Assembly (NCBI RefSeq): GCF_009932335.1
Contig: NZ_BLJF01000001.1
Span: forward strand, 1,798,001 to 1,862,000
Direction: 5' to 3'
DNA: 64,000 nt
DNA from: Pseudomonas asiatica
GTDB lineage: Bacteria; Pseudomonadota; Gammaproteobacteria; Pseudomonadales; Pseudomonadaceae
The notes beneath the pieces are model-generated. The model was given only the letters and a program-made list of their open reading frames with translations. It ran no database searches and had not been told where the DNA came from. The position numbers and the translations under genes are program-made. Numbering within the stretch: the stretch's first letter is position 1; each line of letters opens with the position of its first letter. Shown piece after piece: positions 1-64,000 of this stretch.

Positions 1-800
1 ACGGCGCCGCCGAGGGACGCCGACGTCCCGGCAACGATGTGCAGGTAGTCGAGCTGGCCTTGCAAGGCAACCGCTGCGGCCTGCGATTCATCCTCGCTCA
101 GCCCTTGGCTGTCGCGCTCGTCGGCACTGATGCGCAGGCCGATGATGAACTGTTCGTCGGTAGCCGCGCGTACGGCGGCCAGCACTTCGCGCAGGAACCG
201 CAGGCGCTGCTCCAGCTCACCGTTGTAGCCATCCGAGCGCTGGTTTACCCGCGGGTTGAGGAACTGCGCAGGCAGGTAGCCATGGCTGGCCACCACTTCA
301 ACGCCATCCAGCCCGGCCTGGTGCAGGCGGCGGGCAGCGCTGGCATAGCCCTGGACGATCTCGTCGATCATCGCTTGGTCCAGTGCGCGCGGCATCACCC
401 GGAAGCGTTCATTGGGTACCGCGGACGCCGAGTAGGCCACCGCCAGCAAACCGTCCGCCGACTCCATGATCTCCCGCCCGGGGTGGAACAGTTGTGACAG
501 CACCACGGTGCCATGCTCATGGCAGGCCTCGGCAAGCTGGCGGTAGCCGTCGATGCAGGCATCGTCGGTGGCCATCAGCACATGCGAGGTGTAGCGAGCG
601 CTGTCATGCACCCCGGCCACCTGCAGCACGATCAGGCCCACGCCACCGGCGGCGCGGGCGCGCTGGTAGGCGATGAGCTTGTCGTTGACCAGGTTGTCGG
701 TAGGCAGGCAGGTGTCGTGGCCGGTGGACATGATGCGGTTCTTCAAGCGTTTGCCGCGGATCTGCAAGGCTTCGAACAGATGAGGGAAGGCGGTCTGCAT
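1..800 (-). CDS. NADH:flavin oxidoreductase, Old Yellow Enzyme / dienoyl-CoA reductase type (3' end outside window)
   Basis: The minus strand is open from an ATG at 800 to the window edge, giving about 266 residues of an FMN-binding TIM-barrel oxidoreductase. Visible family marks are the N-terminal RGKRLKNRIMSTGHD segment, a FHPGRE strand and the substrate/FMN segment ASHGYLPAQFLNPRVNQRSD, matching the usual HGYL..QFL.P..N.R.D pattern. The family reduces activated C=C bonds or demethylates N-methyl compounds using NAD(P)H. Whether this copy has a C-terminal FeS/FAD half cannot be seen because the gene leaves the window. It is divergent from the binding-protein gene at 977, with a palindromic control region between them. 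The substrate is unknown. Confidence 0.85.
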   Translation of the reverse strand, partial: MQTAFPHLFEALQIRGKRLKNRIMSTGHDTCLPTDNLVNDKLIAYQRARAAGGVGLIVLQVAGVHDSARYTSHVLMATDDACIDGYRQLAEACHEHGTVVLSQLFHPGREIMESADGLLAVAYSASAVPNERFRVMPRALDQAMIDEIVQGYASAARRLHQAGLDGVEVVASHGYLPAQFLNPRVNQRSDGYNGELEQRLRFLREVLAAVRAATDEQFIIGLRISADERDSQGLSEDESQAAAVALQGQLDYLHIVAGTSASLGGA

Positions 801-832
801 ACAGGCGGCTCCGGTGCGATGTTGTTCTTGTT

Positions 833-887
833 CTTTTATAAAAGTGTAGCGACAGTAAAAAATCAACTTGTTTTTTTACTGGTCGGC
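833..887. promoter_or_regulatory. Palindromes in the divergent control region
   Basis: Between the divergent starts at 800 and 977 lies a perfect 12-bp palindrome, CTTTTATAAAAG (833-844). It is followed by an imperfect inverted repeat at about 849-887 (CGACAGTAAAAAA against TTTTTTACTGGTCG). The bases are seen directly; an operator role for a regulator of one or both genes is inference, and no adjacent regulator gene is visible in the window. Confidence 0.35.
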
Positions 888-976
888 GACTAGGTTTTCC
901 TCACCCTCGTGGCGAGGGCGTGACCTCACAACAACAAGAAAACGGGCCCCTCGGGCACCGGCAGGAGGCAACTACG

Positions 977-2020
977 ATGCAGGTATTCCCACGTGTAAGC
1001 AGCCTTTGCGCAGCGTTGCTGGCCATGGGCCTGGGCAGTGCGCAAGCGGCACCGCAGATGGTCGTGGTCGGCTATGGTGGTGCCGGCCAGAAAGCTCAGG
1101 ACGAGTCGATCTTCAAACCGTTCAGTGCCCAGGATGGCAGCAAGCTGATCCAGAGTGAGTACAACGGCGAGATGGCACGGATCCAGGTAATGGCCGAGAC
1201 CGGCAATGTCGACTGGGACGTGGTGCAGATAGAAGGGCCTGACCTGATGCGCGGCTGCGACGAGGGCATCTACGAGCAGCTGGATTGGCAGCGCATGGGC
1301 CATGCGGGTGAACTGATTACCGACGCGGCACAAGCCTGTGGCTCGGCCGCGCTGGTATGGAGCGTGGCCATTGCCTATGACCGCAGCAAGCTGGCACAGG
1401 CGCCTGCGTCGTGGGCCGACTTCTGGGACGTGAGCAAGTACCCGGGCAAGCGCGGCCTGCGCAAGCGTGCGGTGTACAACCTGGAGTTCGCCCTGATGGC
1501 AGATGGGGTGAAGGTCGAGGATGTGTACCAGGTCCTGGCCACCCCGGCAGGGGTCGAGCGTGCCTTTGCCAAGCTCAGCGAGCTCAAGCCGTATATCCAG
1601 TGGTGGGACGCCGGCGCCCAACCTGCCCAGTGGCTGGCGGCGGGAGACGTGGTGATGACCTCGACCTATAGCGGGCGCATCGCCGTGGCGGCCCAGCAGG
1701 GCAGCCCGCTGGCGGTGGTCTGGCCTGGCAGCCTGTATGGCATGGATTACTGGGCGATCATCAAAGGCTCGCGGCATGTCGACCAGGCCAAGCGGCTGAT
1801 TGCCTACGCCAACCAGCCGGACACCCAGGTGCGTTATGTGCAGCAGATTCCCTATGGGCCAACCAACACCCAGGCGGCGGCGAAGCTAGACCCGTCCCTG
1901 GCCAGCTGGGTGCCTACTTCGCCGCAGAACCTGCAGGGGGCGTTGGCGATGAATGTGGAATTCTGGGTCGACCATGGCGAAGAGCTGGAACAGCGCTTCA
2001 ATGCGTGGGCCAGCAAATAG
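977..2020 (+). CDS. Periplasmic solute-binding protein of an ABC transporter (PotD-like family)
   Basis: 347 residues starting at ATG 977, preceded by GGAGG at 964-968. Residues 1-23 form a signal peptide ending in AQA, so the protein is periplasmic. The mature part fits the extracellular solute-binding fold of the polyamine/iron/thiamine class, with a DWDVVQIEG strand near the N-terminus and a WWDAGAQPAQWLAAGDV segment in the second lobe. No ABC permease or ATPase gene follows. The next gene, 20 bp on, is a class II aldolase, so this is an orphan binding protein or depends on a transporter encoded elsewhere. The ligand cannot be named from sequence alone. Confidence 0.85.
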   Translation: MQVFPRVSSLCAALLAMGLGSAQAAPQMVVVGYGGAGQKAQDESIFKPFSAQDGSKLIQSEYNGEMARIQVMAETGNVDWDVVQIEGPDLMRGCDEGIYEQLDWQRMGHAGELITDAAQACGSAALVWSVAIAYDRSKLAQAPASWADFWDVSKYPGKRGLRKRAVYNLEFALMADGVKVEDVYQVLATPAGVERAFAKLSELKPYIQWWDAGAQPAQWLAAGDVVMTSTYSGRIAVAAQQGSPLAVVWPGSLYGMDYWAIIKGSRHVDQAKRLIAYANQPDTQVRYVQQIPYGPTNTQAAAKLDPSLASWVPTSPQNLQGALAMNVEFWVDHGEELEQRFNAWASK

Positions 2021-2040
2021 CGTACTGCAAAGGTATAACG

Positions 2041-2799
2041 ATGATGACCACAACGGAACAAAGCCTGCGCCAGGAGCTGGCCGCCTGCTATCGGCTGATC
2101 GCCCATTTCCGCATGAGCGACCTGATCTTCACCCATATTTCCCTGCGCCTGCCGGGGCCGGAGCACCACTTCCTGATCAATCCGTACGGCTTGCTGTTCG
2201 ATGAGATCATGGCCTCCAGCCTGGTGAAGATCGACCTGCAGGGCCGGCCGGTTGAAGCGACGCCGCACCCGGTCAACCCGGCCGGTTTCGTCATCCACAG
2301 CGCCATCCATGCTGCCCGCGAGGATGCCCGCTGTGTGTTGCACACCCACACCCGGGCAGGTTGTGCGGTGGCGGCGCTGGAATGTGGGCTGCTACCGCTC
2401 AACCAGATGTCCATGGAGTTTTATGGCAAGGTGGCATACCACGCCTATGAAGGGATTGCGCTGGACATGGATGAGCAGCGAAGGCTGGTAGCCGACCTAG
2501 GCGACAAGCCGGTGATGATCCTGCGCAACCATGGCCTGCTGACCACTGGGCGCAGCGTGGCCGAAGCATTCCTGCGCATGTACTACCTGGAGAAGGCGTG
2601 CGAGATCCAGTTGGCGGCACAGAGTGCCGGGCAGGTGATTTTGCCGCCGGCCGAAGTGTGCGCGCATACCGAGCGGCAGTTCAATGAGCCTGGACGAGGG
2701 TTGAAACAGGGCGAACTGGCGGATCCGGATGCGTTGCAGCTGGCATGGGCGGCACTGTTGCGGATGCTGGAAAAGGTCGCACCTGGATACCGGAGCTGA
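2041..2799 (+). CDS. Class II aldolase/adducin family protein
   Basis: 252 residues from the first of two adjacent ATG codons at 2041, with AAAGG upstream. The protein shows the class II aldolase layout: an N-terminal FTHISLRLPG segment, the zinc ligand pair in VLHTHTRAG, and the third histidine in LRNHGLLTTG. The family cleaves or epimerises phosphorylated sugars or decarboxylates related acids with a divalent metal; adducin-like members are often of unknown substrate. It follows the binding-protein gene by 20 bp and is probably cotranscribed, which hints at uptake and breakdown of one compound, but that is inference. Confidence 0.85.
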   Translation: MMTTTEQSLRQELAACYRLIAHFRMSDLIFTHISLRLPGPEHHFLINPYGLLFDEIMASSLVKIDLQGRPVEATPHPVNPAGFVIHSAIHAAREDARCVLHTHTRAGCAVAALECGLLPLNQMSMEFYGKVAYHAYEGIALDMDEQRRLVADLGDKPVMILRNHGLLTTGRSVAEAFLRMYYLEKACEIQLAAQSAGQVILPPAEVCAHTERQFNEPGRGLKQGELADPDALQLAWAALLRMLEKVAPGYRS

Positions 2800-2939
2800 C
2801 GCTCCGCCACCTCGGCAACCCTTGCACGATAACAGTCACTGTTGCGCACCTCTGGGCCGCAACTGTGCTGGTCCCTGTCAAAGGAATAGCCTTATGCTGT
2901 AACGAAATATGTCTAGAACGCTTGAAGAAGGATGTCGCA

Positions 2940-3824
2940 ATGCCACTCAAGGATCTGCTCATCGCCCTGGTGGTGATTGTCGCCTGGGGAGTCAACTTCG
3001 TGGTCATCAAGGTTGGCCTCGATGGGTTGCCGCCGATGTTGCTGGGGGCATTGCGCTTCTTGCTGGTGGCATTCCCGGCGATCTTGCTGGTCAAGCGGCC
3101 GAAGTTGCCCTGGCGCTGGCTGATCGCCTACGGCGCGACCATTTCGCTGGGCCAGTTCGCTTTCCTGTTCCAGGCCATGTACAGCGGCATGCCGCCAGGG
3201 CTGGCCTCGCTGATCCTGCAATCGCAGGCGTTCTTCACCCTCGGCTTCGCCGCGTTGTTCCTCGGCGAGCGGCTGCGCCTGGCCAGCGTGCTGGGGCTGC
3301 TGGTGGCCGCCAGCGGCCTGGCGCTTATCGGCAGCGAAGACGGCGGCCATGTACCGATGTTGGCGCTGGTGCTGACCCTGTGTGCCGGCGCCATGTGGGG
3401 CATGGGCAACATCATCACCCGGCGCTTTGGCTCGGTTGACCTGGTGGCGCTGGTTATCTGGGGCGGGCTGATCCCGCCACTGCCGTTCCTTGCGTTGTCC
3501 TGGTGGCTGGAGGGGCCGGAGCGCATCGGCCACGCCATTGCCAATATCATCTGGAGTTCGGTATTGGCCCTGGCTTACCTGGCGTTTGTCGCCACCATGC
3601 TCGGCTACAGCCTGTGGAGCAAGCTGCTGTCGCGCCACCCGGCCGGCAAGGTGGCGCCGTTCTCGCTGCTGGTGCCTGTGATTGGCCTGAGTTCGTCGGC
3701 GTTGTTGCTGGGCGAGCGTCTGACTGCGACCCAGGGCTGGGGCGCATTGCTGGTGATGGCAGGGTTGCTGGTGAACGTGTTTGGCGCAAGGCTTGGGCGC
3801 CGGTTAAGGGCTGTCAGCGCGTAG
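2940..3824 (+). CDS. EamA-family (drug/metabolite transporter superfamily) permease
   Basis: 294 residues starting at ATG 2940, with AAGGA just upstream. The protein is almost entirely hydrophobic with about ten membrane helices in two EamA halves. The start PLKDLLIALVVIVAWGVNFV is typical of the RhaT/YdcZ-like branch and of the cysteine/O-acetylserine exporter EamA. The loop after the third helix pair carries the usual short charged GERLRL motif, repeated as GERLTA in the second half. It acts in the inner membrane as a metabolite exporter; the substrate is not deducible. A REP hairpin follows the stop codon. Confidence 0.9.
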   Translation: MPLKDLLIALVVIVAWGVNFVVIKVGLDGLPPMLLGALRFLLVAFPAILLVKRPKLPWRWLIAYGATISLGQFAFLFQAMYSGMPPGLASLILQSQAFFTLGFAALFLGERLRLASVLGLLVAASGLALIGSEDGGHVPMLALVLTLCAGAMWGMGNIITRRFGSVDLVALVIWGGLIPPLPFLALSWWLEGPERIGHAIANIIWSSVLALAYLAFVATMLGYSLWSKLLSRHPAGKVAPFSLLVPVIGLSSSALLLGERLTATQGWGALLVMAGLLVNVFGARLGRRLRAVSA

Positions 3825-3831
3825 CTGACTC

Positions 3832-3871
3832 TGTGGGAGCGGACTTGCGTTGCGAAAGGGCCGCTCCCACA
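3832..3871. repeat. REP-type hairpin (TGTGGGAGCGG family)
   Basis: TGTGGGAGCGG at 3832 is mirrored by CCGCTCCCACA ending at 3871, with a short loop. This is the common Pseudomonas REP core and sits just after the EamA gene, where it can act as a transcript-end hairpin. Confidence 0.75.
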
Positions 3872-3938
3872 AATGCGCGTTGCAAACAGGGCGCTCTGTT
3901 AGAATCGGCCTCTTTTGCCAGGCCAATGGAGCGCACCC

Positions 3939-4259
3939 ATGATCATTTCAACCACCAGCCAGCTCGAAGGCCGCCCGATTGCTGAATACCTGGGTGTGGT
4001 CAGCTCCGAATCGGTGCAGGGCATCAATTTCGTGCGCGATTTCTTTGCACGTTTTCGCGACTTCTTCGGCGGGCGTTCGCAAACCCTGGAAAGCGCACTG
4101 CGCCAAGCCCGGGAGCAGGCCACCGAAGAACTGAAGGCGCGGGCACGCCAGTTGCAGGCCGATGCGGTAGTGGGTGTGGATTTCGAGATCAGCATGCCGT
4201 CGGTACAGGGCGGCATGGTCGTGGTATTTGCTACCGGTACAGCGGTGCGCCTGAAGTAG
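3939..4259 (+). CDS. YbjQ family (UPF0145) protein
   Basis: 106 residues, the usual length of the family, starting at ATG 3939. It has the full YbjQ pattern: MIISTTSQLEGRPI at the start, the central GRSQTLESALRQAREQA helix, and the DAVVGVDFE strand followed by a short C-terminal strand. The family forms pentameric or decameric rings and is called heavy-metal binding, but no biochemical role is established. It is flanked by REP DNA upstream and a small unknown gene downstream, so context adds little. Confidence 0.9.
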   Translation: MIISTTSQLEGRPIAEYLGVVSSESVQGINFVRDFFARFRDFFGGRSQTLESALRQAREQATEELKARARQLQADAVVGVDFEISMPSVQGGMVVVFATGTAVRLK

Positions 4260-4397
4260 AGCGTCTGCCGCTGGTCGGGTCCAAGGCTTCGGTCTGGGCG
4301 GTCCGCAAATGACCGGCTAGTCTCACTTTCACAGGTCGCGTTTGGTAGAGCAACTGTTCTGGTTGCCGACGCGTCCGCCACTGGAGGGAGACAGGGC

Positions 4398-4586
4398 ATG
4401 AGCGAATCCTTTTTCGAAGACCTGAACGACGCGTTCCCGATCAACAGCCAGGTGCGTTGCGGCCAAGCGGCATTTCGCCTGGGCTTCGCCCACATGACGC
4501 TGGATGATTCCGAACAGCTCCAGCCTGCACATCTGCAGCGCAGCAAAAAAGGCCGCTTCATGCCGCGGGTTCCGCTCAAGAAGTGA
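4398..4586 (+). CDS. Small hypothetical protein, 62 residues
   Basis: Starts at ATG 4398 behind GGAGGGAGACAGG, a strong ribosome binding site, and ends 16 bp before a clear rho-independent terminator, so it looks like a real single-gene transcript. The protein is soluble, acidic in the first half and basic at the end (QRSKKGRFMPRVPLKK). I do not recognise a family. No signal peptide or membrane segment is seen. Confidence 0.65.
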   Translation: MSESFFEDLNDAFPINSQVRCGQAAFRLGFAHMTLDDSEQLQPAHLQRSKKGRFMPRVPLKK

Positions 4587-4601
4587 TCCCGCTCCAGCAC
4601 A

Positions 4602-4627
4602 ACCCCGCCGAATGGCGGGGTTTTTAT
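4602..4627 (+). terminator. Rho-independent terminator
   Basis: ACCCCGCC-GAAT-GGCGGGGT stem followed by TTTTATT, 16 bp downstream of the 62-residue gene. Confidence 0.85.
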
Positions 4628-4726
4628 TGCCATTTCTTGATCCGCCTCATGGCATTGCCGGGTAGCACTCGCAGGATGGCCAAGGCTGTGGTTTTCTTGC
4701 GCGGCATTCCAGCAACGGAGGATTGA

Positions 4727-5038
4727 ATGCTCATGCGAGTCAGGGAAGAGACCTATTGGCAATGGGCCGACGCACAGCTGCACAGCCGCTGCCACGACGA
4801 AGCACTCAGTGACGGCACCACGCTGGACGTGCAGGTGCGCCTGTCGCGCCTGGGGGCGACCCAACTGTTTTTGGGGTTGTACGCCGGTGATGGGCGAGCG
4901 TTGCTGGAGGAGTATTACCCCGCACGCCCAGGCGAGACCATGACTCGCGCCCTGGTGTGGGGTGTAGACCGCGCCCGGGCGATGGCAACCGGCGCCTTGC
5001 CGCTGCCGGAGCCCCGCAGCCAGCGGCGCCAGGCATGA
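4727..5038 (+). CDS. Hypothetical protein, 103 residues
   Basis: Starts at ATG 4727 after AACGGAGGATTGA; a second in-frame ATG follows at 4733, but the GGAGG spacing favours the first. The product is small and soluble, with a tryptophan-rich start (EETYWQWADAQLHSR), a predicted mixed alpha/beta body and a basic proline-rich tail. I cannot assign a family. It converges with the minus-strand gene at 5085, and the two share the hairpin between them. Confidence 0.65.
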   Translation: MLMRVREETYWQWADAQLHSRCHDEALSDGTTLDVQVRLSRLGATQLFLGLYAGDGRALLEEYYPARPGETMTRALVWGVDRARAMATGALPLPEPRSQRRQA

Positions 5039-5066
5039 AAAAGCCCGGCCTGTGCGGGCCGGGCTC
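5036..5066. terminator. Hairpin terminator between convergent genes
   Basis: AGCCCGGCC-TGTGC-GGCCGGGCT stem. The run of A before it on the plus strand becomes a U-run on the minus strand, so it should stop the minus-strand gene efficiently and may serve both directions. Confidence 0.75.
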
Positions 5067-5084
5067 AGATAAAGGTGGGAACCC

Positions 5085-5417
5085 TCAGTTGAGCGGTTCG
5101 ATCACCTTGACTGCCTGCTGCTCACGGGCAGCGGGCCATTCTTGTTGCAGGGTCTGCAGGACGCGGCCGACGAACTCGGTATCGGCGGCGGCCTTCTTGC
5201 CGACGTAGCCTTGGCCACGGCGGTAGACCTTGAAGCGGGCACGCATGCTGGGCAGGTGCTCTTCGAATTCATCTTCGACGGTGTTCGGTGGCAGGCGGTC
5301 GAGGCGCACTTCACCGGTCTGGCTTACCCACAGCAGATGGTCGTCAAGGCTGTCCTTGCGTACGGCGAACAGCTGGGCCAATTGGTCGATAGTCGGATTG
5401 TTGTTCAAGTTCATCAT
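5085..5417 (-). CDS. Conserved hypothetical protein, about 110 residues
   Basis: The likely start is one of two adjacent ATG codons at 5417/5414, preceded by GGGGGC. The longer frame up to 5486 uses a non-ATG start and lacks a binding site. The protein opens with MNLNNNPTIDQLAQLFAV, followed by a short beta region (HLLWVSQTGEVRLDRL) and a basic segment with RRGQGYVGKKAAAD. It is soluble and of unknown function. The long 5' region (5418-5718) can form two strong hairpins, which may matter for its expression. Confidence 0.7.
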   Translation of the reverse strand: MMNLNNNPTIDQLAQLFAVRKDSLDDHLLWVSQTGEVRLDRLPPNTVEDEFEEHLPSMRARFKVYRRGQGYVGKKAAADTEFVGRVLQTLQQEWPAAREQQAVKVIEPLN

Positions 5418-5549
5418 AAAGCCCCCATTACCCATTCGTAGGTGATTTTTCACAGTTGGCGCTACCACGGTGTAGCGCACTACCAAGGCTGCTACAGCAG
5501 CATCGCAACAGGGGCTTTCTCACGCTGCCTTTTGGACAGTTTCCCTCTC

Positions 5550-5615
5550 CACGGACGGCCTGCGTTACCGCGCAGGCCGTCTGGAACACCCTTGCCACCG
5601 CTCCCGATCAGGGAG
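5550..5615. other. Structured leader region upstream of the 110-residue gene
   Basis: The ~300-bp gap between the beta-lactamase stop and the minus-strand gene holds a hairpin ACGGCCTGCG-TTACC-GCGCAGGCCGT (about 5553-5580) and a small palindrome CTCCCGATCAGGGAG (5601-5615). Neither is followed by a U-run on either strand. It could be a structured leader or an unannotated small RNA; I recognise no known RNA family. Confidence 0.35.
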
Positions 5616-5660
5616 ACGGCTTCATCATGCCCAAGGGCGATGAACGGCGTCAACCATTTT

Positions 5661-5684
5661 GTAGTGAATATTTTTGCTCACTAC
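5661..5684. repeat. Inverted repeat GTAGTGA-N10-TCACTAC
   Basis: Perfect 7-bp arms around an A/T-rich 10-base centre, just downstream of the beta-lactamase stop codon. No U-run follows on either strand, so an operator is as likely as a transcript end. The role is unknown. Confidence 0.4.
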
Positions 5685-5718
5685 ATTGTGTCGTTTTGTT
5701 CGACAATCGCTGCCCGCA

Positions 5719-6861
5719 CTACAGCCCGGAGAGAATGTCGAAGGCTGCGCGCACCCGGGCTTCGTTCGGGTAGTTTCGGTTGGCCAGCAACACCACGGCC
5801 AGTTGTTCGGCGGGCACGAACGCGGCGTAGGCGCCGAAGCCATTGGTCGAGCCGGTCTTGTTGTACCAGGCTGCCGGCAGCGGCGGCAGGGCTGGTTGCA
5901 AGCGTGTGGTTGCCTGCGGTTCACGGATTAGCTGCGGGCCGTTGCCATCGATCAGTGTGGCCAGCGTGACCGGGTAGGGGTAACGCTCCCAGCCCAGGCC
6001 CTGGGTCATGGCGCCGACCTGGAAGTAGCCCCGCTGGGTGATGGCCGTGGCTTGTGCCAGCGCCGGTGGCAGCCGCTCCGGCTGCATGTGCAGGCGCACA
6101 TAGCGCAGCAGGTCGCTGGCGCTGGTCTTGATGCCGTAGGCTTCGTCGGCGTAAGGGCCGGGGCCGACACGCACCGGCTTGTCGGCACTGTCGTAGCCCT
6201 GGGCATACAACCCCTGGGCGCTGGCCGGGACCTGCAGATAGGTGTTTTCCAGGCCCATCTGTTTCAGCAGGCCCTCGCTCATCAGCGTGGAAAATGGCTG
6301 ATGCTGCGCTCGGGCGGCCAGGTCACCGAACAAGCCCAGGCTGGGGTTCGAGTAGCAGCGCTGGGTGCCGGGTTTGGCGCGGGGTTGCCAGTGACGGAAG
6401 AAATCGACCACCTGCTGCGCCGTCTGCACCGCATCCGGGAACTGCAACGGCAGGCAGTCGGCACTATAGGCGCCCAGCTCCAGCACGCTTGCGTCGCCGA
6501 TGGGGGCGCCGGCAAGGGCCGGGTGATAGCGCTTGGCCGGGGCATCGAGGTCCAGCTTGCCTTCGGCACTGGCCAGTGCGGCCAGGGTGGCGGTGTAGGT
6601 CTTGCTCAGCGAACCGATCTCGAACAGCGTGTCGCGGCTGACCGGCACATTGTCGGCCTTGCTGGCCACGCCATAGCTGAAGTAGTACGCGTGGTTGCGA
6701 GCATAGACAGCCACGGCCATGCCGGTGATGCCTTGCTCTTGCATCAGCGGGCGGATGATCTGGTCGACCTTGGCCTGCAACTGGTCGTCGGCCTGGGCGG
6801 CACTGTAGCCCAGGGTGAGAGTGATGGCGGCTGCAAGTGCAGCCAGGCGGGAGAGGGGCAT
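5719..6861 (-). CDS. ampC: Class C beta-lactamase (AmpC)
   Basis: 380 residues from ATG 6861, with a signal peptide ending near AAQA-DD, so it is exported to the periplasm. All three active-site motifs are present: S84-L-S-K87 with the acylating serine, Y170-S-N172, and K335-T-G337. Length and order match class C enzymes, which hydrolyse cephalosporins. The frame continues to a non-ATG start at 6900, but the signal peptide fits the 6861 start. The upstream divergent gene is a transporter rather than ampR, so the classical AmpR control is not encoded next to it. A related serine esterase is conceivable but the complete motif set argues for a beta-lactamase. Confidence 0.93.
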   Translation of the reverse strand: MPLSRLAALAAAITLTLGYSAAQADDQLQAKVDQIIRPLMQEQGITGMAVAVYARNHAYYFSYGVASKADNVPVSRDTLFEIGSLSKTYTATLAALASAEGKLDLDAPAKRYHPALAGAPIGDASVLELGAYSADCLPLQFPDAVQTAQQVVDFFRHWQPRAKPGTQRCYSNPSLGLFGDLAARAQHQPFSTLMSEGLLKQMGLENTYLQVPASAQGLYAQGYDSADKPVRVGPGPYADEAYGIKTSASDLLRYVRLHMQPERLPPALAQATAITQRGYFQVGAMTQGLGWERYPYPVTLATLIDGNGPQLIREPQATTRLQPALPPLPAAWYNKTGSTNGFGAYAAFVPAEQLAVVLLANRNYPNEARVRAAFDILSGL

Positions 6862-6980
6862 GAGCGAGTCCTGTGCTGGAGCGTGTCCGTTGAGCGACAC
6901 CGGTGGGGGTTCCGGCGTTAGCGGCGAAAAGCCGAAGACCTTATCGTCTGCCCTTGCACAATGACAAGACGGAAACTGTG

Positions 6981-7973
6981 ATGAAGTATTTGCGCATGTT
7001 ATTCGACAATTTCACCCTGGCCTTGCTCGGGGTGGTGCTGATTGCCACCGTGCTGCCTTGCTCGGGCGACGGCGCAGTGTATTTTGGTTGGCTGACCAAC
7101 CTGGCCATCGGCCTGCTGTTCTTTCTGCACGGCGCCAAGCTGTCGCGCGAGGCGATCATTGCCGGAGCGGGGCACTGGCGCCTGCACTTGCTGGTGTTCT
7201 CCTGCACCTTCGTGCTGTTCCCGCTGCTGGGCCTGGCGTTCAAGCCACTGTTCGTGCCGCTGGTGGGCAACGAACTTTACCTGGGCGTGCTCTACCTGTG
7301 TGCCTTGCCGGCTACCGTGCAGTCGGCCATCGCCTTCACTTCGCTGGCGCGTGGTAACGTGCCGGCGGCCATTTGCAGTGCGGCGGCATCCAGCCTGCTG
7401 GGTATCTTCCTCACGCCGTTGCTGGTAATGATGTTGCTGGGGGCCAGCGGTGATACCGGTTCTGGTCTGGATGCGGTGCTGAAGATCACCCTGCAGCTGC
7501 TGGTGCCGTTCGTGGCCGGGCAGGTCGCCCGGCGCTGGATCGGTGCCTGGGTCAAGCGCAATGCGCGCTGGCTCAAGGTGGTGGACCAGGGTTCGATCCT
7601 GCTGGTGGTCTACACCGCGTTCAGCGAGGCGGTGGTCACCGGGCTGTGGCACACGGTATCGCCGCAGCACCTGGCCGGGTTGTTTGCCGTGTGCGGAATC
7701 TTGTTGGCGGTGGTGTTGTACGGTACCCGGCTGCTCGGCAAGCTGCTGGGCTTTGACCTGGAGGACCGCATTACCATCCTGTTCGCCGGTTCGAAGAAGA
7801 GCCTGGCTACCGGGGTGCCAATGGCGCAGGTGCTGTTCGTCGGCAGTGGCATTGGCGCGATGATCCTGCCGCTGATGCTGTTCCACCAGATTCAGCTGAT
7901 GGTCTGTGCAGTGCTGGCGCAACGTTATGCCAGCCGTGAGCAGGTGGCTGAAGAAGCTTCGGCGGCGTCCTGA
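6981..7973 (+). CDS. Bile acid:sodium symporter-like (SBF-like, YfeH type) membrane protein
   Basis: 330 residues starting at ATG 6981. About ten hydrophobic helices; the second opens with WLTNLAIGLLFFLHGAKLSR, the signature of the SBF-like/YfeH branch of the bile acid:Na+ symporter superfamily. A second family mark is FAGSKKSLATGVPMA near the C-terminus. It probably moves an organic anion across the inner membrane with sodium; the substrate is unknown. It is divergent from ampC, with about 120 bp between starts. A long REP double hairpin follows it. Confidence 0.9.
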   Translation: MKYLRMLFDNFTLALLGVVLIATVLPCSGDGAVYFGWLTNLAIGLLFFLHGAKLSREAIIAGAGHWRLHLLVFSCTFVLFPLLGLAFKPLFVPLVGNELYLGVLYLCALPATVQSAIAFTSLARGNVPAAICSAAASSLLGIFLTPLLVMMLLGASGDTGSGLDAVLKITLQLLVPFVAGQVARRWIGAWVKRNARWLKVVDQGSILLVVYTAFSEAVVTGLWHTVSPQHLAGLFAVCGILLAVVLYGTRLLGKLLGFDLEDRITILFAGSKKSLATGVPMAQVLFVGSGIGAMILPLMLFHQIQLMVCAVLAQRYASREQVAEEASAAS

Positions 7974-7993
7974 CACCTGGTTTGGCCACTGAT

Positions 7994-8129
7994 GCGGTCG
8001 CCGTGTAGGAGCGGCCTTGTGTCGCGAAAGGGCTGCGCAGCAGCCCCTCGATTTCAGCTTGGAGCAGATATTGCCGGGGCCGCTTTGCGGCCCTTTCGCG
8101 ACACAAGGCCGCTCCTACACGGCGACCGC
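7994..8129. repeat. Paired REP elements forming a long inverted repeat
   Basis: GCGGTCGCCGTGTAGGAGCG at 7994 is mirrored at the far end (8129), and the arms continue through GGCCTTGTGTCGCGAAAGGGC. Two REP units face each other around a loop of roughly 50 bp, between convergent genes. Confidence 0.85.
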
Positions 8130-8143
8130 GAAATGACCAGAAA

Positions 8144-8737
8144 TTATCTGGCCTGCCCTGAACCACGCTCGCGCAGCGCCTTGCCTACCTCGGCCTCGAT
8201 CTTGTAGGCCGGCGCTTCCAGGTCGTCGTAGTTGCGCGTGTAGCGCCGGGCGAACTCTTCTACACCCAGCTGCTGATACTGCTGCACATGCTTGAGCTCA
8301 TGTGCCCACAACGCCACGTTGTCCTCGGCGTCGGCGGGGCGGCGGAAGATGATCGTGTCGATCAGCGTCACGGCGTTCACATCGGGGTTCTGCAGCAGCG
8401 CATTGGCCGCGCTCATCTGCTGTTCGTCACCCACCCGGAAGCGCGCCGCGTCGAGCACGGCAAAGTCGTACCAGGGTTCTAGTTGCGCACGGATATGCAA
8501 CGGGATCGGCTCGACGCCGCTGGCGGTGGCTTCGTCGCGGGCCTGCTGCAAGGCGTAGGTCAGGCTGGACGAAGCCAGTACTTCCACGTCCTTGAAAATC
8601 TGCCCGGCCTGGCCGGGGTCGATGGGCGCACAGAAACATCCCATCAGGCACACCTGGTATTGCCCTGGCGGGCAGGCCTGTTCGGCGAGTGCAGGCAAGC
8701 TCAGCAGTAGCCCCAGCAATAGACTAATCCGCTTCAT
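8144..8737 (-). CDS. DUF4157-type exported protein with HExxH motif
   Basis: 197 residues from ATG 8737. A signal peptide (MKRISLLLGLLLSLPALA) precedes a cysteine-containing mature start (EQACPPGQYQVCLMGCFC). Near residue 150 is WAHELKHVQQY, the HExxH zinc-binding motif with the HELxHVxQ context of DUF4157 proteins, seen in putative metallopeptidases. It is probably periplasmic. The start codon lies inside the 3' end of the TetR gene, a 14-bp overlap, so the two are likely cotranscribed. Peptidase activity is inferred from the motif only. Confidence 0.8.
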   Translation of the reverse strand: MKRISLLLGLLLSLPALAEQACPPGQYQVCLMGCFCAPIDPGQAGQIFKDVEVLASSSLTYALQQARDEATASGVEPIPLHIRAQLEPWYDFAVLDAARFRVGDEQQMSAANALLQNPDVNAVTLIDTIIFRRPADAEDNVALWAHELKHVQQYQQLGVEEFARRYTRNYDDLEAPAYKIEAEVGKALRERGSGQAR

Positions 8738-9287
8738 GCAGGGCCTTCTCGACAAAGTGGCGGCTGGCCTCCAGTACCTGCGACTGCACGCTTTCCGTGG
8801 CCAGCATGCGCCCGACCAGCAAGGCACCGACGCACTGGCTGATCAGCACCCAGGCCAATTCGCTGTCTTCCAGGGTCGCGCTCCAGGCCTGGTGCAGCTC
8901 CACCAGCCAATGCTCGGCCACGGCGCGCACGGGTGCTTCGGCCCGGGCAATCTCCACCCCCAATGGCGGCAGCGGGCAGCCACCTTCGGGATTGTGCAGG
9001 TGAGCCAGGCTCAGGTACTGCTGCAGGCAACGGCCCAGGCGTTCGCGACTGGCGCCCTGGTTGGCCAGGCGCGCCAGCGGGCTGTTGCACAGTTCCTGTC
9101 GCACTACCTCGGTGAACAGGTCGTCCTTGGATGGGAAGTGGTTGTAGAAGGCGCCGCCGGTCAGGCCGATCGCCTTCATCAGCCCGGCTACGCCAGTGCT
9201 GGAAAAACCCCCGCGTTTGGCCAGCGCGCCGCTGCTGGCCAGCAGCCGCTCGCGGGTTTGCTGCTTGTGCTCGTTGGTGTAGCGCAT
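8724..9287 (-). CDS. TetR/AcrR family transcriptional regulator
   Basis: 187 residues from ATG 9287. The N-terminal helix-turn-helix is typical: RERLLASSGALAKRGGFSST, then GVAGLMKAIGLTGGAFYNHF, then PSKDDLF. The C-terminal ligand domain is variable. It is divergent from the SDR-like gene at 9377, and a 15-bp palindrome lies between the two starts, so it most likely represses itself and the SDR/isomerase pair. Members of this subgroup (YnhA/NemR-like) often respond to reactive electrophiles, but the inducer is unknown here. Confidence 0.92.
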   Translation of the reverse strand: MRYTNEHKQQTRERLLASSGALAKRGGFSSTGVAGLMKAIGLTGGAFYNHFPSKDDLFTEVVRQELCNSPLARLANQGASRERLGRCLQQYLSLAHLHNPEGGCPLPPLGVEIARAEAPVRAVAEHWLVELHQAWSATLEDSELAWVLISQCVGALLVGRMLATESVQSQVLEASRHFVEKALHEAD

Positions 9288-9339
9288 TCAGTTGCCTCTG
9301 CAGGCGGGCTTGACGGTGGCGGCGATCATAACATAGCGT

Positions 9340-9354
9340 TCGTTTACTAAACGA
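9340..9354. promoter_or_regulatory. Predicted TetR operator
   Basis: TCGTTT-ACT-AAACGA is a perfect inverted repeat located midway between the divergent starts at 9287 and 9377. Position, symmetry and size fit a TetR-family operator controlling both directions. The bases are seen; binding is inferred. Confidence 0.6.
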
Positions 9355-9376
9355 TCATTCACCAATGGAGACAGGC

Positions 9377-10108
9377 ATGACAGAACAACAAAAAGTGGTG
9401 CTCGTGATTGGCGCGGGGGATGCTACCGGCGGCGAGATCGCCAAGCGCTTTGCCCGCGAGGGCTACATTGCCTGTGTCACCCGGCGCCAGGCTGACAAGT
9501 TGCAGCCGCTGCTGGACGAAATCCGTGCTGCCGGCGGCCAGGCCCACGGGTTTGGCTCCGATGCGCGCAAGGAGGAGGAGGTGGCGGCGCTGGTCGAAAC
9601 CATCGAGCGTGATATCGGCCCGATCGAAGCGTTTGTGTTCAATATCGGTGCCAATGTGCCCTGTAGCATTCTTGAGGAAACCCCGCGTAAATACTTCAAG
9701 ATCTGGGAGATGGCCTGTTTTGCCGGTTTCCTTACCGCCCAGGCGGTGGCCCGGCGCATGGTCCAGCGCGAGCGTGGCACCATCCTGTTCACGGGTGCCA
9801 CTGCTGGCACCCGTGGCGCGGCGGGCTTTGCGGCATTCGCCGGGGCCAAGCACGCTTTGCGCGCCCTGGCCCAGAGCATGGCGCGCGAGCTGGGGCCGCG
9901 GAACATCCATGTCGCCCACGTGGTGGTTGACGGGGCCATCGACACCGCCTTCATCCGTGACACATTCCCCGAGCGCTACGCCCTCAAGGGCCAGGATGGC
10001 ATCCTAGATCCGGCCCACATCGCCGACAGCTACTGGTTCCTGCATGCCCAGCCCCGCGACGCCTGGACCTTCGAGCTGGACCTGCGCCCCTGGATGGAAC
10101 GTTGGTAA
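9377..10108 (+). CDS. SDR-family protein lacking the catalytic Ser and Tyr
   Basis: 243 residues from ATG 9377 (GGAGAC upstream; an in-frame ATG at 9365 lacks a site). It has the Rossmann start VLVIGAGDATGGEIAKRF, as in short-chain dehydrogenases, and the long helix GAKHALRALAQSMARELGP that follows the active site. The usual YxxxK reads F154-A-G-A-K158, and the serine 13 residues earlier is A141. So the nucleotide site and Lys remain but the proton-donor Tyr and its Ser partner are gone. It may be a non-reductase or a divergent enzyme. It is followed 31 bp later by a DsbA-fold isomerase gene and is probably controlled by the divergent TetR protein. Confidence 0.82.
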   Translation: MTEQQKVVLVIGAGDATGGEIAKRFAREGYIACVTRRQADKLQPLLDEIRAAGGQAHGFGSDARKEEEVAALVETIERDIGPIEAFVFNIGANVPCSILEETPRKYFKIWEMACFAGFLTAQAVARRMVQRERGTILFTGATAGTRGAAGFAAFAGAKHALRALAQSMARELGPRNIHVAHVVVDGAIDTAFIRDTFPERYALKGQDGILDPAHIADSYWFLHAQPRDAWTFELDLRPWMERW

Positions 10109-10139
10109 GCCCCTTTCACCGAGCAAGGACCGTAACCAC

Positions 10140-10751
10140 ATGAACAAGACTGTCGATTTCTTTTTTGACCTGGGCAGCCCGGCCAGCTATCTGGCCTGGA
10201 CTCAACTGCCGGGGCTGTGTGCCCGCCAGGGTGCCACGCTGCGTTACCGGCCGATGCTGCTGGGCGGGGTTTTCCAGGCTACCGGCAACGCCTCGCCGGT
10301 GATGATCCCGGCCAAGGGCCGCTACATGTTCACCGACCTGGCGCGCTTCGCCGCGCGCTACGGGGTACCGTTCGGGTTGCCGCCGGGGTTCCCGGTCAAT
10401 ACCTTGACCCTGATGCGCGGGGCAGTGGGCACCCAGCTCCGTTCGCCGGAGCGGTTCGAGGCGTTGCTGGCGGTGCTGTTCAATGGTCTGTTTGCGCAGC
10501 GCCGCAACCTGGGCGACAACGCCGTCCTCGACGACACGCTGAGCCAGGGCGGCTTCGACCCGCAGGCATTTCGCGCGCTGGCGGGTGATGACGAGGTGAA
10601 GTCCGCGCTCAGGCACGCGACCGAAGTTGCAGTGGAGCGCGGGGTGTTCGGCGCGCCGACCTGTTTTGTCGGTGGCGAGATGTTCTTCGGGCAGGACCGC
10701 CTGGACTTTGTCGAAGAGGCCCTGCGCCAGGGTGTCGACAGCCTTACCTGA
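10140..10751 (+). CDS. 2-hydroxychromene-2-carboxylate isomerase family (DsbA/GST-kappa fold)
   Basis: 203 residues starting at ATG 10140 (AAGGAC upstream). The start VDFFFDLGSPASYLAW is the family hallmark, where the serine in SPASY stands at the thioredoxin-fold active site used for glutathione. A late GVFGAPTCFVGGEMFFGQDRL segment has the cis-proline loop. Family members isomerise chromene carboxylates in naphthalene breakdown or act as kappa-class GSTs. With the SDR-like gene it forms a two-gene unit under the TetR regulator; a role in detoxifying an aromatic or electrophilic compound is plausible. Confidence 0.88.
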   Translation: MNKTVDFFFDLGSPASYLAWTQLPGLCARQGATLRYRPMLLGGVFQATGNASPVMIPAKGRYMFTDLARFAARYGVPFGLPPGFPVNTLTLMRGAVGTQLRSPERFEALLAVLFNGLFAQRRNLGDNAVLDDTLSQGGFDPQAFRALAGDDEVKSALRHATEVAVERGVFGAPTCFVGGEMFFGQDRLDFVEEALRQGVDSLT

Positions 10752-10759
10752 AGGCGCCT

Positions 10760-10825
10760 CTCCCACAGGGTTGGCGCGTTTCCTGTGGGAGCGGCTTCAG
10801 TCGCGAACACCGGCAAAGCCGGTGC
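10760..10825. repeat. REP-type repeats
   Basis: CTCCCACAG (10760) pairs with CTGTGGGAG (10783-10791), and CACCGGCAAAGCCGGTG forms a second hairpin (10808-10824). It lies between convergent genes. Confidence 0.65.
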
Positions 10826-10845
10826 CATCTCCATGCATAAAGCAG

Positions 10846-11391
10846 TCAGAAGTTCGCCGGGGTGTTGGCGCTGATGATTTCGGCCTCGTCCGGGCCGATG
10901 TTCTTGAAACTGTGCGGCAGGGTAGTGGGGATGTAGTAACCGTCGCCCGAGTTGAGCACGCTCACCTGGCCATCGACCCACAACTCGACGGTGCCGCGTG
11001 TGACCAGGCCACACTCCTCACCCTCGGCATGCACGATCGGCTCGCCCGAATCGGCACCCGGTGCATACAGTTCACGCAGCATGCGCATCTGCCGGCCTTC
11101 GACACTGGCGCCAACCAGCAGCATGCGCAGGCCGTTGCGGCCCAGATCTGGCTGCTCGCCGCCACGGAACACGTAGCGCTCTTCGCGCACCGGCTCGTCG
11201 AAACTGAAGAACTCCGCCAAGCTCATCGGAATGCCTTCGAGCAGTTTTTTCAGGGAGCTGACCGAAGGGCTGACGCGATTCTGCTCGATCTGCGAGATCG
11301 TCGAATTGGTCAGCCCGCTGCGGCGGGCCAGTTCCCGTTGGGAGAGGTTGTTGCGTTCACGCACCAGTTTGAGTCGCGTCCCCGTGTCCAT
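10846..11391 (-). CDS. XRE-cupin transcriptional regulator (PuuR-like)
   Basis: 181 residues from ATG 11391. An N-terminal XRE helix-turn-helix (LVRERNNLSQRELARRSGLT, then STISQIEQNRVSPSV) is followed by a C-terminal cupin around residues 105-178 with EGEECGLVTRGTVELWVDGQ and the proline-histidine strand PTTLPHSFKN. This architecture and length match PuuR, the putrescine-utilisation repressor, but many paralogues control other amine or amino-acid genes. No polyamine genes are adjacent. The next gene upstream, an MFS transporter on the same strand, ends 81 bp away. Confidence 0.9.
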   Translation of the reverse strand: MDTGTRLKLVRERNNLSQRELARRSGLTNSTISQIEQNRVSPSVSSLKKLLEGIPMSLAEFFSFDEPVREERYVFRGGEQPDLGRNGLRMLLVGASVEGRQMRMLRELYAPGADSGEPIVHAEGEECGLVTRGTVELWVDGQVSVLNSGDGYYIPTTLPHSFKNIGPDEAEIISANTPANF

Positions 11392-11472
11392 AGCCGCCTT
11401 GTAATCAGAGGTGTCAATAATAATGAGCGATGCGCATTAAAACACACTCTGCGCGCTTGCGCGCTGTGCTTG

Positions 11473-12678
11473 TCAGGCCCGCTGATCGCGGGGCATTGGC
11501 CATGACCCCACCAGCAGCAACAGCGCCGCCACCGCCAGGAATGGCAAGCGTGGATCGACGGCATAAACCAAGGTGCCGGCCAGCGGCCCGATCACTGCAC
11601 CCATGCCCTGCGCAGCACCGATGGACCCGGCCGTCGCGCCTTGCTCGGAGGCGTGCATGGCATTGGCCGCCAGCGCCGAAAAGGCCGGGAAGACAAAGCC
11701 CATGCCAGCCGCCGCGACAAAGTAGCAAGCCCACAGCCATGGAGCCGTGGTGGCCAGCGAGCCGCAGGCAAAGCCCAGGGCCGAAACCGTGGCGCCGACC
11801 CGGATCATCTTCAACGGCGGCCATTCCAGCTGGCGCAGCAGCACCTGCGCCAGGATCAGTGCAACGCCTACCGTGGTCAGGGCGATGCCGGCAGCCTGGG
11901 CAGCCTCGGCAGGGCCCAGGTGCAGGCGGTCGAGGGCAAAGAAGCCGACGATGATCTGCGATACCGTGACGCTGAGCATGGCGCTGAACGCCACCAGCAA
12001 AGGCCGGCGCAGGCGTGGGTCGTTCAGGCGCACCGGGCTGGGAGCATGGCTGTGCGGCAGCGCCTGCGGCTTCAGGGTGAACAGCAGGACCAGAAAGGCA
12101 CTGGCCGGCAGCAGCGACATGATATGGAACGGCAGGCTCAGGCTATGCCGCGCCAGCAGCGCTGCCAGCGCCGGCCCCACCACCAGGCCGACGGCGTTGG
12201 CCGCCCCCAGCGAGGCCATGGCCCGGGCCCGGCGTTGCGGTTCGACATGGTCGGCGATCAGCGCATTGCAGCCCACCGGGATGGCAGCATAGAAGGCGCC
12301 GATACAGCCGCGCGCGACCATCAGGCCGATGAAGGCCAGGGTCGCTCCCGGTAGCCAGCGCAGCGCACCTTCTACGAACAGGCACAGCAGCCAGTAGGCC
12401 AGGGTGAAGCCGGCGCTGCCCAGCAGCAGGATGCGCCGACGGCCCAGACGGTCTGCGGCGCGCCCCCAAGGCCGGGCCAGCAGCACCCAGACCACGCCCG
12501 CCACGGTCACTGCGGCACCGGCTTGCCAGGTGGCCATGCCGAGCTGGCGGGCGATCGGGCCGATCAGGGCGACGAAGGCCATCATCGACATGGTGCAGGC
12601 CATGTTGGCCAGCAGCAGGGGGCGCAAGTCCAGGGTATTGGCGGGTGCGAGTGTGGCAGGATCCTTTGCGACATTCAT
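11473..12678 (-). CDS. MFS transporter
   Basis: 401 residues starting at ATG 12678, with about twelve membrane helices. The loop between helices 2 and 3 reads RPWGRAADRLGRRRIL, the MFS signature, and a second-half counterpart is present. Helix 5 contains GLVVGPALAALL, the drug:H+ antiporter motif C (G..xGPxxGG-like), pointing to export. It sits upstream of the PuuR-like regulator on the same strand and next to the cytochrome b561/catalase operon. The substrate is unknown. A GATAACGAT stretch upstream weakly resembles half a Fur box; I do not rely on it. Confidence 0.9.
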   Translation of the reverse strand: MNVAKDPATLAPANTLDLRPLLLANMACTMSMMAFVALIGPIARQLGMATWQAGAAVTVAGVVWVLLARPWGRAADRLGRRRILLLGSAGFTLAYWLLCLFVEGALRWLPGATLAFIGLMVARGCIGAFYAAIPVGCNALIADHVEPQRRARAMASLGAANAVGLVVGPALAALLARHSLSLPFHIMSLLPASAFLVLLFTLKPQALPHSHAPSPVRLNDPRLRRPLLVAFSAMLSVTVSQIIVGFFALDRLHLGPAEAAQAAGIALTTVGVALILAQVLLRQLEWPPLKMIRVGATVSALGFACGSLATTAPWLWACYFVAAAGMGFVFPAFSALAANAMHASEQGATAGSIGAAQGMGAVIGPLAGTLVYAVDPRLPFLAVAALLLLVGSWPMPRDQRA

Positions 12679-12762
12679 AGGGCAGTCCAGGGCGGTACGG
12701 CAAATAGAAAGCCGATCTTGTTGGGAATCGTTATCGGTGTCGAGCCCCCGGCCTGCCGAGCG

Positions 12763-13296
12763 TCATTGGCTGCGGCGCAGCGGGCCAGGCCACATGCTAC
12801 GCAACACGCCATCGCGGCGCACCCAAGCGTGCATCAAGGCCGCACCCACATGCACCAGCACCGTGGCGAACAGCAAGTAGCCAGCCCAGCCATGGGCCTG
12901 GCGCAGCACTGCATACAGTTGCAGGTCATGGGGGGCAATGGCCGGCAAGCCCAAGGGGCGGGGGTAGCCACCGGCCGACAGCATGGCCCAGCCCAGCAGC
13001 GGCATGGCAAGCATCAGTCCGTAGAGCACCAGGTGCGAAGCCCCGGCGGCCCAGCGTTGCAGTGCAGGCAGGTCGCGCGGCAGGGCTGGGTGGGGCAGGG
13101 CCAGGCGAACGGCGATGCGCAGCAGCACCAGCACCAGCAGGGCCAGGCCGGTTGCCTTGTGCAACCCGATCAGCACGGGGTGGCGCGGCGACAGGTCGGC
13201 GACCATGCTCACACCGATGAACAACATGGCCAGGATCAGCACGGCCATGAGCCAGTGCAACAGGCGGGCGAGGGGGTGGAAGGCGTCGGTTTTCAT
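12763..13296 (-). CDS. Cytochrome b561 family protein
   Basis: 177 residues from ATG 13296, inside the stop region of the catalase-like gene (ATGA overlap), so translation is coupled. Four membrane helices carry the haem ligands expected for bacterial b561: HPLARLLHW in helix 1, a GLHKATG histidine in helix 2, and the AHGWAGYLLF and VHVGAALMH histidines in helix 4. It would transfer electrons within the inner membrane, here probably to or from the exported catalase-like protein encoded upstream. Confidence 0.92.
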   Translation of the reverse strand: MKTDAFHPLARLLHWLMAVLILAMLFIGVSMVADLSPRHPVLIGLHKATGLALLVLVLLRIAVRLALPHPALPRDLPALQRWAAGASHLVLYGLMLAMPLLGWAMLSAGGYPRPLGLPAIAPHDLQLYAVLRQAHGWAGYLLFATVLVHVGAALMHAWVRRDGVLRSMWPGPLRRSQ

Positions 13297-14345
13297 GGGT
13301 GGGCTCCGGTGCCGAGCGATTCGCGGCTGCGGCGGTTGAAGGATTCCGAGTAGGCGGCCGAACGGGCGGCGAGGATCGGGTCGGCGGAGGCCTGGATGCC
13401 CCGGGGCAGGATCAGCGGGTCGAAGTTGAGGTCGCGGCAGGCTCCTTGTTCGGGGCCGTCGACCTGCTGCAGTACCAGCGTGCCGGCGTCCACGCTGCGT
13501 CGTTCGGCAGGCCACGGGCTGGCAGGGTCGTCCACTGCATCGCCGGGTTCCGCCAGTACCAGGCGCAGCGTCCAGCGCAGCGGGCCCTGGGCCAGCCGTT
13601 GCTGCAGGTCGTGCTGCAGGAACTGTTTGTCATCGACTTGGGCAGGCAGGGCGGCAAACGCTGTCTGCGGCTCCAGTTGCCAACGCACGGGGTGGGACGC
13701 GCCGCTTGCGTCGATCAGGCGGAAGGCGTTGATGCTGTGGTACTGCGTGCTGGCGAAGCTGTTGCTGGGCTTGTACCCCGCCGCCCATTGGCGAAACGCC
13801 GCGCTTTCCGGGTGGGCGGCGAAAAACGCCTGCAGTTTGCCCGGGTCCGGTTTGCCGGTGGCCGGGTCGGGTGCCCCCGCCAGTACCTGTTCATAGAAGG
13901 CTTGTGGCGTGCTTACCGCCAGCACCGGCGGGTTGTTCATGCCGGTACGCCAGACTTGCCCGTCGTCGGTGCTCAACTCGATGGCCAGGCTGCGCACCGG
14001 TATGCCGGTATCCGGCGCGAACGGGTTGGCGCCGCCGATGGCGAAGCGGCCGATCACTGGCACCCGCGGCTGGCTGAACGCCCGCGCCGTGGACAGGCTG
14101 ACGGCCTGCCCGCTGGGCTGGAAGTAGCCGCTGACGCACAGGCCCTTGGCGTGGTTCTTACGGTAACCCGGGTAATGCCCGGCCTGGGCTTCGAAGGTGT
14201 CGATGATGCGTTGTGGGGTCAGGCGGGTATCGCCAACCCAGCCGGCGGCATAGGCAAAGGCGGCGCCCGCGCCCAGCATCACGACGCCGATGGCGGCCAG
14301 GCGCAGGGCCTTGGCCGGGCCGTGCAGGGGTGAGTTCATGGTCAT
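13293..14345 (-). CDS. Catalase-family peroxidase (SrpA-like), exported
   Basis: 350 residues from ATG 14345 (a second ATG is at 14339). An N-terminal hydrophobic segment (LRLAAIGVVMLGAGAAFAYAAG) directs export or anchoring. The distal histidine is H65 in RKNHAKGLCVSGYF, and the proximal haem ligand motif is R328-x-x-x-Y332 near the end. This short, catalase-core-only class has peroxidase rather than strong catalase activity. It is cotranscribed with cytochrome b561 and divergent from an ECF sigma factor; both sides carry the same promoter pattern, so the operon is probably a target of that sigma factor. Confidence 0.9.
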   Translation of the reverse strand: MTMNSPLHGPAKALRLAAIGVVMLGAGAAFAYAAGWVGDTRLTPQRIIDTFEAQAGHYPGYRKNHAKGLCVSGYFQPSGQAVSLSTARAFSQPRVPVIGRFAIGGANPFAPDTGIPVRSLAIELSTDDGQVWRTGMNNPPVLAVSTPQAFYEQVLAGAPDPATGKPDPGKLQAFFAAHPESAAFRQWAAGYKPSNSFASTQYHSINAFRLIDASGASHPVRWQLEPQTAFAALPAQVDDKQFLQHDLQQRLAQGPLRWTLRLVLAEPGDAVDDPASPWPAERRSVDAGTLVLQQVDGPEQGACRDLNFDPLILPRGIQASADPILAARSAAYSESFNRRSRESLGTGAHP

Positions 14346-14370
14346 TGTCCGGTTCAGTGAAGGTGCCGGT

Positions 14371-14398
14371 ACGACGGCGCAGAGAAAAACTTATTCCC
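14371..14398 (-). promoter_or_regulatory. Predicted ECF promoter for the catalase-like/b561 operon
   Basis: Read on the minus strand: GGGAATA (14398-14392), a 16-base spacer, then GTCGT (14375-14371). It mirrors the plus-strand element at 14404, and sits 26 bp before the ATG at 14345. Spacing and sequence class fit an ECF sigma promoter; activity is inferred. Confidence 0.6.
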
Positions 14399-14403
14399 TT
14401 GCC

Positions 14404-14430
14404 GGGAATAGATTTTCCTCACAGGCGTCT
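14404..14430 (+). promoter_or_regulatory. Predicted autoregulated ECF promoter of the sigma factor gene
   Basis: GGGAATA (14404-14410), 16-base spacer, GTCT (14427-14430). It lies 40 bp before the sigma factor ATG. The -35 boxes of the two divergent promoters form an inverted repeat, ATTCCC-TTGCC-GGGAAT. Confidence 0.6.
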
Positions 14431-14469
14431 GCCTCTTACACTGACAACCCCAGAGGCCGGGACCTTGCC

Positions 14470-14991
14470 ATGCATGATCTGGACGACCACCAGTGGCGCG
14501 AGCTGCTGGACCGCCTGCGCCGCTTTGCCGTGTGGCTGACCCGCGAGCCGGGCAGCGCCGACGACCTGGTACAGGCAACGGTCGAGCGGGCCTTGAGCCG
14601 GCGCGACCAGCAACGTGATGCCGATGCCCTGCGGGCCTGGCTGTTCACCATCCTTTATCGGCTGTTCCTCGATGGAAAGCGCCGCGAGCGCCTGCACGCG
14701 CGATGGCTGTCCTGGTTCGGCCGCGGCGAGCGCGATGACGAGCCGGTTGGTGGCAACCTCGAGGCCATTGTCCTGGCCCAGGCCGACCTGCAGGCTTTCG
14801 CCCGGCTCACGGCAGAACAGCGTGCGTTGTTGCTGCTGGTCAGCATTGAAGGTTTGAGCTACAAGGAGGCCGCCCAGGCCCTGGGCATCCCTATCGGCAC
14901 TGTGATGTCGCGCCTGTCGCGCGCCCGCAATGCCTTGCGCGAACTGACCGAGGGCAGCCCCCAGCCCCCGGCCTTGCGGAGACTGAAATGA
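14470..14991 (+). CDS. ECF-family RNA polymerase sigma factor
   Basis: 173 residues starting at ATG 14470. Region 2 is LREPG-type: VWLTREPGSADDLVQATVER with the core-binding DALRAWLFTILYRLFLD helix. Region 4 shows LTAEQRALLLLVSIEGLSYK and then EAAQALGIPIGTVMSRLSRA, the DNA-binding helix-turn-helix that reads the -35 box. It overlaps the anti-sigma gene by ATGA, the standard coupling. It is divergent from the catalase-like operon, with matching promoter motifs on both sides, so it probably drives itself and that operon under oxidative or envelope stress. Confidence 0.93.
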   Translation: MHDLDDHQWRELLDRLRRFAVWLTREPGSADDLVQATVERALSRRDQQRDADALRAWLFTILYRLFLDGKRRERLHARWLSWFGRGERDDEPVGGNLEAIVLAQADLQAFARLTAEQRALLLLVSIEGLSYKEAAQALGIPIGTVMSRLSRARNALRELTEGSPQPPALRRLK

Positions 14992-15740
14992 CGCGCCTGA
15001 TCCCCAGCGAAGACGAACTGCACGCTTATGTCGACGAGCGCCTGGAGCCTGCGCGCCGGGCCGAGGTGCAGGCCTGGCTGGCGGCCAACCCGCAGGCCGC
15101 GGCCAAGGTCGAGGGTTGGCGTGCCGACGCCCGCCGCCTGCGTACGGCACTGGCCGGGTTTGGCGAAGTGCCCGGGGCGGCGCAGCTGGACCTGGGGCAG
15201 TTGCGCCGGCAATTGCGCCAACGCCGCCAGCGCCGCTGGGCCACGGCGGCGGTGTTGCTGCTGGCATTGGGCGTGGGTGGCCTGGGCGGTTGGCAGGTGC
15301 GCGACGCGACCTTGGCGCGTGCCGACCTGCCGATGGCCGATGCTGTCCAGGCACACCGCTTGTTTGCCGGTAGCCAGGCGCTGGATATCCAGGCCAGCGA
15401 CCCAGGCCAGTTGCGCGACTGGCTGGGGCGCCACTTCAGCCGCGTTGGCCACCTGCCGGACCTGGCGGGCTACGGCTTCAAACCGGTGGGCGCGCGCCTG
15501 CTAAGCAATGAGCAGGGGCCGGCGGCGTTGCTGGTGTTCGAGGATGGCAAGGGCCAGCGCATCAGCCTGTTCCTGCGCTCACCAGGTGATCATTATCGGC
15601 GCATGCCGGACGGGCAGCGCGTGGACGGGCAGCTGGAGGCGCGGTACTGGTCGCATGGGGCCTACAACTTTGCTCTGGTCAGCGCGGTGGACGATTTGCG
15701 TGGGGCGGGGGTGGGGGAGGCGTTGCGCTTGGGTTTGTGA
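14988..15740 (+). CDS. Transmembrane anti-sigma factor
   Basis: 250 residues, overlapping the sigma gene by four bases. The first ~80 residues are cytoplasmic and fit the anti-sigma fold (SEDELHAYVDERLEPARRAE at the start), though the canonical HxxxCxxC zinc motif is absent. A single membrane helix (WATAAVLLLALGVGGLGGW) comes at about residue 85, then a periplasmic domain of about 145 residues. It should hold the sigma factor until an external signal is sensed. It follows the PrtR/FecR-like topology common in Pseudomonas. Confidence 0.88.
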   Translation: MTRLIPSEDELHAYVDERLEPARRAEVQAWLAANPQAAAKVEGWRADARRLRTALAGFGEVPGAAQLDLGQLRRQLRQRRQRRWATAAVLLLALGVGGLGGWQVRDATLARADLPMADAVQAHRLFAGSQALDIQASDPGQLRDWLGRHFSRVGHLPDLAGYGFKPVGARLLSNEQGPAALLVFEDGKGQRISLFLRSPGDHYRRMPDGQRVDGQLEARYWSHGAYNFALVSAVDDLRGAGVGEALRLGL

Positions 15741-16048
15741 GCCCGCTCTCGCCGGGATCGCACGTGGATGCTTTGGTGATCCTGTGGGAGATTGCCCAGC
15801 CCTTTGGGCTGCGCTGTCGCGCAGAGAACCAATATCGCTCGTCTGACGCGTCCTTTGTAGGAGCAGCCTTGTGCTGCGAAGAGGCCGGTACAGCCAATAG
15901 ACAGGCTTTGTCAGCCCCGGCCTCTTCGCAGCACAAGGCTGCTCCTACAGGACCTCGCCGAACCAATGAGTCATGTGTTGTTCTATGAGAGCGGGCGCGC
16001 CCGCGAAGAGGCCTCGCCAGGCCACACATTCCTGCCACTTTTCCCTGT
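15741..16048. other. Intergenic region with REP DNA, no gene
   Basis: The 308-bp gap between the anti-sigma gene and the convergent GlxA-type regulator holds a REP inverted repeat (15856-15949) and a short GCGGGCGCGCCCGC palindrome (15991-16004). I see no coding sequence. Confidence 0.7.
15856..15949. repeat. REP inverted repeat (TGTAGGAGCAGCC family)
   Basis: TGTAGGAGCAGCCTTGTGCT at 15856, continuing as GCGAAGAGGCCG, is mirrored by the sequence ending at 15949. It is the same REP subtype that forms the 71-bp repeat near 29.1 kb. Confidence 0.85.
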
Positions 16049-17158
16049 TCACTCGCCCAACCGCTGCTCACGCGACGGCGGGTAGCCAAAGTAAGCCGCA
16101 TAGCATTTGCTGAAGTGCGACACCGAAACAAACCCGCAGGCCACTGCCACCTCCATCACCGACAGGTCGGAATACTGCAGTAGGCGGCGGCTTTTGGTGA
16201 CGCGCAACTCCATGTAGTAACGCCGCGGCGAAGTGCCCAACTGGGCCTGGAACAGGCGGTCGATCTGTCGGCGCGAGCGCCCGCTGTAGGCGGCCAACTG
16301 GTCGAGGCTGAGGGTTTCCTCGAGGTTGTTCTCCATCAGCTCGACGATGGTGCGCAGGTGCAAACTCATGGACTTCTTCGCGCCCGGGCCGACCTGACGA
16401 TAGCGGGCACCGGAGAACGACAGGATCTCCTCGACGCCTTCGGCCAGGCCGTCGCCATACAGCCGGCGCACCAGGCCGAGCATCAGCTCCATGGCACCAT
16501 TGGGGCTGGCAGCGCTGAGGCGGTCGCGGTCGAGAGTGAAGCTGGCCGGGGTGATCCGCGTCTGCGGGCTGCGCTCGGACAGGCTGGCGCGCTGCTCAGG
16601 GTGGATACTGCAGCCATAGTCGTCCAGCACCCCTGCGCGGCCGAGGAACCACGCGCCGTTCCACAACCCGCCCAGGGCCATGCCGTGGGCCGCGCAATCG
16701 CCCAGCAGGCGGTCAAGCTCGGGGTACTTCAATGGCGTGCGCAGGCCGCCACAGATCACCAGCAGGTCCAACTCCTTCAGGGCCTCGGCGGATAACTCGG
16801 TAGCCACCAACTCCAACCCCAGGTCGCTGAGCACGCGGTCGCCTGCAAGCGACAGTGGGGTGAATCGAAAGCTGTCGGCGCGCAGCAGGTTGGCCGTGAC
16901 CAGCACGTCCATGGCCACGGTGAAGCTGGCCATGGAGAAGTGTTCGAGCAATACGAAATCGACCCGATAGGGGGCTTGGGCATTGGCGCTGGTGGACTTC
17001 AGCCGCAGCATGTTGCTGGTACTGGTCTTCTTGCTGAACTGGCGTGGCGTGGGCACTCTGGACTCCGCTTCCTGGCTGGCCTTGAGAGTGTGGCGGGTGG
17101 CCGGGGGAAAGACAATCTCCCGGGTGGCCGTGTCGTATTCCAGGTCGTGTTCAGGCAA
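16049..17158 (-). CDS. GlxA-family AraC-type transcriptional regulator (GbdR/CdhR-like)
   Basis: 369 residues if the TTG at 17158 is used. An internal ATG at 17011 would give 320 residues and starts just before the conserved body, so the start is open. The middle part is a DJ-1/PfpI-type domain (LLVICGGLRTPLKYPELDRL, with GGLWNGAWFLGRAGVLDDY at the former catalytic site). The C-terminal ~100 residues are two AraC helix-turn-helices, including LDQLAAYSGRSRRQIDRLF and a GFVSVSHFSKCYAAYFG end. The class includes GbdR, CdhR and ArgR, which sense quaternary amines or amino acids. No target operon is adjacent. Confidence 0.88.
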   Translation of the reverse strand: MPEHDLEYDTATREIVFPPATRHTLKASQEAESRVPTPRQFSKKTSTSNMLRLKSTSANAQAPYRVDFVLLEHFSMASFTVAMDVLVTANLLRADSFRFTPLSLAGDRVLSDLGLELVATELSAEALKELDLLVICGGLRTPLKYPELDRLLGDCAAHGMALGGLWNGAWFLGRAGVLDDYGCSIHPEQRASLSERSPQTRITPASFTLDRDRLSAASPNGAMELMLGLVRRLYGDGLAEGVEEILSFSGARYRQVGPGAKKSMSLHLRTIVELMENNLEETLSLDQLAAYSGRSRRQIDRLFQAQLGTSPRRYYMELRVTKSRRLLQYSDLSVMEVAVACGFVSVSHFSKCYAAYFGYPPSREQRLGE

Positions 17159-17216
17159 CCTGTCTGGCTTGGCCCGTTGCCGCTATGCTGATGCTCCAGT
17201 CACTGAGGATACCTTG

Positions 17217-17687
17217 ATGAAGTACGCCGCTGCCCTGTTGCTTTGCCTGATGCCATTGCTGGCCAATGCCCTGGAGCAGGGCGACAAGCTCGCCCCGTGG
17301 ACGCTGCTCGACCAGTACGACCAGGCCTATAGCCTCGCCGCCGGCACGCACATCCTGCTGGTGGCACGCGACATGGACGGTGCCAAGCTGGTGAAGGCGG
17401 CGTTGGCCGAACAGCCCAAGGGTTACCTGGAGGCGCGCGATGCGGTGTTCGTTGCCGACATCCAGCGCATGCCGGCGCTGATCAGCAAGCTGTTCGCCAT
17501 CCCCGCCATGCGCGATTACAACTACCGCGTGCTGCTCGACCGCGACGGGCGCGTGGCCAGCCGTTATCCAGGGCAGGATGGCCAGGTGCAGTGGTTGCAA
17601 CTGGAACAGGGCAAGCTGGTGAGCCTGCGGGCATTTGCCGATGCGCCGGCGTTGAAGGCGGCGTTGGAGACTGCACCACGGCATTGA
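17217..17687 (+). CDS. Exported protein with thioredoxin-like features, unknown function
   Basis: 156 residues from ATG 17217 with GAGGAT upstream. A signal peptide (MKYAAALLLCLMPLLANA) precedes a mature start EQGDKLAPWTLLDQYDQAYS that resembles the opening of TlpA/YtfJ-like thioredoxin-fold proteins, but no CxxC active site is present. It ends in a short alpha/beta tail. Probably periplasmic; the role is unknown. It is divergent from the GlxA-type regulator and may be controlled by it, although the gap is small. Confidence 0.75.
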   Translation: MKYAAALLLCLMPLLANALEQGDKLAPWTLLDQYDQAYSLAAGTHILLVARDMDGAKLVKAALAEQPKGYLEARDAVFVADIQRMPALISKLFAIPAMRDYNYRVLLDRDGRVASRYPGQDGQVQWLQLEQGKLVSLRAFADAPALKAALETAPRH

Positions 17688-17704
17688 GGGCCGTCACTAC
17701 TCCC

Positions 17705-17818
17705 TGTAGGAGCGGCCTTGTGTCGCGATGGGCTGCGCAGCAGCCCCAGGATTTTTGCCCTACGAAAGACCGCAGGGGGCTGCTTTGCAGCCCATCGCGA
17801 CACAAGGCCGCTCCTACA
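17705..17818. repeat. Paired REP inverted repeat
   Basis: TGTAGGAGCGGCCTTGTGTC at 17705, continuing as GCGATGGGCTGC, is mirrored to 17818, with a ~45-bp centre. It is the same subtype as the pair at 7994-8129. Confidence 0.85.
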
Positions 17819-17911
17819 AAGGGCCGTGGTGCCATGCCGCCAGCCAAATCAATCTGAACCCTCGGCAGCCTCTGCAACCCAACCCATTACATGCCAAATG
17901 GGAGAGCGCTC

Positions 17912-18124
17912 ATGGAAATCGGAACGATCTGGATAATCGTCGCGGCCTTTGTGATCCTGCTGGAAATCTGGGCCATCTGGCACATCATCGGCAGTGACCG
18001 GCGCGCCGAGCGCAAGATGCTGTGGATCGTCTTCGTGGTCTACGCACCTTTCCCCGGTTTGCTGTTCTGGGCCTGGCGCGGGCCTCGGGCAGTGAAGGGC
18101 AGGGCGGTACTGCAGGAAAAATGA
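17912..18124 (+). CDS. PLDc N-terminal-like small membrane protein
   Basis: 70 residues from ATG 17912, preceded by GGGAGAG. Two membrane helices (IWIIVAAFVILLEIWAIWHI and MLWIVFVVYAPFPGLLFWAW) are joined by a basic SDRRAERK loop, and the protein ends soon after. This is the PLDc_N two-helix hairpin found alone or at the start of cardiolipin synthases. Here it stands alone. Function as a single domain is unknown. Confidence 0.8.
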   Translation: MEIGTIWIIVAAFVILLEIWAIWHIIGSDRRAERKMLWIVFVVYAPFPGLLFWAWRGPRAVKGRAVLQEK

Positions 18125-18130
18125 TGGCGA

Positions 18131-18162
18131 ACGGCCTCAGGCGCGGGGACGCCTGAGGCCGT
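18131..18162. terminator. Hairpin between convergent genes
   Basis: ACGGCCTCAGGCG-CGGGGA-CGCCTGAGGCCGT, a 13-bp perfect stem between the stops of two convergent genes. There is no clear U-run, so it is a hairpin-type transcript end rather than a textbook terminator. Confidence 0.55.
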
Positions 18163-18168
18163 CGATGT

Positions 18169-18492
18169 TCACTTGGGCAGGATATCGAAGCGAATGGCTG
18201 ACCCCAGCCCGTCCACCATCAGGCAACCATAGAACTTCACGGTCGACAGCACACACAGATGCTTGAGCGCTTCATGGATGTAATCGTGAAGCAGCTTTTC
18301 GGCATCGCGCCTGCGGTCTGCGAGCGTGGTGCTGCTGAGAGTGATCACCCCGAGCAAGGTGGTTTCAATGTGTTCGACGGTGTCCAGGCCAATTTTTTCG
18401 CGCAGGTGCAGGCGCGCCTTTGCCGCATCGTCTTCATCTCGTGCGGTTTTGGGCTTGATGGTATAAGCCAGCTGAAAATCATATTTGCTCAT
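18169..18492 (-). CDS. Hypothetical protein, 107 residues
   Basis: Starts at ATG 18492 with AAGGATAAAGCG upstream. It is soluble, with a mixed alpha/beta pattern: MSKYDFQLAYTIKPKTARD first, a charged helix (DAAKARLHLREKI), then EKLLHDYIHEALKHLCVLS, and a strand STVKFYGCLMVDGLGSAIRF. No family is recognised. It is a single-gene unit flanked by a hairpin downstream; expression signals look normal. Confidence 0.7.
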   Translation of the reverse strand: MSKYDFQLAYTIKPKTARDEDDAAKARLHLREKIGLDTVEHIETTLLGVITLSSTTLADRRRDAEKLLHDYIHEALKHLCVLSTVKFYGCLMVDGLGSAIRFDILPK

Positions 18493-18702
18493 CGCTTTAT
18501 CCTTGGTACGTGCAGGCCTCCATGCCGGGCCTCGCAATCTAGCGCCTGGCAGCCACCGCGCATACAAACGCGTGGTTCACGCAAGCCAGTGCGCTGTGCG
18601 AAACGTCCTACGCAGACAAGCCCGTTTTACGATGCATGCTTGACCTCGAGTTAACTCAAGGTTCGATACTCCGTCCCTCTTCCAACTGATCGAGGGTTTA
18701 CC

Positions 18703-19113
18703 GTGAGCCATTCAACCGCGTTCCAGCTGAGCAACCCCGAAGGCCTGTACGACCCCAGCGGCAATGCCTACTCTCATGTCGCCGAGGTTCATGCCGACAG
18801 CCGCCTGTTGTTCATCGCCGGCCAGGGCGGGGAGGACCGCAACGGGCAGCTGTCGCCGCTGTTCGCCGGGCAGGCGCGCCAGGCACTGGCCAACCTTGAG
18901 ATTGCCCTGGCGTCGAAAGGCGCCAGCCTGGCCCAGGTGTTCAAGCTGACCCTGCTGATCGTCGAGCATTCCGAAACGCGACTGCATGAATGGGTAGCCG
19001 AGGCTGACAGGGCCTGGGGCCGTAGCATGAAACCGACCTGCACGCTGATACCGGTACCCCGGTTGGCGCTGGACGGCATGTTGGTGGAGATCGAGGCAGT
19101 GGCGGCTGTATAG
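18703..19113 (+). CDS. RidA-family protein
   Basis: 136 residues with a GTG start at 18703, preceded by GAGGG. The RidA/YjgF pattern is visible: GLYDPSGNAYSHVAEVH, then LLFIAGQGGEDRNGQ, the central QARQALANLEIALASKGAS helix, and a final PVPRLALDGMLVEIEAVAAV strand. RidA proteins hydrolyse enamine/imine intermediates from PLP enzymes. The arginine normally in the C-terminal PxRxxV position appears as PRLAL, so the assignment to active RidA is not certain. It is a single gene upstream of an EamA transporter. Confidence 0.88.
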   Translation: MSHSTAFQLSNPEGLYDPSGNAYSHVAEVHADSRLLFIAGQGGEDRNGQLSPLFAGQARQALANLEIALASKGASLAQVFKLTLLIVEHSETRLHEWVAEADRAWGRSMKPTCTLIPVPRLALDGMLVEIEAVAAV

Positions 19114-19221
19114 GCCCGGGCGATTCGGTGGTGGCGGCAGATAAACACTATGTTGTATATCGGTGCTGGCCCAACAAGCATGGCCGCTATAACAACAATT
19201 GACCTCAAAGGTGACCACACC

Positions 19222-20094
19222 ATGAGCACCGGCACCACCACGCTTACCGACCCCAAGGCCCGGGCCTGGGTCTGGCCGGCACTTTTCAGCCTGGTGGCCT
19301 TCGCTGCCAACTCGGTGTTCTGCCGGCTCGCGCTGAAGGATGGGGCCATCGACCCGGCATCCTTCACCGTGGTGCGCCTGGCCAGTGGTGCACTGTTCCT
19401 GCTGCTGTTGATCCGCCTGCGCAAACCCGCGCTTGCCATGGGGGGGAGCTGGCGCGGCGGCTTGGCCCTGTTCCTCTACGCATTCCTGTTTTCTGCGGCA
19501 TATCTGCAACTGGGCGCAGGCGCGGGTGCGTTGCTGCTGTTTGGCGCGGTGCAGATCACCATGTTCGGCTTCGCCTGGTACAAAGGCGAACAAATCACCG
19601 CGCGGATGCTGCTGGGCATGCTGATCGCCTTCGTCGGCCTGCTGGTGCTGCTGTTGCCCGGTACTGCGGCGCCACCTTTTGCCAGTGCCTTGCTGATGAC
19701 CCTGTCTGGCGTGGCCTGGGGCGTTTACACGCTGCTGGGCAAAGGTTCACCCAGGCCGCTGGCCGACACTGCCGGCAATTTCACCAGGAGCCTGCCGTGC
19801 CTGGTGCTGCTGGCGCCGATGCTGTTGCTGGGCGCCGGCTTGCACCTGAGCCCGCTCGGCGTGCTGTATGCGCTGGGTTCTGGTGTGCTGGCGTCCGGTG
19901 CTGGCTATGCCGTGTGGTACGGCGTGGTCAGGCAAGTCAGCGCGCAGCAGGCGGCGACCATGCAGCTCAGCGTCCCGGTGATCGCGGCGTTGGGCGGGGT
20001 TGGCCTGATTGGCGAGCCATTGTCGTTGCGCTTGCTGGTGGCCTGCGTGGTGGTGCTGGGCGGTATCGCCCTGGCGCTGGCGCCGCGCCGTTAA
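19222..20094 (+). CDS. EamA-family transporter
   Basis: 290 residues from ATG 19222 (AAAGGTG upstream). Ten predicted membrane helices in two EamA halves. The start PALFSLVAFAANSVFCRLAL and the loop TVVRLASGALFLLLL are typical of the drug/metabolite transporter superfamily. It is an inner-membrane exporter of unknown substrate. Its stop overlaps the stop of the convergent porin-like gene by four bases. Confidence 0.9.
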   Translation: MSTGTTTLTDPKARAWVWPALFSLVAFAANSVFCRLALKDGAIDPASFTVVRLASGALFLLLLIRLRKPALAMGGSWRGGLALFLYAFLFSAAYLQLGAGAGALLLFGAVQITMFGFAWYKGEQITARMLLGMLIAFVGLLVLLLPGTAAPPFASALLMTLSGVAWGVYTLLGKGSPRPLADTAGNFTRSLPCLVLLAPMLLLGAGLHLSPLGVLYALGSGVLASGAGYAVWYGVVRQVSAQQAATMQLSVPVIAALGGVGLIGEPLSLRLLVACVVVLGGIALALAPRR

Positions 20095-20810
20095 AAGAAA
20101 CGGCGTTGCGCCTTGAGCGTGACCATGCTGTCGCAATAAGTGTTGATGCCCGAATACGCATCACACCCGCCACCATTGAGGTTTGAGTTGCTGTAGACCA
20201 GGTTCAGGTCGATGCCGAGCCAAGGCCGGGATAGTTCCAGCGACCAATCGGAAAAGGCATTCACCTCGCTGCCATCACGAATGGTGAATGGCGTACCCAG
20301 GCGGTGATGGGCGAGCTTGACGCTCAGGTCGACATCAAACAGCGGCAGTTGGCCGAAGTCGGCGAACAGCGTGGCGGTGCGGTTGTCGGGATTGTCGCGC
20401 AGCGCTCCACCGAAACGGCTGCCCAGCACCGAAACACCGCCGTACAGGGCATAGCTGTCGGGGCCCGCAATGTTTGGCTGACTATAATGGATCAACCCCA
20501 CCTCGTAGCCCAGGCTAGTGTCGAACCGGTGCTTGTAGCCCAGGTAACTGTCCAGCCGCAGGGTGGAGTCGGGCGTCACGCCCATGCTCGGGGCGTACTG
20601 GCCAAGGTACCAGCCGCTGGGGTGGCTGAAGTCGAGGCCACCGTGGAACGCGCCGATGGCGCTGGGCGATATCAGCCCCTGGGCCATACTGCGTGAGGGG
20701 GTGGTGCCGAGTGTAAAGTCGAAGTCGCCCAGTTCGCGTTTGATCTGTTGGGCCAGCAGCATGGGGCTGAACAGCAGTGCAGCACTCAGCAACAGAAGGG
20801 GCCTGGTCAT
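20091..20810 (-). CDS. TorF-family putative porin
   Basis: 239 residues from ATG 20810, with signal peptide MTRPLLLLSAALLFSPMLLA. The mature protein is made of repeated short beta strands ending in phenylalanine (KAQRRFF), as expected for an outer-membrane beta barrel. Segments GAFHGGLDFSHPSGWYLGQY and YEVGLIHYSQPN match the TorF/Gcw_chp family of putative porins. Substrate and role are unknown. Confidence 0.85.
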   Translation of the reverse strand: MTRPLLLLSAALLFSPMLLAQQIKRELGDFDFTLGTTPSRSMAQGLISPSAIGAFHGGLDFSHPSGWYLGQYAPSMGVTPDSTLRLDSYLGYKHRFDTSLGYEVGLIHYSQPNIAGPDSYALYGGVSVLGSRFGGALRDNPDNRTATLFADFGQLPLFDVDLSVKLAHHRLGTPFTIRDGSEVNAFSDWSLELSRPWLGIDLNLVYSNSNLNGGGCDAYSGINTYCDSMVTLKAQRRFF

Positions 20811-20891
20811 GGTCTCCGTCCTGGAAGGCTTGCGGTTGAGCGGTAAAGCATACCTGTGCAGGTAACGTGAGGGAACCGCCGGCTAGCCCAT

Positions 20892-21143
20892 TCAGCCTTT
20901 GGTCGAACGGTCGGCGTCTGCAGCTTCGGTCACTACGGGCAGGTTGCCGGCACGCTGGATTACCCGCCGTTGCTGCTCGTAGTCGTCCAGCGACAGGCCA
21001 CGGCGTTGCAAGGCTTCCAATTGCAGTTGACGGGTTTCTTCGGCGGTGTAGGGACGCAGTTCGGGGTGGCTGGCACAGCCGCTGGTGATGGCGATGGCAA
21101 TGACGGCAAGGGTGGCGGACAGCAGGCGGGCCAAGGTGTTCAT
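20892..21143 (-). CDS. Small lipoprotein, 83 residues
   Basis: ATG 21143. The signal sequence ends in the lipobox ITSGC (Cys near residue 23), so the protein is lipid-anchored. The rest is a short, charged, probably helical stretch (ELRPYTAEETRQLQLEALQR). No family recognised. It lies just upstream of the TorF-like gene on the same strand and may be cotranscribed. Confidence 0.78.
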   Translation of the reverse strand: MNTLARLLSATLAVIAIAITSGCASHPELRPYTAEETRQLQLEALQRRGLSLDDYEQQRRVIQRAGNLPVVTEAADADRSTKG

Positions 21144-21265
21144 CAGGTAGCTCCAGGGGCCGGGGTGGTGGGCGGCGAGTCGATGGAGCTAGGTTATTCG
21201 GCCATGTCGTTCGGCAGAAATTGCCATTCTCGATAGTGACTATCGATGGTTCCTGGGAGGGTGCG

Positions 21266-21925
21266 ATGGGGCAAGACGAGCAACCGCGAAAATGGGGCGT
21301 GCTGGAACCGATCGACCGGATCACCGAAGTCATCTTCGGCCTGTTGATGGCGATGACCTTCATCGGCTCGCTGAGCGTGGCCACGGCAGGGCGCGAAGAC
21401 GCGCGGCTGATGCTGATTGCCGCGCTCGGCTGCAACCTGGCCTGGGGCCTGGCCGATGCCGTCATCTACCTGCTGCGTACCTGGACCGAACGCACCCGCA
21501 GCCGGACCTTGCTGGCCCGCCTGCAAGCAGGTGATATCAACCAGGGGCGCAGGCTGATTGCCGATACGTTGCCAGAGCGCATCGGCCTGGCACTGGATGA
21601 AGACGGGCTGGAGATGTTGCGCGGGCGCATGCTGCGTGATGCTGGCCGCCCGCTGCCGGCACGCCTGGGGCTGGATGATTTCAAGGCTGCCCTGGCCACT
21701 TTCCTGCTGGTGGTACTGGCAACTTTCCCGATGGTCATTCCGTTCCTGCTGATCGAGACCACCGGTACGGCCATCCGTGTATCGAACCTGGTCGCCCTGG
21801 CCATGCTCTTCCTTGCGGGCTGGCTGCTGGCACGCTATTCCGGTGGCCGCACCCTGTTGACCGGCGTGGTTCTGGCAGTAGTTGGAGCGTCGCTGATCGT
21901 GGCGATCATCGCCCTGGGCGGTTGA
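21266..21925 (+). CDS. VIT1/CCC1-type membrane protein
   Basis: 219 residues from ATG 21266, with GGGAGGGTG upstream. The first helix region (RITEVIFGLLMAMTFIGSLS) and the following GLADAVIYLLRTWTERTRSR fit the CCC1/VIT1 vacuolar iron transporter superfamily as found in bacteria, with three further helices at the C-terminus. The iron-binding Glu/Met residues of eukaryotic VIT1 are not obvious, so iron or manganese transport is only a guess. Confidence 0.78.
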   Translation: MGQDEQPRKWGVLEPIDRITEVIFGLLMAMTFIGSLSVATAGREDARLMLIAALGCNLAWGLADAVIYLLRTWTERTRSRTLLARLQAGDINQGRRLIADTLPERIGLALDEDGLEMLRGRMLRDAGRPLPARLGLDDFKAALATFLLVVLATFPMVIPFLLIETTGTAIRVSNLVALAMLFLAGWLLARYSGGRTLLTGVVLAVVGASLIVAIIALGG

Positions 21926-21932
21926 ACACCGC

Positions 21933-21948
21933 CGCGGGCGTGCCCGCG
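21933..21948. repeat. Short palindrome CGCGGGC-GTGCCCGCG
   Basis: A 16-bp palindrome just after the CCC1-like stop codon, the bare core of a Pseudomonas REP hairpin. The same core is seen at 41699. Confidence 0.5.
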
Positions 21949-22114
21949 AAAGGGCCGGTACAGCAATTACAGTTCTCAGCCCAACCCTGATATAGATTCA
22001 AAAGCAGCAACCACCGCACCCTTAGAGCGCGAAAAGTTCGCGCCCCCGTATCTGGCCAAAAGCAGCGCCATTGCTACCCTTAACCCACGCGGCCTGATCT
22101 CACGGAGAGATGCG

Positions 22115-23572
22115 ATGCGCATGCCATTGTCAGCGGTCCTGTCGGTGATCCTGTATCTGAGTGCCACGCCCGGCCTGGTGCTGGCAGAGGATGTACCGGC
22201 CCCCGACCCGGCACCACAAACCGACACGGTCGCGGCCAAGGACCCGGTGTTCACCCAGGAGCAACTGGACCAGATGCTCGCGCCCATCGCGTTGTACCCC
22301 GATGCGCTGCTGGCCCAGGTATTGATGGCCTCCACTTATCCGGGGCAGGTGAGCGAAGCGGTGACCTGGTCCAAGGCCAACCCCAAGGCCACCGGCGACG
22401 ATGCCGTCAAGAAGGTGGCGAACCAGCCCTGGGACCCGAGTGTACAGGCGCTGGTGGCCTTCCCGCAGGTACTGGCGACCCTGGGGCAAGACCCGGTCTG
22501 GGTACAGCGCCTGGGTGACGCCTTCCTTGCGCAGCCCGACGATGTCATGGGCGGCGTGCAGCGCCTGCGCCACCAGGCCCAGGCCGCCGGCAACCTGCAG
22601 AGCAACCAGTACCAGAACGTGACCGTGCAGACCGCCCCGGCACCGGCCTCCAGTGGTAGCAGTACTCAGGTGGTTACGGCCAGTAGCCCGCCCACCACCA
22701 TCATCATCGAGCCAGCCGACCCGCAAGTGGTGTACGTGCCCAGCTACAACCCGACCACCAGCTACGGCACCTGGGCCTACCCGGCCTCGCCGCCGGTGTA
22801 TTACCCGCCACCGCCCATGTATTACCCTGGTTCTGCACTGGTGGCGGGCCTGGCCTTCGGGACCGGCGTGGCGATCGTAGCCTCGCTGTGGGGCGACTGT
22901 GACTGGGGCAACAACGACATCGACATCGACGTCAACCGCTACAACAACATCAACGCCAACAACCGCATCACCAACAACCAGAACAAATGGCAGCACAACG
23001 CCGCCAACCGCGACGGCGTGCCATACCGCGACTCTCGCAGCCGCCAGCAGTACGGTCGCCAGCTGGACGGTGCCACCCAGCGTACTGCCTTCCGCGGTGA
23101 CGACGCCCAACGCGCCCAGGCGCGGGACAAGGCCCGGGCGTCGATGGACCGGGCCGGCATCGAACGTCCAGCCACCAGCAACCGCCAGGCACGCCAGCAG
23201 ATGCGCGAGGCGCAGGCAGGCAATTCGGTCGGCAACCGCATGCAGCCTCGTAGCGACAACCCCAGGGCAACCGACCGTCGACAGGAAACCCGCAACACCC
23301 AGGCTCGCCAGCAGAACAGCCAGGTGAACCAGCGCAGGCAGGGCGAAGGCCAGGGGCGGCAGCTGGCACAAAATCGGCCTTCCAATACCGCTGGCCGCGC
23401 GCGTAACAATGCCTTCGACGGCGTGCGTTCACCCTCGCGCACCAGCGCGCAGGCCAGCCGTGGCCGCACCAGCCAGTCGTTCGCCCAGCGCCCGAACGCA
23501 TCGCGTGCCGCCGGGCACCAGATTTCCCGGCCCAGTGCGCCCGCACGCCGCGGGGGAGGTGGCCGTCGATGA
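22115..23572 (+). CDS. DUF3300 domain-containing exported protein
   Basis: 485 residues from ATG 22115 (GGAGAG upstream). A signal peptide ends near LVLA. The DUF3300 part covers about residues 45-260: FTQEQLDQMLAPIALYPDAL, then the AQVLMASTYPGQVSEAV stretch, and a tyrosine/proline-rich VVYVPSYNPTTSYGTWAYP region. A hydrophobic stretch (residues ~245-258) follows. The last ~200 residues are low-complexity Arg/Gln/Asn-rich. It overlaps the next gene by ATGA. The family is conserved but without assigned function. Confidence 0.88.
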   Translation: MRMPLSAVLSVILYLSATPGLVLAEDVPAPDPAPQTDTVAAKDPVFTQEQLDQMLAPIALYPDALLAQVLMASTYPGQVSEAVTWSKANPKATGDDAVKKVANQPWDPSVQALVAFPQVLATLGQDPVWVQRLGDAFLAQPDDVMGGVQRLRHQAQAAGNLQSNQYQNVTVQTAPAPASSGSSTQVVTASSPPTTIIIEPADPQVVYVPSYNPTTSYGTWAYPASPPVYYPPPPMYYPGSALVAGLAFGTGVAIVASLWGDCDWGNNDIDIDVNRYNNINANNRITNNQNKWQHNAANRDGVPYRDSRSRQQYGRQLDGATQRTAFRGDDAQRAQARDKARASMDRAGIERPATSNRQARQQMREAQAGNSVGNRMQPRSDNPRATDRRQETRNTQARQQNSQVNQRRQGEGQGRQLAQNRPSNTAGRARNNAFDGVRSPSRTSAQASRGRTSQSFAQRPNASRAAGHQISRPSAPARRGGGGRR

Positions 23573-24462
23573 AACGTCAAACGATAGCGGCACTGGTAAT
23601 CGCAGCCGATATGACATGGTCATCCCTGGCCGCTGCGCAGGAAGCCTTCCCGACACCGGAGAAGGCCGTGGAATCCTTTGTTGCGGCGCTGGGCGAGGAG
23701 AAACCTGATGAAGCCCGCCTGGCCCGGTTGCTGGGTGATGACTGGCGTACCTACATACCTCGCGGCGGTGTGCAACGCAGTGATGTGGACACGTTCCTTG
23801 CGCAATATCGCGCGCAGCACAGCATCAACCTGTCGGGTACAAACAAGGCCATCCTCGCGGTGGGCAGTGATCACTGGACGTTGCCTATTCCGTTGACCAA
23901 AGGCGACCAGGGTTGGCGCTTCGACCTCAAGGCCGGCAGCGCCGAAATCCGCGCCCGGCGCATTGGCCGCAACGAGCTGGGTGCCATGCAGTCGATGCTG
24001 GCCTATCACGATGCGCAAATGGAGTACGCCACCCAGGACCACAACGGCAACGGTGCGCTGGAATACGCGCAGAAGATATTCAGCGAGCCCGGCAAGCATG
24101 ACGGGCTGTACTGGGACGACGATGGCGATGGCCAGGTCAGCCCGCTGGGCCCGCTGTTCGGCCAGGACCGGGTTGGCGACGACTGGTATGGCTACCACTT
24201 TCGTATCCTCGATGCTCAGGGCCCATCCGCCCCTGGTGGTGCCTACAGTTACCTGATCGGCAACCAGATGAGCCGTGGCTTCGCCATGGTCGCCTGGCCG
24301 GCCAGGTACGATGACACCGGGGTGATGAGCTTCATGATCAGCCATGACGGCGAGGTGTTCGAGAAAGACCTCGGGCCGCACGGCGACAAGCTGGCCAAGG
24401 AGATGAAACGCTTCGATCCGGATGACAGTTGGAAGGTGGTGGATGTGCCGGTGGATGACTGA
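23569..24462 (+). CDS. DUF2950 family exported protein
   Basis: 297 residues from ATG 23569, overlapping the DUF3300 gene by four bases, so translation is coupled. The N-terminus is a signal peptide ending near SLAAA. Family marks are AFPTPEKAVESFVAALG at the mature start, EYAQKIFSEPGKHDGLYW in the middle and a GAYSYLIGNQMSRGFAMVAWP strand later. DUF2950 and DUF3300 genes commonly stand together, so they probably form a periplasmic pair, role unknown. Confidence 0.88.
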   Translation: MKRQTIAALVIAADMTWSSLAAAQEAFPTPEKAVESFVAALGEEKPDEARLARLLGDDWRTYIPRGGVQRSDVDTFLAQYRAQHSINLSGTNKAILAVGSDHWTLPIPLTKGDQGWRFDLKAGSAEIRARRIGRNELGAMQSMLAYHDAQMEYATQDHNGNGALEYAQKIFSEPGKHDGLYWDDDGDGQVSPLGPLFGQDRVGDDWYGYHFRILDAQGPSAPGGAYSYLIGNQMSRGFAMVAWPARYDDTGVMSFMISHDGEVFEKDLGPHGDKLAKEMKRFDPDDSWKVVDVPVDD

Positions 24463-24699
24463 CTCTGCAGGGCCTTTGAGCCGCATCGTTTCGTTTGCGG
24501 GTATGGAAGCCGACGACTGAAACTGCGCTACGCAGAAGGTGGCGCAATTCTCACGGCGCTTCGTCCCTATGAACTGCAAGGTAGCCCTGGCTTTCATACC
24601 GCCAGTGGGCGTTCCACGAAAGCCGTACCTGTCATTTCTGACAGTTGTTTGATGGGGTTCGACGCGAAAATATGGCTACCTCATCCACGGGAGCCAGAT

Positions 24700-25740
24700 A
24701 TGACCTCGCCAATGAAGTACACGCGCTTTTTCATGCAGCACGACAGGGTTCACACCGCTTTGTCAGGCAACGCTGCCGTGGTATGCATGAGAGGGCAGGC
24801 AGGCGTCCTGGCAGAAACCAGGCTGGAGCAGGAAACAGCGCGCTCGGCACTACTGGCTGCAGACAGTGGGGATTCAGTGGTAGGTGTCCGATCTCAGGGG
24901 CAGCCGGAGGCGGTGACTTACAATGCCTATGGGTATCACAATCCCAATGACATTCCCTTGCATCGACCGGCATTCAATGGCCACCTGCTGCTGTGGTACC
25001 TCTATTTACTCGGAAATGGTTATCGTGCCTTCAATCCGGTCTTGATGTGTTTTCAGAGTCCCGATAGCCAAAGCCCATTTGGTGCGGGGGGCTTGAACTG
25101 TTATGCCTATTGTGCGGGTGATCCGGTCAATTTCAGTGATCCCAGCGGGCATATGCCTACAAAACGCCCTATTCAGATTCGAAGTATATCGCCAGCAACC
25201 CAACATGAAGTATTAATGGACGCAATAAAGACAGGTTTGGAGGCTGGAGGTGGAAAAAGGCGAAGGCTGTCGTCGCCGACTGAGCGAAGAGTCGGGCAAG
25301 AGGTTATGAGTACCCAAACGGGTAGGAAGGACTCAGGTGCGCCTGGGCAAAGCAGTTCGCAGCCCTTGGCAATAACCACAGCTCAAAGTCAGTCGTCGCC
25401 TATTGCAGACTCTGCTGTTTATTCGGTCGCGTCATCGGCGGGGACGGTAGGTGCGGTGCACACAGTAGATAGCTGGACATTGCGTCGTGACAAGTTGAAG
25501 GCTGGTGAATTTGAAAAGCTTCTTGAATTTATTAATAAGAGTAATCATGCTATAGAAGGATTAAGCTCTGAGCAGACTAGGGAGTTGCGCAGAGTTGCAG
25601 TGGAAGCTTTTGCTGTCGGTGGCAATGTACAAGCATCTATTAACCGTGCGAATCCTGATCTTTCACTAACTCAGGTGGAGAGAATTCGGCAGGGTTTGAG
25701 GGGCGTACTCGATCGGTACCGCCGTAAACGCCCTGGCTAG
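24700..25740 (+). CDS. Orphan RHS repeat-associated core protein with variable C-terminus
   Basis: 346 residues from ATG 24700, with GGGAG seven bases upstream (upstream ATG 24652 lacks a good site). Residues ~75-165 hold a degenerate RHS core: VTYNAYGYHNPNDIPLHRP, LLGNGYRAFNPVLMCFQSPD, and the closing SDPSGH. The last 180 residues (from about 25,150) are lower in G+C, repetitive in Ser/Gln and match nothing I recognise; this is where toxin domains sit in RHS proteins. No RHS repeat shell, VgrG or PAAR gene is near. No immunity gene is visible downstream. It may be a stand-alone effector or a decayed one. Confidence 0.78.
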   Translation: MTSPMKYTRFFMQHDRVHTALSGNAAVVCMRGQAGVLAETRLEQETARSALLAADSGDSVVGVRSQGQPEAVTYNAYGYHNPNDIPLHRPAFNGHLLLWYLYLLGNGYRAFNPVLMCFQSPDSQSPFGAGGLNCYAYCAGDPVNFSDPSGHMPTKRPIQIRSISPATQHEVLMDAIKTGLEAGGGKRRRLSSPTERRVGQEVMSTQTGRKDSGAPGQSSSQPLAITTAQSQSSPIADSAVYSVASSAGTVGAVHTVDSWTLRRDKLKAGEFEKLLEFINKSNHAIEGLSSEQTRELRRVAVEAFAVGGNVQASINRANPDLSLTQVERIRQGLRGVLDRYRRKRPG

Positions 25741-26220
25741 ACTAAACGATCTTTTTATGTGTCTGGTGAAACATTTCAGGTGATAAATTTCGCCTCCATC
25801 TCCCCCGGATTGTACATGGGTGACACACGTTACAGAGTCGTCTTCATCCAATGCAGGACTCCAGTGGCGTTAAGCATGCGGCTGCCTGGAAATCACTTGG
25901 GGAGAGCTAAGCAGGCTGACCAAGCTGTGCGGGTCAAGTTCGCCGTGCTGAACGAGATGAACGAGTATAGGTTTCCCGATATGACGGTTGAAGAAGGTAG
26001 AATCGCGTGCCAAGTGGGAATGGGCGCAAGGCAGAGCGGAGCAGTATCGCATTTGCATTAAAATCTGTTTTCCGAGCATTCCACGGGCAGCAGTTGGCTT
26101 CATCAAGAAAGTGGCGGTGAGAACAATTAAGCGGACTTCATTCAATGAATAGATATTTGTATTGGGTCAATAATTTGTTTGCGAGTAGTTCCATGTTTCA
26201 TATTGCTTCTGAATAGAATT
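25741..26220. other. Lower-G+C region with no convincing gene
   Basis: The 480 bp between the RHS protein and the LysR regulator are clearly less G+C-rich than the neighbours. The only plus-strand frame, 25759-26061 (100 codons, non-ATG start), has no binding site or recognisable family. It looks like decayed or newly acquired DNA accompanying the RHS gene. Confidence 0.55.
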
Positions 26221-27084
26221 TCATTGCGGACTATTTTCCAGCATCTGCCGCACCAGCCACTGCCCCGCGGGCCCCAGCGCGCGCCGGCTGGACCAGGCCA
26301 CGTCCATATTCACTCGCCGTGGATAGCCCGCGACCTGCAACTCTACCAGCCCACTGCCAAACCGTGCCACCAGCGCCCTGGGCAGTTCGGCCCAGCCGAA
26401 CCCGCGCACGGCGAACTCCAGCAAGGTGAGGTAGTCCGGTGCCGACCAGGCTTGGCCACGACCGTGGTGCAGGCTGGGAGCATAGGTCTTGATATACAGC
26501 TGCCGGACGTTCTCCAGGTGCTGCGTCTGCACCTGGGGCAAAGCCGCCAACGGATGCCCGCTGGCCACGTACACCCCAAACTCTGCCTGCTCGGGCAAGC
26601 GTGCCACGGCAACGTCAGCGGGGTAGCTGGGCTGGGTGGCAAGAATGCCGACGTGTGCCAGGCCCTGCTGGATCAGCTCGATCACATCGGCATCTTCCGA
26701 CGGGCCGCAGCGCAGCTCGGTATGCGGGTAGTGCTGGGCGAAGCGGGCCATCACCGCGCCCTGGAAGGTCACGCTGTAGCTGTCCGACATCACCACCGAG
26801 ACCAGTGCCTCGATGTTTTCCGCCAGCCGCACCGCCAGGGCATCGAGCTGGGCGCTGGCATCGAGAATCGCCTCCACATGGCTCAGCACCTGCCGCCCAG
26901 CCTCGTTCAGTGTAGGGTGGCGACCGCCACGCTCGAACAACGGGCAACCCACATCGGCCTCGAAATTGGCGATGGCAATGCTGATGGTGGACTGGCTTTT
27001 GCGCAACTTGCGCGCCGCAGCGGAGAACGAACCCAGCGATGCGGCTTCGACAAAGGCGACCAGAGCTTCGGGTGAGTAGCGCAT
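26221..27084 (-). CDS. LysR-family transcriptional regulator
   Basis: 287 residues from ATG 27084; the longer frame to 27150 has no matching LysR start. Residues 1-60 are the LysR helix-turn-helix (LVAFVEAASLGSFSAAARKL, then RKSQSTISIAIANFE), followed by the substrate-binding domain with FGVYVASGHPLAAL and an aromatic C-terminus. It is divergent from the PACE efflux gene at 27177, the usual place for a LysR regulator of such a transporter. The inducer is unknown. Confidence 0.92.
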   Translation of the reverse strand: MRYSPEALVAFVEAASLGSFSAAARKLRKSQSTISIAIANFEADVGCPLFERGGRHPTLNEAGRQVLSHVEAILDASAQLDALAVRLAENIEALVSVVMSDSYSVTFQGAVMARFAQHYPHTELRCGPSEDADVIELIQQGLAHVGILATQPSYPADVAVARLPEQAEFGVYVASGHPLAALPQVQTQHLENVRQLYIKTYAPSLHHGRGQAWSAPDYLTLLEFAVRGFGWAELPRALVARFGSGLVELQVAGYPRRVNMDVAWSSRRALGPAGQWLVRQMLENSPQ

Positions 27085-27176
27085 GGTATTGATAAAATCG
27101 ATGGTAGCTATGTCGCGAGTATCAGTTCTATCAAAGAAAATAGGAAGCACGACTCACGCACTGGATGGAATCTGCA

Positions 27177-27605
27177 ATGAAAAATGTCTCTTTCAGCGAA
27201 CGCCTGGTTCACGCCGTCGGCTATGAAGTGTTCGCCGTGCTGCTGTGTGCGCCGCTGTTGTCCTGGATCATGGGCAAGTCGCTGGCGACGGCGGGGGCGC
27301 TGGCGGTGACCCTCTCGGTGATCGCCATGCTGTGGAACATGGTCTACAACGCGCTGGTCGACCGCTACGTGCAAGCCGAGCGCATCCACTGGAAGGCCAG
27401 CGCACGCTTTGCACACGGCCTGGGCTTCGAAGCCGGGCTGGTGGTGTGGTGCCTGCCGGTGGCGGCGTGGATGCTGGAGATTTCGTTGCTGCAGGCGTTC
27501 ATGGTGGAGTTGGGCTTCTTCGTGATCATCCTGCCCTACACCGTGCTGTACAACTGGGCCTTCGACAAAGCCCGGCACCTGCTGTTGCAGCGTCGCCTTG
27601 CATGA
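27177..27605 (+). CDS. PACE-family efflux transporter
   Basis: 142 residues from ATG 27177 (an in-frame ATG at 27165 is possible but poorly spaced). Four membrane helices in two bacterial transmembrane pair (BTP) domains; the marks are SERLVHAVGYEVFAVLLCAP in the first and FAHGLGFEAGLVVWCLPVAA in the second, with the W-N-M..N signature LWNMVYNALVDR. PACE proteins export biguanides such as chlorhexidine and polyamines by proton exchange. It is divergent from a LysR gene, as AceI-type genes usually are. Confidence 0.9.
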   Translation: MKNVSFSERLVHAVGYEVFAVLLCAPLLSWIMGKSLATAGALAVTLSVIAMLWNMVYNALVDRYVQAERIHWKASARFAHGLGFEAGLVVWCLPVAAWMLEISLLQAFMVELGFFVIILPYTVLYNWAFDKARHLLLQRRLA

Positions 27606-27655
27606 AAACCACCAGCCTGCGCTGCTCCTCGATTTGTGCATTGCGCGGATATCCT

Positions 27656-27775
27656 GGGGCTGCTTCGCAGCCCTTTCGCGACACAAGGCCGCTCCTACAG
27701 GGATGGCGCAGGCTTCAGGCTTGCGCTGTACCTGTGGGAGCGGCTTTAGCCGCGAACACCGGTGCAGCCGGTGCA
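27656..27775. repeat. Two REP elements in tandem
   Basis: The first (about 27656-27700) carries GCGACACAAGGCCGCTCCTA. The second (about 27731-27775) carries CTGTGGGAGCGG followed by a CACCGGTGCAGCCGGTG hairpin. They lie between the PACE gene and the convergent ilvE gene. Confidence 0.7.
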
Positions 27776-27781
27776 CCCAAT

Positions 27782-27818
27782 AAAAAGGGGCATGCCATCG
27801 CTGGCATGCCCCGTTTTT
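27782..27818. terminator. Bidirectional rho-independent terminator
   Basis: AAAAAGGGGCATGCCA-TCGC-TGGCATGCCCCGTTTTT, a strong GC stem with an A run on one side and a T run on the other, downstream of convergent genes. Confidence 0.88.
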
Positions 27819-27835
27819 CAAAACGTTAAAGCGCC

Positions 27836-28855
27836 TCAGGCAACCTTGACGATCCAGCCAGCCGGTGCTTCCACGTCACCGCTCTGGATACCGGTCAGCT
27901 CGTTGTAGAGCTTCTGGGTAACCGGGCCGACCTTTTCCAGGTCGTGGAACACGTGCAGCTTGCCGTTGTACTCGATGCCGCCGATCGGGGTGATCACCGC
28001 AGCGGTACCGCAGGCGCCGGCTTCGATGAAGCGGTCCAGCTTGTTGATTTCCACATCGCCTTCGATCACGGTCAGGCCCAGGCGCGATTGCGCCAGTTCC
28101 ATCAGCGACAGGCGGGTGATGCCCGGCAGCACCGAAGCCGATTTCGGGGTGACGAACTCGTTGTTGGCGGTGATGCCGAAGAAGTTGGCCGAACCGACTT
28201 CCTCGATCTTGGTGTGGGTCAGCGGGTCGAGGTAGATGGCGTCGGCGAAGTTGGCTTTCTTCGCTTCTGCACCCGGCTGCAGGCTGGCGGCGTAGTTGCC
28301 ACCGACCTTGGCCGCGCCAGTGCCTTGCGGGGCTGCGCGGTCGAAGCTGGAGATCTGGAAGTTGTGCGGCTTCATGCCGCCCTTGAAGTACGAGCCAACC
28401 GGGATGGCGAAGATCGAGAAGATGAACTCGGGGGCGGTGCGCACGCCAATGTTGTCACCGGTGCCGATCACGAACGGGCGCAGGTAGAGGGCGCCTTTAC
28501 CATGCGGTGGCACGAACTTCTCGTTGGCCTTGACCACTTGCTTGCACGCCTCGATGAACACATCGGTCGGCACCTGCGGCATCAGCAGGCGGGCGCAGCT
28601 GCGCTGCATGCGGGCGGCATTCTGGTCCGGGCGGAACAGGTTGATCGAACCGTCCTTGCAACGGTAGGCCTTGAGGCCCTCGAAGCACTGCTGGCCGTAG
28701 TGCAGGGCAGTGGAGCCTTCACTGATGTGCAGTACGTTGTCTTCGGTCAGGGTGCCCTTGTCCCACTCGCCATTGCGCCATACGGACAGGTAGCGTTTGT
28801 CGGTCTTGATGTAGTCGAAACCCAGCTTGTCCCAATTAATGCTTTCGTTGCTCAT
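27836..28855 (-). CDS. ilvE: Branched-chain amino acid aminotransferase
   Basis: 339 residues from ATG 28855 (GAGGGTGTC upstream); the frame runs far further upstream into REP DNA, which is not coding. It is a fold-type IV PLP enzyme of the BCAT type seen in gamma-proteobacteria and eukaryotes: LHYGQQCFEGLKAYR in the small domain, and the PLP lysine K183 in AAKVGGNYAAS. The later EVGSANFFGIT and CGTAAVITPIGGI bind the cofactor phosphate. It transfers the amino group of Leu, Ile or Val to 2-oxoglutarate in the cytoplasm. Confidence 0.95.
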   Translation of the reverse strand: MSNESINWDKLGFDYIKTDKRYLSVWRNGEWDKGTLTEDNVLHISEGSTALHYGQQCFEGLKAYRCKDGSINLFRPDQNAARMQRSCARLLMPQVPTDVFIEACKQVVKANEKFVPPHGKGALYLRPFVIGTGDNIGVRTAPEFIFSIFAIPVGSYFKGGMKPHNFQISSFDRAAPQGTGAAKVGGNYAASLQPGAEAKKANFADAIYLDPLTHTKIEEVGSANFFGITANNEFVTPKSASVLPGITRLSLMELAQSRLGLTVIEGDVEINKLDRFIEAGACGTAAVITPIGGIEYNGKLHVFHDLEKVGPVTQKLYNELTGIQSGDVEAPAGWIVKVA

Positions 28856-28920
28856 GACACCCTCATTGTCTTGCAAGTGCCCGATTGCTCGGGCTGCTGT
28901 TATATGCGCACCACGCCACC

Positions 28921-28949
28921 ATAATACATCCGTGGCAGATCGGGAACGG
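28921..28949 (-). promoter_or_regulatory. Possible ilvE promoter
   Basis: On the minus strand a TATTAT -10-like hexamer (28926-28921) lies about 65 bp before the ATG; the -35 region at 17 bp is weak (CCGTTC). Only the -10 match is persuasive. Confidence 0.3.
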
Positions 28950-29042
28950 CCAGTCACGAATTGATAGCCTGCAATGCATTTATTGCGGCACGGCGCAGGT
29001 ATTGCAGTGGGGCTGCGAGGTGCTCGCCACAACATTTTCAGG

Positions 29043-29279
29043 GCCTGTGAGATCGAGCGCCGCCCGCGCGGCGCTTCGCAGCACAAGGCTGCTCCTACAT
29101 CTGTTTCGGGCCAGTAACGCCTGTACCAATGCGCGCGACCGCCTTGTTTGTCCGGCACGATATCGAGGTGGACACCAAGGGGCCGCGCGCCTTTGCCTCA
29201 GGAATAATTGGCCCGAAACAGATGTAGGAGCAGCCTTGTGCTGCGAAGCGCCGCGCGGGCGGCGCTCGATCTCACAGGC
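29043..29279. repeat. Perfect 71-bp inverted repeat containing REP units
   Basis: Arm 1 is 29043-29113 and arm 2 is 29209-29279; they are exact reverse complements base by base over 71 bp, with a 95-bp centre. The arms contain the TGTAGGAGCAGCC REP subtype plus unrelated flanks (GCCTGTGAGATCGAGCGCCG and TGGCCCGAAACA), so the match is longer than a normal REP pair. It lies between ilvE and the cobalamin riboswitch promoter. The centre has no gene. Confidence 0.85.
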
Positions 29280-29306
29280 GCTACAAGAATCGAGGCGAGC
29301 CAATGG

Positions 29307-29335
29307 TTGACCACCCGCCAGCCACTGCGTAGCCT
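29307..29335 (+). promoter_or_regulatory. Sigma-70-type promoter of the riboswitch-cobW transcript
   Basis: TTGACC (29307-29312), 17 bp, TAGCCT (29330-29335). The start would be near 29342, exactly where the riboswitch-like sequence begins, which supports the call. Confidence 0.6.
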
Positions 29336-29343
29336 TGCCACTC

Positions 29344-29526
29344 CGAGGTTCTTCGGCCAGGCCGAAGCTAAGACGGGAACGCGGTACAAGCCGCGGCTGC
29401 CCCCGCAACTGTAAGCACCGACAACGGATCGACACAGCCACTGCGCCCGCGCGCGGGAAGGCGTCATCCCGCCAGCCCGCTGCACCAGCGGGCACATGGA
29501 ACGGTGCGAGCCAGGAGACCTGCCTC
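29344..29526 (+). ncRNA. Cobalamin (B12) riboswitch
   Basis: The conserved core is present in order: GAAGCTAAGACGGGAACGCG, then AAGCCGCGGCTGCCCCCGCA, then ACTGTAAGC, and the terminal GCCAGGAGACCTGCC box. Ends are approximate. Adenosylcobalamin binding normally lowers expression of the genes behind it, here cobW, cobN and the chelatase-type genes. Downstream, 29,527-29,641 is GC-rich and can form further pairing, as expected for the regulatory switch. Confidence 0.92.
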
Positions 29527-29641
29527 GTCACGTTTTCGACTTTCAACCGGGCGGGGTGATCCGGTGGCGAACAAGCCCGGCCGGCCTGGCCTGCGGCTGT
29601 CGTCCTGCATGCCCGCGCCAATCTGCCAAGGGCAATGCGAC

Positions 29642-30709
29642 ATGAAAACACTGGCCAAGCTCCCCGTCACCATCGTCACCGGCTTCCTCGGCTCGGGCAA
29701 GACTACCTTGCTGCGCCACATGCTCGACAACGCCCAGGGCCGCCGCATTGCGGTAATCGTCAACGAGTTCGGCGAGCTGGGCATCGACGGCGAAATCCTC
29801 AAGCAGTGCAGCATCGGTTGCACCGAAGAAGAAGCCACCGGCCGCGTCTACGAGCTGGCCAACGGCTGCCTGTGCTGCACCGTGCAGGAAGAGTTCTTCC
29901 CGGTGATGCGCGAGTTGGTGGCACGCCGTGGCGACCTGGACCATATCCTCATCGAAACCAGCGGCCTGGCCCTGCCCAAACCGCTGGTGCAAGCCTTCCA
30001 GTGGCCAGAAATCCGCAATGCCTGCACCGTCGACGCGGTGATCACGGTGGTCGACAGCCCTGCGGTGGCCGCCGGCACCTTCGCCGCCTACCCGGACCAG
30101 GTCGATGCCCAGCGCAAGCTCGACCCCAACCTGGACCACGAGTCGCCACTGCACGAACTGTTCGCCGACCAGTTGGCCAGCGCCGACCTGGTGGTGCTGA
30201 ACAAGGCCGACCTGATCGACGCTGCAGGCCTGGCCAAGGTCCGCACCGAGGTGGCCGAAGAACTGCCTCCGGCGGTCAAGGTTGTCGAGGCCAGCAGCGG
30301 CAAGCTGCCGCTGGAGGTGCTGCTGGGTGTGGGCGCCGAGTCCGAGGCGCACATCGATGGTCGCCGTACCCACCATGATTCCCACCATGACGGTGATGAC
30401 CATGACGATCATGACCACGACGCCTTCGACTCCATCTCCATCGACCTGCCCGAAGCCGACGAAAGCCTGCTGCTCGATGCCCTGACCCAGCTGGTGGTGG
30501 AGTTCGGCATCCTGCGCGCCAAAGGCTTCGCTGCCATCCCGGGCAAACCGATGCGCCTGCTGGTGCAAGGCGTGGGTACCCGTTTCGACAAGCACTTCGA
30601 CCGCGCCTGGCGCGCCGACGAGCCGCGCATCACCCGCCTGGTGCTGATTGGCCAGGACCTTGACGCCGCCCAGCTGGAAGCGCGCCTACGCCAGGCACTG
30701 GGCGCCTGA
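29642..30709 (+). CDS. cobW: CobW-type GTPase, cobalamin biosynthesis
   Basis: 355 residues from ATG 29642. It has the COG0523 marks: the Walker A GFLGSGKTTL (residues 14-23), the metal site G-C76-L-C78-C79, the NKADLID guanine motif near residue 186, and a His/Asp-rich segment (HHDSHHDGDDHDDHDHD) near 245 for metal handling. CobW serves as a GTP-dependent cobalt metallochaperone for cobaltochelatase. It lies directly behind the riboswitch, 3 bp before cobN, so all are probably one operon. Confidence 0.95.
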   Translation: MKTLAKLPVTIVTGFLGSGKTTLLRHMLDNAQGRRIAVIVNEFGELGIDGEILKQCSIGCTEEEATGRVYELANGCLCCTVQEEFFPVMRELVARRGDLDHILIETSGLALPKPLVQAFQWPEIRNACTVDAVITVVDSPAVAAGTFAAYPDQVDAQRKLDPNLDHESPLHELFADQLASADLVVLNKADLIDAAGLAKVRTEVAEELPPAVKVVEASSGKLPLEVLLGVGAESEAHIDGRRTHHDSHHDGDDHDDHDHDAFDSISIDLPEADESLLLDALTQLVVEFGILRAKGFAAIPGKPMRLLVQGVGTRFDKHFDRAWRADEPRITRLVLIGQDLDAAQLEARLRQALGA

Positions 30710-30712
30710 CCC

Positions 30713-33700
30713 ATGCACCTGCTGCGGACCCAGCCCGGCGGCTTCGTGCCGGATGACAGCATTGCCGACCTCGGCCAGACGCCCGCCGAGCTGGTGATTC
30801 TCTGCAGCGGCGATTCGCACCTGGCATTGCTCGCCGATACCGCCGAGCAATTGCCCGAGGATTACCCCAGCCTGCGCCTGGCCAACCCGATGCAGGTACA
30901 GAACCATGCCTCGGTCGACCTGTACGTCGACCAGGTGCTGCGCCATGCCAAGGTCATCCTGGTGTCGCTGCACGGTGGTGTCGGCTACTGGCGCTATGGC
31001 GTCGAGCAGTTGGTCGAGCTGGCCGGCCGTGGCGTGCAGCTGATCCTGGTGCCGGGTGACGACCGCCCGGACCCGGAGCTGACCAGCCTGGGCAGTGTCA
31101 GCGGCGAGCAGGCCGAACGCCTTTGGCACTACTTGCGCCAGGGCGGCAAGGCCAACGCCATCAACCTGTTCAACTGCCTGGCCAGCCAGTGGCTGGGCCG
31201 CGACTATGCCTGGGACGAGCCGCAGCCGCTGCCGCGCACTGCCGTGTATCACCCGGCCAAGGGCAGCGCCACGCTGGAGGATTGGTACCCGCAGTGGCAC
31301 CCCGAGCAGCCGGTGGCGCCACTGTTGTTCTACCGCTCGCACCTGCAGGCGGCCAATACCGCGTTCATCGATGTGTTCTGCCAGCGCCTGCAGGCGGCCG
31401 GGCTCAACCCATTGCCGATCGCCGTGGCCAGCCTCAAGGAAAGTGCCTGCCTGGAGCAGGTCGAAGCCTGGCTGGACGAGGCGGGGGCCGAAGTGCTGGT
31501 CAACACCACCGGCTTTGCCCTGTCCAGCCCCGAGCGCCCCAACCTGCGCCCGTTCCGTCGTGACATTCCGGTACTGCAGGCCATCTGCGCACAAGACAAC
31601 CAGCCTGGCTGGGAAGCCAGCGAGCAGGGCCTGGGGGCGCGTGACCTGGCCATGCACATTGCCCTGCCCGAACTGGACGGGCGCATCATCACCCGCCCGG
31701 TCAGTTTCAAAGACATGGCCTGGCGCAGCGAACGCAGCCAGTCCGATGTGGTCTGCTACCGCGCCCACCCCGAGCGCATGGACTTTGTCGCCGAACTGGC
31801 CCGCCGCTGGGTCGAGCTGGCGCGCCTGCCGAATGCGCAGAAGCGCGTAGCCCTGGTGCTGGCCAACTATCCGACTCGGGACGGCCGTATTGGCAATGGC
31901 GTTGGCCTGGACACGCCAGCGGCCGCGCTGAACATACTCAAGGCCCTGCAGGCCGAAGGCTATCCGCTGGCCGACTTGCCGGGCAGCGGCACGCAGCTGA
32001 TCCATCAGTTGCTCGGTGGCGTGACCAACGACCTCGACCAGCTGGACCTGCGCCCCTGCGCGCAGAGCCTGAGCCTGGCCGACTACCAGGCCGCCTTCGA
32101 GCGCCTGCCAGAGGCAAACCGCCAGGCCGTGCTGGAACGCTGGGGGCCGCCGCAGCAGGACCCGATGTACCGCAGTGGCCGGCTGATGGTGGCCGGCCTG
32201 CGCTTTGGCTTGACCTTTGTCGGCATCCAGCCGGCGCGCGGTTACCAGGTGGACCCCAGCGCGGTGTACCACGACCCGGACCTGGTACCACCCCACGGCT
32301 ACCTGGCATTTCACTTCTGGCTGCGCCATGCCTTTGCCGCCGACGCGGTGATCCATGTCGGCAAGCACGGCAACCTCGAATGGCTGCCCGGCAAGGGCGT
32401 CGGGTTGTCGGCGCAGTGCTGGCCGGACGCCTTGCTCGGCCCGTTGCCGAACATCTACCCGTTCATCGTCAACGACCCGGGCGAGGGTGCCCAGGCCAAG
32501 CGCCGCACCCAGGCGGTGATCATCGACCACCTGATGCCGCCGCTGACCCGTGCCGAAACCTACGGCCCGTTGCGCCACCTGGAGCAATTGGCCGACGAGT
32601 TCTACGAAGCGCAGCTGCTCGACCCGCGGCGCGCTCGCGAGTTGCAGCGCGACATTCTCGAACTGGTCAAGGCCAATCACATTGACCGTGAACTGCAGCT
32701 GGTAGGCCAGCTGGACGATGCCGCCGTGTGGCTGCCACGCCTGGATACCTACCTGTGCGACCTGAAGGAATCGCAGATTCGCGATGGCCTGCATGTGTTC
32801 GGCCAGTCCCCGGAAGGCCGGCTGCGGCTGGATACCTTGCTGGCGCTGTTAAGGGTCGAGCGTGGCGACGGTCGCGGTGGCAATGCCAGCCTGTTGCGGG
32901 CCCTGGCCAAGGCGCTGGTGCCAGGCTTCGATCCGCTCGATTGCGAACTAGGCCAGCCGTGGCAAGGGCCACGCCCGGAACAACTGCAGGCCATGAGCAG
33001 CGAGCCTTGGCGCACCTTTGGCGATACCCGCGAACGCCTCGAACTGTTGGCGCTGCAGTTGATCGACCAGGCGCTGTGCGGCACCGTGCATTTACCTGCC
33101 CAGAGCGAATGGCAGCCTGTGCACGATGTGGTACGGACGCTGCGAGAATCGGTGGCACCCAGCCTGGACGCTTGCGGCAGCGCCGAAATGGATGGCCTGC
33201 TGGCGGCGCTGGCCGGGCGTTTCGTGCCCGCCGGCCCCAGTGGCGCACCCAGTCGTGGTCGCCTGGACGTGCTGCCCACCGGTCGCAACTTCTATACCGT
33301 GGACGTGCGCAACCTGCCCACCACCACCGCCTGGCGCCTGGGCTTCGCCTCCGCCAACCTGATCCTGGAGCGCCATCTGCAGGACAACGGCGATCACCTG
33401 CGCCAACTCGGCCTTTCAGTGTGGGGCACGGCAACCATGCGTACCGGCGGTGATGATATCGCCCAGGCCATGGCGCTGATGGGCGTGAGACCGGTGTGGG
33501 CCACTGGTAGCCAGCGGGTCGACGATTTCGAGATCCTGCCGCTCAGCCTGCTCGACCGCCCGCGGGTGGACGTGACCTTGCGCGTTTCCGGCTTTTTCCG
33601 TGATGCCTTCGGCAACCTCATCCGCCTGTTCGATGCCGCAGTGCAGGCGGTAGCCGCACTTGATGAACCCGAGGATCTCAACCCCCTGGCCGCCCGCGTG

Positions 33701-34474
33701 CGTAGCGAGCGTGCCGCGCTGCAGGCGCAGGGCGTGGACGCCGAGCAGGCCGCGCGCCAGGCTGGCTGGAGGGTGTTCGGTGCCAAGCCCGGGGCCTACG
33801 GCGCCGGGGTGCAGAACGCCATCGACGGGCGCCTGTGGCACAGCCGCGACGACCTGGCCGAGGTCTACCTCAATCACGGCGGCTATGCCTACGGCGCCAG
33901 CGACGACGGAACCCCGGCCCGAGCCCAGTTCGCCCAGCGCCTGGCCAAGGTGCAGGCGGTGCTGCAGAACCAGGACAACCACGAACACGACCTGCTCGAT
34001 TCCAACGACTATTACCAGTTCCAGGGTGGCATGCTGGCGGCGTCGGAAACCTTGTCCGGTGCGACAGTTGCCAGTTATCACGGCGACCATAGCCAGGCCG
34101 ACCGGCCGCGCATCCGTACCCTCAAGGAAGAGCTGAACCGGGTCATCCGCGCCCGGGCGCTGAACCCGAAATGGATCGACGGGGCCAAGCGCCACGGCTA
34201 CAAGGGCGCCTTCGAGATGGCGGCGACGGTCGACAACCTGTTCGCCTTCGACGCCACCACGGAACTGATCGACGACCATCATTACCAGGCGCTGGCCGAT
34301 GCCTACGTGCTCGACCCGGCGACCCGCGACTTCATGCGCGAGCACAACCCCGAGGCCCTGCGCGACCTTACCGAGCGTTTGCTGGAGGCCCAGCAGCGCG
34401 GTCTGTGGCAGGCACCGGGCGACTACCGTGAAGCCCTCGAGGAACAACTGCTCGACGGCGAGGAACAGGCTTGA
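30713..34474 (+). CDS. cobN: Aerobic cobaltochelatase subunit CobN
   Basis: 1,253 residues from ATG 30713, the usual CobN size. The C-terminal two thirds carry the CobN/magnesium chelatase H pattern: AFAADAVIHVGKHGNLEWLP, LPNIYPFIVNDPGEGAQAKR, the region with NPKWIDGAKRHGYKGAFEM, and a final LLDGEEQA tail. CobN inserts Co2+ into hydrogenobyrinic a,c-diamide with ATP, working with AAA and vWA partners. Those partners appear encoded next, as an ATPase of chelatase I type and a vWA protein, rather than classical CobS/CobT. The operon is behind a cobalamin riboswitch. Confidence 0.95.
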   Translation: MHLLRTQPGGFVPDDSIADLGQTPAELVILCSGDSHLALLADTAEQLPEDYPSLRLANPMQVQNHASVDLYVDQVLRHAKVILVSLHGGVGYWRYGVEQLVELAGRGVQLILVPGDDRPDPELTSLGSVSGEQAERLWHYLRQGGKANAINLFNCLASQWLGRDYAWDEPQPLPRTAVYHPAKGSATLEDWYPQWHPEQPVAPLLFYRSHLQAANTAFIDVFCQRLQAAGLNPLPIAVASLKESACLEQVEAWLDEAGAEVLVNTTGFALSSPERPNLRPFRRDIPVLQAICAQDNQPGWEASEQGLGARDLAMHIALPELDGRIITRPVSFKDMAWRSERSQSDVVCYRAHPERMDFVAELARRWVELARLPNAQKRVALVLANYPTRDGRIGNGVGLDTPAAALNILKALQAEGYPLADLPGSGTQLIHQLLGGVTNDLDQLDLRPCAQSLSLADYQAAFERLPEANRQAVLERWGPPQQDPMYRSGRLMVAGLRFGLTFVGIQPARGYQVDPSAVYHDPDLVPPHGYLAFHFWLRHAFAADAVIHVGKHGNLEWLPGKGVGLSAQCWPDALLGPLPNIYPFIVNDPGEGAQAKRRTQAVIIDHLMPPLTRAETYGPLRHLEQLADEFYEAQLLDPRRARELQRDILELVKANHIDRELQLVGQLDDAAVWLPRLDTYLCDLKESQIRDGLHVFGQSPEGRLRLDTLLALLRVERGDGRGGNASLLRALAKALVPGFDPLDCELGQPWQGPRPEQLQAMSSEPWRTFGDTRERLELLALQLIDQALCGTVHLPAQSEWQPVHDVVRTLRESVAPSLDACGSAEMDGLLAALAGRFVPAGPSGAPSRGRLDVLPTGRNFYTVDVRNLPTTTAWRLGFASANLILERHLQDNGDHLRQLGLSVWGTATMRTGGDDIAQAMALMGVRPVWATGSQRVDDFEILPLSLLDRPRVDVTLRVSGFFRDAFGNLIRLFDAAVQAVAALDEPEDLNPLAARVRSERAALQAQGVDAEQAARQAGWRVFGAKPGAYGAGVQNAIDGRLWHSRDDLAEVYLNHGGYAYGASDDGTPARAQFAQRLAKVQAVLQNQDNHEHDLLDSNDYYQFQGGMLAASETLSGATVASYHGDHSQADRPRIRTLKEELNRVIRARALNPKWIDGAKRHGYKGAFEMAATVDNLFAFDATTELIDDHHYQALADAYVLDPATRDFMREHNPEALRDLTERLLEAQQRGLWQAPGDYREALEEQLLDGEEQA

Positions 34475-34475
34475 A

Positions 34476-35498
34476 ATGAGTGAACCCGTGCAATTTCCAC
34501 TGGCGGCCGTGGTCGGTGCCGATGACCTGAAACTGGCGCTGTGCCTGACCGCAATCGACCCGAAGATCGGCGGCGTGTTGATCGAGGGGCCACGTGGCAT
34601 GGCCAAGAGTACCCTGGCCCGTGGCTTGGCCGACCTGCTCGGTGAGGGGCCGTTCGTGACCCTGCCACTGGGCGCCAGCGAAGAGCGGTTGGTCGGCACC
34701 CTCGACCTGGATGCCGCACTGGGGCAGGGCAAGGCGCAGTTCTCCCCAGGAGTACTGGCCCAGGCCGATGGTGGCGTGCTGTACGTCGATGAGGTGAACC
34801 TGCTGCCCGACACCCTGGTCGACCTGCTGCTCGATGTGGCAGCCAGCGGCACCAACCGCATCGAGCGCGACGGCATCTCGCACCGGCACAGTGCCCGCTT
34901 CGTACTGATCGGCACCATGAACCCGGAGGAGGGCGAACTGCGCCCGCAGTTGCTCGACCGCTTTGGCCTCAATGTGGCCCTGGAAGGCTTGCCCGAGCCT
35001 GAGGCGCGCCAGCAGATCATTCGCCGCCGTCTGGCCTTCGACAGCGACCCGCAGGCCTTTTGCGCGCAATGGGCCGAGGCCCAGGCGCAATTGCGCGAGC
35101 GCTGCCAGGCGGCGCGTCAGGCCCTGGCCGGCATTGCCCTGGACGACCAGGCGCTGGCCTGGATCACCGAACGCTGCTATGCCGCTGGGGTCGACGGGCT
35201 GCGCGCCGATCTGGTCTGGCTGCGCGCCGCACGCGCCCACTGTGCGTGGCGTGGTGGCGAGGCCATCGAGGAGGCCGATGTCGATGCAGTGGCCGAGTTC
35301 GCCTTGCGCCATCGCCGCCGCGTTTCGCCCCAGGCCAACCCGCCTGCGGCGCCGCAGCAGCCTGAACAGCAACCCGGTCGACAAGACGCGGGCAACCCTG
35401 GCGAACAGGGCGGGCAGGGCGACTGGGGCGCAATGCCGGCGCAGCCTGTGGCCAGCGGCGCGCGCCGCGAGGTGCCGAACTGGGCAAAAAAGCCCTGA
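34476..35498 (+). CDS. Chelatase-type AAA+ ATPase (ChlI/BchI-like)
   Basis: 340 residues from ATG 34476, one base after the cobN stop. The Walker A GPRGMAKST (residues 38-46), Walker B VLYVDEVNLL (D105-E106), and the NPEEGELRPQLLDRFG sensor match the I subunit of magnesium chelatases. The tail (last ~50 residues) is Pro/Gln/Gly-rich and probably flexible. In Pseudomonas, this protein supplies the ATPase for CobN in place of CobS. The 3' end overlaps the open frame of the next gene. Confidence 0.92.
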   Translation: MSEPVQFPLAAVVGADDLKLALCLTAIDPKIGGVLIEGPRGMAKSTLARGLADLLGEGPFVTLPLGASEERLVGTLDLDAALGQGKAQFSPGVLAQADGGVLYVDEVNLLPDTLVDLLLDVAASGTNRIERDGISHRHSARFVLIGTMNPEEGELRPQLLDRFGLNVALEGLPEPEARQQIIRRRLAFDSDPQAFCAQWAEAQAQLRERCQAARQALAGIALDDQALAWITERCYAAGVDGLRADLVWLRAARAHCAWRGGEAIEEADVDAVAEFALRHRRRVSPQANPPAAPQQPEQQPGRQDAGNPGEQGGQGDWGAMPAQPVASGARREVPNWAKKP

Positions 35499-35599
35499 GC
35501 ATCCCCCAGTCACCTGCCAAAGGGGCGGATGCCAAAGCAGGCGCAGGTAAGCAATACGGTGCCAGCCGAGGCCGGGCGCGCAGTGCTGCGGCCGGGCGG

Positions 35600-36166
35600 G
35601 TGGCCTGGCTGCCGACCCTGCTCAAGGGCCGGCCACGCCAGCGCCAGGACCTGTGCTGGCAGCAACGCCAGGCCAGGCCCGCAGAACTGTGGCTGGTAAT
35701 CGTCGATGCTTCGGCCTCGACCCGTCGCCACCAGGCGTTGGCGCAAACCAAAGGGCTGCTGGCGGCGCTGTTCGACCAAGCCTACCGCCAACGTGCCCGG
35801 TTGGCCCTGCTTACCGCCAGCGGGCGCTCACCGCAGTGGCAGCGCCACGGCCTGAAGGCCTCGGCCGCCTTGCAACCGTGGCTGCAAGCCTTGGGAGCTG
35901 GTGGTGGCACGCCGTTGATCGCTGCACTGGAGCAGGCTCGGCACTGGTTGCAGGATCGGCAACGGGCCCACCCCGAAGAAGGGTTACGCTGCCTGGTGTT
36001 CACCGATGGTCGCCTGCAACACTGGAATACCGTGCAGCCGATGCCGTGCGCCACTCTGTTGGTGGACATGGAACTGGCGCCGGTGCGCCTGGGCCGTGCG
36101 CAGCGCCTGGCGCAGCAACTTCAGGCGGATTACCAGCACCTGCAACAGTTCAGATTGGTGGATTGA
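35600..36166 (+). CDS. vWA domain protein, chelatase D-like partner
   Basis: 188 residues if the GTG at 35600 is used. The frame stays open back to 35366, and the residues before GTG (KQYGASRGRARSAAAGRVAW) look coding, so the true start may be a CTG near 35495 overlapping the ATPase gene stop. The vWA fold is clear: ELWLVIVDASASTRRHQALA has the DxSxS metal site, LALLTASGRSP and GTPLIAALEQA follow, and LRCLVFTDGRLQHW is the late strand. It resembles the C-terminal part of BchD/CobT. It should help CobN load cobalt, with the AAA ATPase. Confidence 0.85.
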   Translation: MAWLPTLLKGRPRQRQDLCWQQRQARPAELWLVIVDASASTRRHQALAQTKGLLAALFDQAYRQRARLALLTASGRSPQWQRHGLKASAALQPWLQALGAGGGTPLIAALEQARHWLQDRQRAHPEEGLRCLVFTDGRLQHWNTVQPMPCATLLVDMELAPVRLGRAQRLAQQLQADYQHLQQFRLVD

Positions 36167-36274
36167 AAAAGCACCGGTGCGACACTATGCCGCAATAAGA
36201 AAAAGTTGCCAGAACAGCAACCCGGAAGTTGTACAAGTGCGTGGCGACGCACGCACTTGGTTTGCTGGCCGATA

Positions 36275-36541
36275 TTATTTCGGCATTGACCACGGCTGCA
36301 GGTCGTAACCTTTTTCGCACAGTTCGGCGCGCACTTCCTCGATCAGGCTGGCCCACTGGGCCGGGTCGGAATAGATGCGCGAAGACACTTGCTTGCTGCC
36401 GATGCGGGTGCTGGTCCGGTCGATCACTGCCAGGCTCAGTTCACCAGTACCGTTGGGTGCATCCCAGGCTACGCACTGGAAAGGTTCGAAGGCGTGGTCG
36501 GCAATCAGCAGTGCTTCGTTGACACGGAGCGGGGCATTCAT
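36275..36541 (-). CDS. Conserved hypothetical protein, 88 residues
   Basis: ATG 36541. The product is small, acidic and soluble, with no signal peptide. The start MNAPLRVNEALLIADHAFEP and the mid region GELSLAVIDRTSTRIGSKQV look like a mixed beta/alpha fold; the C-terminus is a helix then YDLQPWSMPK. No family recognised. It is divergent from the sigma-54 activator gene at 36884, with an A/T-rich control region between. Confidence 0.65.
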   Translation of the reverse strand: MNAPLRVNEALLIADHAFEPFQCVAWDAPNGTGELSLAVIDRTSTRIGSKQVSSRIYSDPAQWASLIEEVRAELCEKGYDLQPWSMPK

Positions 36542-36883
36542 GGTTCGGTCTCTCTATGGTCCCAAACATCCAGTTAAAGTCCGCGTTGCTTCGAAGTCGC
36601 CTCGGTTATCGCGAAGTGCAGCGCGGGGTTATGTGTACTGATGCTCGTTGTCCGGGGGCGAGTCACACATTGGTTGTAAAAAAATTTGCCAAGGTCGAAT
36701 CCGTTCTTGCCCATGCCGCCATGTGATGTCGATAAAGTGCGAAAATTCCCGTCACGCATTGTAAAAAAATGATTCGGCAGACAGACGGTACTGGGAACCG
36801 TCAACTTAGTTGCTACTGTTAATCGGGCGCCACAACTTACTGTTTTATTTCAAAAAACTGAAAACTGGCGCCAAGGATTGGTC
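36542..36883. other. A/T-rich divergent control region with direct repeats
   Basis: The 342-bp gap holds no gene. Two exact 12-bp direct repeats, TTGTAAAAAAAT, occur at 36674-36685 and 36759-36770, 85 bp apart centre to centre. A short ACGGT-ACTGGGA-ACCGT hairpin lies near 36786. The repeats may bind a regulator or bend DNA; this is inference. Confidence 0.5.
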
Positions 36884-38209
36884 ATGCAGCAGCTTGCCGC
36901 CCAACGCCGTTTGCTCATCGTCGACCCCTGCGATGACTGCCATCGTTTGTTACCCGGATTGCGCAGCGCAGGCTGGGATGTGCACAGCTGCATGCTCGAC
37001 GCCGCGTTGGATCATCCCTGCGATGTGGGCCTGTTGCGCTTGCAGGCGTCGCACCTGAGGCGCCCGGACGGGGTCAAGGACTTGATCAAACGCAGCAACA
37101 CCGAATGGATTGCCGTGCTCAGCGCCGAACAACTGCGCATGCCGGCCGTCGGCGATTTTGTTTGTGAATGGTTCTTTGACTTCCACACCTTGCCGTTCGA
37201 CGTTTCCCGCGTTCAGGTCACGCTGGGCCGGGCCTTCGGTATGGCGCGCCTGCGCGGCAAAGGGATGGCGAGGGTGGATGAAACGAGCCACGAACTGCTC
37301 GGTGATAGCCGCCCGATCCGTGAACTGCGCAAGCTGCTGGGCAAGCTGGCGCCCACTGAATCGCCGGTGCTGATCTGTGGAGAAAGCGGCACCGGCAAGG
37401 AACTGGTGGCCCGCACCCTGCATCGCCAGTCGCAACGCAGCGAGCAACCGTTCATTGCCATCAACTGCGGGGCAATCCCCGAGCACCTGATCCAGTCGGA
37501 ACTGTTCGGCCATGAAAAGGGCGCTTTCACGGGTGCTCATCAGCGCAAGGCCGGGCGCATCGAAGCGGCTCATGGTGGCACGCTGTTTCTCGACGAAATT
37601 GGCGATTTGCCGCTGGAGTTGCAGGCCAACCTGCTGCGCTTTCTGCAGGAAAAGCACATCGAGCGCGTGGGGGGCAGCCAGCCGATCCCGGTGGATGTCA
37701 GGGTGCTGGCGGCTACCCACGTGGACCTGGAAAGGGCCATCGAGCAAGGGCGCTTTCGCGAAGACCTGTATTACCGCCTGAACGTGTTGCAGGTAGTGAC
37801 CGCACCACTGCGAGACCGGCATGGCGACCTGTCGATGCTGGCCAGTCATTTTGCCCATTTCTACAGTCTTGAAACCGGGCGTCGACCGCGCTCGTTCAGC
37901 GAGCATGCCTTGGCGGCCATGGGCCGGCATGACTGGCCGGGCAATGTCCGCGAGTTGGCCAACCGGGTAAGGCGCGGGCTGGTGCTCGCAGAAGGCCGGC
38001 AAATCGAGGCACAGGACCTTGGATTGCAGCCCCTGGACCAGGTACAGCAACCGCTGGGCACGCTGGAAGAGTACAAGCACCGAGCCGAGCGCCAGGCGCT
38101 GTGCGATGTACTCAGCCGGCACAGTGACAACATGAGTGTGGCGGCCAAGGTGCTAGGTATATCGCGGCCGACTTTCTATCGGTTGCTGCACAAGCACCAG
38201 ATTCGCTGA
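36884..38209 (+). CDS. Sigma-54-dependent activator with VpsR-like N-terminal domain
   Basis: 441 residues from ATG 36884 (AAGGA six bases earlier; a TTG at 36878 is possible). Residues ~10-130 match a receiver-like VpsR domain without a clear phospho-Asp pocket. The AAA+ core spans about 140-370: GESGTGKE (Walker A, ~166), GAFTGA (~212), the sigma-54 contact loop, and [13 protein letters not shown] (Walker B). The Fis-type helix-turn-helix is at the end ([20 protein letters not shown]). The GAFTGA loop is intact, so it should activate sigma-54 promoters; VpsR relatives bind c-di-GMP and control biofilm matrix, but the targets here are not known. Confidence 0.92.
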
Positions 38210-38235
38210 GCAGCAGCCCTCGGCCGTGCCCGAGC

Positions 38236-38325
38236 CTTGTGGGAGCAGGCATGCCCGCGAAGCAGGCGCTGCGGTGGATGGCACCGGGCTACGCCGGTAT
38301 TCGCGGGTAAACCCGCTCCCACAAG
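38236..38325. repeat. REP inverted repeat
   Basis: CTTGTGGGAGCAGGCATGCC at 38236, running on into CGCGAA, is mirrored by a TTCGCGGGTAAACCCGCTCC arm that continues CACAAG to 38325. It lies between convergent genes and can end both transcripts. Confidence 0.8.
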
Positions 38326-38333
38326 AGGCCGTG

Positions 38334-39176
38334 TTATTCGTCCAGGTCTGCCGCTGCATGCCGCTCCGGCACCTGGCTGGCCTCATCCCCCCAGGTCCGG
38401 TTCACCCGTGTGCCACGCTGCACCGCCGGGCGCAAGGCAATCTCCTCGGCCCAGCGCTGCACATGCTTGTACTCGTCCACCGCCAGGAACTCCGCCGCGC
38501 CATACAGGTTGCCGCGTACCAGCTGGCCATACCAAGGCCACACGGCAATGTCGGCGATGCTGTATTCCTCGCCGCCCAGGTAGCGGCTTTCGGCCAGGCG
38601 CCGGTCGAGCACATCCAGCTGACGCTTGGCTTCCATGGTGAAGCGGTTGATCGCGTACTCGAACTTTTCTGGCGCATACACATAGAAGTGGCCAAAGCCG
38701 CCGCCCAGGTATGGCGCCGCGCCCATTTGCCAGAACAGCCAGTTCAGGCTTTCGGTGCGTGCAGCTGGCGCTTTCGGCAGCAAGGCACCGAACTTTTCCG
38801 CCAGGTACAGCAGGATCGACCCCGACTCGAACACCCGCACCGGCGGCTCGACGCTGCGGTCGAGCAGGGCGGGGATCTTCGAGTTGGGGTTTACCTGGAC
38901 AAAGCCGCTGGAGAATTGGTCGCCCTCGCCAATGCGGATCAACCAGGCATCGTACTCGGCACCAAGGTGGCCCAGGGCAAGCAGCTCTTCGAGGGCGATG
39001 GTGACCTTCACGCCATTGGGCGTGGCCAGGGAGTACAGCTGCAGCGGGTGCTTGCCCTGCGGTAGGTCCTTGTCGTGAGTCGGGCCGGCAACCGGGCGGT
39101 TGATGCTGGCGAACTGGCCACCGGACGCGGCGTCGTTGCGCCAGACCTTGGGTGGCACGTAGGCGGGCTTGCTCAT
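38334..39176 (-). CDS. yghU: Glutathione-dependent disulfide-bond oxidoreductase YghU
   Basis: 280 residues from ATG 39176. It is a GST-fold protein: the N-terminal thioredoxin-like half contains HPLQLYSLATPNGVKVTIAL, in which the TPNG motif replaces the usual catalytic Tyr/Ser/Cys, then NPNSKIPALLDR and FESGSILLYLAEKFG. The C-terminal helical half has GAAPYLGGGFGHFYVYAP. This subgroup (YghU/YfcG, Nu class) binds two glutathiones and reduces disulfides in the cytoplasm. It is a single-gene unit after a REP. Confidence 0.93.
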   Translation of the reverse strand: MSKPAYVPPKVWRNDAASGGQFASINRPVAGPTHDKDLPQGKHPLQLYSLATPNGVKVTIALEELLALGHLGAEYDAWLIRIGEGDQFSSGFVQVNPNSKIPALLDRSVEPPVRVFESGSILLYLAEKFGALLPKAPAARTESLNWLFWQMGAAPYLGGGFGHFYVYAPEKFEYAINRFTMEAKRQLDVLDRRLAESRYLGGEEYSIADIAVWPWYGQLVRGNLYGAAEFLAVDEYKHVQRWAEEIALRPAVQRGTRVNRTWGDEASQVPERHAAADLDE

Positions 39177-39376
39177 GCGTGAATCTCCTTAAATGGCGCG
39201 AAACGGTCACGTAGAAACGTGGACCTGCATCTATGCCACGGGTTCGACGAAAAGCGCAAATGCATAGGGCGCGGGCGTGAAGTGCATGACTTCGGTTTCA
39301 TTCAGGTTTCATCCTGTGCAGCCCAGGGCGGTTCTATGCTGGGCTATCTCTTCGCCCTGCAAGGAACCGCCGGCCG

Positions 39377-40423
39377 ATGACTCTTTCTCGCTGCATGCTG
39401 GCGCTGGCCCTGCTCGGTAGCCTTCTGGCCCATGCCGAGGCCGCACCCTGGGTTGTCGGCCTGCACCACATGACTCTGGCCGACCCGGTCGATGCCCGGC
39501 CCATGCAGGCGCTGGCGTTCTACCCGGCCATTGGCAAGACCCGCAGCAGCCGGATAGACGGCTACCCGGTCGACGTGAGTGAAGAGGCGCCGGTAGCATT
39601 GGGCCAGTTCCCGTTGCTGGTGCTGTCCCACGGCAATACCGGCAGCCCGCTGGCCTTGCATTACCTGGCGACGTCGCTGGCGCGCCAGGGTTTTATCGTG
39701 GTGGCGGTGGTGCACCCCGGCGACAACGCCCGCGACCACAGCCGCCTGGGCACCCTGAGCAACCTGTACGGCCGGCCGCTGCAAGTGAGTGCCGCAATTA
39801 CGGCCGCCCGCGATGATGCCTTGCTGGGGCCTTATCTGAACGGTGGCAAGGTTGGGGTGATCGGCTACTCGGCCGGTGGTGAAACTGCCTTGATCCTCTC
39901 AGGCGCGCGCCCAGACCTGGACCGCCTGCGCAAGTACTGCCTGGAGCGCCCTGACGACGCCGACGCCTGCAAGACCCACGGTGTACTGATTGCCGACCGC
40001 AGCGAGCTGGTGCCAGAGGCCGACCAGCGGGTGGGGGCCGTGATGCTCATGGCACCGCTCAGCCTGCTGTTCGGGCGCCATGCCCTGGCCGGGGTGCAGG
40101 TGCCGGCGCTGATCTACAGTGGCGACAGCGACCAGCTGGTGGCGGTGGACCGCAACGCCGAAGCCCTGGCCCGCAAGTTGCCGGTGACACCGGACTATCG
40201 CCTGCTGGCCGGCGCCGGGCACTTCGTGTTCATGGCCCATTGCGATGCCGAGCAGTCCGTGCGGATGCCGGCGCTGTGCAAGGACGCCGCAGGTGTGGAT
40301 CGTCGGCACATCCACCATTCCCTGCAGCAGGAAGCCGCGGTGTTCTTCAGCCAGGCGTTGGGCGCGCCGGAGCCGGCCGAGCGTTCAGCCGCGAGTGGCG
40401 CGCCGCGCCAGCAACAGCGTTAG
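39377..40423 (+). CDS. Exported alpha/beta hydrolase (dienelactone hydrolase/lipase-like)
   Basis: 348 residues from ATG 39377. A signal peptide (MTLSRCMLALALLGSLLAHA) is followed by an alpha/beta-hydrolase fold: the oxyanion strand LLVLSHGNTGSPL, the nucleophile elbow G-Y-S165-A-G-G, the aspartate region LIYSGDSDQLVAVDR, and histidine in AGHFVFMAHC. It is therefore a periplasmic or secreted serine hydrolase, probably an esterase. Its 3' end overlaps that of the convergent MFS gene by 39 bp. Substrate not known. Confidence 0.9.
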   Translation: MTLSRCMLALALLGSLLAHAEAAPWVVGLHHMTLADPVDARPMQALAFYPAIGKTRSSRIDGYPVDVSEEAPVALGQFPLLVLSHGNTGSPLALHYLATSLARQGFIVVAVVHPGDNARDHSRLGTLSNLYGRPLQVSAAITAARDDALLGPYLNGGKVGVIGYSAGGETALILSGARPDLDRLRKYCLERPDDADACKTHGVLIADRSELVPEADQRVGAVMLMAPLSLLFGRHALAGVQVPALIYSGDSDQLVAVDRNAEALARKLPVTPDYRLLAGAGHFVFMAHCDAEQSVRMPALCKDAAGVDRRHIHHSLQQEAAVFFSQALGAPEPAERSAASGAPRQQQR

Positions 40424-41578
40424 ACCGACACCGGCCAGGGCGAGCAACGCGGCCACACAGAAGATCGAGGCATAGCCCAGATGTGCGGCCACTGCGCCCA
40501 TCACCGGCCCGGCGATGGCCAGGGCCATGTCGAAGAACACGGCGTAGGCCCCCAGCCCTGCACCACGGCTGCTGCTGGGTACCTGCTTGATCGCTTCAAC
40601 CCCCAGCGCCGGGTAGACCAGCGACAGCCCGAAACCGGTAAGCCCGGCACCGATCAGCGCCCACGGCGGCGACGGTGCCAGCCACAGCAGGCTCAGGCCG
40701 AGCACTTCGGTGGCCATGCACGCGACCGCCACGTTGTAGCCACCAAAGCGGTTGACCGCATTGACGAACAGCAGCCGGGAAATGATGAAGCACACGCCAA
40801 AGGCACTCAGGCACCAGGCTGCGCCCACCCAGCCGCGCTCCAGGTAATACAGGGTGACGAAGGTGGTCAGGGTACCGTAGCCAATAGAGGCAAGGGTCAG
40901 GCCCAGACCGCACGGTGAGACCCGGCCGAAGGCCGACCAGAAGGGCAGGCGCTCGCCGCGCACCACCACCACGTCCGGCCGCTTGCGCAGTACCAGCAGG
41001 GCAGATACCGCCAGCACCAGCAATGCCGGCCCCAGCACGCTGAAGTCCAGCCCGTCGACGGCCAGTACACCCAAGGGGGCACCAATGGCGATGGCGCCAT
41101 AGGAGGCGATACCGTTCCACGAAATCACCCTGGCGGTGTGTTCGGGGCCGACCTGGCTGATGCCCCAGCTCAGCGTGGCTACGCCGATCAGCCCTTGGGC
41201 GATGCCCAGCAGCAGGCGCCCGCCGAGCAACAGCACCAGGCTCAGCAGCGGAAGCGTCAGGGTCCAGGCCGAGAGCAGGGTCAACACCCCGCAGCCGGCA
41301 ATCCCCAGCAAGCCGAAGCGAATGGCCTGCTTGCCCCCCAGGGTATCGGCCACGCGCCCGGCAAACGGGCGGCTGAGTAGCGTGGCCAGGTATTGCAGGC
41401 CAATGGTCAGCCCGGCGACCACCGCGCCAAACCCCAGTTGGTCATGCACATGGCTGGGCAGCACGGCGATCGGCAGGCCGATGCAGAGGAAGGCGATGAA
41501 GGTGTAGAAAACGATCGACAGGATCTGCAGAGTGATTTGCAGCGTGTTACTGGCGGGAGCAGGCTGTTGCGCGGTCAT
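40385..41578 (-). CDS. MFS transporter (YhhS/YfcJ-like)
   Basis: 397 residues from ATG 41578. Twelve helices are predicted; the helix 2-3 loop reads SRPFAGRVADTLGGKQAI, the MFS signature. GRLLLGIAQGLIGVATLSWG and GAPLGVLAVDGLDF fit the YhhS-type arabinose/drug exporter group. It is inner-membrane and likely an exporter; the substrate is unknown. The gene ends inside the convergent hydrolase gene. Confidence 0.9.
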   Translation of the reverse strand: MTAQQPAPASNTLQITLQILSIVFYTFIAFLCIGLPIAVLPSHVHDQLGFGAVVAGLTIGLQYLATLLSRPFAGRVADTLGGKQAIRFGLLGIAGCGVLTLLSAWTLTLPLLSLVLLLGGRLLLGIAQGLIGVATLSWGISQVGPEHTARVISWNGIASYGAIAIGAPLGVLAVDGLDFSVLGPALLVLAVSALLVLRKRPDVVVVRGERLPFWSAFGRVSPCGLGLTLASIGYGTLTTFVTLYYLERGWVGAAWCLSAFGVCFIISRLLFVNAVNRFGGYNVAVACMATEVLGLSLLWLAPSPPWALIGAGLTGFGLSLVYPALGVEAIKQVPSSSRGAGLGAYAVFFDMALAIAGPVMGAVAAHLGYASIFCVAALLALAGVGLTLLLARRATRG

Positions 41579-41698
41579 GGGCTCGTTCGCGGGCGGGCGG
41601 TTGGGCGTGGCCCCATCATGGCCGTTGCGCGAAAGAAATGAAAGCAGGCTAACGAATTATTCGTCGGGCAGTGCCAGCCCGTGGATCGGCGGTGAATT

Positions 41699-41720
41699 CT
41701 TCGCGGGCGTGCCCGCGAAG
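41699..41720. repeat. Perfect palindrome CTTCGCGGGC-GTGCCCGCGAAG
   Basis: A 22-bp perfect palindrome just downstream of the ABC-F gene stop, another bare REP core. It may act as a transcript-end hairpin. Confidence 0.55.
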
Positions 41721-41762
41721 AGGCCGGCCCAGCCATACAAGATGGCCAGGCCGCTCCATCAA

Positions 41763-43349
41763 TCAGACCAGCACACCCTGGCTACGCAGGTAATCGTCGT
41801 AGGTACCGCTGAAGTCCACCACGCCATCAGCCGACAGCTCGATGATGCGCGTGGCCAGCGAAGACACGAACTCACGGTCATGGCTGACGAACAGCAGGGT
41901 GCCCGGGTAGTTCTCCAGCGCCAGGTTCAGCGCTTCGATCGATTCCATGTCCAGGTGGTTGGTCGGCTCGTCCATCACCAGCACGTTCGGCTTTTGCAGG
42001 ATCAGCTTGCCGAACAGCATGCGGCCTTGCTCACCACCGGAAATCACCTTCACCGACTTGAGAATCTCGTCGTTGGAGAACAGCATGCGCCCGAGGGTGC
42101 CGCGGATCACCTGCTCGCCGGAGGTCCACTGGCCCATCCAGTCGAACAGGGTCATGTCGTCTTCGAAGTCGTGGGCGTGGTCCTGGGCGTAGTAGCCCAC
42201 CTCGGCGCTGTCGGTCCACTTCACTTCACCCTTGTCCGGGGTCATTTCACCGACCAGGGTGCGCAGCAGGGTGGTCTTGCCGATACCGTTGGGGCCGATG
42301 ATCGCCACGCGCTCGCCAGCCTCGATGGTGAAGCCCAGGTCCTTGAACAGCACTTTGTCGTCGAAGGCCTTGGCCATTTTTTCGACGGTGACGGCCTGGC
42401 GGTGCAGCTTCTTGGTCTGTTCGAAGCGGATGAACGGGCTCACCCGGCTCGACGGCTTGACCTCGGCCAGCTGGATCTTGTCGATCTGCTTGGCCCGCGA
42501 GGTGGCCTGCTTGGCCTTGGAGGCGTTGGCCGAGAAGCGGCTGACGAAGGTCTGCAGTTCGGCGATCTGGGCTTTCTTCTTGGCGTTGTCCGACAGCAGC
42601 TGCTCGCGGGCCTGGGTGGCAGCGGTCATGTACTCGTCGTAGTTGCCCGGGAACACGCGCAGCTCGCCGTAGTCCAGGTCGGCCATGTGGGTGCAGACAC
42701 TGTTGAGGAAGTGCCGGTCGTGGGAAATGATCACCATGGTGCTGTTGCGCGCGGTGAGGATGTTCTCCAGCCAGCGGATGGTGTTGATGTCCAGGTGGTT
42801 GGTCGGCTCGTCGAGCAGCAGTACGTCCGGGTCCGAGAACAGCGCCTGGGCCAGCAGGACACGCAGCTTCCAGCCCGGAGCCACCTCGCTCATCGGGCCG
42901 AAGTGCTGTTCCAGCGGAATACCCAGGCCCAGCAGCAGTTCACCGGCGCGTGATTCGGCGGTGTAGCCGTCCATCTCGGCGAATTCGGTTTCCAGCTCGG
43001 CGACGGCCATGCCGTCTTCCTCGGTCATTTCCGGCAGCGAGTAGATGCGATCGCGCTCGGCCTTGACCTTCCACAGTTGGCCGTGGCCCATGATCACCGT
43101 GTCGATCACGGTGAATTCCTCATAGGCGAACTGGTCCTGGCGCAGCTTGCCCAGGCGCGTGTTCGGCTCGAGCATGACCTGGCCGCCCGACGGTTCGAGG
43201 TCACCGCCGAGGATCTTCATGAAGGTCGACTTGCCGCAACCGTTGGCGCCGATCAGGCCGTAGCGGTTGCCGTTGTTGAATTTGACGGAAACGTTTTCGA
43301 ACAGCGGCTTGGAGCCGAACTGCATGGTGATGTTAGCGGTGGAGATCAA
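41763..43349 (-). CDS. ABC-F family ATPase, YbiT type
   Basis: 528 residues with a TTG start at 43349; no ATG fits before the conserved MQFGSKPLF. There are two ABC domains in one chain: the first Walker A is GANGCGKST (residues 34-42) and the second GPNGIGKTT, with Walker B/D-loops [11 protein letters not shown] and [10 protein letters not shown]. The interdomain linker is the tRNA-contacting arm typical of ABC-F proteins. The first domain has VAPGWKLR instead of LSGGQ, as in YbiT. ABC-F proteins bind the ribosome E site and rescue stalled translation; none is a transporter. Confidence 0.93.
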
Positions 43350-43369
43350 GAGGCTTACCTATCAATAAC

Positions 43370-43726
43370 TTACGTGACTACTTCGCAGCGTCGGACCCAT
43401 TTCGGACCAATCAGGAGCTTTTCCAGCTGCTGCCAGTCGTTGGACGAGTTAATCCAGCGCGCATGAGTCGATAAGAGCATCTGCACGCTATGCCCGAGCT
43501 GATGGGCGATGAATGCGGGATTGAGACCAGACATTGAGCACATTGTCGCATAGGTGCGACGGCAGTTATACGGGGGCGGTATCTGATCCCCGGACCCTTG
43601 ACGATCGGGCGCTACTGATGGTGCTGGTTTTACGTGCTCACCGTTCTTCCCGGGCGGGATGACCAATGGCGATTCGGCGAAATGCGCTTTGCCTTGAGCA
43701 CGCCGTTTGGCGCGCGGTCCACTCAA
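43370..43726 (-). pseudogene. Remnant of a tyrosine-type phage/island integrase
   Basis: The minus-strand frame of 118 codons keeps only the last ~75 residues of a tyrosine recombinase: PPYNCRRTYATMCSMSGLNP with the second catalytic arginine, HQLGHSVQMLL, then STHARWINSSNDW. The catalytic tyrosine, usually STYARW, is histidine here (TAC to CAC), and the N-terminal two thirds, including the first arginine, are missing. The first ~45 codons do not look like integrase. It lies upstream of the ABC-F gene and next to an unknown membrane protein and SRAP gene, suggesting a decayed mobile element. Confidence 0.75.
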
Positions 43727-43824
43727 TCGTCATGGATGCTCCAGGTGTTGGCCTGATCGGGGAGGAGTCATTGGTTGAAAGGGGGTGATATGCTTCCTCC
43801 GCTTACCAAACAGGGAGATTGGTA

Positions 43825-44286
43825 ATGGGTTTGTTGCGAAGGTTCAGGACGTTTGGCTTACGAATAAAGCCGACTAGATCTCCGACGGCAGCGTTCGTTT
43901 GCCTGGCGATGTGGATAGCGATCCTGCGATACGGGGACCCATCCGCGTCATTTATCATGTATTCGGTGCCTTTCGGCATTGCTCTGATCGCGCTGGGGCC
44001 GCTGGAGCTGCTGCCAGAACAATGGCCCAGGCTCAATTTTCTGGCGAATGCCCTGGCCAGCGGTTTCTTCTTTGTCAGCATCATGTTCGCTGGCGTGGCA
44101 CTGTCTTATGAAATGCCGTTGGAGAATGGCGGAAGAACAACCTTCTGCCTTGGCTTCTGGGCTTTACAGCTGTTTATTCTGCACAAGGCTCAGCCCTGGA
44201 TAAAGCAGTCACCTTTTCGTCGACTTGGCGAGTATCGCATGGCGTACTCCCCTCCGGAGGCCAGCCAAAGAGCCGAGCGGGATTGA
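43825..44286 (+). CDS. Unknown membrane protein, about 153 residues
   Basis: From ATG 43825, with AGGGAGA six bases before it (a TTG at 43819 is possible). About four membrane helices (AAFVCLAMWIAILRY, IMYSVPFGIALIALGPLELL, FFFVSIMFAGVALSY, FCLGFWALQLFILH) with short loops and a charged tail. I recognise no family. It lies beside an integrase remnant, so it may be a leftover cargo gene. Confidence 0.7.
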   Translation: MGLLRRFRTFGLRIKPTRSPTAAFVCLAMWIAILRYGDPSASFIMYSVPFGIALIALGPLELLPEQWPRLNFLANALASGFFFVSIMFAGVALSYEMPLENGGRTTFCLGFWALQLFILHKAQPWIKQSPFRRLGEYRMAYSPPEASQRAERD

Positions 44287-44417
44287 CGTTGGTGATGGGG
44301 GAATGAGCAGTCGCCCGAAAGTGGTGATTGGCCCGTGGTTTCTGTCCAAGCTGTTCAAACGGGTTCCGTACAGGTCGATTTCTGATACCAAAGCGCGCGG
44401 AAAGGATTTGCCTCCAT

Positions 44418-45083
44418 TCATTGAAGCGGGTTTATCAGCTCGGCACCTTGGTTACGCACATTCCCCACGGCGATACCCACCCGGTACCAGTCGAAGGCTT
44501 CGGCCGGCTCACCCAGGTTGAGCACCAGTTGTTCTGCGCGCTCGCTCGGCATTGCTGCCGCGATCCACTCGTACGCCAGTTCTGGCGACAACACGACAGG
44601 CCGGCGGTCGTGAACGTCGACCATTCCGCCCTGAGCGTCGGCGGTGATGATGACGAACCCGTCGCGCTCTGTGCCGGTGAACTGGCCGATCGAGGCACAA
44701 AGGGCAGGGCGCCCATCCTGGCGGCGGATGTAGTACGGCTGCTTCTTCGGCCCACCTTCATCAACCCATTCGTACCAGCCGTCGATTGGGGTGATGGCCC
44801 GGTGTGGCCAGATCTCCCGGAAGAATGGACCATGCGCCACCTTCTCGACGCGGGCGTTGATCGGCGCAGCGCGATCATTCGCCCAGTGCGGCCGCCATCC
44901 CCACTTCACCAGGTCCGCTCGTGGGCCTGCATCATCCATCCGCAGTACTGCCACCGGCGTGGTCGGCGCGATGTTGTACCGGCCAAGCGGCTGGTCGCCG
45001 ACGTTGTTCCGCCAGGCCTCTGGCAGGCTCAGGGTTTCAACGAAGTCATGTATGCCACGGTACTGGCTGAGCCTTCCGCACAT
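44418..45083 (-). CDS. SRAP-domain protein (SOS response-associated, YedK/HMCES family)
   Basis: 221 residues from ATG 45083 (GGAGGGCGT upstream); the frame runs on upstream but the required start is MCGR, since Cys2 must become N-terminal. The chain shows MCGRLSQY, RYNIAPTTPVAVLR, NARVEKVAH with the catalytic Asn-Glu pair, DGWYEWVDEG, and the late VHDRRPVVL. SRAP proteins form a covalent thiazolidine link with abasic sites in single-stranded DNA and protect replication. It is often SOS-linked; a LexA box is not obvious from the bases I inspected. Confidence 0.93.
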   Translation of the reverse strand: MCGRLSQYRGIHDFVETLSLPEAWRNNVGDQPLGRYNIAPTTPVAVLRMDDAGPRADLVKWGWRPHWANDRAAPINARVEKVAHGPFFREIWPHRAITPIDGWYEWVDEGGPKKQPYYIRRQDGRPALCASIGQFTGTERDGFVIITADAQGGMVDVHDRRPVVLSPELAYEWIAAAMPSERAEQLVLNLGEPAEAFDWYRVGIAVGNVRNQGAELINPLQ

Positions 45084-45213
45084 ACGCCCTCCTACCGAAA
45101 CCTGAAGGATAGCCGTTGGCTGGTAGTCGTGCCGGCAGTCATACGGGGACGGCCAGGCACCCCGCTTGCCACGATGCATGACGAACGGATTTCAGCACCT
45201 GCCCGCAACGGGG

Positions 45214-46581
45214 TCAGCCTGCCGTTGCGGGCGATGGCTGCAGGCTGCCTGCCTGCTCGGGAACCCTGACGAACACGCTGTATCTGCCACCTTCCATTTC
45301 TTCGAAGGCAATCAGTTTTTTCACCAGCGGACCGCTCAGTACCTTGCCGGTATTCAATAGCAGCATGCCATTGTCGGCATTTAGGTTGCGGGCCAGTATC
45401 ATGCCCTCTGCCAGTTCGTGCGTGCTCAACACCTTGATCGCCGGGTCGGTCAAGGTAATGTCGCGCATGTACGCGGCACAGACATTGACGAAGTCTTCCA
45501 CCAGATCTGGGTCATACAGCTTTCCAGCATGCTTGCGTATGTAGAGCAGTGCCTCATCGCTATTGAGCTGGCGATCCAGAACCAGTCCGCGCTGCAATTC
45601 GATGAAATCCACAGCCATTTTCAACCAGCGGGCGCCCAGTGGAATTGCCACTCCCTTCAGGTGATCCGGAAAACCGCTGCCATCCCAGCGCTCCTGGTGG
45701 TGAAGTATGAGTTGTGCGGCTTCTTTTATTGGCTCCAGGGTCATGACCAGCGCTTCGCTCTGTTTCGGGTACGACCGGTACAGTTCGCGCTCTTGTGAAG
45801 GTATGAGATCGGCGGGGCAGGTGAGCATGTTGTCGGTCCAGCTCATCTTGCCGATGTTGTAGAGGGCTGCAGCCATGGTCAGGTTGCGACAGGTACCTTC
45901 GTCCAGTCCATGGCTGGTGCAATACACCCGTATCAATTCTATGACTTGCCGGTTGGTCTGCTTGGCCTTGGGCAGACGCATGTTGCCCAACTGCGAAAAG
46001 AACTCGGTGGTGGTCACGTAACTGCGCTTGAGTTCTTCATAGGCAAGGTCAAGCATGTCGGCAGTTTGCTGCAGTTCGGCGGTGCGCGCCGCTACACGCT
46101 GTTCAAGGCTTTCGTTAAGCGCCTTGAGTTGCGTGATCTGAACCTGAGTCAGCTGTTCCAGGCGTTTTCGCTCGCTTTCCGAATGTTGGTGGGCCAATGC
46201 CTGGCGCAAGGTGACCAACAGCTCTTCATCATTCCAGGGTTTGCTGATGTAACGATAGATGTGCCCATCATTGATGGCTTTTGCGATGGTGTCCGTGTCA
46301 GCGTACCCCGTAAGCAGAATGCGCAACGTGTCGGGAAAACGCTCATGTACGTGGGCCAACAGTGTTGCCCCGTCCATGTTTGGCATGCGCGCATCACTCA
46401 TCACCAGATTGATCGGGCGTTGTTGGAGCAGTTGCAGGGCGTCGGCACCGCTTTCGGCAAGGAGGAGTTCGTAGGGTTGGTTGCGAAGTAGACGACGAAG
46501 GCTGCTGAGAATCGAGGGCTCGTCGTCAACCAGAAGTATCACCGGCTTGTCTGCTGCGCCATCGGTAACGGGTAGCTCCAT
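45214..46581 (-). CDS. Response regulator with degenerate HD-GYP-type output domain
   Basis: 455 residues from ATG 46581. Residues 13-135 are a receiver domain with the acidic pocket DD19-20 and phospho-acceptor D63 in MSDARMPNMDG, and K114 in the YISKPW loop. A coiled coil (~136-185) leads to an HD-GYP-like domain (~195-400). There the HDIGK core reads Y241-N-I-G-K and the GYP loop reads HHQERWDGSGFP. Metal-binding His/Asp residues are lost in the first, so phosphodiesterase activity is doubtful. It is divergent from the peroxidase-kinase pair, its probable sensor partner. It resembles RpfG-type regulators. Confidence 0.9.
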   Translation of the reverse strand: MELPVTDGAADKPVILLVDDEPSILSSLRRLLRNQPYELLLAESGADALQLLQQRPINLVMSDARMPNMDGATLLAHVHERFPDTLRILLTGYADTDTIAKAINDGHIYRYISKPWNDEELLVTLRQALAHQHSESERKRLEQLTQVQITQLKALNESLEQRVAARTAELQQTADMLDLAYEELKRSYVTTTEFFSQLGNMRLPKAKQTNRQVIELIRVYCTSHGLDEGTCRNLTMAAALYNIGKMSWTDNMLTCPADLIPSQERELYRSYPKQSEALVMTLEPIKEAAQLILHHQERWDGSGFPDHLKGVAIPLGARWLKMAVDFIELQRGLVLDRQLNSDEALLYIRKHAGKLYDPDLVEDFVNVCAAYMRDITLTDPAIKVLSTHELAEGMILARNLNADNGMLLLNTGKVLSGPLVKKLIAFEEMEGGRYSVFVRVPEQAGSLQPSPATAG

Positions 46582-46716
46582 GGGTCCCTCCCTGCCGGTC
46601 TCGGCCAGACTACTCCCTGGCCACAGCCTAGATGATATTTGCCCCCGCCGTTAGCTTTTGTCTGTTGGCCTCACTATGCTCGGAGGCAGGTGCATCTCGC
46701 CAGGGAGGGTTGTGCT

Positions 46717-47679
46717 GTGCCGACTTGTCTGCAGGTTCGCATCGTTGTCTCGATGCTTGTGGTTTTGCCGGCATGGGTGCTGGCCCAGAGCATTGGTGGG
46801 CCGCTCACGCCATTGCCGGCGGTGCCTGAGCTTGACCCTGCCCGGGTGGAACTGGGGCGCAAACTGTTCAATGACTCGCGATTGTCCCTCGATAACAGCC
46901 AGTCCTGTGCTGATTGCCATCGCCTGGATCGTGGTGGCGCGGACGGGCAGGCGCGCTCGCCTGGTGCAGATGGCAAACCCTTGCCAGTTCACACACCCAG
47001 CGTCTTCAACGCCAGCCTGAACTTCCTGCAGTTCTGGGATGGGCGCGCGCAATCGTTTGACGGCCTGGTGCACCTGGCAACCGGTAATACGGACGGCAAA
47101 GAAGATGGCTGGGCTACCGTGGTCCAACGAATTGCTGACGATCCGGCTTACCAGACGGGGTTCGCCGAAGCCTATGGCAAACCAGTGACCGCCATCGATG
47201 TCAAAGATGCCCTGGTTACGTACCAGCGTACCCTGCTGACACCCGATTCACGCTTCGATCGCTATCTGAAAGGAGATACCAGCAGCCTCAGCCTGGAAGA
47301 GAAGCATGGCTATCAGCGCTTCCAGGAGTACGGTTGTATAGCCTGCCACCAGGGTGTGAATATCGGCGGCAACATGCTGCAGAAGTTCGGTGTTTTCGAT
47401 GATTATTTCACCAACCGTGGCAGTGTTACCTTGGCAGATCAGGGGCTCTACAACGTGACAGGTGATCCGGACGATCTCCACCTGTTCAAAGTTCCAAGCC
47501 TGCGAAACGTGGAGGTGACTGCCCCTTACTTTCATGATGGTTCGGCGCCCACCTTGGAAGCAGCCGTCGATGCCATGTTTCATTATCAGTTGGGACGTAC
47601 GCCGAGCGACGATGATAAAGCGCTGATCATCAAGTTTCTCCAGACCCTCACCGGCCAATGGGAGGGTAAACCGCTATGA
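46717..47679 (+). CDS. Diheme cytochrome c peroxidase (CcpA/MauG-like), exported
   Basis: 320 residues with a GTG start at 46717, preceded by GGAGGGTT. The first 28 residues are a signal peptide ending in VLAQS. Two haem c motifs: C64-A-D-C-H and C207-I-A-C-H, with the FWDGRAQS segment and a HTPSVFNASLNF strand between, and FHDGSAPTLEAAV after the second. This is the bacterial di-haem peroxidase pattern, which reduces H2O2 in the periplasm or, in MauG, oxidises a partner protein. Its stop overlaps the histidine kinase start by ATGA, so the two are coupled. Confidence 0.92.
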   Translation: MPTCLQVRIVVSMLVVLPAWVLAQSIGGPLTPLPAVPELDPARVELGRKLFNDSRLSLDNSQSCADCHRLDRGGADGQARSPGADGKPLPVHTPSVFNASLNFLQFWDGRAQSFDGLVHLATGNTDGKEDGWATVVQRIADDPAYQTGFAEAYGKPVTAIDVKDALVTYQRTLLTPDSRFDRYLKGDTSSLSLEEKHGYQRFQEYGCIACHQGVNIGGNMLQKFGVFDDYFTNRGSVTLADQGLYNVTGDPDDLHLFKVPSLRNVEVTAPYFHDGSAPTLEAAVDAMFHYQLGRTPSDDDKALIIKFLQTLTGQWEGKPL

Positions 47680-49487
47680 GGTTGAACGCTCGGCGCAGTC
47701 TGCTGCTGTTGGCTGCGTGCGCCATGTCGCTGGCTTCCGTGCTGGTCTACCTGTACTGGATGTCCAGGTCCGATGAGAGTGGCAACTACGCCCAGGCGCG
47801 CGATCTGATTCGCCAGATCAAGCAGTACGATGCACAGTGGGAGGGGGCAGTGCTCAAGGCGCGCACCACCACCAATTACAACTACGACCCGCTGGTGCTG
47901 CCGTTGATTGAAATGAAGCGCCTATGGCGGGAGTTCGGCACGCTGGAAGGGCGTCATCAAAAAACAGAAATGCTCGCTTGGCAAAAGGCTTTTCGCGATT
48001 ACCAACAGGCCTTTGACGACAAGGTCCTGCTGGTCTCGCGCTTCAAGACGCACAATGCGATCCTGCGAAATTCCCTGGCTTTTCTCCCGGCTGCGGCCGA
48101 TGTGATACAGGTGCACCTTCGTCGATTGGTTGATGCCGATACAGTGCGTCTGCGCAGAATCACCAGCGATACCTACGACCTGATGCTGAGCAGCCTTGAG
48201 TTTGCCCATGCCACAACAGATGAAAAAGCTGCCGACATCCTTGTCGGACTGAACAACCTTTCGGTCAACAAGGAGCGCTTGCCTGTCAATTTTCAGGTGC
48301 CCATCGATACCATCAGCAAACACATTGAGTTGATTCTTCGTGAGCAACCCAAGGTCGATCAACTACTTGAAGCGATCGAGGCGGTTCCGATCGCCGAGAG
48401 TCTGGACGCCATTGCGCTGATGCTGGACCGTGACGAGCAAGCAGCAGCGCTGACGGCTCAGCGATACCATTTCTACCTGTTGGTGTTTTCCACCCTGCTG
48501 GTATTGCTATTGCTGTACATGGGGATGTGGCTGATGCGTAGCTACGCCGAAATAAACCGTGTAAACCGAGCGCTGGTGAGTGCCAACGACGAATTGGAAC
48601 AGCGGGTCGAACGGCGTACCCAGGCACTTACCCAAGCCAGCGCAGCACTGCAGCGCGAGGTGGATGAACGCCGATTGCTCGAGAACCAGTTGGTCCAGTC
48701 CGAAAAGCTCGCCTCGCTCGGTCAACTGGCAGCCGGCGTAGCCCATGAAGTCAACAACCCGATTGGGTTTGTCTCTTCCAACCTCGGTGCACTGGACGAC
48801 TATTTCGGCCGTTTGCAGGACATGCTGAAGGCATATGCTGACGCGGAAAATACCCTGGTTCCGAACGCGCTCGGCGCGGAGCTGGCGAAGTTGCGCACGG
48901 AAATCGAGCTGGATTACTTGCTGGAGGATATTCCGGCGCTGATCCGCGAATCCAAGGACGGTATCAGCCGCGTTGCGCGGATCGTCAAGGACCTCAAGGA
49001 CTTTTCGCGAGTAGAGACCAGCCATGACTGGCAAGTGTCAGACTTGCATCAAGGCATAGAGTCAACGCTGAACATCGTTGCCAGCGAACTCAGGCACAAG
49101 GCGGACCTTGTCAAGGATTACAGCCCATTGCCGCCGGTCGAATGCCTGCCTTCACAGATCAATCAGGTAATCATGAATCTGCTGGTCAATGCCACCCAGG
49201 CGATGGGGGCCGAGCGTGGCAGAATTACCCTGCGAACCGGTGCCAGTGACAAGTGGGTATGGATCGAAGTCGCAGACAATGGTTGTGGCATTCCTGGCGA
49301 AAGCCTGCAAAAGATCTTCGATCCGTTCTACACGACGAAGCCCATCGGCCAGGGCACCGGGCTGGGATTGTCACTTTCGTACGGAATCATCAAGCGTCAT
49401 GGTGGCGAGATCCGCGTAGACAGCGAGGTGGGAGTCGGTACGACATTCAGGGTCGAACTGCCCATCCATCAGGCCCGGTTGGCCTGA
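47676..49487 (+). CDS. Membrane histidine kinase with DAHL-type sensor domain
   Basis: 603 residues from ATG 47676, overlapping the peroxidase gene by four bases. One membrane helix at ~8-28, a ~235-residue helical periplasmic domain (DAHL-like; rich in ARDLIRQIKQYDAQWEG-type helices), a second helix at ~267-290, then a coiled coil. The dimerisation domain has H357 in LAAGVAHEVNNPIGF, and the ATPase domain shows NQVIMNLLVNATQAM, DNGCGIPG and GTGLGLSLSYGIIKRHGG. It phosphorylates a response regulator, probably the divergent one at 45214. The signal is likely linked to the coupled peroxidase, by inference. Confidence 0.92.
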   Translation: MRLNARRSLLLLAACAMSLASVLVYLYWMSRSDESGNYAQARDLIRQIKQYDAQWEGAVLKARTTTNYNYDPLVLPLIEMKRLWREFGTLEGRHQKTEMLAWQKAFRDYQQAFDDKVLLVSRFKTHNAILRNSLAFLPAAADVIQVHLRRLVDADTVRLRRITSDTYDLMLSSLEFAHATTDEKAADILVGLNNLSVNKERLPVNFQVPIDTISKHIELILREQPKVDQLLEAIEAVPIAESLDAIALMLDRDEQAAALTAQRYHFYLLVFSTLLVLLLLYMGMWLMRSYAEINRVNRALVSANDELEQRVERRTQALTQASAALQREVDERRLLENQLVQSEKLASLGQLAAGVAHEVNNPIGFVSSNLGALDDYFGRLQDMLKAYADAENTLVPNALGAELAKLRTEIELDYLLEDIPALIRESKDGISRVARIVKDLKDFSRVETSHDWQVSDLHQGIESTLNIVASELRHKADLVKDYSPLPPVECLPSQINQVIMNLLVNATQAMGAERGRITLRTGASDKWVWIEVADNGCGIPGESLQKIFDPFYTTKPIGQGTGLGLSLSYGIIKRHGGEIRVDSEVGVGTTFRVELPIHQARLA

Positions 49488-49554
49488 GAGCACCAGGGAA
49501 GTGGAATGCAAATTGCTGCGACCCTGGGGCATCGATCATGCGGAGTACGCAGAA

Positions 49555-49653
49555 ATGACTCAGAATGACCGCTACTACATGATCTTCGTTGTGGTTGCTG
49601 TGCTGGTCCTGGATCTGGCGGCGACATTTGTGTTTCTCAAGGCCATCGCCTGA
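49555..49653 (+). CDS. Small membrane peptide, 32 residues
   Basis: A short frame from ATG 49555 (GGAG about ten bases upstream) to TGA 49653. It encodes MTQNDRYYMIFVVVAVLVLD followed by LAATFVFLKAIA, one complete membrane helix with a charged start, typical of bacterial small membrane proteins. It lies 67 bp after the kinase gene. It is below the size of normal gene calls; expression is unproven. Confidence 0.5.
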   Translation: MTQNDRYYMIFVVVAVLVLDLAATFVFLKAIA

Positions 49654-49897
49654 CCCCCATTTGTGGGCCTGGTTGTACCCGAAATCGGGGTCATCTGCAG
49701 AGACTACCCGGTTTTGGGACAAATTTTGTCCGCCCACTGTCTGGTTCATGGCCACATGGCGCTGCACGTCCTTTGAGTCGACCGCCAGCTGAACTCTTGC
49801 CCGCAAGATCACCAGCGGCGTACCTCTGCCTGAACATCCCACCTTTGTGCGGTCCAACGTAAGCAAGGCCTGGTTTCACCTGGCCGGAGGTACGCAC

Positions 49898-50053
49898 ATG
49901 AAACGCAAGACTGTATGGGTCGTAGTGTTGTCAGGGTTGCTGCTGCTCGGTGGTTGCTGGCCATATTGGCACCACGGTGGGCATCACGGCGGCGGCCATC
50001 ACCGGCATTTCAACGACGGCTACCATGGTGGTCAGGACTACCGCCGCTATTGA
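49898..50053 (+). CDS. Small His/Gly-rich lipoprotein
   Basis: 51 residues from ATG 49898, with GGAGG at a good distance. The signal MKRKTVWVVVLSGLLLLGGC ends in a lipobox cysteine, then a short WPYWHHGGHHGGGHHRHF tail with many histidines, perhaps metal binding. Function unknown. It is a single gene with no clear partner. Confidence 0.7.
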   Translation: MKRKTVWVVVLSGLLLLGGCWPYWHHGGHHGGGHHRHFNDGYHGGQDYRRY

Positions 50054-50328
50054 TGCACCCAGTAATCCCTTCCGCTTGCGGCCACGCCTGTGCGAACACA
50101 CTGCAAGACAACGCATGCTCGCCCAGGCTGGCTTGCCTGCAACTTGCCCGCTGATCCATGAACGAAGTTTAACTTCGCGGGTAAAGCCCGCCCTGGAGCC
50201 GATATAGCAAACAGGCATATTGCCCGGCTAAAATTGAGCAGTAACATGGCCAAACTAAAACAAAAAAAGGGGCATGCAGTTCGGCAACACTTCCCAAGTT
50301 ACTCGATGGGGTGGCAGGAGCGTGTCGC

Positions 50329-50697
50329 GTGAAAAGTTCAAGATCGGTAGCAGGTGCAATATTGATGTCCACCTTCGCCACACTGTTCATGACAGGCTGT
50401 GCGCATGACCCCGATGTGCGTCAAGGCCATGGGTATGCAGCCGGGGCCACGGAAAGAAGTACGCCGGCGTACCTGGGGTGCGTCAAAAGCGAGCTTCAAG
50501 GGAATGTGAAAACCTACCAGGTCGATGGCGATAACTCGGTCAGGCTGTTTGTCGATAGCACCGACCCCGACACGGCGGGTGGCCTGGTCGAGGTGCGGGG
50601 CACGGGAGCCCGGCGCCAGTTCGCGGCCTATCAACGTGATGCCTGGTACGACCATGGCAGGCTGCTGGACGCCGCGCTGATGTGTTCGAAAGCATGA
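50329..50697 (+). CDS. Lipoprotein of unknown function
   Basis: 122 residues with GTG at 50329, preceded by GGAG eight bases earlier. The signal ends at MTGC (Cys near residue 24). The mature part has YLGCVKSELQGNVKTYQVDG and a strand GGLVEVRGTGARRQF, with two further cysteines that may pair. No family recognised. A terminator follows. Confidence 0.75.
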   Translation: MKSSRSVAGAILMSTFATLFMTGCAHDPDVRQGHGYAAGATERSTPAYLGCVKSELQGNVKTYQVDGDNSVRLFVDSTDPDTAGGLVEVRGTGARRQFAAYQRDAWYDHGRLLDAALMCSKA

Positions 50698-50715
50698 TCA
50701 TCTGACCCTTGATGC

Positions 50716-50747
50716 AAAAGGCCCGCCCTCGAGAGCGGGCTTTTTGC
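50716..50747. terminator. Rho-independent terminator
   Basis: AAAAGGCCCGC-CCTCGAGA-GCGGGCTTTTT; the stem is flanked by A and T runs, so it can work in both directions. Confidence 0.85.
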
Positions 50748-50799
50748 ATTTGCCGCCCCCAGCCGCAATAATCCGCTCATTTGAACGGAGAACACCAAG

Positions 50800-51138
50800 T
50801 TGGAAACCAGAAGCGTTGTTGCTGAGATGTTCATTGGGATGCCCACGCATTTCTGGGTGTTGCCCGTTGCCGGCCTGATCGCCTGGTTCGGCCTGAAATG
50901 GGCCGAACAGTCCGATAGCCACGCCAGCATGCTGCGGGCCGTGACCTACCTGCTGCTCATTGCGTTGGCGGTGTTGCCCAACGGTTTCTATGCGCTGTTT
51001 CCCCCTTCGCCCGACATGCCCGAACTGTTGTTGAATCGTGAGCCGCTGCCCAACTACGAAGGGCGCTTCTACCTGGATGCGTTCTACGTGTTCAGTGGGT
51101 GGGCACTGAGCAAGGTGGCCAATCTCAAGTTCAACTAG
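50800..51138 (+). CDS. Small membrane protein, 112 residues
   Basis: TTG start at 50800, with GGAG upstream; no ATG precedes the conserved body, although ATG 50827 is an alternative. Two to three membrane helices (FWVLPVAGLIAWFGLKWA and AVTYLLLIALAVLPNGFYAL), then a polar PLPNYEGRFYLDAFYVFSGW segment. No family recognised. Its relation to the adhesin locus downstream is not evident. Confidence 0.65.
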   Translation: METRSVVAEMFIGMPTHFWVLPVAGLIAWFGLKWAEQSDSHASMLRAVTYLLLIALAVLPNGFYALFPPSPDMPELLLNREPLPNYEGRFYLDAFYVFSGWALSKVANLKFN

Positions 51139-51519
51139 AGCAAATACTGAACAAGCCGCTCGATGAGTGGTGCATGCCGGTATCTCGTCTCGGGGCGGCT
51201 CGGTTTCCAAGTCGTTCATCGCGATTTCCTCATCTCCATTGCCGGCGAGTTTACATGCCCATGTTCAATTGGATGGGGCGGCAGTGGGGTGTCATCCAAT
51301 CGCATCTATCAAAATGGGGGGTTACTCTCCATTCGTATTAATCCAAAATAAGCTTCTACTTTCGATCAAGAAATCAATTGCGACTGGCGTTCTCGTCAAA
51401 GTTGGGAGGGCTCGCAAGTTATTTGTAATAAACCGGCTGGCGTTTTATGAGCAGCGTGCTATTTCTGGAGATATGAGCGCGACCGCTCAGTCGTGCTGTA
51501 GACAAAAGGACTGTCAGGT
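51139..51519. other. A/T-rich leader of the adhesin gene, no gene
   Basis: The 381-bp gap before the adhesin has lower G+C, especially 51,280-51,480, and no credible frame. It should hold the adhesin promoter; LapF-type genes are known to be RpoS- and FleQ-linked, but I cannot name a site here. Confidence 0.5.
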
Positions 51520-54500
51520 ATGTCGATTCAGGCCAAGGTATCTCCCCTCGCTCAAAGTGTTACTTCTGCCGCCCCCATCGCAATCCCCAACAACGGAATC
51601 CTGACTCTTACCCAGAGCAGTAACATTGTTCTGGACATTGCTCCGGAAGGTGTGTCGGGCTACACGAAGAGCGGTGCCGATCTGATCGTACAGCTGAAGA
51701 GTGGCGAAAGCCTGCGCATTGCCAACTTCTATGTCGAGGGGCAGCCTGCAAGCCAGTTGTACCTGGTAGACCGGGACAAGCTGCTGGCCGTCGACCTGCC
51801 GCCGGTCGCTGCCGATGGGCCGCTGGTGGCGGGTTATGTACCCCAGGAAACGCCGGCCGGGTTCGAGTCACTCACTGGCGCCGACAGCACCATTGGCGGG
51901 CTCAGCCCCGGTGCTGCACTTCTGGCTGGCGCTGCGATCATTGGTGGCGGCGTCGCGATCGCCAACAGCAATGGCGGTGGTGGCGGTGGTGGTGGCGGTG
52001 ACAGCAGTGTGCCGCCCGATACTTCGGCCCCGGCGCCGGCCAGCGGGTTGCAAATTGCCCCGGATGGCAGCAGCATCAGCGGCACGGCCGAGCCGGGCGC
52101 CACCGTGGGCATCGACAGCAATGGCGATGGAGAAACCGACGTCAGCGTGGTCGTCGGCCCCGACGGCAAATTCCAGATTCCGCTGAATCCGCCACTGACC
52201 AACGGCGAAACGGTTTCCGTGGTGGTGACCGATCCGTCCGGCAATAGCAGCCCGCCCGCTACCGTGCAGGCCCCTGACTTCCCTGATGCGCCGCACATCA
52301 ACCCGAGCAACGGCTCCAGCCTCAGCGGTACCGCCGAGCCGGGCAGCACCGTGCTGCTTACCGACGGCAACGGCAACCCCATCGGCCAGACTACCGCCGA
52401 CGGCAACGGCAACTGGTCGTACACACCCGATAGCCCACTGCCCGATGGCACGGTGGTCAAAGCGGTGGTCGTGGATGCCGCCGGTAACAGCGGCCCGCCC
52501 GCCAGCACCATTATTGATGGTGTGGCGCCAGCGGCACCCGTGATCAATCCGAGCAACGGTACCGAGCTTAGCGGTACCGCCGAGCCGAACAGCGCCGTGA
52601 CCATCACCGATGGCAGCGGTAACCCGATCGGCCAGGTGACTGCCGATGGCAACGGCAACTGGAGCTACACCCCGGCGACACCGCTGCCAGACGGTACCGT
52701 GGTGAACGCCACCGCGACCGATGCGGCCGGTAATACCAGCGGGCAGGGCAGCACCACCGTGGATAGCGTGGCGCCGGGTGCGCCCACCATCAACCTGAGC
52801 GACGGTAGCAGCCTCAGCGGTACAGCCGAGCCAGGCAGTACCGTGGTCCTCACCGACGGCAACGGCAACCCAATCGGCCACGCTACAGCCGATGGCAATG
52901 GCAACTGGTCATATCCCACGGATACCCAACTGCCTGATGGAACAGTGGTTAATGCGGTGGTCACGGATGCCGCCGGCAACAGCAGCCCGCCCGCCAGCAC
53001 CGTGATCGATGGCGTGGCACCTTCGGCACCCACGATCAATCCGAGCAACGGCACCGTGATCAACGGTACTGCCGAGCCGAACAGCACCGTGACCCTCACC
53101 GACGGCAGCGGTAATCCGATCGGCCAGGTAGTAGCCGATGGCAGTGGCAACTGGAGCTATGTCCCGACCACGCCGCTGGCAAACGGCACTGTGGTCAACG
53201 TGGTGGCGCGGGACGCAGCCGGCAACACCAGTGCTCCATCGACCACCACAGTGGATTCGGTAGCCCCGGCGGCTCCAGTGGTCGAACCGAGCAACGGCAG
53301 CGAAATCAGCGGCACCGCCGAGCCGGGCAGTACCATCACCCTGACCGATGGCAGCGGCAACCCCATCGGCCAAACCACCGCCGACGGCAGCGGCAACTGG
53401 AGCTACAGCCCTGGTACGCCGCTGGCCGACGGTACCGTGGTCAACGCCACGGCGACCGACCCGGCTGGTAATACCAGCGGGCAGGGCAGCACCACCGTAG
53501 ACGGCGTGGCGCCGGGTACACCCACCATCAATCTCAGCAACGGCAGCAGCCTCAGCGGTACTGCCGAGCCGAACAGCACTGTGACCCTCACTGACGGCAG
53601 TGGTAACCCGATTGGCGAAGCCACTGCCGATGGCAGCGGCAACTGGACGTTCACCCCAGCCACACCACTGCCCAATGGCACCGTGGTCAATGCGACGGCG
53701 AGCGACCCGGCTGGCAACACCAGCCCGGCAGCGACGGTCACGGTCGACTCCAGCGCGCCGGCTGCACCGGTAATCGATCCTAGTAACGGGACGACCATCA
53801 GCGGGACTGCCGAAGCGGGTGCTACCGTCACACTCACCAATGGCAGCGGCAACCCGATCGGCCAGGTCACCGCCGACGGCAGCGGCAACTGGAGCTTCAC
53901 CCCCGGCTCGCCGCTGGCCAACGGCACCGTAATCATCGCCACGGCAACCGACCCGACCGGCAACACCGGTCCGCAGGCCGCCACCACGGTGGATTCGGTA
54001 GCCCCGGCGGCTCCAGTGGTCGAACCGAGCAACGGCAGCGAAATCAGCGGCACCGCCGAGCCGGGCAGTACCATCACCCTGACCGATGGCAGCGGCAACC
54101 CCATCGGCCAAACCACCGCCGACGGCAGCGGCAACTGGAGCTACAGCCCTGGTACGCCGCTGGCCGACGGTACCGTGGTCAACGCCACGGCGACCGACCC
54201 GGCTGGCAATACCAGCGGGCAGGGCAGCACCACCGTAGACGGCGTGGCGCCGGGTACACCCACCATCAATCTCAGCAACGGCAGCAGCCTCAGCGGTACT
54301 GCCGAGCCGAACAGCACCGTGACCCTCACTGACGGCAGCGGTAACCCGATTGGCGAAGCCACTGCCGACGGTAGCGGCAACTGGACGTTCACCCCAGCCA
54401 CACCACTGCCCAATGGCACCGTGGTCAATGCGACGGCGAGCGACCCGGCTGGCAACACCAGCCCGGCAGCGACGGTCACGGTCGACTCCAGCGCGCCGGC

Positions 54501-56955
54501 TGCACCGGTAATCGATCCTAGTAACGGGACGACCATCAGCGGGACTGCCGAAGCGGGTGCTACCGTCACACTCACCAATGGCAGCGGCAACCCGATCGGC
54601 CAGGTCACCGCCGACGGCAGCGGCAACTGGAGCTTCACCCCCGGCTCGCCGCTGGCCAACGGCACCGTAATCATCGCCACGGCAACCGACCCGACCGGCA
54701 ACACCGGTCCGCAGGCCGCCACCACGGTGGATTCGGTAGCCCCGGCGGCTCCAGTGGTCGAACCGAGCAACGGCAGCGAAATCAGCGGCACCGCCGAGCC
54801 GGGCAGTACCATCACCCTGACCGATGGCAGCGGCAACCCCATCGGCCAAACCACCGCCGACGGCAGCGGCAACTGGAGCTACAGCCCTGGTACGCCGCTG
54901 GCCGACGGTACCGTGGTCAACGCCACGGCGACCGACCCGGCTGGCAATACCAGCGGGCAGGGCAGCACCACCGTAGACGGCGTGGCGCCGGGTACACCCA
55001 CCATCAATCTCAGCAACGGCAGCAGCCTCAGCGGTACTGCCGAGCCGAACAGCACCGTGACCCTCACTGACGGCAGTGGTAACCCGATTGGCGAAGCCAC
55101 TGCCGACGGTAGCGGCAACTGGACGTTCACCCCAGCCACACCACTGCCCAATGGCACCGTGGTCAATGCGACGGCGAGCGACCCGGCTGGCAACACCAGC
55201 CCGACAGCGACGGTCACGGTCGACTCCAGCGCGCCGGCTGCACCGGTAATCGATCCTAGTAACGGGACGACCATCAGCGGGACTGCCGAAGCGGGTGCTA
55301 CCGTCACACTCACCAATGGCAGCGGCAACCCGATCGGCCAGGTCACCGCTGACGGCAGCGGCAACTGGAGCTTCACCCCCGGCTCGCCGCTGGCCAACGG
55401 CACCGTGATCATCGCCACGGCAACCGACCCGACCGGCAACACCGGTCCGCAGGCCTCCACCACGGTGGACTCGGTAGCCCCGGCGGCTCCAGTGGTCGAA
55501 CCGAGCAACGGCAGCGAAATCAGCGGCACCGCCGAACCGGGCAGTACCATCACCCTGACCGATGGCAGCGGCAACCCCATCGGCCAAACCACCGCCGACG
55601 GCAGCGGCAACTGGAGCTACAGCCCTGGTACGCCGCTGGCCAACGGCACAGTGGTCAACGCCACGGCGACCGACCCGGCTGGGAACACCGGCCCACAGGG
55701 CACCACCACCGTGGATTCGATCGCACCTGCCGCGCCGGTGGTCAATCCGAGCAACGGCAACGTGATCAACGGTACTGCCGAGCCGAACAGCACCGTGACC
55801 CTCACCGACGGCAACGGTAATCCCATTGGCGAGGTCACCGCTGACGGTAGCGGTAACTGGACGTTCGTACCCAGCACGCAACTGCCCAACGGCACCGTGG
55901 TCAACGCTACGGCGACTGATGCCGCCGGTAATACTGGTGCCCCCGGTAGCACTACCGTGGACTCGTCGCTGCCGTCGATTCCGCAGGTCGATCCGAGCAA
56001 CGGCTCGGTGATCAGCGGTACCGCGGATGCGGGTAACACCATTACCCTCACCGACGGCAACGGCAACCCGATCGGCCAGGTCACCGCCGACGGCAGCGGC
56101 AACTGGTCGTTCACGCCCGGTATACCGCTGCCGGATGGCACTGTGGTCAACGCTGTGGCACGTAACCCCGGTGGGACCGATAGTGCGCCAGCGGTCATTA
56201 CCGTGGACGGCGTTGCGCCGGCCGCACCGGTGGTCGAACCGAGCAACGGCACGGAAATCAGCGGTACCGCCGAAGCCGGGGCCAAGGTGATCCTCACCGA
56301 CGGCAGCGGCAACCCGATCGGCGAGACTACCGCCGATGGCAGTGGTAACTGGTCGTTCACACCTGGCACGCCGCTGGCCAACGGCACGGTGATCAACGCC
56401 GTGGCCCAGGACCCGGCCGGCAATACCAGCGGGCCGGCCAGCGTCACCGTTGACGCAATCGCCCCGGCTGCACCGATCATCAACCCGAGCAACGGGGTGG
56501 TGATCAGTGGTACCGCCGAAATAGGGGCCAAGGTGATTCTCACTGACGGTAGCGGCAACCCGATTGGCGAGACGACGGCCGACGGCAGTGGCAACTGGGC
56601 CTTCACGCCTACAGTTCCGCTGGCGAACGGCACGGTGATCAATGCCGTGGCCCAGGACCCGTCCGGCAATACCAGCGGGCCGACCAGCGCCACCGTTGAT
56701 GCCATCGCCCCGGCCGCACCGATCATCAACCCGAGCAACGGGGTAGTGATCACTGGTACCGCTGAAGCCGGGGCCAAGGTGATCCTCACCGACGGCAGCG
56801 GCAACCCCATCGGCCAGACTACCGCCGATGGCAGCGGTAACTGGACTTTCACACCTGCAACTCCGCTTGCCAACGGCACGGTGATCAATGCCGTGGCTCA
56901 GGATGCGCCGGCAACACCAGCACTCCACAGGTCAGCACCACGGTTGATGCCGTAG
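51520..56955 (+). CDS. LapF-like giant surface adhesin, N-terminal and repeat part (frameshifted)
   Basis: 1,811 residues from ATG 51520. Residues 1-~125 are a BapA-type prefix domain (NNGILTLTQSSNIVLDIAPE), then a hydrophobic stretch (LSPGAALLAGAAIIGGGVAI), a nine-glycine hinge (152-160), and tandem Ig-like repeats of about 82 residues, each with a SGTAEPGSTITLTDGSGNPI core and a DGSGNW turn. The frame breaks after 56906 with one base missing; the last ~17 codons are out of phase and the protein ends at 56955. The continuing frame (57027-59903) holds the remaining repeats and the C-terminal secretion signal. As read, this product lacks that signal. The following TolC, ABC and HlyD genes fit its export. 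Confidence 0.88.
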   Translation: MSIQAKVSPLAQSVTSAAPIAIPNNGILTLTQSSNIVLDIAPEGVSGYTKSGADLIVQLKSGESLRIANFYVEGQPASQLYLVDRDKLLAVDLPPVAADGPLVAGYVPQETPAGFESLTGADSTIGGLSPGAALLAGAAIIGGGVAIANSNGGGGGGGGGDSSVPPDTSAPAPASGLQIAPDGSSISGTAEPGATVGIDSNGDGETDVSVVVGPDGKFQIPLNPPLTNGETVSVVVTDPSGNSSPPATVQAPDFPDAPHINPSNGSSLSGTAEPGSTVLLTDGNGNPIGQTTADGNGNWSYTPDSPLPDGTVVKAVVVDAAGNSGPPASTIIDGVAPAAPVINPSNGTELSGTAEPNSAVTITDGSGNPIGQVTADGNGNWSYTPATPLPDGTVVNATATDAAGNTSGQGSTTVDSVAPGAPTINLSDGSSLSGTAEPGSTVVLTDGNGNPIGHATADGNGNWSYPTDTQLPDGTVVNAVVTDAAGNSSPPASTVIDGVAPSAPTINPSNGTVINGTAEPNSTVTLTDGSGNPIGQVVADGSGNWSYVPTTPLANGTVVNVVARDAAGNTSAPSTTTVDSVAPAAPVVEPSNGSEISGTAEPGSTITLTDGSGNPIGQTTADGSGNWSYSPGTPLADGTVVNATATDPAGNTSGQGSTTVDGVAPGTPTINLSNGSSLSGTAEPNSTVTLTDGSGNPIGEATADGSGNWTFTPATPLPNGTVVNATASDPAGNTSPAATVTVDSSAPAAPVIDPSNGTTISGTAEAGATVTLTNGSGNPIGQVTADGSGNWSFTPGSPLANGTVIIATATDPTGNTGPQAATTVDSVAPAAPVVEPSNGSEISGTAEPGSTITLTDGSGNPIGQTTADGSGNWSYSPGTPLADGTVVNATATDPAGNTSGQGSTTVDGVAPGTPTINLSNGSSLSGTAEPNSTVTLTDGSGNPIGEATADGSGNWTFTPATPLPNGTVVNATASDPAGNTSPAATVTVDSSAPAAPVIDPSNGTTISGTAEAGATVTLTNGSGNPIGQVTADGSGNWSFTPGSPLANGTVIIATATDPTGNTGPQAATTVDSVAPAAPVVEPSNGSEISGTAEPGSTITLTDGSGNPIGQTTADGSGNWSYSPGTPLADGTVVNATATDPAGNTSGQGSTTVDGVAPGTPTINLSNGSSLSGTAEPNSTVTLTDGSGNPIGEATADGSGNWTFTPATPLPNGTVVNATASDPAGNTSPTATVTVDSSAPAAPVIDPSNGTTISGTAEAGATVTLTNGSGNPIGQVTADGSGNWSFTPGSPLANGTVIIATATDPTGNTGPQASTTVDSVAPAAPVVEPSNGSEISGTAEPGSTITLTDGSGNPIGQTTADGSGNWSYSPGTPLANGTVVNATATDPAGNTGPQGTTTVDSIAPAAPVVNPSNGNVINGTAEPNSTVTLTDGNGNPIGEVTADGSGNWTFVPSTQLPNGTVVNATATDAAGNTGAPGSTTVDSSLPSIPQVDPSNGSVISGTADAGNTITLTDGNGNPIGQVTADGSGNWSFTPGIPLPDGTVVNAVARNPGGTDSAPAVITVDGVAPAAPVVEPSNGTEISGTAEAGAKVILTDGSGNPIGETTADGSGNWSFTPGTPLANGTVINAVAQDPAGNTSGPASVTVDAIAPAAPIINPSNGVVISGTAEIGAKVILTDGSGNPIGETTADGSGNWAFTPTVPLANGTVINAVAQDPSGNTSGPTSATVDAIAPAAPIINPSNGVVITGTAEAGAKVILTDGSGNPIGQTTADGSGNWTFTPATPLANGTVINAVAQDAPATPALHRSAPRLMP
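53263..55476 (+). repeat. Three near-identical 738-bp units within the adhesin
   Basis: The phrase GCCCCGGCGGCTCCAGTGGT begins at 53263, 54001, 54739 and 55477, exactly 738 bp (three 246-bp repeats) apart. The first three units differ at only a few visible positions; the fourth diverges after about one repeat. Confidence 0.9.
56893..56920 (+). other. One-base frameshift in the adhesin gene
   Basis: At 56899 the read is CAGGATGCGCCGGCAACACC. The matching place in a later repeat (57639) reads CAGGACGCCGCCGGCAACAC, continuing with C, one base longer. The missing base lies after 56906. Frame 1 closes at 56955 and frame 0 carries on unbroken to 59903. No homopolymer run or slippery heptamer is at the break. 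Confidence 0.9.
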
Positions 56956-57026
56956 CCCCAGGCCAGCCGACGATCGAGCCGAGCAATGGCACCGAGATCA
57001 GTGGTACCGCCGAAGCCGGAGCCAAG

Positions 57027-59903
57027 GTGATCCTCACCGATGGCAACGGCAACCCGCTCGGCGAGACGACCGCCGATGGTAGCGGCAACTGGTCGTTCAC
57101 ACCCGGCACACCGCTGGCCAACGGCACGGTGATCAACGCCGTGGCCCAGGACCCGGCCGGCAATACCAGCGGGCCGGCCAGCGTCACCGTTGACGCAATT
57201 GCCCCGGCCGCGCCGATCGTCAATCCAAGCAACGGGGTGGTGATCACTGGTACCGCCGAAGTAGGTGCCAAGGTGATTCTCACTGACGGTAGCGGTAATC
57301 CGATCGGCGAGACGACCGCCGACGGCAGTGGCAATTGGACCTTCACGCCTGCGACTCCGCTGGCCAACGGTACAGTGATCATCGCCGTTGCCCAGGACGT
57401 GGCCGGCAATACCAGCCTGCAGGGCAGCACCACGGTGGATTCAGTCGCACCTGGCCAGCCGACGATCGACCCGAGCAACGGGGCCGTGATCACTGGTAGT
57501 GCTGAGGCCGGGGCCAAGGTGATCCTCACCGACGGCAACGGCAACCCGATCGGCGAGACGACCGCCGATGGCAGTGGCAACTGGACCTTTACGCCTGGTG
57601 CGCCTCTGGCCAACGGCACGGTGATCAACGCCGTGGCTCAGGACGCCGCCGGCAACACCAGCACCCCACAGGTCAGCACCACGGTTGATGCCGTAGCCCC
57701 AGGCCAGCCGACGATCGAGCCGAGCAATGGCACCGAGATCAGTGGTACCGCCGAAGCCGGAGCCAAGGTGATCCTCACCGACGGCAACGGCAACCCGATC
57801 GGTGAGACGACCGCCGACGGCAGTGGCAACTGGACCTTTACGCCTGCAACCCCGCTGGCCAACGGCACAGTGGTCAACGCCGTGGCCCAGGACCCGGCCG
57901 GCAATGCCAGCGGGCCGAGCAGCGTCACCGTTGACGCTATCGCCCCGGGCGCGCCGACCATCGAGCCGAGCAATGGTGTGGTCCTCACGGGTACCGCTGA
58001 GCCCGGCGCCACCGTCATCCTCACCGATGGTGGCGGCAACCCGATCGGCGAGACGACCGCCGACGGCAGTGGCGACTGGAGCTTCACCCCAACCACGCCG
58101 CTGGCCAATGGCACGGTGGTCACCGCGGTGGCCCAGGACGCCGCCGGCAACAGCAGTGGCCCGGCCAGTACCACGGTCGACACGGTGGCGCCGTCGGCGC
58201 CGCTGCTGAGCATCAGTGCCGACGGTGCGCTGCTGACCGGTACCGCCGAGCCGAACAGCCAGGTGCGCCTCGTGATCGACGGCGATACCGCCAACCCGAT
58301 CACGGTGAATGTCGACGGCGCCGGTAACTTCAGCCTGCCGTTGGCACCACCGCTGATCACCGGCGAGCTGATCAGCGGGGTCACCGCCGACGCTGCCGGC
58401 AACCTCAGCGGCCCGGCAACGATCAACGCGCCGGACCTGGCTCCGCCGACCATCAGCGTACCGGAGGCAGCCGATACCTGGATCAACGCTGCCGAGATCA
58501 GCGACGGCATCCAGGTCGACGTGACGATCCGCCCGACCATGCAGGTCGGCCAGGTGATCACCGTCGCGTTCGCCGGGCAGAACGGTTATGAGACGCAGGT
58601 AACGCACACCATCACTGCCGGCGACATCCTGGCCGGCAGCGTCACCGTGACCATACCCCCTGGCGATGGCATGGGGCCGTTCCCGGAGGGCGCCTCGACC
58701 GTCACCGCCGATATCAATGGCGGTATCGCGTCGAACCCGGTGCCGTTCACCGTCGACACCATTCCGCCTTCAACACCGGTGCTGTCGCTGGTGGGCAGCA
58801 TCCTGACCATCTCCACCGATCCGGGCACCGAACTGACGGTCACCGTGGACGTCGGCGGGGTCACTGCCACCGCCACGGTAACTGCCGACAACAGCGGGCT
58901 GGCTTCGCTGAACCTGCTCACCGACCTGGACATAGACCTTACCCTGGACCAACTGCTCAATGCCCAAGTCTCCGTGACCGGTGAGGACCCTGCCGGCAAC
59001 CCGAGCAATGTGGCGACCATCGGCGTCGGCAGCAGCATCGAGCAGCCAGTGACCATCGGTAACTTCGGCGTCGATGTCAGCCTCAACCCACTGAACCCGC
59101 GGTTCGGTTTCAGCGGCACCACCGAGCCGGACTCCAGCGTGGTGATCCGTGTCATCACCCCGGCGCTGAACGTCGAGCTGCTGCCGATCCAGGCGGACAG
59201 TTCCGGCAACTTCTCGCTGAACCTGCTGAGCCCGACCGTCCTCACCCAGTTGGGGTTGAACATCACCGATATCCTCAACCTCGGTTCGCAGATCTCGTTC
59301 AACATCGTCGCCACCGACACCAACGGCAACGACAGCTCGGCCTACGGCATCACCCTGGCCCCTAACGGGCTGTCGCTGAATATCGGCCAGATCGACGTCA
59401 ACGGCACCTCGGGGGACGATGTCATGTCCGGGGCGGACGGCAGTTCGGAGCACATCAATGGAGGCGATGGCAGCGACCTGATCTTCAACGTGGGGACCGG
59501 CGATCAGGTAGTGGCAGGCGATGGCAACGACGCCATCCAGATCACCGCGACCGACTTCACCAGCATCGACGGCGGTGCGGGCTTCGACACCCTGATCCTG
59601 GCCGACGGCATCGACCTCGACTACAACGCCGTCGGCGTCGGCACGCTCTCGAACATCGAGCGTATCGACCTCGGCAAGGGCGACTCGGGGAGCGTGCTGA
59701 CATTGACTGCGGCGGAGGTCGACGCCATCACCGATGGCAACAACATCCTGCAGATCACTGGCGAGAGCAACGACACCCTCAACGTGGTGGGTGCCGTGAA
59801 CACAGGAACCACCCAGCAGGTCAACGGCATTACCTACGATGTCTACAACTTTGGCAGCAGTACCCTGCTGATCGAGGACAACACGGTACAGGTCGTGGTC
59901 TGA
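57027..59903 (+). CDS. LapF-like adhesin, C-terminal part with T1SS signal (continuation after frameshift)
   Basis: 958 residues in frame 0; the GTG at 57027 is only the first possible start, and the frame is open from the frameshift at 56907. It holds about five further Ig-like repeats, then non-repeat domains (from ~58,200: DAAGNLSGPATINAPDL and VPEAADTWINAAEISDGIQV). Near the end is an RTX-type segment, GTSGDDVMSG with GGDGSDLIF and GDGNDAIQI, then the hydrophobic C-terminus TLLIEDNTVQVVV, the pattern of type I secretion signals. Joined in frame with the upstream part it makes about 2,790 residues, less than half the ~6,300 of the LapF protein known from P. putida KT2440. The stop shares one base with the next gene's ATG. 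Confidence 0.88.
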   Translation: MILTDGNGNPLGETTADGSGNWSFTPGTPLANGTVINAVAQDPAGNTSGPASVTVDAIAPAAPIVNPSNGVVITGTAEVGAKVILTDGSGNPIGETTADGSGNWTFTPATPLANGTVIIAVAQDVAGNTSLQGSTTVDSVAPGQPTIDPSNGAVITGSAEAGAKVILTDGNGNPIGETTADGSGNWTFTPGAPLANGTVINAVAQDAAGNTSTPQVSTTVDAVAPGQPTIEPSNGTEISGTAEAGAKVILTDGNGNPIGETTADGSGNWTFTPATPLANGTVVNAVAQDPAGNASGPSSVTVDAIAPGAPTIEPSNGVVLTGTAEPGATVILTDGGGNPIGETTADGSGDWSFTPTTPLANGTVVTAVAQDAAGNSSGPASTTVDTVAPSAPLLSISADGALLTGTAEPNSQVRLVIDGDTANPITVNVDGAGNFSLPLAPPLITGELISGVTADAAGNLSGPATINAPDLAPPTISVPEAADTWINAAEISDGIQVDVTIRPTMQVGQVITVAFAGQNGYETQVTHTITAGDILAGSVTVTIPPGDGMGPFPEGASTVTADINGGIASNPVPFTVDTIPPSTPVLSLVGSILTISTDPGTELTVTVDVGGVTATATVTADNSGLASLNLLTDLDIDLTLDQLLNAQVSVTGEDPAGNPSNVATIGVGSSIEQPVTIGNFGVDVSLNPLNPRFGFSGTTEPDSSVVIRVITPALNVELLPIQADSSGNFSLNLLSPTVLTQLGLNITDILNLGSQISFNIVATDTNGNDSSAYGITLAPNGLSLNIGQIDVNGTSGDDVMSGADGSSEHINGGDGSDLIFNVGTGDQVVAGDGNDAIQITATDFTSIDGGAGFDTLILADGIDLDYNAVGVGTLSNIERIDLGKGDSGSVLTLTAAEVDAITDGNNILQITGESNDTLNVVGAVNTGTTQQVNGITYDVYNFGSSTLLIEDNTVQVVV

Positions 59904-61174
59904 TGCGCGGCCTGTCCGTGCTCAAGGGAAAGCGCCGTGGCGCGGGAGCCCTTTGGCTCCTGTGCTTCGGGCTGCCGCTGTCCGCGCCGGCCATTCCTCT
60001 CGACCAAGCGGTGCGGGCGGGGTTGGCGATCCACCCGCAGGTGCGTTCGGCGATGGCCGAAGCGGACCGTGCGGGTACCGAGGTAGAGATCGCCAAGGGT
60101 GGTTACTACCCCTCCGTCACCATGTCCGGGGGGCCGCAGGAGTTCGACGTTGGCGAGGTCGTCTACGACGTCACCGTATCGCAGATGCTGTATGACTGGG
60201 GAAGGGTGACGAGCAAGGTCGACAGCGCCAGCGCCACCCGGCGCAAACTGTCCGAGGCGGTGCTGGTGGCGCGCGACGATGCTGCGCTGGATATCGTCGA
60301 GACCTACCTCGACGTGCTTGCCTCGGAGCGCCGGGTGGAAACGGTGCGCCAGCACATCCAGCGTCTGGACGGCATCCGCGAGATGACCCAGGCGCGCGGC
60401 AGCGATGGTTACGCCGACCGCAGCGAACTGGACCGCGCCAACCTCGAACTGTCGCGTGCCCAGGAACAGCTGTCGCTGGAGAAGGGCAACCTGCAGGACG
60501 CGCGCAACCAGTACGCGATCCTGGTTGGCCAGGACCCCTCCGAGCTGGTGGAGCCAGAGCCGATGTCGCTGCAGCGCTACCTGGCTGCCAGCGACGTGGC
60601 GCGGGTGATCCGTGAGTCGCCGTTGCAGCGCAAGGCGCTGGAGGACGCCAATGTCGCCGAGGCGCAAGTGCGCGAGGCCAAGGCTTCGTTGCTGCCGCAG
60701 TTGAACCTGGAGGCCTCAGCGTTGCGCCGGGAGATCGGCGGTCGTCCGGAAAGCGACTCGGTGATGTCGCTGCGCTTTCGCATGGATACCTTCCAGGGGC
60801 TTTCCAACTTCCGTCGGCCGACTGCTGCGCAACAGCGTCTGGAGTCGGCGCAATGGACGGCCGATGCGATGCAGCGTGACATCCGCCGGCAGTTGCAGAC
60901 GCTGTTCGACAACGGTGACACGCTACGGTGGCGGGAACAGTCCCTGAGCCAGCAGGTGACGGAGTCGGAGCAGGTTGGCGAGCTGTACCGCGAGCAATTC
61001 GAGGTCGGCCGACGCGACGTGATCGACTTGCTCAACGTGCAGCGCGAACGCTTCGAGGCCGAGCGGCAGTTGATCAATCTGCACATAGAGCGCAAGCGTA
61101 TCGAGTATCGAGCGGCCGCGCAGGTCGGGTTGTTGGGGGCATTACTGGAGAATCGGTTGAATCATGGAAGTTGA
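59903..61174 (+). CDS. TolC-family outer-membrane protein of type I secretion
   Basis: 423 residues from ATG 59903, overlapping the adhesin stop. A signal peptide ends near LSAPA. The mature part has the TolC repeated helices: LDQAVRAGLAIHPQVRSAMA, the conserved YDVTVSQMLYDWGRVTSKVD strand segment, and a final VGRRDVIDLLNVQRERFEAE helix. It forms the outer-membrane tunnel for the adhesin. The stop lies 11 bases into the ABC gene, so the three export genes are coupled. Confidence 0.93.
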   Translation: MRGLSVLKGKRRGAGALWLLCFGLPLSAPAIPLDQAVRAGLAIHPQVRSAMAEADRAGTEVEIAKGGYYPSVTMSGGPQEFDVGEVVYDVTVSQMLYDWGRVTSKVDSASATRRKLSEAVLVARDDAALDIVETYLDVLASERRVETVRQHIQRLDGIREMTQARGSDGYADRSELDRANLELSRAQEQLSLEKGNLQDARNQYAILVGQDPSELVEPEPMSLQRYLAASDVARVIRESPLQRKALEDANVAEAQVREAKASLLPQLNLEASALRREIGGRPESDSVMSLRFRMDTFQGLSNFRRPTAAQQRLESAQWTADAMQRDIRRQLQTLFDNGDTLRWREQSLSQQVTESEQVGELYREQFEVGRRDVIDLLNVQRERFEAERQLINLHIERKRIEYRAAAQVGLLGALLENRLNHGS

Positions 61175-63326
61175 ACAATCCCCGGATAATGTCGTGACCC
61201 TGAACCACGACGACCCGCTGCGCCAGGGCCTGCTGCTGCTGTGCCGGCAACTGGGCCGGCCGTTGGGCGACGCCGAACTGGTCGACGGCCTGGCAATAGA
61301 GCACGGACGCCTGCCGCTGCGCCTGGTAGCCCGCGCCCTGCGTCGCGCCGACATAACTGCCAGGGTCGCGGAGCTGCCGTTGCGGCAGATGGACGCCTAC
61401 CTGCTGCCGGCCCTGCTGTTGCTCGACGATGGCCGCAGCCTGCTGCTGGTTGGCATCGAGGGTGAGCAGTACGAGGTGCTGGTGCCGCAGAGCGACGGCG
61501 GCCGTGAGTGCATGGCGCGGCCCGCTCTGGAGGCGCTTTACAGCGGCACGGCGGTGTTCGCCAAGTGCCGCTACCGCCCCGATGGGCGGGTGGGCGACTA
61601 CGCCAGCGGCCTGCCGGAGCACTGGTTCTTCGGGCCGCTCAAGCGGCTCTGGCGCTCTTATGCGGAAGTCACGGCGGCGGCCCTGGTGGCCAACGTCCTG
61701 GCCGTCGCCTCGGCGCTGTTCGCCATGCAGGTTTACGACCGCGTGGTGCCCAACGCAGCCTTCGATACCCTGTGGATACTCGCCAGCGGCGTGGCCTTGG
61801 CGATCATCGTCGACGGGGTATTGCGGATCCTTCGCGGGCACCTGCTGAACGTTCTCGGCAAGCGCCTGGACCTGCAGTTGTCGAGCCTGCTGTTCGCGCG
61901 CGTGCTGAGTACCCGGATCGCCGCCAAACCGGCGTCGATGGGCGCGTTCAGCACCCAGGTGCGTGAGTTCGAGTCGGTCCGCGAGTTCTTCACTTCGTCC
62001 AGCGCCGCACTGATCAGCGACCTGCCGTTCGTGGCGATCTTCCTGTTGATCATTGCCGTGATCGGCGGCCATGTGGTCTGGGTGCCGCTGGTGGCTTGTG
62101 TGCTGATGCTGCTGCCAGGGCTGCTGACCCAGCGCCTGCTGGGGCACCTGTCGCGGCAGAACCTGCGCGAGGGGGCGCTGAAGAACAGCGTGCTGCTGGA
62201 AGCCTTCGAACACCTGGAGACGGTCAAGGCCGCGCGTGCCGAAGGCCGCTGCCAACAGCAGTGGGAGACGCTCACCGGGGAACTGGCCGGTACTGCAATG
62301 AAGACCCATGCGTTGGCCTCGACCCTCAGCTATTCGGCGAGTATCGTTCAGCAGCTGTGCTATGTCGGGGTGGTGGTGTTCGGCGTCTACCGGATAAGCG
62401 ACGGCGCGATGACCGTCGGTGCCCTGGTGGCCTGTTCGATCCTGGCCTCGCGGGCCATCGCACCACTGTCCCAGGCTGCCGCCATCCTTGGCCGCTGGCA
62501 ACATACCAAGGTGGCGCTGGAGGGGCTCGACCAGCTGATGTCCGCCGAGCAGGAGAGGCCCGCCGGCAAGCGCTTCGTGCACCGCGACCGGCTCCACGGG
62601 CATTACCGCCTGGAGGCGCTGCGCCTGGCCCACGGCGACAGCCCACCGGTGGTCGACGTGCAGGCGCTGAACATCCAGGCCGGCGAGCGGGTAGCGCTGC
62701 TCGGTGGCAACGGCGCCGGCAAGTCGACCCTGCTGCGGCTGCTCAGCGGCCTGCTCGACGCGCAATCCGGCCGGCTGCTGCTGGACGACATCGCCCTGAG
62801 CCAGCTCGACCCGGCCGACCGCCAGCGCGGCATCGGCTACTTGCCGCAGGATGTGGCGCTGTTCCACGGCAGCCTGCGGGAAAACCTCAACCTGGCCAAC
62901 GCCGCGCTGGGCGACGAGGAATTGCTGGAAGCCCTCGATGGCGTAGGGCTGGGTACTTTCGTGCGCGCCCACCCGTTGGGCCTGGACATGCCGATCCAGG
63001 GCAATGCCAGCCTCTCCGGCGGCCAGCGCCAGGCGGTGGGGTTGGCCCGCGTACTGTTGCAGGACCCGCCGATCCTGCTGCTTGACGAGCCGACCGCGGC
63101 CTTCGACCAGAACAGCGAGAAACAGGTCATCGACTACCTGCAGAAATGGCTGGGCCGGCGCACCCTGATCATCACCACCCACAAGAAAAGCGTATTGGCG
63201 CTGGTGGACCGTGCAGTGGTGCTGCGCAACGGCCAGGTGATCATGGACGGCCCGCTGAACCAGGTGGTGCTGGGCAACCAGGTGCAGGCGCCGCAGGTCG
63301 CCGAAGGAGTCGGCCATGGCAGCTGA
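61164..63326 (+). CDS. Type I secretion ABC transporter (LapB-like) with C39-like N-domain
   Basis: 720 residues from ATG 61164, overlapping the TolC gene. Residues 1-~130 are a C39-peptidase-like domain (DPLRQGLLLLCRQLGRPLGD) without the catalytic Q..ECG signature, so it probably binds rather than cuts the substrate. The membrane domain spans ~160-440. The ATPase has GGNGAGKST (Walker A), LSGGQRQAVGLARVLL (signature), ILLLDEPTA (Walker B) and TTHKKS (switch His). It should power adhesin secretion with the TolC and HlyD proteins encoded beside it. Confidence 0.93.
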   Translation: MEVEQSPDNVVTLNHDDPLRQGLLLLCRQLGRPLGDAELVDGLAIEHGRLPLRLVARALRRADITARVAELPLRQMDAYLLPALLLLDDGRSLLLVGIEGEQYEVLVPQSDGGRECMARPALEALYSGTAVFAKCRYRPDGRVGDYASGLPEHWFFGPLKRLWRSYAEVTAAALVANVLAVASALFAMQVYDRVVPNAAFDTLWILASGVALAIIVDGVLRILRGHLLNVLGKRLDLQLSSLLFARVLSTRIAAKPASMGAFSTQVREFESVREFFTSSSAALISDLPFVAIFLLIIAVIGGHVVWVPLVACVLMLLPGLLTQRLLGHLSRQNLREGALKNSVLLEAFEHLETVKAARAEGRCQQQWETLTGELAGTAMKTHALASTLSYSASIVQQLCYVGVVVFGVYRISDGAMTVGALVACSILASRAIAPLSQAAAILGRWQHTKVALEGLDQLMSAEQERPAGKRFVHRDRLHGHYRLEALRLAHGDSPPVVDVQALNIQAGERVALLGGNGAGKSTLLRLLSGLLDAQSGRLLLDDIALSQLDPADRQRGIGYLPQDVALFHGSLRENLNLANAALGDEELLEALDGVGLGTFVRAHPLGLDMPIQGNASLSGGQRQAVGLARVLLQDPPILLLDEPTAAFDQNSEKQVIDYLQKWLGRRTLIITTHKKSVLALVDRAVVLRNGQVIMDGPLNQVVLGNQVQAPQVAEGVGHGS

Positions 63327-64000
63327 AAAAAGTTCTGTAGTGCTGCGCCGGCAACTGGCCGACCCCTTGCTGGCGACCACTCACCCGGTCTATCGCCCGC
63401 TGCTCTGGACCCTGCTAGGCAGCGTCTTGCTGTTCGTTGCCTGGGCTGCCTGGGCGGAGCTCGATGAAGTGACGCGCGGCGATGGGCGTGTGGTGCCGTT
63501 CAGCCGCATCCAGAAGATCCAGAGCCTGGAAGGGGGCATTCTCGACCGCCTGCTGGTGCAGGAGGGCGACCTGGTGGAGGTCGGCCAGCCGCTGCTGCGC
63601 CTGGACGAGACGCGCTTTCTCACCAACTTCCAGGAGTCGGCCAACCAGGCCGGCGTGCTGCGCGCGGCCATCGCCCGGCTGGACGCCGAGGTGCTGGGCA
63701 AGGCGGCGATAGAGTTCCCGCCGGACATCGACCCGCAAGGGCCGCTGGCGCGTTCCGAGCGCGAGCTGTTCAAGTCGCGGCGGGACAAGCTGCTCGAAGG
63801 CAGCCAGGCGATCCAGAGGCAGATCAGCCTGGCCCAGAGCCAGCTCGACCTGGTCCGCCCGCTGGTGGCCAAGCGTGCGGTGAGCCAGATGGAGGCGCTG
63901 CGGCTGAGCCAGGACATCGCTACCCTCAACGGTAAGCTGACCGAGCTGAAGAGTAGCTACTTCCAGGATGCCTATACCGAACGCTCACAGCGCAAGGCCG
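63316..64000 (+). CDS. HlyD-family membrane fusion protein (3' end outside window)
   Basis: About 228 residues visible from ATG 63316, overlapping the ABC gene by 11 bases. A single inner-membrane helix (LLWTLLGSVLLFVAWAAWAE) is followed by the lipoyl/barrel start VTRGDGRVVPFSRIQKIQSL, EGGILDRLLVQEGDLV, and a coiled coil rich in Arg/Glu (RDKLLEGSQAIQRQISLAQS). It bridges the ABC and TolC proteins. The final beta-barrel part lies beyond the window. Confidence 0.93.
   Translation, partial: MAAEKSSVVLRRQLADPLLATTHPVYRPLLWTLLGSVLLFVAWAAWAELDEVTRGDGRVVPFSRIQKIQSLEGGILDRLLVQEGDLVEVGQPLLRLDETRFLTNFQESANQAGVLRAAIARLDAEVLGKAAIEFPPDIDPQGPLARSERELFKSRRDKLLEGSQAIQRQISLAQSQLDLVRPLVAKRAVSQMEALRLSQDIATLNGKLTELKSSYFQDAYTERSQRKA

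What the first reader, a model, noticed from the sequence alone, without database searches (positions are those of the whole stretch)
56893..56920. One-base frameshift separates the adhesin repeats from the secretion signal
Frame 1 (51520) stops at 56955, while frame 0 is open from 56907 to the natural end at 59903. The equivalent site in a later repeat has one more base. The C-terminal secretion signal would therefore never be made on the same chain as the surface part. Either the gene is a pseudogene or phase-off allele, or a base is missing in the sequence. The open, conserved second half and the intact export genes suggest recent loss or a sequencing or assembly error.
Basis: partly seen in the sequence, partly recalled or inferred. 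Interest (0 to 1): 0.75.

Follow-up and report, generated by a model that had tools for sequence, protein, structure and literature searches.

The report
Frameshifted BapA biofilm adhesin gene
A large biofilm adhesin gene in a Pseudomonas putida-group bacterium is split in two by a one-base shift, so the part that sticks to surfaces is cut off from its export signal; this looks like an ordinary recent gene loss, with a sequencing error as the main alternative.

Summary
51520-59903 is a bapA-type adhesin gene followed by open bapBCD-type exporter genes. Its length is 2 mod 3: one frame runs from 51520 to the stop at 56953-56955, the other carries the homologous rest from about 56907 to 59903. 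All 106 matches across the site (11 in the gene's own repeats, 95 in ten loci of relatives) differ from it by 1 mod 3; neighbouring repeats do not. Of 13 other genomes with this gene, nine have one open frame, three are cut by contig ends, and one (G402) is broken repeatedly. A noisy assembly is not the likely cause: 241 kb of other compared coding DNA shows no second break, while G402 shows 4-11 per comparison, and the same genome's repetitive lapA is open. The C-terminal part is conserved (private codon changes: 13 silent, 1 replacement). The frame overlap holds no homopolymer of 4 or more and no slippery heptamer. Best reading: recent loss of BapA export (0.65); a single sequence error comes second (0.28); a switch or programmed frameshifting is unlikely. 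Precedents are published for Acinetobacter and Salmonella.

The parts
51520..56955 (+). 5' part of the bapA-type gene: BapA_N domain, glycine linker, about 19-20 Ig-like repeats; the frame ends in out-of-family residues and a stop
   Evidence: PF22783 and NF033677 over cut-off, PF17936 in 20 stretches, NF040520 996 bits (cut-off 750)
56893..56920 (+). site of the one-base frame break
   Evidence: net length differs by 1 mod 3 from all 106 matches that span it; a 20-base string across it occurs, as an exact match, only in this genome among 398 of the genus
56841..56955 (+). overlap in which both frames are open; no slippery heptamer, no homopolymer of 4 or more
56907..59903 (+). 3' part in the other frame: about 6-7 more repeats, unique C-terminal region, GGDGSD (59460-59477) and the end that type I export is expected to need
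   Evidence: export motif named in PMC3510237 (passages)
53403..55616 (+). three tandem 738-base blocks (733 and 728 of 738 bases of the second and third identical to the first); some relatives' proteins are longer by about one such block
59903..61174 (+). bapB-like outer-membrane channel; its ATG shares one base with the adhesin's TGA
   Evidence: PF02321 149 bits (cut-off 22); TIGR01844 158 bits is under its cut-off of 225
61164..63326 (+). bapC-like ABC exporter, LssB subfamily
   Evidence: TIGR03375 879 bits (cut-off 693)
63316..64000 (+). bapD-like HlyD adaptor, runs off the window; 395 aa when read on in L065
   Evidence: the window's fragment scores 136 bits on TIGR01843, under the cut-off of 209

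Best explanation
The gene is a recently inactivated allele of bapA, the type I-secreted biofilm adhesin of the bapABCD operon. Relative to every other copy compared, one base (mod 3) is lost near the 20th Ig-like repeat. Ribosomes starting at 51520 make about 1795 family residues and a short wrong tail, then stop at 56955. That product lacks the C-terminal GGDGSD export end (shown from sequence), so it should stay in the cytoplasm and probably be degraded (inferred). The exporter genes are open, but the early stop leaves 2948 bases without ribosomes before bapB, whose ATG overlaps the adhesin stop, so coupled translation of the exporter may fall too (inferred). LapA is intact in the assembly and may cover for the loss (inferred).
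For: All 106 matches disagree with this site by 1 mod 3, and neighbouring repeats do not. Of 13 other genomes of the genus with the C-terminal region, nine have one open frame and three are open to their contig ends. The two pieces, compared apart with the 14 closest proteins, abut with one residue between them in six of 2793-2795 aa; six more carry about 246 extra residues there; in two (P0063, P0027) the C piece aligns only from its residue 12. No other break: 1 of 157 orthologues against G175 (this gene), 0 of 109 against G402, 0 of 129 against G115, 0 of 90 against G084; 16 further raw rows were rejected, and in each the smaller part scores as non-coding and a separate open gene of this genome covers the larger part, except one that lies in the adhesin and reflects G402's own shift. 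241,227 compared bases outside the gene without a break. The lapA-type gene of the same genome is open for 5404 codons to an RTX-like end. The site lies outside the exactly repeated 150-mers of the gene. Last 488 codons: dN/dS 0.08-0.12 against seven relatives, private changes 13 silent and 1 replacement. Precedents: frameshifted BLP2 in 5 of 6 A. junii genomes, split BAP genes in A. baumannii (PMC4647330, passages).
Against: No reads, and no sequence known to be from the same species or strain. G402, one of the 13 others, is broken too, though its whole assembly looks noisy. The shift string was found in no other genome (1 of 398, exact match of 20 bases), which fits an error as well as a very recent loss, and an allele with one more substitution would have been missed. 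The absence of decay in the second half also fits an error. An exact repeat of 116 bases runs through 56925, just after the site. Zero other breaks bounds the rate only to about 1.2e-5 per base, or 0.1 expected in this gene, and bounds real losses just as much.
Confidence: 0.65

Rival explanations
1. The break is a single residual sequencing or assembly error in a repeat-rich gene, and the living strain makes normal BapA.
For: The second half is fully conserved, the string is private to this genome among 398, a 116-base exact repeat lies just after the site, and the authors of PMC4647330 warn that most A. baumannii BAP sequence data could be wrong (passages). A relative, G402, shows what such errors look like: at least eight breaks in its copy of this gene.
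Against: No other break in 241 kb of compared coding DNA, none in the lapA-type gene and none elsewhere in this array. No exact repeat of 15 bases or more runs through positions 56900 and 56905. No homopolymer of 4 or more in the overlap.
Confidence: 0.28
2. A reversible off state: slippage at a short repeat, or recombination or gene conversion within the tandem array, switches the frame on and off in the population.
For: The array holds many similar copies and relatives differ by about one block. S. aureus Bap expression is reported as phase variable, by an unclear mechanism (PMC7911514, passages).
Against: No homopolymer of 4 or more at the site. No other genome of 398 carries the exact string, and the nine single-frame homologues show no off state.
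Confidence: 0.05
3. Programmed -1 frameshifting in the 115-base overlap, or translation restart (for example GTG 57027), makes a full or a separate C-terminal exportable product.
For: Both frames are open in the overlap; the C part alone holds repeats and the export end. PMC4647330 raises -1 frameshifting for A. baumannii BAP (passages).
Against: No X XXY YYZ heptamer in the overlap; nine relatives use one frame; the GTG at 57027 is an ordinary valine codon of the repeat motif, seen in several repeats; residues on the wrong side of the break are not family-like in either frame.
Confidence: 0.02

Closest known systems
P. aeruginosa BapA (PA1874) with BapBCD (PA1875-1877), PprB-regulated T1SS adhesin (PMC3510237, passages)
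   Same: gene order, BapA_N start, Ig repeat array, GGDGSD export motif, outer-membrane, ABC and fusion-protein genes; C-terminal 488 residues about 89% identical to P. aeruginosa homologues (PA1874 itself was not compared)
   Different: here the reading frame is broken; regulation by PprB not tested
Acinetobacter BLP2 (NF040520) and its frameshifted alleles (PMC4647330, passages)
   Same: 5' part scores 996 bits against a cut-off of 750; frameshift separating N and C regions into two ORFs in A. junii
   Different: different genus; the 3' part alone is under the cut-off (251 bits); Acinetobacter sequences not aligned here
LapA of environmental pseudomonads
   Same: giant adhesin with a repeat array, exported by a T1SS (recalled)
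   Different: this gene has BapA_N; the LapA retention module of this genome is in a different, open gene on contig C2
Salmonella BapA, annotated as a frameshift pseudogene in strain LT2 (stated in PMC4647330)
   Same: T1SS adhesin of the BapA kind with a reported frameshift
   Different: sequence not compared here

Membership tests
BapA (bapABCD type) | BapA_N prefix domain at the N-terminus | tested here: met
   PF22783 42.5 bits (cut-off 27), NF033677 50.2 (cut-off 35)
BapA (bapABCD type) | no signal peptide | not tested
   stated for P. aeruginosa BapA in PMC3510237; not computed here
BapA (bapABCD type) | array of bacterial Ig-like repeats | tested here: met
   PF17936 in 20 and 6 stretches of the two parts
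BapA (bapABCD type) | C-terminal T1SS end with GGDGSD | tested here: met
   present at 59460-59477, but in the other frame
BapA (bapABCD type) | followed by bapB, bapC, bapD exporter genes | tested here: met
   OEP-type channel, LssB-type ABC, HlyD-type adaptor
BapA (bapABCD type) | one continuous reading frame | tested here: not met
   a broken allele, so a member by descent and not a working gene as assembled
BapA (bapABCD type) | secreted, supports biofilm | not testable with these tools
   needs the strain
Phase-variable (contingency) gene | simple-sequence tract at the break | tested here: not met
   no homopolymer of 4 or more in 56841-56955
Phase-variable (contingency) gene | reversible change by recombination in the array | not testable with these tools
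   needs populations or strains of the species
Programmed -1 frameshift gene | slippery heptamer in the overlap, split conserved in relatives | tested here: not met
   no heptamer; nine relatives in one frame

The most novel reading that the evidence does not exclude
The tandem Ig array acts as a slow reversible switch: point indels turn BapA export off, and recombination or conversion between similar repeats can later change the state again, so a strain keeps intact exporter genes and an intact LapA while toggling a second adhesin.
Probability: 0.05. Interest if true: 0.5.

Novelty: new member of a known kind. Interest (0 to 1): 0.18.

Why it matters
If real, it is one more case of a dispensable giant adhesin lost by a single base while its exporter is kept, and it warns against listing this strain as BapA-positive from domain hits alone. 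If it is an error, the annotation of this genome needs a note. A one-base change in a Desulfovibrio T1SS exporter that abolished biofilm in a laboratory culture is on record (PMC5646257, abstract).

Tried and rejected
Assembly-wide noise: rejected by the comparison with four relatives. A first, cruder run gave 10 breaks in this genome and 11 in G175, because of antisense ORFs and over-long starts. After choosing ORFs by codon usage, 17 raw rows remained for this genome. Asking that both parts look coding in the reference left one, the adhesin, and dropped 16. Four of the 16 were read by eye; all 16 were then listed with scores: the smaller part scores between -0.02 and -0.48 per codon in every one, against 0.17 and 0.24 for the two adhesin parts. 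One G084 gene shows a clear break of its own against two relatives.

Programmed frameshift heptamer, homopolymer tract, promoter-like or terminator-like site at the break: none found. No Rfam match at gathering thresholds in 44-64 kb.

A search for shorter C-terminal proteins (390 found, best 120 listed) showed partial or short forms, many in P. aeruginosa. Both protein lists were capped at 120 and the database is clustered at 90%, so the same allele in a close strain could be hidden.

The 998-codon dN/dS values for four relatives (0.37-0.70) were set aside, as I take their repeats to be out of register; P. pudica gives 0.13. An N-terminal dN/dS was begun and not completed.

Paper searches listed no report of this allele. 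They cover open-licence PubMed Central papers only.

Full report
WHAT IS THERE. The window lies in a 5.97-Mb genome of three contigs. The nearest named relatives by the outer-membrane protein gene are Pseudomonas sp. Kh13, P. inefficax, P. pudica and Pseudomonas sp. SID14000 (97-98% identity), and the closest full-length adhesins come from P. asiatica, P. shirazica and unclassified Pseudomonas. It is therefore taken as a P. putida-group strain (group membership of these species is recalled); the genome itself is unnamed. The gene at 51520-59903 begins with a BapA_N domain, carries a long array of bacterial Ig-like repeats and ends in a unique region with a GGDGSD motif. It is followed by an outer-membrane channel, an LssB-type ABC exporter and an HlyD-type adaptor, all open. 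This is the bapABCD order described for P. aeruginosa PA1874-1877 (PMC3510237, passages).

THE BREAK. The reading frame from 51520 stops at 56955; the frame that carries the rest of the protein is open from 56841 and family-like from about 56907. I aligned 170 bases across the site to the gene itself and to ten loci of relatives. All 106 matches spanning the site (11 in the gene, 95 elsewhere; matches to any repeat; L041 and L054 appear to be one contig, so 100 distinct) differ in length by 1 mod 3. Three neighbouring repeats tested the same way gave 0 mod 3 in 149 of 151, 118 of 119 and 128 of 130 matches; three of the five exceptions are the broken site itself, two (in L040 and L053) were left unexplained. 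Chance is not an explanation.

RELATIVES. Of 398 genomes drawn from the genus, 14 including this one encode the C-terminal region at E up to 1e-30. Of the other 13, nine have the gene in one open frame (2237-3493 codons stop to stop), three are cut by contig ends but open to the end, and one, G402, is broken at least eight times in the stretch held. P. pudica (L037) and P. aeruginosa PA7 (L040) are also single-frame. The N and C pieces, compared apart with the 14 closest proteins, abut with one residue between them in six; six others carry about 246 extra residues there, the size of one 738-base block; in two (P0063, P0027) the C piece aligns only from its residue 12. A 20-base string across the site occurs as an exact match in this genome only, 1 of 398; an allele with a further substitution would be missed.

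ERROR OR REAL. I compared 460 kb around the gene with stretches of four relatives. With both parts required to look coding in the reference, this genome shows 1 break in 157 orthologues against G175, which is the adhesin, and 0 of 109, 0 of 129 and 0 of 90 against G402, G115 and G084. G402 as target shows 10 of 105, 11 of 140, 8 of 106 and 4 of 72, so the test does see a noisy assembly, and G402's broken adhesin is best read as noise. The 16 raw rows dropped by the coding filter all have a smaller part that scores as non-coding. Outside the adhesin, 241,227 bases were compared without a break, which bounds the rate at about 1.2e-5 per base and the expectation in this gene at about 0.1. The genome's lapA-type gene (LapA retention module 148 bits, cut-off 50) is open for 5404 codons; vWA-like and RTX-like sequence at its end was recognised by eye. 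The 20-kb stretch that holds it has 4640 positions whose 150-mer recurs, against 1179 in the 8.4-kb bapA-type gene, where they fall between 53251 and about 55076, away from the break. Against this, an exact repeat of 116 bases runs through 56925, just after the site. These results make a repeat-driven assembly error less likely but do not exclude a single wrong base.

AGE. In the last 488 codons dN/dS against seven relatives is 0.08-0.12, and codon changes private to this strain are 13 silent and 1 replacement, much as in five relatives (12/1, 18/4, 13/0, 29/2 and 18/2, the last being G402). No further stop interrupts the second part. If the loss is real, it is recent.

HOW IT WORKS. Shown from sequence: the 5' product lacks the export end, and the stop leaves 2948 bases before bapB, whose ATG overlaps the adhesin's TGA. 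Inferred: the truncated product is not exported and is unstable, as P. aeruginosa BapA was not detected when the exporter subunit BapD was missing (PMC3510237, passages); and bapB translation may fall through loss of coupling. No slippery heptamer, homopolymer of 4 or more, promoter-like or terminator-like site was found at the break.

AGAINST THE KNOWN. Frameshifted or split Bap-family genes are on record: BLP2 in 5 of 6 A. junii genomes, BAP in A. baumannii, and Salmonella LT2 bapA, with sequencing error debated there too (PMC4647330, passages). The present case is a new allele of a known kind. Scores: real loss 0.65, error 0.28, switch 0.05, recoding 0.02; interest 0.18.

Noticed in passing
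window 52909-56928, minus strand: An antisense open frame of 1339 aa runs opposite the repeat array; I take it as a by-product of the repeats' composition, untested.
   Followed up: no
L052 (G402): The adhesin of this single-contig relative is broken at least eight times, and 4-11 genes per comparison are broken in its surroundings: a noisy-looking assembly that is still scored 99% complete.
   Followed up: yes
G000:C2:14238-30449 (L149 1238-17449): Open lapA-type adhesin gene, 5404 codons stop to stop, with a LapA retention module.
   Followed up: partly
window 53403-55616: Three 738-base blocks, 98.6-100% identical; several relatives' proteins are longer by about 246 residues, so block number seems to vary between strains.
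   Followed up: partly
window 45214-49487: Upstream lie an HD-domain response regulator, a MauG-like di-haem enzyme and a DAHL-domain histidine kinase; they were not compared with PprAB, which controls bapA in P. aeruginosa.
   Followed up: no
L142 near base 16444 (G084): One gene of about 506 codons in the genome that appears to be P. inefficax is broken by a frameshift against two relatives.
   Followed up: no
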